From: a virus
Strand: one strand, 5' to 3'
Length of the DNA: 23,119 nucleotides
IMG/VR virus record: IMGVR_UViG_3300046787_000263
Span: 1-23,119 of that record
In this document: piece after piece, positions 1-23,119 of the stretch
Layout: every line of letters starts with the position of its first letter
Numbering within the stretch: the stretch's first letter is position 1
Notes under the pieces: generated by a model
The model's input: the letters and a program-made list of their open reading frames with translations, nothing else
What the model was told of the DNA's origin: nothing
Database searches by the model: none
Translations under genes and position numbers: made by a program

Positions 1-2
1 GT

Positions 3-875
3 CGTGTAGGTGGGAAATTGGGAAGTGTTTGGGAATCATTTGACGTGCCGAATGATTGGATAGATTGCACCAAAAAATCATGTACATGTGGTGCGGATCT
101 TTTTATTCCAAAAACCAAAACAAAAGAACATAAAATATTACTACGACGTAGTAATGGGGAAGAAACACAAGCATCACTAAGAGACAACGAGCAAGAATCG
201 TTTGTTGCGATGGAGAGAACTCACGCAAGCAATCAAAAACAAATATACTGGGAAATTGGCAGACGTTGTAATTATGACTGTGGATATTGCTGGCCGTGGA
301 TTCACAATAATACTGATCCTCACAAATCTCTAGAAGAATTAATGAAAGCTACTCATTTGATAGAAGAGAAGTTCACAAAAGGTGAATCAGTGAACTTCAT
401 TATCAGTGGAGGCGAGCCTACCGCAAATAAAGATTTCTTGGACTGGCTACGATATCTTAATGCATGTGGACATCATGTTAGCTTGCACAGTAATGGCAGT
501 CGTAAGCCGGATTATTACAAAGAGATAATACATTACGGCGATCTCAATTTAAGTGTTCATTTTGAATTTTACAATCGAGAAAAATTTGTTAAGGTAGTAG
601 AGGCGATAACCAAAGAAAAAGTTGACAGACACAATAGAGATGTAGGTCATTTAGAAATCAAGATGATGATGGCTCCCCATAATAGGGATGAAGCGCTATT
701 ACTTGAACAGCAACTGAGAGATATACCAGAATTCACAAACTATTGTACTTGGGCAATAGTACCGATACGAGGAAGTTTAGAAAATAAATTTGCTGTCCCT
801 GGATCAGCTAGTGGAAGCGATATTATGATTGGCTACACAAAAGAAGATTATTTACTATTCGGCGATAGAAAATAA
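3..875 (+). CDS. Tandem radical SAM protein, 5'-truncated by window edge
   Basis: The reading frame is open through the left edge; the first full codon is at base 3 and the visible part is 290 residues. The TTG at 18 is an ordinary internal leucine codon, not a start. The first 40 residues (RVGGKLGSV, then CTKKSCTC at about residues 22-29) align with the SPASM-like tail of the minus-strand radical SAM protein (KIGNRIGHV, CTKTMCHC). A second, complete radical SAM signature follows: CNYDCGYC (Cys 89, 93, 96), which binds the [4Fe-4S] cluster, and SGGEP (about 135-139), the SAM-binding region. The natural reading is rSAM core 1 plus SPASM (mostly outside the window) followed by rSAM core 2. Core 2 stops at LFGDRK without its own cysteine tail, where the paralogue continues for about 110 residues. 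The substrate is unknown. It converges with the minus-strand operon. Radical SAM identity is firm; the tandem arrangement is inferred from the fragment. Confidence 0.85.
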   Translation, partial: RVGGKLGSVWESFDVPNDWIDCTKKSCTCGADLFIPKTKTKEHKILLRRSNGEETQASLRDNEQESFVAMERTHASNQKQIYWEIGRRCNYDCGYCWPWIHNNTDPHKSLEELMKATHLIEEKFTKGESVNFIISGGEPTANKDFLDWLRYLNACGHHVSLHSNGSRKPDYYKEIIHYGDLNLSVHFEFYNREKFVKVVEAITKEKVDRHNRDVGHLEIKMMMAPHNRDEALLLEQQLRDIPEFTNYCTWAIVPIRGSLENKFAVPGSASGSDIMIGYTKEDYLLFGDRK

Positions 876-889
876 AATATTTACCAATA

Positions 890-919
890 AAAAAACAGAG
901 ACATATGTCTCTGTTTTTT
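890..919. terminator. Bidirectional intrinsic terminator between convergent genes
   Basis: This is a perfect 30-base inverted repeat centred between 904 and 905. The core ACAGAGACAT/ATGTCTCTGT is flanked by six A on the left and six T on the right, so each strand gives a strong hairpin followed by a U tract. It lies 15 bases after the stop of the plus-strand radical SAM gene and 43 bases after the stop of the minus-strand operon. That placement suits termination from both directions. Confidence 0.9.
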
Positions 920-962
920 ATTATGTGATCTTAACCATTTTCTTTCATAAGTTGAATATAAA

Positions 963-1913
963 TTATACCATTTCTTTAGTGCTCATGATGTCATAGTTAC
1001 AGTGACACATCGTTTTTGTGCATATGATAGGTTCTGTTGGCAACAGTATTTCATCGTCCATGACGTGACCTATTCTATTGCCAATTTTACACCAGCCTCG
1101 ATAGACATTACCTCCTAAATCAACAATCAATTGTTCTACTCCAGAATAGCATTTCCATCCACTCCAATCATTAGTTTTTTCACTAATGAAACGATGCGCA
1201 CTTGACACTACGGTATTACCATCAGCATAAACTTTACGCATCGCGCCACGATAATAATTAAAAGATTTCGTGTACTTTATGTGTTTGACGATCAATTCAT
1301 GCTGCTTATCGAAAATATTTTGCTGAGCTGGAGTGTAATCAAACACTTTATCTCCGAAATCATGAATTAATGGCTGTAGTGCCATGCTGATGTCGCCTAA
1401 ATTTTTTACTTTGTTTGCAACAGCATAGCAAAAATCAAATTTTTCAGGACTCATCATGATATTCACATGAGTTCGAACGTCTTGATGGATCATTTTAACG
1501 ACATCAATGAAATGATCAGCATCTGCGTGTTCCGGATGAAAACTTAAACAAACATGATCAAAGTATTGTTTGTTTTCTTCCCACCATCTCAGGGTCCTAC
1601 TTCCATTGCTTATTAATCCCACCTTTGCTCCAAGCTCGGTACAGTACTGACATATCTCGACAAAGTGCCGATACATCGTCACTTCTCCGCCAGTCATTTC
1701 AAAATAAACTTTTCTAGGAGCTGCTTGATCCACCACTCTCTTTATAAAGTTCTTTACTTTGTCTAATTCTGGCCAACGAATCGTTCCGTTGTGTAGATTC
1801 TCAGGGCAATAGCTACAGCTATAATTACAAGTGTTACCCAAGCACCAATTCACGACAAACCAATTTTCATGATCTGGATTACTATGGACCAATTTAATAT
1901 AATCTGGCTTCAT
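963..1913 (-). CDS. Radical SAM protein with SPASM-like C-terminal cysteines
   Basis: The product is 316 residues. The radical SAM signature CNYSCSYC (Cys 29, 33, 36) should hold the SAM-cleaving [4Fe-4S] cluster. TGGEV (74-78) corresponds to the GGE SAM-binding motif and LISNGS (100-105) is a typical core strand. The C-terminus carries Cys 255, 275, 298, 303 and 305 in a pattern like the SPASM/Twitch auxiliary-cluster domain (CYSG, then a strand, GWC, then CTKTMCHC). Members of that group modify peptides, proteins or small molecules by radical chemistry; the substrate here is unknown. The ATG at 1913 directly follows the stop codon of the upstream glycosyltransferase-like gene (TAA at 1914-1916), with GGAA about 11 bases upstream, so translation is probably coupled. 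It is the last gene of the operon. The tail of the convergent plus-strand gene is clearly similar, so the two are paralogues in opposite orientation. Confidence 0.88.
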   Translation of the reverse strand: MKPDYIKLVHSNPDHENWFVVNWCLGNTCNYSCSYCPENLHNGTIRWPELDKVKNFIKRVVDQAAPRKVYFEMTGGEVTMYRHFVEICQYCTELGAKVGLISNGSRTLRWWEENKQYFDHVCLSFHPEHADADHFIDVVKMIHQDVRTHVNIMMSPEKFDFCYAVANKVKNLGDISMALQPLIHDFGDKVFDYTPAQQNIFDKQHELIVKHIKYTKSFNYYRGAMRKVYADGNTVVSSAHRFISEKTNDWSGWKCYSGVEQLIVDLGGNVYRGWCKIGNRIGHVMDDEILLPTEPIICTKTMCHCNYDIMSTKEMV

Positions 1914-2864
1914 TTACCAATTCTCTTCCTGACGTATTACGTCTATTTCTTTTATCATAGGATCGCGATTGTACCAACCACGACTTATATAGCTTTTGAA
2001 GAATCTACTGCTGTCGGCATCCACTTCAACTATTCCCGTATTCAAGTATCTATTCAATTCAATTGCGATATCACGACATGTCTTCTCATCGTCATTACAG
2101 TGCAACTCCCATAATTTATCCAGTGCATCGAAGTCACGTACATCAGTGTAATCCCAATCTCGCAACATAAGATAGTGTGTGCCTAATCTTGCTCCTAGAA
2201 TTGCCCAAAATCCATTATCAACATCTCTGCCCAACGTTTGCCATATGCTCAAATTCTGCAAGTTTCTACGCCACACATATTTTTCGAAATTCTGTTTATC
2301 ATTCTTGTTTGGCATCACTCCGTCCTTGCTGCACATTTTCACGCCTTCGCGAAATCCTGCTCGCCATGCTTGTTTCGCACTTTGATTTGGATATGTGATT
2401 GAATAGCAGTTATGCATTGGCCAATATAGCGGATCAAAACAAAATTCTATGTTTGTTTTATCAGAACCATCAGTGTTTTCATGGGTTTTCATATTCATGA
2501 TATATTCTCGTGTCCAAGAACTCATGCCACCATTGCCGTAATACAGACCATTAATATGATTTTTTGCGCGCCACCGAAATTGTGCGTCTTTGTTATTTTT
2601 GGTGATTGATAGTATCACTGTTTCAAACGATGGATCGGGTAGATTATCTCCGTCTATCAATATGAAACGCTCAGTGTCACTGGCCATTGCCGCAGCCTTA
2701 TGCGCGTTGTCACTTCCTTTAACTCCATCCACTCGTTTGACCCATGGCCATTGATTTTTTATTTTTTGATAGAATTCTTCTTTTTTCGGTTCATCGTAAC
2801 TTAGATATATCCAGTCTAAATCTTCTACATGAATTTGATCAATTACTTCCTCTGGTAATTTCAT
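1914..2864 (-). CDS. GT-A-like glycosyltransferase with DGD motif
   Basis: I chose the ATG at 2864, giving 316 residues. It has GGAAG ten bases upstream and overlaps the preceding gene by only 26 bases. The frame is open further up, with a TTG at 2957 and ATGs at 2942, 2921, 2918, 2897 and 2891, but those starts lie deeper inside the upstream gene. The first strand, WIYLSYDEP, is followed by RVDGVKGSDNAHK and then FILIDGDNLPDPSF. DGD (residues 71-73) fits the metal- and sugar-nucleotide-binding DxD of GT-A glycosyltransferases. I recall similar proteins in marine T4-like phages, annotated as glycosyltransferase or hypothetical. The sugar donor and acceptor are unknown. It sits between a small conserved gene and a radical SAM gene whose ATG abuts its stop, so the three are probably expressed together. 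Fold assignment is likely; activity is unproven. Confidence 0.7.
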   Translation of the reverse strand: MKLPEEVIDQIHVEDLDWIYLSYDEPKKEEFYQKIKNQWPWVKRVDGVKGSDNAHKAAAMASDTERFILIDGDNLPDPSFETVILSITKNNKDAQFRWRAKNHINGLYYGNGGMSSWTREYIMNMKTHENTDGSDKTNIEFCFDPLYWPMHNCYSITYPNQSAKQAWRAGFREGVKMCSKDGVMPNKNDKQNFEKYVWRRNLQNLSIWQTLGRDVDNGFWAILGARLGTHYLMLRDWDYTDVRDFDALDKLWELHCNDDEKTCRDIAIELNRYLNTGIVEVDADSSRFFKSYISRGWYNRDPMIKEIDVIRQEENW

Positions 2865-3195
2865 ATGATTGTTGCTTCCAATATTGCGCATTAGCATCTG
2901 TACTAATGATACTGACATCATATTTACTACATGCGACTCCATCTGTATTTTTTTCAAGTTTAAACACGTGCTTTATTAGATGAGTGTATATTATTTTTTT
3001 ATCTTTGACTAATACATCCGGTCTAGCCTCTGTGTACTGATCTTGGGTGATCACTATATAGTCGCCAGGAAGATCCTCAGTAGTATACGATATCACCTTT
3101 CCGGTAGAATCATAGTATAATCTAAATTCTAGAATTTTTGGTTTAATTGGAGTAATCAGACTAAAAAAATCACTAATCAATTGTTCATCAGACAT
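2839..3195 (-). CDS. Small conserved phage protein of unknown function (118 aa)
   Basis: The start is the ATG at 3195 (MSDEQLISDFF), with AAGGA eight bases upstream at 3204-3208. The GTG one codon earlier is less likely. It overlaps the stop of the preceding glycosyltransferase gene by 8 bases. The protein is acidic at the N-terminus and then mostly predicted strands: ILEFRLYYDSTGKVISYTTE, then DLPGDYIVITQDQY. There is no signal peptide, membrane segment or cysteine pattern. The EFRLYYD...GKVI...DLPGDYIVI pattern looks like a conserved hypothetical family I associate with large aquatic myoviruses, but that is from memory. Its position between glycosyltransferase genes suggests a partner or accessory role, which is inference. 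Its 3' end overlaps the next gene; how far depends on which start that gene uses. Confidence 0.7.
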   Translation of the reverse strand: MSDEQLISDFFSLITPIKPKILEFRLYYDSTGKVISYTTEDLPGDYIVITQDQYTEARPDVLVKDKKIIYTHLIKHVFKLEKNTDGVACSKYDVSIISTDANAQYWKQQSYEITRGSN

Positions 3196-3958
3196 CACGC
3201 AATTCCTTGACGATAGTCTCGCTAAAGTCTTTTATATGATAGTGAAATGGATATAGCTGAGGATAAGTGTTAATTCTCAACAAGTCTGGACGTATTTCAT
3301 ACAAGAACTCGTTAGGCCAATATTCACTTATGTTTTTGTTTATGGCTCTTTTCATATGTATCATGCTCATGCCAGTAAAGGTAGGCAACGTGCATTTCTC
3401 TGTGCCTAACAACGAAGCTGCAATAGCATATACTACATCAGTAGTGGCGTTATCATCTGGACAATAATTCAACAATTCTCGGTAGCTATTCCAATTTTCG
3501 AATATATCCCTGACTATGGTAAAGAATTCACATGCAAGATCACTTTTTTTAAAATACGTGATTGCGTTATACGTTTGTGGTAATTTGTTCTTGACAAATA
3601 TCTGTCTATAATACGTTTCACTAGATATTTCATTTTTAAAGTTTCTGATCGTAGTACATATATTTAAGTCTCTAGTCTTCAGTATGTCCCACCAGTGATC
3701 GATACTTCTTGGTATATACATATCAGCTTCTAGTTTTATGGTATATTCATATGGACTAGCTTCGTATACTTGCCAATCATTTATTAATTTCCATTCACTT
3801 TCCGGAGCCAAATCACCATGAGGCAGTTCATTAGCACCTATGATTGTGACGTTTGCAGATGGCATCACGTTCAGGATACTGTCTCTAAGTACCTTTGCGC
3901 AACTCGTATAATCAGTGGTATGAGTATTCTGAGCCATGATTACATAGCCTTTATTCAT
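3188..3958 (-). CDS. GT-A-like glycosyltransferase, EAD variant of DxD
   Basis: The product is 256 residues. The N-terminus GYVIMAQNTHTTDYTSCAKV is a Rossmann-like first strand and helix that resembles the upstream neighbour (GVVLFAHNNEHTDYYRMASW), so the two are probably a tandem duplication. The strand YEYTIKLEADMYIPR carries EAD (77-79) where the neighbour has DTD; this occupies the DxD metal-binding site with Glu in the first position. It continues through a tryptophan-rich helix (DHWWDIL) and NAITYFKKSD. The start codon overlaps the preceding stop as ATGA (3955-3958), and GGAG lies five bases upstream of the ATG, so translational coupling is likely. Donor, acceptor and biological substrate are unknown. 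An inactive or scaffolding paralogue is possible given the altered DxD. Confidence 0.68.
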   Translation of the reverse strand: MNKGYVIMAQNTHTTDYTSCAKVLRDSILNVMPSANVTIIGANELPHGDLAPESEWKLINDWQVYEASPYEYTIKLEADMYIPRSIDHWWDILKTRDLNICTTIRNFKNEISSETYYRQIFVKNKLPQTYNAITYFKKSDLACEFFTIVRDIFENWNSYRELLNYCPDDNATTDVVYAIAASLLGTEKCTLPTFTGMSMIHMKRAINKNISEYWPNEFLYEIRPDLLRINTYPQLYPFHYHIKDFSETIVKELRDV

Positions 3959-4722
3959 ATCATCTCCATCAAGTTATCTTTGTGTAGCATGTGAAAGTCA
4001 CAGTTGTCAACCGTGATATAGGTGGTTCTGTCATTGATAGTTGCGACTAGATTATACTTGGTATCTGTTGACTTAGACACTGTAGCATTATTACTGACGT
4101 GTAGCAAATCCCATGGAATGAAATCCTTTTTATGTTCAACCTGTCCATTTACTGTTCGCAGGGCTATCGTTAATGCGTAGTCATTTCTATAAGTAGCTGG
4201 ATTAAATCCATGTATATTTGCATAGTGTTGATAATTATTTTGCACCATTTCTATCATAGAAAATATCTGCTCTGTGCGTTCTGTTTTAGTAAATCTAATG
4301 ACCGTGGCCCAGAAAGACTGACTACTTAGCTTGCCGAGCATTTCTGACTTAATGTCTTCCATTAAATATCTGCAATTTCTGTGACATAAGAAGTCAGTAT
4401 CGTAATCAAACAACTTTAATAATTTAGCACTGTTAATTACATAGTCGGTATCTAAAACTATAGTGTCATCGTAAGGTGTCAGTGTATATACCTCATATCT
4501 ACCTTTATTGATCCATTTACCTTGTTTCCTGTGGTTGTTTCTATCAGGCTCTCTAATAATCACGCGATCAAACTTGTAATTTGTGGTGATGCTAGTATCA
4601 TCTGTTATGATCGTGCATGGCAAATCCAAGAATCTGCTAACTCGCTCAGCTGTCCAGGAAGCCATTCTATAATAATCGGTATGCTCGTTGTTATGAGCAA
4701 ACAATACTACTCCTCGTGTCAT
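3955..4722 (-). CDS. GT-A-like glycosyltransferase with DTD motif
   Basis: The product is 255 residues. An N-terminal Rossmann-like strand (GVVLFAHNNEHTDY) is followed by a second strand PCTIITDD. A basic stretch (about 60-75, RNNHRKQGKWINKGR) may contact the nucleotide sugar. YDDTIVLDTDYVI then places DTD at residues 91-93, the expected DxD site of a GT-A enzyme. The pattern resembles the protein encoded immediately downstream. The gene overlaps both neighbours by four bases (ATGA at 4719-4722 and at 3955-3958). I see no strong Shine-Dalgarno sequence, so it may depend on coupling to the 100-residue gene upstream. There is no signal peptide or membrane segment, so the product is probably cytoplasmic. 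Possible targets include virion proteins, host surface glycans or modified bases; the sequence does not discriminate. Confidence 0.7.
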   Translation of the reverse strand: MTRGVVLFAHNNEHTDYYRMASWTAERVSRFLDLPCTIITDDTSITTNYKFDRVIIREPDRNNHRKQGKWINKGRYEVYTLTPYDDTIVLDTDYVINSAKLLKLFDYDTDFLCHRNCRYLMEDIKSEMLGKLSSQSFWATVIRFTKTERTEQIFSMIEMVQNNYQHYANIHGFNPATYRNDYALTIALRTVNGQVEHKKDFIPWDLLHVSNNATVSKSTDTKYNLVATINDRTTYITVDNCDFHMLHKDNLMEMI

Positions 4723-5021
4723 CGTTTAATGGATAATTCTTGATATTCCTTATGCCATTCTGACATAACTTCGTCATATGTTGATTGAGCTACTCCTAGT
4801 AGCTCTTTTGTGTTTATTTGAACGGGAACATCATAATAATCAAGCAATATAGTAGTACGAGGTGCTGATTTTAAGTAACTCAGTAGTTCCGTAGTTACTT
4901 CCCAAGTACTATTCTGATTTGTTATTATCAATTGCGCTGAATATTTCTCTTCCAATAAAATTCTAGATTGGTGATGATTGAATCTAGTGCGTACACTAGA
5001 TTCTAGTTTTTTAATATCCAT
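4719..5021 (-). CDS. Conserved phage protein of unknown function (100 aa)
   Basis: The product is a small, soluble protein without cysteines. The N-terminus MDIKKLESSVRTRFNHHQSR is predicted helical, the middle has strands (TTILLDYYDVPVQINTKELL), and the C-terminus is a charged helix (YDEVMSEWHKEYQEL). I believe it belongs to a hypothetical family common in large aquatic phages, but I cannot name a function. It is the first gene after the tail block: a hairpin at 5025-5049 ends three bases before its ATG. The only Shine-Dalgarno-like sequence (AGGGG, eight bases from the ATG) lies inside that hairpin, so its translation may depend on RNA folding. Its stop overlaps the next ATG as ATGA, tying it to the glycosyltransferase genes downstream. 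Confidence 0.72.
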   Translation of the reverse strand: MDIKKLESSVRTRFNHHQSRILLEEKYSAQLIITNQNSTWEVTTELLSYLKSAPRTTILLDYYDVPVQINTKELLGVAQSTYDEVMSEWHKEYQELSIKR

Positions 5022-5024
5022 GAA

Positions 5025-5049
5025 AAATACCCCTATTGTAGGGGTATTT
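5025..5049 (-). terminator. Hairpin at end of tail block, possible terminator or attenuator
   Basis: An 11-base-pair perfect stem (AAATACCCCTA paired with TAGGGGTATTT) with a three-base loop is followed on the minus strand by a run of T. It lies 29 bases after the stop of the last tail gene, so it fits an intrinsic terminator. It also abuts the next gene's ATG, and its descending arm contains that gene's only Shine-Dalgarno-like sequence (AGGGG). It could therefore also control initiation of the accessory operon. Confidence 0.75.
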
Positions 5050-5078
5050 AGAATACTACGTCTGCTCTTATTTTTAAA

Positions 5079-6023
5079 TTATGTTACTGTTTGAGTTCCC
5101 CACGTATTGGATAAATTAATGGTGGATGGTGGCTTTATAGTTGTAACAATCGCTGTTCCCGCTGTTGGTGGTGGATTTGGTCCATAGTATAACCCTGAGT
5201 CAGTGACGTTAAACACCACAGTGAACACAATGACTGAACCAGTTGATGTTGCACTGACAGTGATACTGCTATTAGTATAATATCCTACAGCGTCTCGTTG
5301 AACTATAAGTGTTTTGGATACTCCATTCAAATCATAAAAGCCATACTGTGTGTTGTATGTAGAAGTTGTGCCTCCTCCTCCTACTTTTTTAAATCCGGTA
5401 TACGTACTAGGCGGCACAATGACCGCAGTAGCTACGCCAGACGGACTACTTAGAATGAGTGATCCTGCATCCGAGCAAAGTTGACTGAGATATGTGTCTA
5501 TGTCATTCTGTGGTAATCCGCCACTAGTTGGATGACTCAGAGTCAGCTGAATCTGGCCTCCAGAATTAAAAAAGTATCTTGCAGCATCGGCGCCGCTATT
5601 GAAAGTAACAGTAGCAGTCATCGTCAAACTATAACTTGCCGCAGTGCCTGACCACGCTGCACTGTTTGTTTTTGTGGTAGAAGATGTACTTCCTTGTGCG
5701 GATGCGTTCAATCTTCCTGTATTCACTGCCGCTAAATTCGCGGTCAATGCCGACAAATAACTAACTTGGCCACTTGATGTTGGCGCTGTAATGGAAGTAA
5801 TACTAGTATTTTGATGCGCTGCCATCGTCGATATAGTGTTAACCACACTAGCCCAGTTACTAGCTGATATGGTGTCGCCAGATGCCACTGTTGCTAGGGA
5901 AGGTTGTCCGTAGCCACTATCAGCAGTGCCAGTACTCCAAATATTGTTTACGTTAGGGGTATTTGTACTCACGAACCCGTTAAGGTCAGTAGCCTGTATT
6001 ATCCCGTCTACTGAATATGTCAT
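5079..6023 (-). CDS. Virion structural protein, probable tail/fibre component
   Basis: The product is 314 residues, rich in Ser, Thr, Gly, Ala and Val and almost free of cysteine, as expected of an extended beta-rich virion protein. The N-terminal half contains GYGQ (37-40), the segment ISASNWASVVNTISTMAAHQ (52-71), and then a predicted helix and strands. A sequence typical of a phage structural family follows: ATVTFNSGADAARYFFNSGG (residues 137-156). I recognise the ARYFFN-GG block from large-phage tail proteins. The rest is beta-rich and ends in WGTQTVT. The ATG at 6023 has a strong Shine-Dalgarno sequence, AAAGGTGA, at 6030-6037. It is the last gene of the tail block, followed by a hairpin. 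A specific role (fibre, collar or baseplate decoration) is not visible. Confidence 0.75.
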   Translation of the reverse strand: MTYSVDGIIQATDLNGFVSTNTPNVNNIWSTGTADSGYGQPSLATVASGDTISASNWASVVNTISTMAAHQNTSITSITAPTSSGQVSYLSALTANLAAVNTGRLNASAQGSTSSTTKTNSAAWSGTAASYSLTMTATVTFNSGADAARYFFNSGGQIQLTLSHPTSGGLPQNDIDTYLSQLCSDAGSLILSSPSGVATAVIVPPSTYTGFKKVGGGGTTSTYNTQYGFYDLNGVSKTLIVQRDAVGYYTNSSITVSATSTGSVIVFTVVFNVTDSGLYYGPNPPPTAGTAIVTTIKPPSTINLSNTWGTQTVT

Positions 6024-6068
6024 ATATCATCACCTTTAGTATTAAAATAAGTGTTCATCTGGTTATCT

Positions 6069-6917
6069 TTAACTATAGGTTGCGTTTAGTGTATACCATT
6101 TTGTGGCTGATACTGACACGTAATCCAATCTTGAACCAGCGTCCAATGTATACGCTGCGTTTGCAGACCCTGAGTTTATCGAAGCACTAGTATTTGGATA
6201 CACATTAACTGCCGTAGCACTGCTGTTAACAATAGTTAATCTCATACCACCAGTAGTTACTGGCAATTTAACTCCAGAGTTAGCTGGAACTGTACTTACT
6301 ACATTTATTTCGGAAGTGAGCAATGTTGCTGTTCCCTGTGTTGTTCCGGCGGCCGATATTCCTGTTGTGGTATTATGAATGTAGTACCCAGTACTCGTGA
6401 AGTTAACCCCAGATACATTGCCTGAAGCATTTACATCCACAGCGGATACATTGCCAGATGCGATTACATCTATTGCGTTTACATCATTTGATGCGGTAAC
6501 ATTCACCGCAGATATATCACCTGATGCCACAACGTCAACTACAAACAGATTAACAGTCGTAGTGTCACCTGATGCAGTAATGTTTACAGCATCGATGTCT
6601 CCATTAACCGTTACATTGCCAAATGTTGGACTGCTTCCGATACTCACGACAGTAGCCCAAGTCGGAGATGACTGAGTTCCGGTGTTGTACTTAACTACGC
6701 CGGTTGCAACATCATACCAAAACTGGCCTTTAAATGGCACAGAAGGGCCAGTAGAAGACGATGCGAAATTCTCAAGCATCGAAACCATATTCTGATCCAC
6801 CGGACTTCCATACCCAGCATAATTGCGGCCAGGAAGAGATATACTCGTACTAGTAGTATTAAGTGTTCCATCTGAGACCGTAATTGTCCCGCCTGAATAT
6901 GTTAGTGTATAAGCCAT
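6069..6917 (-). CDS. Probable tail fibre or baseplate-attached protein with 11-residue repeats
   Basis: The product is 282 residues. Its N-terminus (about 1-70) matches a family seen in many large phages: a short beta segment, then LPGRNYAGYGSPVDQNMVSM, LENFAS, and GQFWYD. Residues 104-174 hold six copies of an 11-residue unit (consensus ASGDVSAVNVT), one followed by a five-residue insertion. These suggest a beta-solenoid or trimeric shaft. The C-terminal 100 residues (GGMRLTIVNSSATAVNVYP, ending KWYTLNATYS) look like a beta-sandwich tip common in fibre and needle proteins. The ATG at 6917 has a clear Shine-Dalgarno sequence, ACGGAGAAGA (6924-6933), and a late-promoter-like CATAAATA at 6940-6947, so it may have its own late transcript. 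The structural role is likely; which appendage it belongs to is not visible. Confidence 0.78.
   Translation of the reverse strand: MAYTLTYSGGTITVSDGTLNTTSTSISLPGRNYAGYGSPVDQNMVSMLENFASSSTGPSVPFKGQFWYDVATGVVKYNTGTQSSPTWATVVSIGSSPTFGNVTVNGDIDAVNITASGDTTTVNLFVVDVVASGDISAVNVTASNDVNAIDVIASGNVSAVDVNASGNVSGVNFTSTGYYIHNTTTGISAAGTTQGTATLLTSEINVVSTVPANSGVKLPVTTGGMRLTIVNSSATAVNVYPNTSASINSGSANAAYTLDAGSRLDYVSVSATKWYTLNATYS
6396..6608 (-). repeat. 11-residue protein repeat inside fibre-like gene
   Basis: It encodes residues 104-174 of the 282-residue protein: VNGDIDAVNIT, ASGDTTTVNLF, a VVDVV insertion, then ASGDISAVNVT, ASNDVNAIDVI, ASGNVSAVDVN and ASGNVSGVNFT. The 33-base unit is degenerate at DNA level but clear in protein. 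The alternating hydrophobic residues and Asn/Asp-Gly/Ser turns suggest one beta-strand rung per repeat. Confidence 0.8.
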
Positions 6918-6923
6918 GCTAAA

Positions 6924-6933
6924 TCTTCTCCGT
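6924..6933 (-). promoter_or_regulatory. Strong Shine-Dalgarno of fibre-like gene
   Basis: ACGGAGAAGA on the minus strand lies six bases upstream of the ATG at 6917. It fixes that start. Confidence 0.7.
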
Positions 6934-6939
6934 TTATTA

Positions 6940-6947
6940 TATTTATG
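6940..6947 (-). promoter_or_regulatory. Late-promoter-like CATAAATA upstream of fibre-like gene
   Basis: CATAAATA, followed by TA, differs from the T4 late consensus TATAAATA at the first base. It lies 22 bases upstream of the ATG at 6917 and overlaps the last codons of the preceding gene. It matches the octamers upstream of the gp6-like and giant genes, which supports a phage-specific late promoter. Confidence 0.5.
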
Positions 6948-7572
6948 TTGTTATTAAATTGGTAAGTGCCTGTATTCGCACTGTGTAATCAATTTGTATC
7001 TGTCTATTCAGTGATTTTTGCACGGGATGGAATATCACATGTGTTAACAGCCTGGTGACGACATTGCCATCACCGTCAGTGCCCCAATTGCCCAATAATC
7101 CTAATTCATCGAATACATAACTACCATCAGTGGTAGTACCGTTATCAAAGGCGTCTTGGCCGCTAGGTTCGCCGTAGTCAAGAGTGCATTGCACTAGAAT
7201 ATCGGTATATAGATTAGTTGCTACATGTAGCACAGACATCTTGTTTTTTGTTGGATCAGTGTTACTGATTAATTTATCATCGACAATTTTTGCATACGTC
7301 TGATTATACAGCTCTGCGTTTTGTCCAGTGGTGTTAGGTGGCAAATAGGTTATAAGACCCGTACTGTCTATACTTGCTCCACCGTTTCCAAAAGCCATTT
7401 GATACACCGTTCCGTATCCTCGATCACTCACAGTAGCAGCTAATGCTTCTGAAAAGTTTTCGTAATTTATAGCGTTTTTCTTGTCAACGAATACTTCCCC
7501 TGTATTAGGGTCATGTATTTTTAAAAATCCTTCAACACTTAGTGTAATATTAGTTTTCATATCTGTGTCCAT
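6943..7572 (-). CDS. Virion structural protein, tail/baseplate associated
   Basis: The start is the ATG at 7572 (MDTDMKTN), which overlaps the TAA of the 54-residue ORF as TAATG; an ATG three codons upstream (7581) is in frame but less well placed. The product is 209 residues. It begins with a beta-rich segment, VEGFLKIHDPNTGEVFVDKK (13-32), then AINYENFSEALA and YQMAFGNGG (58-65), TGLITYLPPN, and a C-terminal half ending in HVIFHPVQKSLNRQIQIDYT. I recognise the LKI-DP-TGEV-V-K-NAI-YENMSEA / AFGNGG arrangement from structural proteins of large aquatic myoviruses, where it is annotated only as virion structural. The low cysteine content and lack of a signal peptide fit virion assembly in the cytoplasm. 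It is probably translationally coupled to the small ORF before it. Confidence 0.78.
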   Translation of the reverse strand: MDTDMKTNITLSVEGFLKIHDPNTGEVFVDKKNAINYENFSEALAATVSDRGYGTVYQMAFGNGGASIDSTGLITYLPPNTTGQNAELYNQTYAKIVDDKLISNTDPTKNKMSVLHVATNLYTDILVQCTLDYGEPSGQDAFDNGTTTDGSYVFDELGLLGNWGTDGDGNVVTRLLTHVIFHPVQKSLNRQIQIDYTVRIQALTNLITT

Positions 7573-7736
7573 TAACTGCATCTCATTTTTAGTATGACTT
7601 CACCCGATTCTGTGTCCGTTATTTTCAACGAACTGCTCAGACAGAATCCCATCTTCTCATTTGGTTTTCTTGCTGGCACTGGCGGGATTGGTTTTGCCGC
7701 TAATGAGCTTTTTTCGGTAACGTTATTAGTAGTCAT
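7572..7736 (-). CDS. Small 54-aa ORF resembling the N-terminus of the next tail protein
   Basis: This ORF fills the gap between the giant protein's stop (7760) and the next tail gene. It runs from ATG at 7736 to TAA at 7574-7572, and its stop overlaps the next ATG as TAATG. The first 28 residues are polar and proline-rich (KPIPPVPARKP). The rest, LKITDTESGEVILK (37-50), matches LKIHDPNTGEVFVDK in the following 209-residue protein. It looks like a short paralogue or a remnant of a tandem duplication retaining only the first beta-hairpin. The upstream sequence is AAAGATAAATAAATCA, without a classic Shine-Dalgarno sequence. The TAATG junction and the absence of another gene in the gap support it as expressed; function is unknown. 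Confidence 0.6.
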   Translation of the reverse strand: MTTNNVTEKSSLAAKPIPPVPARKPNEKMGFCLSSSLKITDTESGEVILKMRCS

Positions 7737-7741
7737 TGATT

Positions 7742-7749
7742 TATTTATC
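7742..7749 (-). promoter_or_regulatory. GATAAATA octamer upstream of the 54-aa ORF
   Basis: The same octamer precedes the gp6-like gene. Here it ends only five bases before the ATG at 7736, so a transcript from it would be almost leaderless for the small ORF but would serve the downstream tail genes. It may be chance in AT-rich DNA. Confidence 0.35.
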
Positions 7750-7759
7750 TTTATGAAAA

Positions 7760-10700
7760 TTAAGTTCTTAGTAATACTGCGATAGGATCAGTACACAACG
7801 TTAGCGTGGTATTTGCCACTGGAATATCTGATGGTGGACCATACCACCACTGATCACATACATCTGGCATATCGTAAGTTTCTGCAACATCTTGGCCAGA
7901 ATTGTTGTAAACTTTCATTCCGCCAAACTTATCCACTGTCAATACGTGATCCCAGGTAGGCAATGCATCATACGTAGTAATTGTCATTACTAAACTATCA
8001 GTGATGTAACCTGCGATTAATTCCTCAGGTCCATAACCATGCATAAACTCGCCGCCATCGACGTTATAGTAATTATCTGGATTTGGCGTACCAGTGAATG
8101 AGTAACTAGATAATTGCGCATCCAATGTAATTTCGCCAACTGAAGGAACAAAATCTTGACCTTTAACGATAGCGTCATCAAACTCTACGCCGGACATCAA
8201 TTGTGGCAAGTCCTTTCCAGGCATAGAGGTAGTTGGCGAGTAGTAGTCACGTATTCTATTTGCGGCGGTAGGCTCGACTCCATCCCATCCAGGATATGCT
8301 CCCCATGCAGATGAATCCCAGCCTCCAGTCGCACTGTACGACACTCGATCAAATCTGATGGTTAATCCAAATTCTCTGACAGGTGCACCAGAAGTCAAAC
8401 ATTCCGCTCTTGCGCATATCGCCACTGTTCCGGAACCAGCAGAAATTAAGTCTACTCTGCCGTCTGCTGTGGCTAATTTACTGCCATTGACTTTAACGTT
8501 CGCATCAGCTAAATGGGAAGCGGCAGTAGTACCATTGATTCCACGTGTAGCTCCTTGTAGTTCATACACAGTAGGACTAATATATGCCAAACTGGTATAA
8601 CTGATCAGTTCCGAACCTATCATCACAGTGCCCGTAAATGGCAACAGTGTGGCAAACCATGGTGACTGATTTTTTACCTGCATAGTTGTCGCAGATGCTG
8701 ATATCCCAGCAGTCAATTGAGTTATCGCCGCGTAGGTAACTAATGCTTTGTCATAGCTTTCGTACAAAGATATCGTATTAGCATCTATTGATCTAACATA
8801 ATAATAGCCGTCGTTTAATCCAGTTACTGGCGTTACGCCTGCTGTATACAATACACTATCGCCAGTGATGAATGGATGACCGGTGATAGTTATCGTATTG
8901 TTTGTGAGATCCACATCTCCGCTAGTAAACGACGCAGATATACTGCTAGCTATTACTATTTCGGGAGCTACTGCGTATCCAGATCCACTATTAACAACGT
9001 TAACTCCGATCAATGTTTCTCCTGACATCACAGGTTCCAATATTGCCTCTATTCTTGGAGCTGGATATACACCCGTGTCTATATATGCTGATATTTTTGG
9101 AGGTTCAGTATACCCTCTGCCAGTATTAAGAACGTAGACTGCTGGGAGAAGTACATAAACTATCTCGTGTTCAAAATGCTCACTAACGAATGTGTTTGAA
9201 ACTCCTCGAACCAATCCACTAATAATGCCAGAAGACAAGTCAATTGAGTCATACGACATTTTTTCTTGTCCAATAACAATAAATCCATTAGATGGCATGC
9301 CATAGGCATTAGATAATACTGCACTAGTCGCGACAGTGGTTATATCCGTTTGCAACATCGCAACTGGATACATTTTTACAGATATCTCTCCAGACGAGAT
9401 AGTAGGAAGAGTGTAATCTTGTAGTTCAGTATTGTCTATGGCCAATCCATAATTATTAAACCACTGACTATATTCAGTCTCAGTCCATATATCATTGCTT
9501 GGCAGGTATTGATTTTGGTCGTATGTTGTCTGATATACTAGTTCAGGCGTCTCATAAGAACTGGTAGTAGTATTGTACTTCGCTGGTAGATCAAAGTCAG
9601 TAACATTCCCGAAGTAATTATCATCACCTGTATAGCTAAACACGAAGTCTTTAATATATACGTGGTAAGGTTTAACCTCGTTAATGAATCCCTCTAAGAA
9701 TTCTTGATTGTCACGTTGATATTTCTTATAAGGTAACAAACTTCTTATCTTGTGATTTACATCAACTAAGCTGGTCTTATTAAGCCATGGTAGATAATTA
9801 TTTTGTTCTTGGCTTTCGCTCTGGATGAATTTGAACATCAACATCAAACTTAGATTGCGATTGATCAGCATCTCGTCGATATAGCATTTTTCATTCAACC
9901 AACGAACTATCCAATATATTTCAGTGACCAATGTTTTGTCCCATGATACGCCCCATCCATTGCTTGACCAGCCGTACAAGTTCCAAACATTAGGTAGAAA
10001 CTGTATGGTACTGTTCTCTGCTCCAATTCTTTTCCATGGATTAGCGAGTGTGTTGTCGTATACATAAAATTCACTGTTACTGAATTTGTTTGTTTGTACT
10101 TTGACTATCATCCCATTTTCCACTAGGATGTTTGATCCATTTATGCCTACCAACAACGTGTTTTCGGAAATTGTCTGTAGATCATTAACACTACTTACCT
10201 CCATCGTGGGCTTGGTTGAATCACTGTAGCCACTGGCCCACCAATTGGTGTATTCCCAACAGTCATTTACATTGTAGGTCAATCCAACCTTGAACAGATA
10301 ACTCAAGTCTTTGTACTCAACTGCTGGAATGTTAATCAACAATTCGTTAGCATATGAAATGTAATTTTGTAATGCTAACAATCTATCCACAAACATACTT
10401 TGTCTTGGTCTAAAGTCTGTTCCGTATTTTGCCAATGCTGGTAAGGTAGGATCTGGAATTGGATTATAATTACTATCGAAACCACTAAAGCTTTCGATAT
10501 ATTTTAGGTATAGACCAGTTGGATAGTTAACCAACGGAGTAGGCAGACCACTCAGAAAATCATTTACGTTTCCGTCTCTTATTAATTCCCAACTAGTGTG
10601 CTTTTCATCTAGACTATCAGGTATACCATATCCAAGATGCAATGCGCTGGAATTTGATTGAATGTATTCACCGCTATTCATCAATGCAACAACGTTGGTA

Positions 10701-13700
10701 GTTATTGGTGCCAGATATGCAATTCCACTAGACAATGGGTTCAATACGTACGCACTCAGTGTCATTGGACTCAGAGTTTTCCCATCAGGCACTGCATCAA
10801 AATTTTTAACCCAGAAATAGTATTTTGTCAATAGACTGTTTGTAGATCGATCTACTACTGTAGCAGTATTGAACTTGTCATAATACACTGGATATCCTGA
10901 ACCAGAATAGTTGAGAGGAGTTACTGTACTTTCTACCCAAGTATAAACGTCTGCTGTACTTCCTGGGAATGCTTTACCCCAGTTCTTCGCATTATATGAT
11001 TTATCTGGTTGATGATAATTCAATAGTCTGACTGTATTCAAATTTAGCCAAGTATTACCAATATGATCGTCAAGCCAGGATACACCATTAACACTGTATA
11101 CTGCTGGATCTACTGATTCCATGAAATCTAAATTGGTTGCAACCGCTCCTAGCATTTTGCCCAGACTAGGATCAATGTAGTCTAAGTATTCCAACGTTGT
11201 GTTGTTAGCAACATTGTATATACTAATGTTGTTCAATGCGTTGATATCAACTACCGTTAACGGTTGTTTATCGATATACCAAGTCGTATAATTTGTTGGT
11301 TGGGTCGTATAGTCTCTAGTCCATGTTGTGTCGTATAATGACACACTTCCTGTTGTAGATGATCCGAGAGTAGCTACCAAGATAGTAGAATCTGTGTAAG
11401 CCAGACTGTATCCAAACTTAGGCATCTGAGAATATATTTGACTGGATGTTATGTATTGTCCAAAAGCATATTTTCCAGGATTTGAAATAGACTCGTTTGA
11501 TGCTGGCAAGTAATCGAATTCGTATACTACTCCTTGATCACTGAACGAATCAACAAATGTTGTAGCATAGTTATCAAATATTGTGTCATCTTGATTATAG
11601 TTTTCAGTGTAATCAAATGTGGTAGGACTAGTCAAGTCTGCTGTTATCCCGCTAATCAACAAGCTATCCTGTTCGTTCATTTTCACGCTATATCCAAAAG
11701 ACGAAACATCATTTAAGTCTACATTACGAATAACTTGTGTGTTGGTGTACAGAGATATTCCCAAATTCGCCAAACTAGTTTGTGGACCGGTTATATCAAT
11801 GATGTTATACAACACTTCTGGTGTATTGACAACATAAGTTATAGTAAGTACATTTCCACTATAGCTAGCGATAATATTTGTCGGTGTTGAGGTATTAATA
11901 TCGTCTACTATTTGTGCTATATTACCGCTATAGTTGACTACGTATCCATCAATGAATAATTTACCAGTCTGTGTTCCTGTAAATGTTGATGTGCACACGC
12001 CATAACGCTGGCCTCCATTTATATAGTGGTATGCTCCTCCCTCTACTCCAGCTACATTATCTACAGTAGATGTCTCGTACGGCACTCCAACTATTACATC
12101 AGAGCCGTATCTATTAGTGTCAACACTGTTGCCAAAGTAAGCATTTGCTTGAGGGGCTAAACTTTGAAATCTTTGAACGAAATCGATATATCCAGTACTA
12201 ACACTCACAACACTACCAGCAACTGGTGTATAAGATAAAGTCACTGAAGTTCCTGTCACCGATGCTGATGAATCCAATACATCGTTGACATATACGTATG
12301 CTACATTGTTAGGAGATGCATCAGATAAAGTAAAGGTAGCAGTCGAACCAGCGGCATAGAAACTCTGTGATCTTCTGGAATACACATACACTGCACCAGC
12401 GCCACTTAGTCCTAAAATTTGTTCATTTGGCGCGCCTACTACTAATTTAGCTCCATCAGTTGATACTGCCAAAGATTGTCCCCATTTAGATCCAGCAGTA
12501 ACTGCTGAATCTGTCAATGTGTATGTATATTGATACGTAGTGTTTTTGGAGTAGATCGCTATAGACTGATTTGTGTAGTCAGCGACATATAACCACGAGC
12601 CATCAACGCTCACTGCGATTGCTCCTGTTAATGATATATGTGCTGAAACGTCAACAACTTCAGACAGGCTTAGTAAGTTAGTAGTATTATCCAACTCATA
12701 TACATAAACCAAATTGTCACCAGGACTAGAACAATATGCATAATTGCCGAAAGCTCTAACTTGTGTTTCTGCGCCAGTACCACCGATCAGCGTTTGCGTC
12801 TCGGATCCAGCGTAATATCGATATAAATTCCCATCACCGGTTGCCACGAGTGTTTCAATAGTACTAGAATATGCGACACTATAGGTGATATTTGAAATAC
12901 CACCGTATGTAGTTCTTTCTTTGTATGCAGGAGTTGCTGCATAGACTACCCATTGATTATCAGTATAATAGTCTGCCCATATTTTTCTAGAATTCCACGC
13001 AGTATATGGCAATAGACTGTTACTAGCGTCGCTAGGTTGCGCAAATCTTCTAGACACTAATTCAAACCCAATGCCGTTAACCGACAGTCTACTTACAGTG
13101 GTGTCCAAAACCAACGCGATAGTTATTGCTCTAGTAGATTTCACTGAACTTACCACATAGAAACCATCTATTCTATAGTCAATATTGGATATAGCTACTA
13201 GATTGTCAACTGATAATCCATGTTGATTGGCAAAAGTCACAGTCACGGTGCCATTTAAATTATTATCTATTTGAACAATTGTGTTGTTAAGGCTAACCGC
13301 GGTGAATATATCCCAGCTTGTCTTATAATTTGCAATCCATACATAATCGCCGGCGTATAAATTACCAATGTTACTAGGATCATCGTTTAAATTCTCAAAA
13401 TAGTATTCTTGGAATTTGCAATCACCTAGATTGACAAATCCTGCACTCGGCAATCCTCGCTCTACTGTGTAGCTAGTACGATCTGCGGGTATGAAGTTCG
13501 CAGACAATGGTACACGCTCATAGTTAATTAACTCGTCGATCCCAACCGATTGCTGAACTCCTGGCACTGATCCGCCCACTTCACTGAAGCCTATCATAGT
13601 TGGATTGCCAGTCAAGATGTTTTGTTGTAACAACGTCTCGACAAAATTTCGGTTCAATATACTACCAAAAGACCCAGTCTTGATGGCCCAATTTTCTTCA

Positions 13701-16700
13701 ACGGAGTAATCAATTTGACCTTGATCAAATTGTGCAGTCTTAAACGAATCAACTAATAGTTTTGTGCCCTTGGTTTTAACTATATTTTTGTACACATTTA
13801 TCTGTGTAATATCGCTAAGGTCTGCGGCCGTGAGATAGTCACGTGGTCTGAAGCCTATCAAACTAAACGCTAACAAATCTACGTCATTTTCCAAGTTCGC
13901 TCGATTGGTATCGTAATAGAATTCAGCTTCATATGCCATAGTACTTGGATTTGGCAATAGACCTGATTTCACTTGTCCGTAATCCGTCTTGATCCAATCT
14001 TCTTTACTGAATTCAGAGTCAGGCTCTATCAGGACTTTAGAGGTGTAATAATTACTCTTATAGGTAACAATTATTCCTTTTGGATATTTTGTGTTTGGTG
14101 TCCATTCCTTGATATTATTTTCATTTAGAATAAATCCACTAGCATTCACGAATCCATTCCATTCACCAGACTTGTATCCTTGTAACAATAGTCTTGGCTG
14201 TCGTAATCCCGTAGTTAAATTATAAATCGTATCATTGAATGACGTATTATTATCAAACACAATTGCATGTTCTATCGCATGTAAATTCAAATTAGTGTAG
14301 GCTACAGTGTCTCCTTCACTCAGAATATCTACTGTGAATTTTTCGTTTTCGCGATGAATGCAAGCATCTTGCATCTGTACTGGTAGTAAATTTTGATTCA
14401 ATATAAAATTTTGATTTTGTATTGATAATGGTTGTACTACTAGTCCGTCCCTGGCAACAGTAAACATTGTTGCGTTTGGATTCAATGATATTATACTTCC
14501 GACTTCCCAGCCCTGTTGGGACCATGACATATACTCCTGTACCATCCTAGTCCAGTCGTAAACTACTCCGTCTTCTATATTAGAAGACTGTACGCCCTGT
14601 GTTGTCAAGAATCTTCCATAATCAAGTAAGAACTCACCCACAGCTTGAATACTGTGGAACAATGTTCCATATGGCACTATAGCAGTTCTATCAACATATG
14701 ACTCTTTACTCACTTGAATAGAGATGTTGCCAGCAGTTACTGATTTTAGTACTCCCAACTTCGGAACTGATATGGTAAAATATTGTTTATTTCTGCTATT
14801 ACCCCATACAGTGTAACCAGTTTCCACCTTTTGCACAATAACAGAGCTATACGTTATAGTTTCAGCGGGTGGATTATCGTACAACAGCACCGCGTAATTC
14901 TCATCTGGAATCAATAGACTGGAATTCTTACTATTAGGAGTGGCTTTTTCCACCAAGAATTTCAAATAGTTCTTCGCCGTAAAACCTGCCATGTTGTACA
15001 CTAGTCTTACATCCAGATTATCAAGTAACGCTCTAACTACCGTAGTTCCGTCTGCTCCTTTTTGATTTATGTAGTCTACCACCCAGTTGATATAGCTATG
15101 TTTAGCAACATTATTGCCATATATTTGAACCGTTCTGGGATCTAAATGATATCTGCCATCATACAAATATTGATCATATGTACTGTTATACTTGTACAAA
15201 TCCCTATCAACGAACAAATTAAAAAATTGCACAGGTTTTGTTAACGCCAATAATCTCATTAGATCGAACGGCCATGAACTGCTCTTTAGATAACTTGCTT
15301 CCGCTGGGGCGCCGTCGCCCACAACCCAATCTCTATTGAATGTCAGTGTGTTATAATTTCCCATAACACTAACAAACGGACTTACTAACTCACCTAAACT
15401 ATCAACTGGAAGCACTGACAATAAATCTGGACGTATTTTTTTAGTATTGATATACGGTGCGCCATCGTTCCATACATAACCATTGGCTATATCTTGCCAC
15501 ATGTAGGTGTTACCGCTGGTGTATGGTGCTGCACCATAGTGCGTATCCCACCAACTTGGCTTTGTATTTAAACCTAGCATTTCCCATGGAGCATTGGCAG
15601 GATTATCAGTATCATATAACCAATTATATATTCCTCGCCAGTAACCTTGTAATAATGCCTGTTGTGTTATCTTATTACTAGATTGATTGTAGTTATATGT
15701 AAATTTGTTAGTCGAACGATATGTTTGTGTTTTATAATCTATTCTATTTGCGCCTACCCAATTCAAAAATCCAACACTGTATATATCTAATATCTCAGAC
15801 CTGGAGTATTCGGTTTCTCTGAATTCTCCTGGCACAACATCATCCGCTGTTAACGGTGTCTCACTAGATACTTTATAATTGTTGTAGATTCTCTTTTCGA
15901 ATTCCAACAAAACAATATCTCTAAAATCATCGAGCTGACCTGTTACAACATCGTAATTACCGTATAATTTATTATAACTTCCATCATGTCCTAAAATGAA
16001 ATATGTCGGAACACTATAAGTGTCATCTAACACGACTGCTGGCACAAATATAGGATATAATCCCAATTTAGATGGCGTGTTTGGACAATAACTACCATAT
16101 GTCTGATTATACACTTTAACGGTGATGGTATCGTTAGCTTCTATTGCATAATTGACCTGAACGGAAGGAGAAGTAGTACTGACAATATAGTCGATATTTT
16201 TCAACAATTGAGTTACTACTGTTTTACCTGATTCGATTCTATTCAAATAGATTCCTAAACCCAAGTAATTAGCTTCAGTGAACATGGTCGGTGTCCATAT
16301 GTCACCTAAAGTAAATATCGCAGAAGTCGCACTTGCCGCGAACGTGTATGTATTGGACAAAAACGGATTGCCACTGAACAGCATGTCGCTCCAGAAAAAC
16401 GCGGAACTATTGTTTTTGTTCGAACCTATCTTATAGATGATATCGTCCAACACATCACTTGGCGAGGTGTATACACTGTAATCTGTTGATGCTGCTAAGT
16501 CAACTAACAAAGTCTTGTATAACTGATATTGTTCGCTATTGAACTGTATTGCGTTTAACGGATTCGCTTCTTGTTTGCGTAAGAATACCCCAGGTAATAC
16601 CAAGCTAGCACTATTTTGAATGATAGCAGTGCCATACTGAGTCAACGTTCCAAGATCGTGGATATTATTATCACCGAACATTGTTCCGGATACGCCTGGA

Positions 16701-19255
16701 GCGTTCGAGAAAATAGTACGATATTGGTTTCTCAAATCTCCAACAGTAACACTTGCTATGTTGGTATTAAACGGATTGTTTTCTAGATTACTTGGTGTCT
16801 GATAATATGCTGTTTTACTAGGATAATCACTGATTAGTAGTATAGTTACCTTAGTATCAAGTTGAGTTGGCACCGATACTGTTGTCGTTAACGCTATATC
16901 ATCTATACTTACTGTATACTGTGAGGCATCCAATACGTTATCATTGTAATATACTGTTACATTTCTCCATTGAGTTGTACTAGACGCTGGTACATCACAG
17001 GTGTATGTAGTAATACCAGATCCAGATATCACCACATCAGCAGATGCTGATGATCCAACTCCAGTCAATGACACAATGTCCAACGCAAAGAAACTATCGT
17101 TAATTGTATTTGTAATTCCAGAAATACTAGATTCAGATATCGCACTTATTCCAGTGCTAGACACTGATTGCACAGTGAATGTCAAATCATTCTTAGGGCT
17201 TGTTCCGCCTATTGAGCTTCCCAAAATTTTAAGTTTATCACCAACTGCGTACCCTGAACCCGACGAGACTATTGTTATAGTAGTGTTCGACGATCCGTAT
17301 GTGACTTCACTTATTAGTGGAAATTCGAACACTTGCTGTTGTACACTTTCTCCTACCGCTGGTACCCATCCAGTGAGATGCTCCACTGTCGTAACTTCTG
17401 GATAATACTCTATGAATCCAACATTAATGTTTTGTGTGTTGTTAGGAGCGTAAGTAAACGTGTCACTATTCAAATTTACGGTGAACAGTATATCTCCTAT
17501 AGTAGTAGGAGCACTGTATGCGATAGGAAATCCAAGTACCGGATCATCAACGCCAACACCTGGGGTGTAACTAAATAATTTGGTTCCATTGAAACTTGAT
17601 CCTGAATAGTAGTTGTTATCTCCTAAGCTAATCCACGAGCCGGATGTTTCGTCGTACGTGACCACATCAAACAACGGATATTGATTCAGTGTAGTTTTTT
17701 GTTGTGACTGGTGCCATGTATTATCAGTGTCGCTGTAAAACCAAGATGTACTATCGTAGGTAGCGCCAGATAAAACATATAATTGTTTATTGTTGTTAAC
17801 CACTAACGTGGTGTCAGGAGATAGCGATACTATATCGCTTCCAGATGGGCCTGCCGGCACCAAGTCTACAATGTAAACATTCTGTCTTACTGTTTGATTG
17901 GTGTCATCCTTAAATATAATTCTGGCGCCAGCATACAATGTTACTCCGTCTGTTAAATTTGGATTAATCGCAGAAACTGCTAGACCCTCAATCTGACTGA
18001 AGGCGTCAGTGGCTCTGGATACAATATCAACTGCACCCAAAGACACTGTACCACTTCTAATTAATTTCAGATTTCCTCTATACTCTATAACAGGACGCTG
18101 CGCCCTTGTCATGTCGTTATTTGCTTGATTTGTTATATATCCTAAATGTTGAGTGGTGGTATTCAGTGCATCTTGGTGAAACCAACGATTAGCTCTTGAC
18201 CACGCATTTAAATCTCTACTGTCTCGATTGATTGTTATGTATTCAGGCAATTGAACGCCACCGTTAAGTTCAGCTGCAACGTAGTTTTGAACTGGGAGCA
18301 GTGTTATGCTTGAACCAACTCCAGAAACATAATACTCATTGTTTTTGTAACTGTCTGGGTAAACGGTGTTGCCAAATTCAATTTTTATACCATTAGTAAA
18401 AGCGACCCCATTCGGAGAAGTATATGTTTTTTTACCTAGAATATCAGCAACATTTATGTAATTCGCTGCATTTGTTTCGATGAGATTGATAACGCCAACA
18501 CTTAATGGATCTGTGCCACTTCTGTAATATAATCTATCAGTTATTAGTGTTGCCTTAGCCGGGACAACGAATGTAACTGTTCCATTGTCTGTTCCGTTAT
18601 TAGTTACGCCAACGATAGTGCGTTGAACACTAGTCGCATTAATATCAGCAACAGTTTGTATCCAAAAATCGGTACTACCACTAGGAACTTCGAATTCATA
18701 GGTACCGCCGCGCAACATAGTTATTTCTGGATTAGTTCCAGAAGTTTGTGTGAATTGATATCCGTTATCGTCCTGCGTTACAGAGTATAACCCAGAATCA
18801 TACACTATAGTAGGCGATAATGGAATAGCATCAGGCCCTTCAGGTAACCAATAATATTGCGTGTAATTAACTATTTTATCAATGTCAATGAACGGATCCC
18901 AGCTGTAGAATTGATTATTAAAAAGTCTATCGTGATTGGTGGTATTTGCCCCATCTATTTTCAATGCATCGACGATGCCAGAGTAATTGATGAAATCTTG
19001 TGCTGTCTGTGTCTCTGGCTTTAAAAATATAACTCCCGGATCTAATTGATAATTTCTACGATTCTTTGTTGGCTCTACAACATATTTGTCAGTTGGACTG
19101 ACTCCGTAACCATATTTTTCTCCAATGAAGCCTTCAACCCTTTTAAGATCGGGCTGAGACGTGAGTACATCCAATGTTGCATTTAGAAATTGCTGATTGG
19201 TGGTTGTTTTAAATACTTCTGGTAAGAAATCAATAGATCGAACTTTGTTAACCAT
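7760..19255 (-). CDS. Giant baseplate/tail structural protein (3831 aa) with FG-GAP-like propeller
   Basis: It follows the gp6-like gene, where T4 has gp7/gp8, so a role in the baseplate wedge or its periphery is likely. The N-terminal 150 residues (VRSIDFLPEVFKTTTNQQFL, NYQLDPGV, FYSWDPFIDIDK, YTQYYWLPEGPD) match a family of giant structural proteins I recall from large aquatic phages. A tryptophan-rich block sits near 1205-1270 (PWEMLG at 1223, KPSWWDTHYGAAPYT). Residues about 2115-2640 hold seven beta-propeller-like units (for example SLAVSTDGAKLVVGAPN and FGNSVDTNRYGSDVIVGVP), resembling integrin FG-GAP repeats. GSGY-type beta repeats occur near 660 and 3380-3440. Two modules of the IGxExxxYxSxxxxxxxGxxRG type with a trailing His lie at about 3305-3358 and 3515-3582. 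KPYHVYIKDF lies near 3190. The start has AACAAGG five bases upstream of ATG 19255. No stop or frameshift interrupts the 11.5 kb. Structural role firm; exact T4 equivalent uncertain. Confidence 0.85.
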   Translation of the reverse strand: MVNKVRSIDFLPEVFKTTTNQQFLNATLDVLTSQPDLKRVEGFIGEKYGYGVSPTDKYVVEPTKNRRNYQLDPGVIFLKPETQTAQDFINYSGIVDALKIDGANTTNHDRLFNNQFYSWDPFIDIDKIVNYTQYYWLPEGPDAIPLSPTIVYDSGLYSVTQDDNGYQFTQTSGTNPEITMLRGGTYEFEVPSGSTDFWIQTVADINATSVQRTIVGVTNNGTDNGTVTFVVPAKATLITDRLYYRSGTDPLSVGVINLIETNAANYINVADILGKKTYTSPNGVAFTNGIKIEFGNTVYPDSYKNNEYYVSGVGSSITLLPVQNYVAAELNGGVQLPEYITINRDSRDLNAWSRANRWFHQDALNTTTQHLGYITNQANNDMTRAQRPVIEYRGNLKLIRSGTVSLGAVDIVSRATDAFSQIEGLAVSAINPNLTDGVTLYAGARIIFKDDTNQTVRQNVYIVDLVPAGPSGSDIVSLSPDTTLVVNNNKQLYVLSGATYDSTSWFYSDTDNTWHQSQQKTTLNQYPLFDVVTYDETSGSWISLGDNNYYSGSSFNGTKLFSYTPGVGVDDPVLGFPIAYSAPTTIGDILFTVNLNSDTFTYAPNNTQNINVGFIEYYPEVTTVEHLTGWVPAVGESVQQQVFEFPLISEVTYGSSNTTITIVSSGSGYAVGDKLKILGSSIGGTSPKNDLTFTVQSVSSTGISAISESSISGITNTINDSFFALDIVSLTGVGSSASADVVISGSGITTYTCDVPASSTTQWRNVTVYYNDNVLDASQYTVSIDDIALTTTVSVPTQLDTKVTILLISDYPSKTAYYQTPSNLENNPFNTNIASVTVGDLRNQYRTIFSNAPGVSGTMFGDNNIHDLGTLTQYGTAIIQNSASLVLPGVFLRKQEANPLNAIQFNSEQYQLYKTLLVDLAASTDYSVYTSPSDVLDDIIYKIGSNKNNSSAFFWSDMLFSGNPFLSNTYTFAASATSAIFTLGDIWTPTMFTEANYLGLGIYLNRIESGKTVVTQLLKNIDYIVSTTSPSVQVNYAIEANDTITVKVYNQTYGSYCPNTPSKLGLYPIFVPAVVLDDTYSVPTYFILGHDGSYNKLYGNYDVVTGQLDDFRDIVLLEFEKRIYNNYKVSSETPLTADDVVPGEFRETEYSRSEILDIYSVGFLNWVGANRIDYKTQTYRSTNKFTYNYNQSSNKITQQALLQGYWRGIYNWLYDTDNPANAPWEMLGLNTKPSWWDTHYGAAPYTSGNTYMWQDIANGYVWNDGAPYINTKKIRPDLLSVLPVDSLGELVSPFVSVMGNYNTLTFNRDWVVGDGAPAEASYLKSSSWPFDLMRLLALTKPVQFFNLFVDRDLYKYNSTYDQYLYDGRYHLDPRTVQIYGNNVAKHSYINWVVDYINQKGADGTTVVRALLDNLDVRLVYNMAGFTAKNYLKFLVEKATPNSKNSSLLIPDENYAVLLYDNPPAETITYSSVIVQKVETGYTVWGNSRNKQYFTISVPKLGVLKSVTAGNISIQVSKESYVDRTAIVPYGTLFHSIQAVGEFLLDYGRFLTTQGVQSSNIEDGVVYDWTRMVQEYMSWSQQGWEVGSIISLNPNATMFTVARDGLVVQPLSIQNQNFILNQNLLPVQMQDACIHRENEKFTVDILSEGDTVAYTNLNLHAIEHAIVFDNNTSFNDTIYNLTTGLRQPRLLLQGYKSGEWNGFVNASGFILNENNIKEWTPNTKYPKGIIVTYKSNYYTSKVLIEPDSEFSKEDWIKTDYGQVKSGLLPNPSTMAYEAEFYYDTNRANLENDVDLLAFSLIGFRPRDYLTAADLSDITQINVYKNIVKTKGTKLLVDSFKTAQFDQGQIDYSVEENWAIKTGSFGSILNRNFVETLLQQNILTGNPTMIGFSEVGGSVPGVQQSVGIDELINYERVPLSANFIPADRTSYTVERGLPSAGFVNLGDCKFQEYYFENLNDDPSNIGNLYAGDYVWIANYKTSWDIFTAVSLNNTIVQIDNNLNGTVTVTFANQHGLSVDNLVAISNIDYRIDGFYVVSSVKSTRAITIALVLDTTVSRLSVNGIGFELVSRRFAQPSDASNSLLPYTAWNSRKIWADYYTDNQWVVYAATPAYKERTTYGGISNITYSVAYSSTIETLVATGDGNLYRYYAGSETQTLIGGTGAETQVRAFGNYAYCSSPGDNLVYVYELDNTTNLLSLSEVVDVSAHISLTGAIAVSVDGSWLYVADYTNQSIAIYSKNTTYQYTYTLTDSAVTAGSKWGQSLAVSTDGAKLVVGAPNEQILGLSGAGAVYVYSRRSQSFYAAGSTATFTLSDASPNNVAYVYVNDVLDSSASVTGTSVTLSYTPVAGSVVSVSTGYIDFVQRFQSLAPQANAYFGNSVDTNRYGSDVIVGVPYETSTVDNVAGVEGGAYHYINGGQRYGVCTSTFTGTQTGKLFIDGYVVNYSGNIAQIVDDINTSTPTNIIASYSGNVLTITYVVNTPEVLYNIIDITGPQTSLANLGISLYTNTQVIRNVDLNDVSSFGYSVKMNEQDSLLISGITADLTSPTTFDYTENYNQDDTIFDNYATTFVDSFSDQGVVYEFDYLPASNESISNPGKYAFGQYITSSQIYSQMPKFGYSLAYTDSTILVATLGSSTTGSVSLYDTTWTRDYTTQPTNYTTWYIDKQPLTVVDINALNNISIYNVANNTTLEYLDYIDPSLGKMLGAVATNLDFMESVDPAVYSVNGVSWLDDHIGNTWLNLNTVRLLNYHQPDKSYNAKNWGKAFPGSTADVYTWVESTVTPLNYSGSGYPVYYDKFNTATVVDRSTNSLLTKYYFWVKNFDAVPDGKTLSPMTLSAYVLNPLSSGIAYLAPITTNVVALMNSGEYIQSNSSALHLGYGIPDSLDEKHTSWELIRDGNVNDFLSGLPTPLVNYPTGLYLKYIESFSGFDSNYNPIPDPTLPALAKYGTDFRPRQSMFVDRLLALQNYISYANELLINIPAVEYKDLSYLFKVGLTYNVNDCWEYTNWWASGYSDSTKPTMEVSSVNDLQTISENTLLVGINGSNILVENGMIVKVQTNKFSNSEFYVYDNTLANPWKRIGAENSTIQFLPNVWNLYGWSSNGWGVSWDKTLVTEIYWIVRWLNEKCYIDEMLINRNLSLMLMFKFIQSESQEQNNYLPWLNKTSLVDVNHKIRSLLPYKKYQRDNQEFLEGFINEVKPYHVYIKDFVFSYTGDDNYFGNVTDFDLPAKYNTTTSSYETPELVYQTTYDQNQYLPSNDIWTETEYSQWFNNYGLAIDNTELQDYTLPTISSGEISVKMYPVAMLQTDITTVATSAVLSNAYGMPSNGFIVIGQEKMSYDSIDLSSGIISGLVRGVSNTFVSEHFEHEIVYVLLPAVYVLNTGRGYTEPPKISAYIDTGVYPAPRIEAILEPVMSGETLIGVNVVNSGSGYAVAPEIVIASSISASFTSGDVDLTNNTITITGHPFITGDSVLYTAGVTPVTGLNDGYYYVRSIDANTISLYESYDKALVTYAAITQLTAGISASATTMQVKNQSPWFATLLPFTGTVMIGSELISYTSLAYISPTVYELQGATRGINGTTAASHLADANVKVNGSKLATADGRVDLISAGSGTVAICARAECLTSGAPVREFGLTIRFDRVSYSATGGWDSSAWGAYPGWDGVEPTAANRIRDYYSPTTSMPGKDLPQLMSGVEFDDAIVKGQDFVPSVGEITLDAQLSSYSFTGTPNPDNYYNVDGGEFMHGYGPEELIAGYITDSLVMTITTYDALPTWDHVLTVDKFGGMKVYNNSGQDVAETYDMPDVCDQWWYGPPSDIPVANTTLTLCTDPIAVLLRT

Positions 19256-19260
19256 ATAAA

Positions 19261-19267
19261 CCTTGTT
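19261..19267 (-). promoter_or_regulatory. Shine-Dalgarno of the giant gene
   Basis: AACAAGG on the minus strand ends five bases upstream of the ATG at 19255. It is the only good initiation site in the 53-base gap after the gp6-like gene. Confidence 0.55.
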
Positions 19268-19280
19268 ATCGTTATGTATA

Positions 19281-19288
19281 TACTTATC
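19281..19288 (-). promoter_or_regulatory. Late-promoter-like GATAAGTA upstream of the giant gene
   Basis: GATAAGTA, followed by TATAC, lies 25 bases upstream of ATG 19255 in the intergenic gap. It differs by one base from the GATAAATA octamer upstream of the gp6-like gene, where the spacing to the start is similar. Confidence 0.45.
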
Positions 19289-19308
19289 TTAATAAAATAG
19301 TAGTATTT

Positions 19309-22300
19309 TTACCGCTGTAGATTAGATGGAGTTAGGGAACTAATAACGGTGATGTCGCTCACTGTGGCACCATTTACGAAAATTTCATTTGGGGCAGAAC
19401 GTATCTCATACAAATCACCAAATGTTTGATTTGGATTATTAGACACCACTACCACAGAACTTATCAATCCAGCTAGTTGCACATGCAAGTACGCAGATAA
19501 TTCACTGAAGTAGAAAGTATCGCCGAAATCCCATTTATCCAGTGTAAAATAACTATTAAGTGCAGCTAGCATGGACGATCTAATCTGACTATCACTTGCC
19601 GTTGTTGCTGGACTTTTTACTACTTTCAGAGTTCCCTGGAGGGCAGGCGCTGCTTTTGAACCGAATAATGGCTTAAAAGTAACGCTGTTCAGAATGATGC
19701 TATCACTAAGCATTTTGTAGTTATCCAAGTTGCTATACTCTTGTTGTAACTCATTAATAGTCGGCTTCGGTGGCTCTATCACTGTGCCAGTTGAGTCATT
19801 GAGCCAATTTTGATACTGTGTGTAATAACTCTGAGTTACCACGTAAAGATCAATGATATTAGTCGTAGCAGGGTCTATTCTCGTAGTGTTACTGCTATTG
19901 TGACGATATTGGAAATCAATATCATTTCTGCCAGTAGCTACAGTGTAGCCACTAGAAACATCAGTTAATACCAATACAGGAGGTTGTGATCCTGGAACCA
20001 ATGAACTTTCATAAAACAGTCCAGTGGCAGTAGCATAAAATATAGTATTTTGCGGATACTCGTACTTGATTGCCTCGATTGCTGCATATGTTGGATATGC
20101 ATATATCACGCTATTAACTGGCAACAACTGATTTCTATACAAATCAGCAACGTCAGTTATAATCTTAAAGAACACATATCGTTGTCCGGTGACACCTACT
20201 ATAGTATCGAAGAAGTCAGGATCATAGCTTATACTTGTGTTTATATCAATACTGCTCACCTTTACCGCATAATCATCCGGATATCCATCACTTTCGATCT
20301 GCTGGCCAGTAACGAACAATGGATAATCTATGCTCAATATAGGGGTAGAAGATGATGTTGGATAATTTGGATTAGAGTTTGTTTTGAACACGTTTATGTA
20401 GTCTGACAACACTTTCCCACTCTTAGGATCAAAAACCTTTTTCTCTCGATCATACAAGAATCTAACTTCTGACACGCTGCCATAATAATATGTTCTATTC
20501 TTTATGGTAACGGTGTAAGAATCATCTGCGACGTTATATGTAAATAATATTAACGAGTTTGGCACTGTTGGATCAGAGGTTGTTAAACTCCATCTAGTTT
20601 GAGCCGCTGGTATTGTATTGTCATAATTCAACACGAATCCACTAGTTTTCAGTTCAACTAAGTTCAATACTTCTCTAACCACGGTGGTACTAAGAGTGTT
20701 ATCAAACGATGGGATTATTCCTGTTGCACCTGTGTTAGATGCCGGATTCCACGTGCCAGTAGTGTTATCAAGATACGCGCTAGATGGAATAAATCCACTC
20801 AGCGTCACTGGACCAGTGCCGTTACTCAACGCACCAACTCCGTTATTGCATCCATCACCTATAACACTGTTAACTCCAACCCATATATATGATCTGCCTC
20901 CGTTAGACACAGAGGCAGTACCATCCTGCAATCTATTATTCTGATCAAAATACTTCCCAGCAGGTGCCAAAAATTTCAATTGAGCACCTTCTGTTATGTA
21001 AGTCATATTAGTTGAATTTGCAGTACCAACTGGAATTGGCAATTCTCCACTACTAGTTAAGATGTAAAAATATCCAGTAACTGATGTATCCGAAACTGTT
21101 AGTCTTTTCCAATAACAAACATTATCAATCGATCCAGTGGAATTATATTGGCCACTATATCGAGTAAAGAACTCTAGGTAATACTGAATCACTTCTGGCG
21201 CAGATAACAAGACCGGTAGTGTTTGACTCAGAAATTCCACTGCCAAGTTAATATTTAACGCTGAGAATGTGGAGGTTGAATCAACATCACTTGAATACAA
21301 CGCTCCGTCTGCACCAAAAACGTTAGTACTACTATATTTTCCTGTTGGATCCAGCAAGTCTTGATTTCTGCTTACCCCAATACTACTGCGATTTAATGCT
21401 TTGCTTTTAACGATACTGTTATACAACGTGAATGGGAAATTAGTATAATCTTCGCCATTAACCATTCTATTTTGAGTGTAGTATCTACTTGGCGCACGTT
21501 CTTTGATTTGTGTAAGTGATTCTCGCTGCAACGCATTGTTCACGTTTGATTGCAGGCTAACAGTAAATGTCAATGTTTCTATTCTGTTGGTTCTACTTAC
21601 ATACTGCAAGTTGATGACAATGCCATTCATCTCACTAGGATTGATCGTGTATGTTAATCCGTTACTTTCACGAACATAGGCACTGAATGCTCCGATTGGG
21701 ATTTCACCGAATACTCCATCGCCAAATACATATGTTACTTGATCATTTGTTCTGCTAGTCACACTATAAATTTTACGTGAACTAGATCCTTGAAGGTTAG
21801 CATTTACAAAAATATTATCAACTTTTGTCCAATAATCTTGAATGCTTCCAGCGTCGTCTAACCCGTATAGCCATGTATCGGTGTTGTTTATGTTCTGGAT
21901 ATCAATTTGTTGAAAATTATTTTCGATCTGTTCGGCGAAGTTGAATTTAGCATTCTTCAATGCTCCTTGCTTGAAGTAGAAGAAAAATCCAGTATTTGGA
22001 CTTCCGTAGCCAAGCTTATCATTTCTATATAGCATATTAAATTGGCCGCTTGGTGCAGGCGGCAATTCATACAGAGAATCACTGTTCAAGCTAGTAGCAC
22101 TCACTAGTTCAAAACTCATATTGATGCCATCAACTTGTGTTAGGTATGGCGCTACTGGCAGCTGACCTGGCGGAATGCTAATGCTATACTCATCAGTCTT
22201 TACGCCTAATATATTTTGACTATTGCCAGGGCGTCCTACTCTCTGACTATTGACCATGGCGGAGTTGACTATAGAATTAAACTGTTCTTGCCAATTTGGA

Positions 22301-22746
22301 TTTGCTGGATCATTCCATAGTACAGTAGTGTTGCCCAAATTAGCGCCATTGATGTCCAGAACATTTTCTGTGGTGGCAACTGCTGTTATCTTAATTAGTC
22401 CCTGTCCCGCTAAATTTCTTTTCGGAGTATAGCTGACTAGATTGGCTAGTTTTATAACACTGTCTCTGCGTTCGGCAGTGTCAATAAAATTCTCTCGTGC
22501 ATTCAGATCACTTCTAAATGCGAGGCCTTGTCCCATAAATGCCATGACATCGAGCAATGCCACAAATTCGCTACTCTCAGTGTAGTCGTTAAATGTCTCC
22601 GGATAATATTGTGTCAAATAATCTATGAAACTTTTACGAAGAGTCTCATAATCATATGACATGAAATCCGCCTCGCGGTACGTCTGATATATACGTTTCC
22701 AGTCATTTACACCAAAAAGTGCACTTTGTCGGGATGAAGTTGCCAT
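19309..22746 (-). CDS. 6: Baseplate wedge protein, T4 gp6-like
   Basis: In T4, gp6 forms the inner ring and wedge core of the hexagonal baseplate. The N-terminus here (SYDYETLRKSFIDYLTQYYP, then FNDYTESSEFVALLDVMAF) leads into the family hallmark RSDLNARENFIDTAERRDS (residues 78-96) and SYTPKR. A central segment (SKALNRSSIGVSRNQDLLDP, GKYSSTNVFGADGALY) and the C-terminus (FYFSELSAYLHVQLAG, GDLYEIRSAPNEIFVNGATV) also match gp6 of marine T4-like phages. At 1145 residues it is much longer than T4 gp6 (660). I chose ATG 22746 (MATSSRQS) because AAAGGA lies nine bases upstream; an in-frame ATG at 22776 falls within the GATAAATA motif and has no Shine-Dalgarno sequence. It sits directly after the gp25-like gene, as wedge genes often do. 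Confidence 0.93.
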   Translation of the reverse strand: MATSSRQSALFGVNDWKRIYQTYREADFMSYDYETLRKSFIDYLTQYYPETFNDYTESSEFVALLDVMAFMGQGLAFRSDLNARENFIDTAERRDSVIKLANLVSYTPKRNLAGQGLIKITAVATTENVLDINGANLGNTTVLWNDPANPNWQEQFNSIVNSAMVNSQRVGRPGNSQNILGVKTDEYSISIPPGQLPVAPYLTQVDGINMSFELVSATSLNSDSLYELPPAPSGQFNMLYRNDKLGYGSPNTGFFFYFKQGALKNAKFNFAEQIENNFQQIDIQNINNTDTWLYGLDDAGSIQDYWTKVDNIFVNANLQGSSSRKIYSVTSRTNDQVTYVFGDGVFGEIPIGAFSAYVRESNGLTYTINPSEMNGIVINLQYVSRTNRIETLTFTVSLQSNVNNALQRESLTQIKERAPSRYYTQNRMVNGEDYTNFPFTLYNSIVKSKALNRSSIGVSRNQDLLDPTGKYSSTNVFGADGALYSSDVDSTSTFSALNINLAVEFLSQTLPVLLSAPEVIQYYLEFFTRYSGQYNSTGSIDNVCYWKRLTVSDTSVTGYFYILTSSGELPIPVGTANSTNMTYITEGAQLKFLAPAGKYFDQNNRLQDGTASVSNGGRSYIWVGVNSVIGDGCNNGVGALSNGTGPVTLSGFIPSSAYLDNTTGTWNPASNTGATGIIPSFDNTLSTTVVREVLNLVELKTSGFVLNYDNTIPAAQTRWSLTTSDPTVPNSLILFTYNVADDSYTVTIKNRTYYYGSVSEVRFLYDREKKVFDPKSGKVLSDYINVFKTNSNPNYPTSSSTPILSIDYPLFVTGQQIESDGYPDDYAVKVSSIDINTSISYDPDFFDTIVGVTGQRYVFFKIITDVADLYRNQLLPVNSVIYAYPTYAAIEAIKYEYPQNTIFYATATGLFYESSLVPGSQPPVLVLTDVSSGYTVATGRNDIDFQYRHNSSNTTRIDPATTNIIDLYVVTQSYYTQYQNWLNDSTGTVIEPPKPTINELQQEYSNLDNYKMLSDSIILNSVTFKPLFGSKAAPALQGTLKVVKSPATTASDSQIRSSMLAALNSYFTLDKWDFGDTFYFSELSAYLHVQLAGLISSVVVVSNNPNQTFGDLYEIRSAPNEIFVNGATVSDITVISSLTPSNLQR

Positions 22747-22755
22747 GTTTAAAAA

Positions 22756-22761
22756 TCCTTT
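22756..22761 (-). promoter_or_regulatory. Shine-Dalgarno that decides the gp6-like start
   Basis: AAAGGA on the minus strand is nine bases upstream of ATG 22746 and inside the ten-codon extension that starts at ATG 22776. It argues for the shorter protein. Confidence 0.7.
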
Positions 22762-22766
22762 AAATA

Positions 22767-22774
22767 TATTTATC
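22767..22774 (-). promoter_or_regulatory. Late-promoter-like GATAAATA upstream of the gp6-like gene
   Basis: GATAAATA, followed by TATTTA, sits 20 bases upstream of ATG 22746 and ahead of the Shine-Dalgarno sequence. It differs from the T4 late consensus TATAAATA at the first base. Confidence 0.5.
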
Positions 22775-22783
22775 ATGCATTTT

Positions 22784-22800
22784 TAGTGCGTTTCGCACTA
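22784..22800. other. Perfect hairpin between gp25-like and gp6-like genes
   Basis: A seven-base-pair stem (TAGTGCG/CGCACTA) with a three-base loop lies 36 bases after the gp25-like stop. On the minus strand it is followed by AAAAATG rather than a T run, so it is not a classic intrinsic terminator for the transcribed strand. It could stabilise the 3' end of an upstream mRNA, act as a processing site, or bind a regulator just upstream of the GATAAATA motif. Confidence 0.5.
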
Positions 22801-22836
22801 GCATGAAATAGATTATGCTACTAACAGTGATAGGAT

Positions 22837-23118
22837 TTATTGTCCAGTCTGCTGGATGCTACCATCAAATCTGTTCATGAAATAACCAACTTGCACTACG
22901 TCGTTGAAGGGATTTACTGCTATTTCTAATTCAAACAGTATACCATTTTCTCTACTATACACATCAATAGTGTTTAGTATTATTCTCGGATCATTGGCTA
23001 CTATTTTGCGAATAGCAATTTCTAGGGCCTGCCTTGTTTCAACGGTGTTAGGCTCGAATACGAAATTTCTAATCGATGACCCATAACCAGGCTGACCAAC
23101 TTTATCACCTTGATTGAT
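22837..23118 (-). CDS. 25: Baseplate wedge protein, T4 gp25-like (GPW/gp25 family), 5' part outside window
   Basis: The last 93 residues are visible; the gene enters from the right edge. The pattern fits the C-terminal half of the GPW/gp25 family, whose T4 member is a 132-residue lysozyme-like baseplate wedge component: YGSSIRNFVFEPNTVETRQ, then a helix ALEIAIRKIVANDPRI carrying the family's (E/D)PR motif, followed by strands IILNTIDVYSRENGILFELE and a final strand into NRFDGSIQQTGQ. The frame is fixed by the TAA at 22837-22839. Its position directly before the gp6-like gene supports the call. The identification rests on the (D)PR block, its helix-strand context and gene order; the N-terminal half cannot be checked. 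Confidence 0.8.
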   Translation of the reverse strand: MNQGDKVGQPGYGSSIRNFVFEPNTVETRQALEIAIRKIVANDPRIILNTIDVYSRENGILFELEIAVNPFNDVVQVGYFMNRFDGSIQQTGQ

Positions 23119-23119
23119 A

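What the first reader, a model, noticed from the sequence alone, without database searches (positions are those of the whole stretch)
963..5021. Six-gene overlapping cassette of glycosyltransferase-like, radical SAM and small proteins in a phage late region
A 100-aa protein, two related GT-A-like proteins, a 118-aa protein, a DGD glycosyltransferase-like protein and a SPASM-type radical SAM protein are joined by overlaps or direct abutment (ATGA at 4719 and 3955, an 8-base overlap at 3188, TAA/ATG abutment at 1913), directly after the tail genes. A second radical SAM protein converges on them. This looks like a co-expressed modification pathway. Candidate targets are the tail fibres encoded just upstream, host surface glycans, or a peptide or base. 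I know of no described system with this gene set, but that is a limit of memory, not a search result.
Basis: partly seen in the sequence, partly recalled or inferred. Interest (0 to 1): 0.68.

Follow-up and report, generated by a model that had tools for sequence, protein, structure and literature searches.

The report
Phage tail-linked sugar-attachment gene module
Hundreds of uncultured aquatic phages carry, right behind their tail genes, a fixed set of sugar-transferring enzymes followed by a changeable set of radical-chemistry enzymes, which most likely decorate the phage's own tail with an unusual sugar.

Summary
The six-gene cassette is real and far beyond chance. The order p212-p282-p314 (tail genes), then p100-GTb-GTa-p118-GT347, recurs in IMG/VR contigs, where GTb and GT347 each have 500 or more relatives. 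Seeded with the tail gene p212, 67 of 68 contigs with at least 6 kb downstream have p314 and all three GT-type genes, and 64 have radical SAM genes. The first five cassette genes are the fixed core; rSAM1 is one of several interchangeable tailoring genes (2-13 radical SAM genes per large contig). GTb is a GT-A protein close to glycogenin (GT8); GT347 is only probably GT-A. rSAM1 is a radical SAM protein with five invariant twitch/SPASM-like cysteines. Some phages fuse a GT347-like domain to rSAM1, and bacterial rSAM1 relatives lie beside flagellin or polysaccharide genes. No family looks membrane-bound, and the unit starts at a T4-late-type motif. Best reading: cytoplasmic glycosylation of a tail protein, probably p314, with radical SAM tailoring of the sugar. 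Host-surface glycan modification is the main rival. GTb, GT347, p100 and p118 have no relatives in 50,697 phage records, so function is untested. Comparable loci are known in pelagimyophages: new variant of a known kind.

The parts
4719..5021 (-). p100, 100-aa protein, first gene of the cassette; perhaps an assembly or specificity factor for the tail protein
   Evidence: Immediately upstream of GTb in 78 of 80 GTb-seeded loci; no Pfam, PHROG or PDB match; role inferred
3955..4722 (-). GTb, GT-A glycosyltransferase of GT8/glycogenin type, DTD motif
   Evidence: Model pLDDT 92.0, pTM 0.91; glycogenin-1 Z 16.5, 3.2 A over 194 residues; Foldseek GT-A hits E <= 6e-7; profile hit to glycogenin E 7e-4
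3188..3958 (-). GTa, paralogue of GTb with EAD in place of DTD
   Evidence: Aligns with GTb over its length; phrog_1903, unknown function, E 2e-7; not folded on its own
2839..3195 (-). p118, 118-aa protein of unknown fold; perhaps an assembly or specificity factor
   Evidence: Found between GTa and GT347 in 56 of 80 GT347-seeded and present in 76 of 80 GTb-seeded loci; no confident family match; role inferred
1914..2864 (-). GT347, probable GT-A glycosyltransferase with invariant DGDN
   Evidence: DGDN invariant in 32 members, 69% mean column identity; one member weakly hits GT2 Pfam; model poor, pLDDT 64.5, best structural neighbours are nucleotide-diphosphosugar-type enzymes at Z <= 7.1
963..1913 (-). 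rSAM1, radical SAM protein with C-terminal twitch/SPASM-like cysteines
   Evidence: PF04055 47.5 bits over cut-off 29.5; CxxxCxxC plus C255, C275, C298, C303, C305 invariant in 24 sequences
3..875 (+). rSAM2, second radical SAM protein, convergent, N-terminus cut by the record edge
   Evidence: PF04055 61.2 bits; relatives about 358 aa; follows or converges on rSAM1 in 20 of 46 rSAM1-seeded loci that hold it
5079..6023 (-). p314, Ser/Thr-rich (30.6%) tail-region protein; candidate glycan acceptor
   Evidence: Linked to the GT cassette in 79 of 80 and 67 of 68 loci; composition; that it is the acceptor is inference
6069..6917 (-). p282, tail-fibre-like protein; second candidate acceptor
   Evidence: Profile match to the protein after p212 in jumbo phages Phosso and Atu_ph07, E 2e-54
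6943..7581 (-). p212, tail-region structural protein used as an independent seed
   Evidence: phrog_11259 E 8e-66; about 50% identical to proteins of cultured jumbo phages
5045..5052 (-). TCTAAATA, T4-late-promoter-like motif 23 bases before the p100 ATG
   Evidence: Only TMTAAATA in the window; in relatives seen before p282 (38/102) and p100 (17/82), almost never before the inner genes

Best explanation
p100-GTb-GTa-p118-GT347-rSAM1 is a late, co-expressed, cytoplasmic pathway that builds and tailors a short glycan on a phage tail protein, most likely p314 (or p282). The GT-A enzymes attach and extend a sugar on hydroxyl side chains; rSAM1, and rSAM2 or other radical SAM enzymes in relatives, then alter that sugar by radical chemistry; p100 and p118 are assembly or specificity factors. 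SHOWN: gene order and co-inheritance, overlaps, GT-A fold of GTb (predicted model), radical SAM motifs, GT347-like/rSAM1 fusion, no membrane protein. INFERRED: that the product is a glycan, that the acceptor is p314, the radical reaction, the roles of p100 and p118.
For: Tail-gene seed p212: 67 of 68 contigs carry p314 and all three GT genes, 64 carry radical SAM genes. GTb seed: p314 within three genes upstream in 79 of 80. Of 16 relatives of the Phosso p212, the one with p314 has the cassette and the 15 without have none. GT-A fold of GTb. GT347-like domain fused to rSAM1 in seven loci, four distinct sequences, each behind a c13 gene that shares a domain with p314 (E 2e-5). A bacterial rSAM1-rSAM2 pair lies between two flagellin genes, and other relatives lie beside GT2 or DegT genes. 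No transmembrane-like segment in any of the families. Late-type motif at p100. A sugar-nucleotide-type epimerase (PF01370) in 11 of 14 large relatives.
Against: No virion glycoproteomics and no cultured carrier. Linkage to a tail gene does not prove that it is the substrate. The unit has its own start at p100, and terminator-like hairpins separate it from p314 in many relatives. Authors of comparable loci proposed host O-chain modification. One bacterial relative lies beside a polysaccharide-type ABC exporter. One p212-seeded contig has p314 without the cassette (L300).
Confidence: 0.5

Rival explanations
1. The enzymes modify a host surface glycan (LPS core, O-chain or capsule) to change the receptor or block superinfection by other phages.
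For: Proposed for GT8 genes in the pelagimyophage host recognition cluster (PMC7029224) and for cyanophage GT clusters (PMC7824862). Bacterial rSAM1 relative beside an ABC-2 exporter. LgtC, an LPS galactosyltransferase, is among the structural neighbours of GTb (Z 13.8). Variable tailoring genes would suit variable host glycans.
Against: The core is fixed to p314 rather than scattered. No membrane-bound transferase, flippase or polymerase in the cassette or its tailoring genes. Late-type motif, when surface change for superinfection exclusion would be expected early.
Confidence: 0.28
2. The radical SAM enzymes modify a tail protein or peptide directly (RiPP-like side-chain chemistry), and the GTs act in parallel or on the modified residue.
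For: Cultured jumbo phages Phosso and Atu_ph07 carry a radical SAM operon close behind homologous p212/p282 genes, with a protein ending in CHXS repeats and a radical SAM protein nearest to peptide maturases. The nearest solved relative of rSAM1 by profile is the peptide epimerase YydG, E 3e-5, core domain only.
Against: p314, p100 and p118 have no Cys-, Gly- or repeat-rich core peptide. rSAM1 is fused to or lies beside GT genes. No profile relation between p314 and the CHXS protein.
Confidence: 0.12
3. The cassette hypermodifies phage DNA bases.
For: Phage GTs can glycosylate DNA (cited in PMC12619734). A thymidylate-synthase-family gene occurs in 7 of 14 large relatives, though it looks like an ordinary thymidylate synthase.
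Against: Placement and linkage with tail genes and a late-type motif; structural neighbours of GTb act on protein, glycan or lipid acceptors. The TET/JBP search found nothing but its controls did not ring either.
Confidence: 0.04

Closest known systems
Pelagimyophage host recognition cluster (HRC), PMC7029224
   Same: Island next to the large baseplate and tail genes of T4-like aquatic myophages, with GT8-type glycosyltransferases, tail fibres and radical SAM gene cassettes
   Different: Described there as hypervariable and non-syntenic, with an O-chain role proposed; here the GT core is fixed in order behind p314, with p100 and p118, and no relative of rSAM1 in cultured pelagiphage exceeds weak core similarity (HTVC008M, 31.6% over 98 residues)
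Mycobacteriophage virion glycosylation (Freeman et al. 2023, as cited in PMC12619734)
   Same: Phage-encoded glycosyltransferases that decorate virion proteins, there capsid and tail tube subunits
   Different: No radical SAM enzymes are mentioned in the passage read; different phages; glycan shown there, not here
Cultured jumbo phages Sinorhizobium phage Phosso and Agrobacterium phage Atu_ph07
   Same: Homologous gp6-like, giant structural, p212 and p282 genes, followed closely by several radical SAM genes
   Different: No p314 and no GT cassette; radical SAM proteins are not members of the rSAM1/rSAM2/c0 families; a CHXS-repeat protein suggests a peptide substrate
Bacterial flagellin modification loci
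   Same: A Bdellovibrionaceae MAG has an rSAM1-rSAM2 pair between two flagellin genes (L051), i.e. a surface filament protein beside the same enzymes
   Different: Only one such locus seen; no GTa, GTb or GT347 there; modification not shown

Membership tests
GT-A glycosyltransferase, GT8/glycogenin-like (GTb) | GT-A fold over the whole protein | tested here: met
   Z 16.5 to glycogenin-1 over 194 of 255 residues; Foldseek prob 1.00, TM 0.4-0.5
GT-A glycosyltransferase, GT8/glycogenin-like (GTb) | DxD metal/nucleotide-sugar motif | tested here: met
   LDTDY in GTb, second D (D93) invariant in 35 GTb/GTa sequences; GTa has EAD
GT-A glycosyltransferase (GT347) | GT-A fold | tested here: inconclusive
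   DGDN invariant; poor model; no Foldseek hit at E <= 0.001; Z <= 7.1; one of 32 members hits GT2 Pfam weakly
Radical SAM superfamily (rSAM1, rSAM2) | PF04055 over cut-off and CxxxCxxC | tested here: met
   47.5 and 61.2 bits against 29.5; C29, C33, C36 invariant in rSAM1
SPASM/twitch radical SAM (rSAM1) | Auxiliary-cluster cysteine domain | tested here: inconclusive
   Five invariant C-terminal Cys, but Pfam SPASM PF13186 not listed
NCBIfam NF033640 N_Twi_rSAM (rSAM1, rSAM2) | Score over curated cut-off 170 bits | tested here: not met
   17.5 bits for rSAM1, 29.1 for rSAM2; tailoring family c0 does meet it in three of four copies, 268-329 bits
Viperin-family antiviral radical SAM (NF038283) | Score over curated cut-off 180 bits | tested here: not met
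   61.3 and 44.4 bits, core domain only
Gtr-type O-antigen modification cassette | Membrane flippase and membrane-bound transferases | tested here: not met
   No transmembrane-like segment in any cassette or tailoring family over about 120 loci; control membrane protein detected
Phage virion glycosylation system | Glycan present on a virion protein | not testable with these tools
   Needs mass spectrometry of virions or co-expressed protein
Phage virion glycosylation system | GT genes linked to a virion protein gene | tested here: met
   p314 within three genes upstream of GTb in 79 of 80; p314 and three GTs in 67 of 68
Pelagimyophage-type host recognition cluster | Located between the VrlC-type gene and neck gene gp14 | tested here: inconclusive
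   Cassette follows a 3831-aa giant structural gene; that it is VrlC was not tested and the record ends before any neck gene

The most novel reading that the evidence does not exclude
A widespread lineage of uncultured large aquatic phages coats a tail protein with a radical-SAM-tailored glycan: a fixed three-GT core acts on p314, and interchangeable radical SAM enzymes diversify the sugar between phages, a strategy not described in cultured phages.
Probability: 0.4. Interest if true: 0.82.

Novelty: new variant of a known kind. Interest (0 to 1): 0.62.

Why it matters
Phage tails decide host range. If their proteins carry a phage-made sugar altered by radical chemistry, recognition could change through enzymes rather than through tail sequence, and radical SAM enzymes acting on protein-bound sugars would be a new activity to assay. 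The module is common in aquatic metagenomes yet its core genes were found in none of 50,697 phage records, so a frequent phage feature has gone unstudied. It gives a concrete gene set and acceptor candidate to test.

Tried and rejected
Chance overlap of ORFs: rejected by conservation. Viperin-like antiviral enzyme: far below cut-off. p100 and p118 as RiPP precursors: no Cys- or Gly-rich core and no family match. Single-protein scan with GTb found nothing, while its alignment found at least 578 relatives. tblastn of GT347, GTb, p100 and p118 sequences against 50,697 phage records: no match. Fold search with the GT347 model: nothing at E <= 0.001. p314 related to the CHXS protein of Phosso/Atu_ph07: not found. 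Sigma-70 promoter scan: fewer hits than in shuffles. TET/JBP search: nothing rang, controls included, so it shows nothing. Thymidylate-synthase search: 7 of 14, uninformative for DNA modification. My label of c7 as sulfotransferase-like rests on a GLPRTGSQ-type motif only; no Pfam, NCBIfam or PDB support. The B12-type label for c8 and GT label for c22 were not tested in a profile library for c8 and gave no Pfam or NCBIfam hit for c22.
Full report
OBSERVATION. The window is a complete 23,119-base IMG/VR record, itself a fragment. It holds a T4-like gp6-type baseplate wedge protein (19309-22776, phrog_10646, E 5e-263) and a 3831-aa virion structural protein (7760-19255, phrog_10938, E 2e-248), then p212, p282 and p314 and, on the same strand, the six-gene cassette. 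GT347 also overlaps p118, by 26 bases, if it starts at the ATG at 2864, where relatives start. rSAM2 converges from the other side and is cut off by the record edge.

CO-OCCURRENCE. Seeding IMG/VR with rSAM1 gave 46 relatives; in 24 of them GTa..GT347 is linked, and GT347 is followed directly by rSAM1 in 23. Seeding with a GT347 alignment gave at least 501 relatives; in the best 80, GTa..GT347 is linked in 77 and p314 is present in 78. Seeding with a GTb/GTa alignment gave at least 578; in the best 80, p100 is immediately upstream of GTb in 78, p314 lies within three genes upstream in 79, and GTa and GT347 follow within five genes in 77. The fairest test seeds with the tail gene p212: of 68 contigs with at least 6 kb downstream, 67 have p314 and all three GT genes, one has p314 alone, and 64 have a gene of the radical SAM families. 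The seeded sets share contigs and list only the best 80 hits, so the counts are not independent and describe near relatives. Among 16 relatives of the p212 of the cultured phage Phosso, the one with p314 has the cassette and the 15 without p314 have none of the GTs.

CORE AND VARIABLE PARTS. After GT347 the content changes from phage to phage: N-terminal-twitch radical SAM proteins (family c0; three of four copies tested score 268-329 bits against the NF033640 cut-off of 170), rSAM1, rSAM2, and families c7, c8, c11 and c22. In 14 large contigs there are 2 to 13 radical SAM genes each. In the window this part is rSAM1 followed by the convergent rSAM2. In p212-seeded contigs the gene after GT347 is a c0 protein in 49 and rSAM1 in 9, so rSAM1 is a minority choice and the window is one variant of a wider scheme.

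ENZYMES. GTb was modelled at mean pLDDT 92.0. It is a GT-A protein nearest glycogenin-1 (Z 16.5), which the joint GTb/GTa profile also finds by sequence (E 7e-4). GTa is its paralogue with EAD in place of DTD. GT347 is highly conserved (69% mean column identity over 32 members, DGDN invariant), but its model is poor (64.5) and its structural matches weak. rSAM1 is over the Pfam cut-off, with invariant CxxxCxxC and five further invariant Cys near its C-terminus. p100 and p118 match nothing known.

LINKS BETWEEN GLYCOSYLATION AND RADICAL SAM. In L019, L020, L030-L033 and L036 (four distinct sequences) a GT347-like domain and rSAM1 form one polypeptide, each behind a c13 gene; a c13 sequence shares a domain with p314 by profile alignment (E 2e-5, probability 77%). 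In the phylum of the Bdellovibrionaceae MAG, rSAM1 relatives occur in 11 of 369 genomes at E <= 1e-60. One rSAM1-rSAM2 pair lies between two flagellin genes (L051), one beside an ABC-2 exporter (L052), one rSAM1 carries an N-terminal extension that looks like a GT2 domain but has no Pfam hit, next to a DegT aminotransferase (L148), and two lie near GT2 proteins (PF00535) whose C-terminal part resembles a radical SAM domain without its cysteines (L149, L150). These contexts point to surface glycans or glycosylated surface proteins.

EXPRESSION AND LOCATION. The only TMTAAATA on either strand of the window lies at 5045-5052, 23 bases before p100; about 4.7 copies are expected by chance, so the single copy means little by itself. 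Across loci the motif is found before p282 (38 of 102) and p100 (17 of 82) and almost never before the inner genes. Many relatives have a terminator-like hairpin between p314 and p100. So p100 probably opens its own late unit. None of the families has a transmembrane-like segment. This favours cytoplasmic protein glycosylation over lipid-linked polysaccharide assembly, without excluding LPS-core-type enzymes.

INTERPRETATION. Best reading: glycosylation of a tail protein, probably p314, with radical SAM tailoring (0.5). Host-surface glycan modification (0.28) is what authors proposed for comparable islands in pelagimyophages and cyanophages. Direct RiPP-like modification (0.12) is kept because cultured jumbo phages have a radical SAM operon close behind the same tail genes together with a CHXS-repeat protein. 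DNA modification is unlikely (0.04).

NOVELTY. Phage GT8 genes, radical SAM cassettes near tail genes, and virion glycosylation are each known. The fixed p314-linked core with interchangeable radical SAM enzymes, and the fusion of a GT347-like domain to rSAM1, were not found in the papers searched; that library lacks most subscription journals. Hence a new variant of a known kind.

Noticed in passing
L049:20324-21244 (Sinorhizobium phage Phosso) and L050:21062-21952 (Agrobacterium phage Atu_ph07): Protein in a radical SAM operon close behind the p212/p282 tail genes, ending in CHTSCHASCHSSRSRR / CHSSCHASCHNSRSRR. The CHXS repeats recall His-Xaa-Ser radical SAM substrates: a possible peptide-modified phage structural protein in cultured phages.
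   Followed up: partly
L018 record (89,584 bases, G007) and L025 record (229,851 bases, G009): 13 and 12 radical SAM genes on single viral contigs, many clustered behind the GT cassette.
   Followed up: partly
L149:15622-17502 and L150:9159-10913: Bacterial GT2 proteins whose C-terminal part resembles rSAM1 but lacks CxxxCxxC, near intact rSAM1, rSAM2 and c0 genes; possibly a non-catalytic radical SAM scaffold.
   Followed up: no
L052:3447-3698 and 4678-6087: An 83-aa Gly/Cys-rich peptide near a radical SAM protein with a C-terminal Cys-rich domain in an Oligoflexia MAG; RiPP-like.
   Followed up: no
window 5025-5049: Perfect 9-base inverted repeat AAATACCCC/GGGGTATTT between p314 and p100 that overlaps the TCTAAATA motif; relatives often have terminator-like hairpins at this place.
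   Followed up: partly
window about 890-920: Palindrome ACAGAGACATATGTCTCTGT flanked by A and T runs between the convergent ends of rSAM2 and rSAM1; looks like a two-way terminator.
   Followed up: no
L300 (p212-seeded locus): The one p212-seeded contig with p314 but without the GT cassette; other genes of 235, 92 and 1162 aa follow. A natural comparison for what p314 needs.
   Followed up: no
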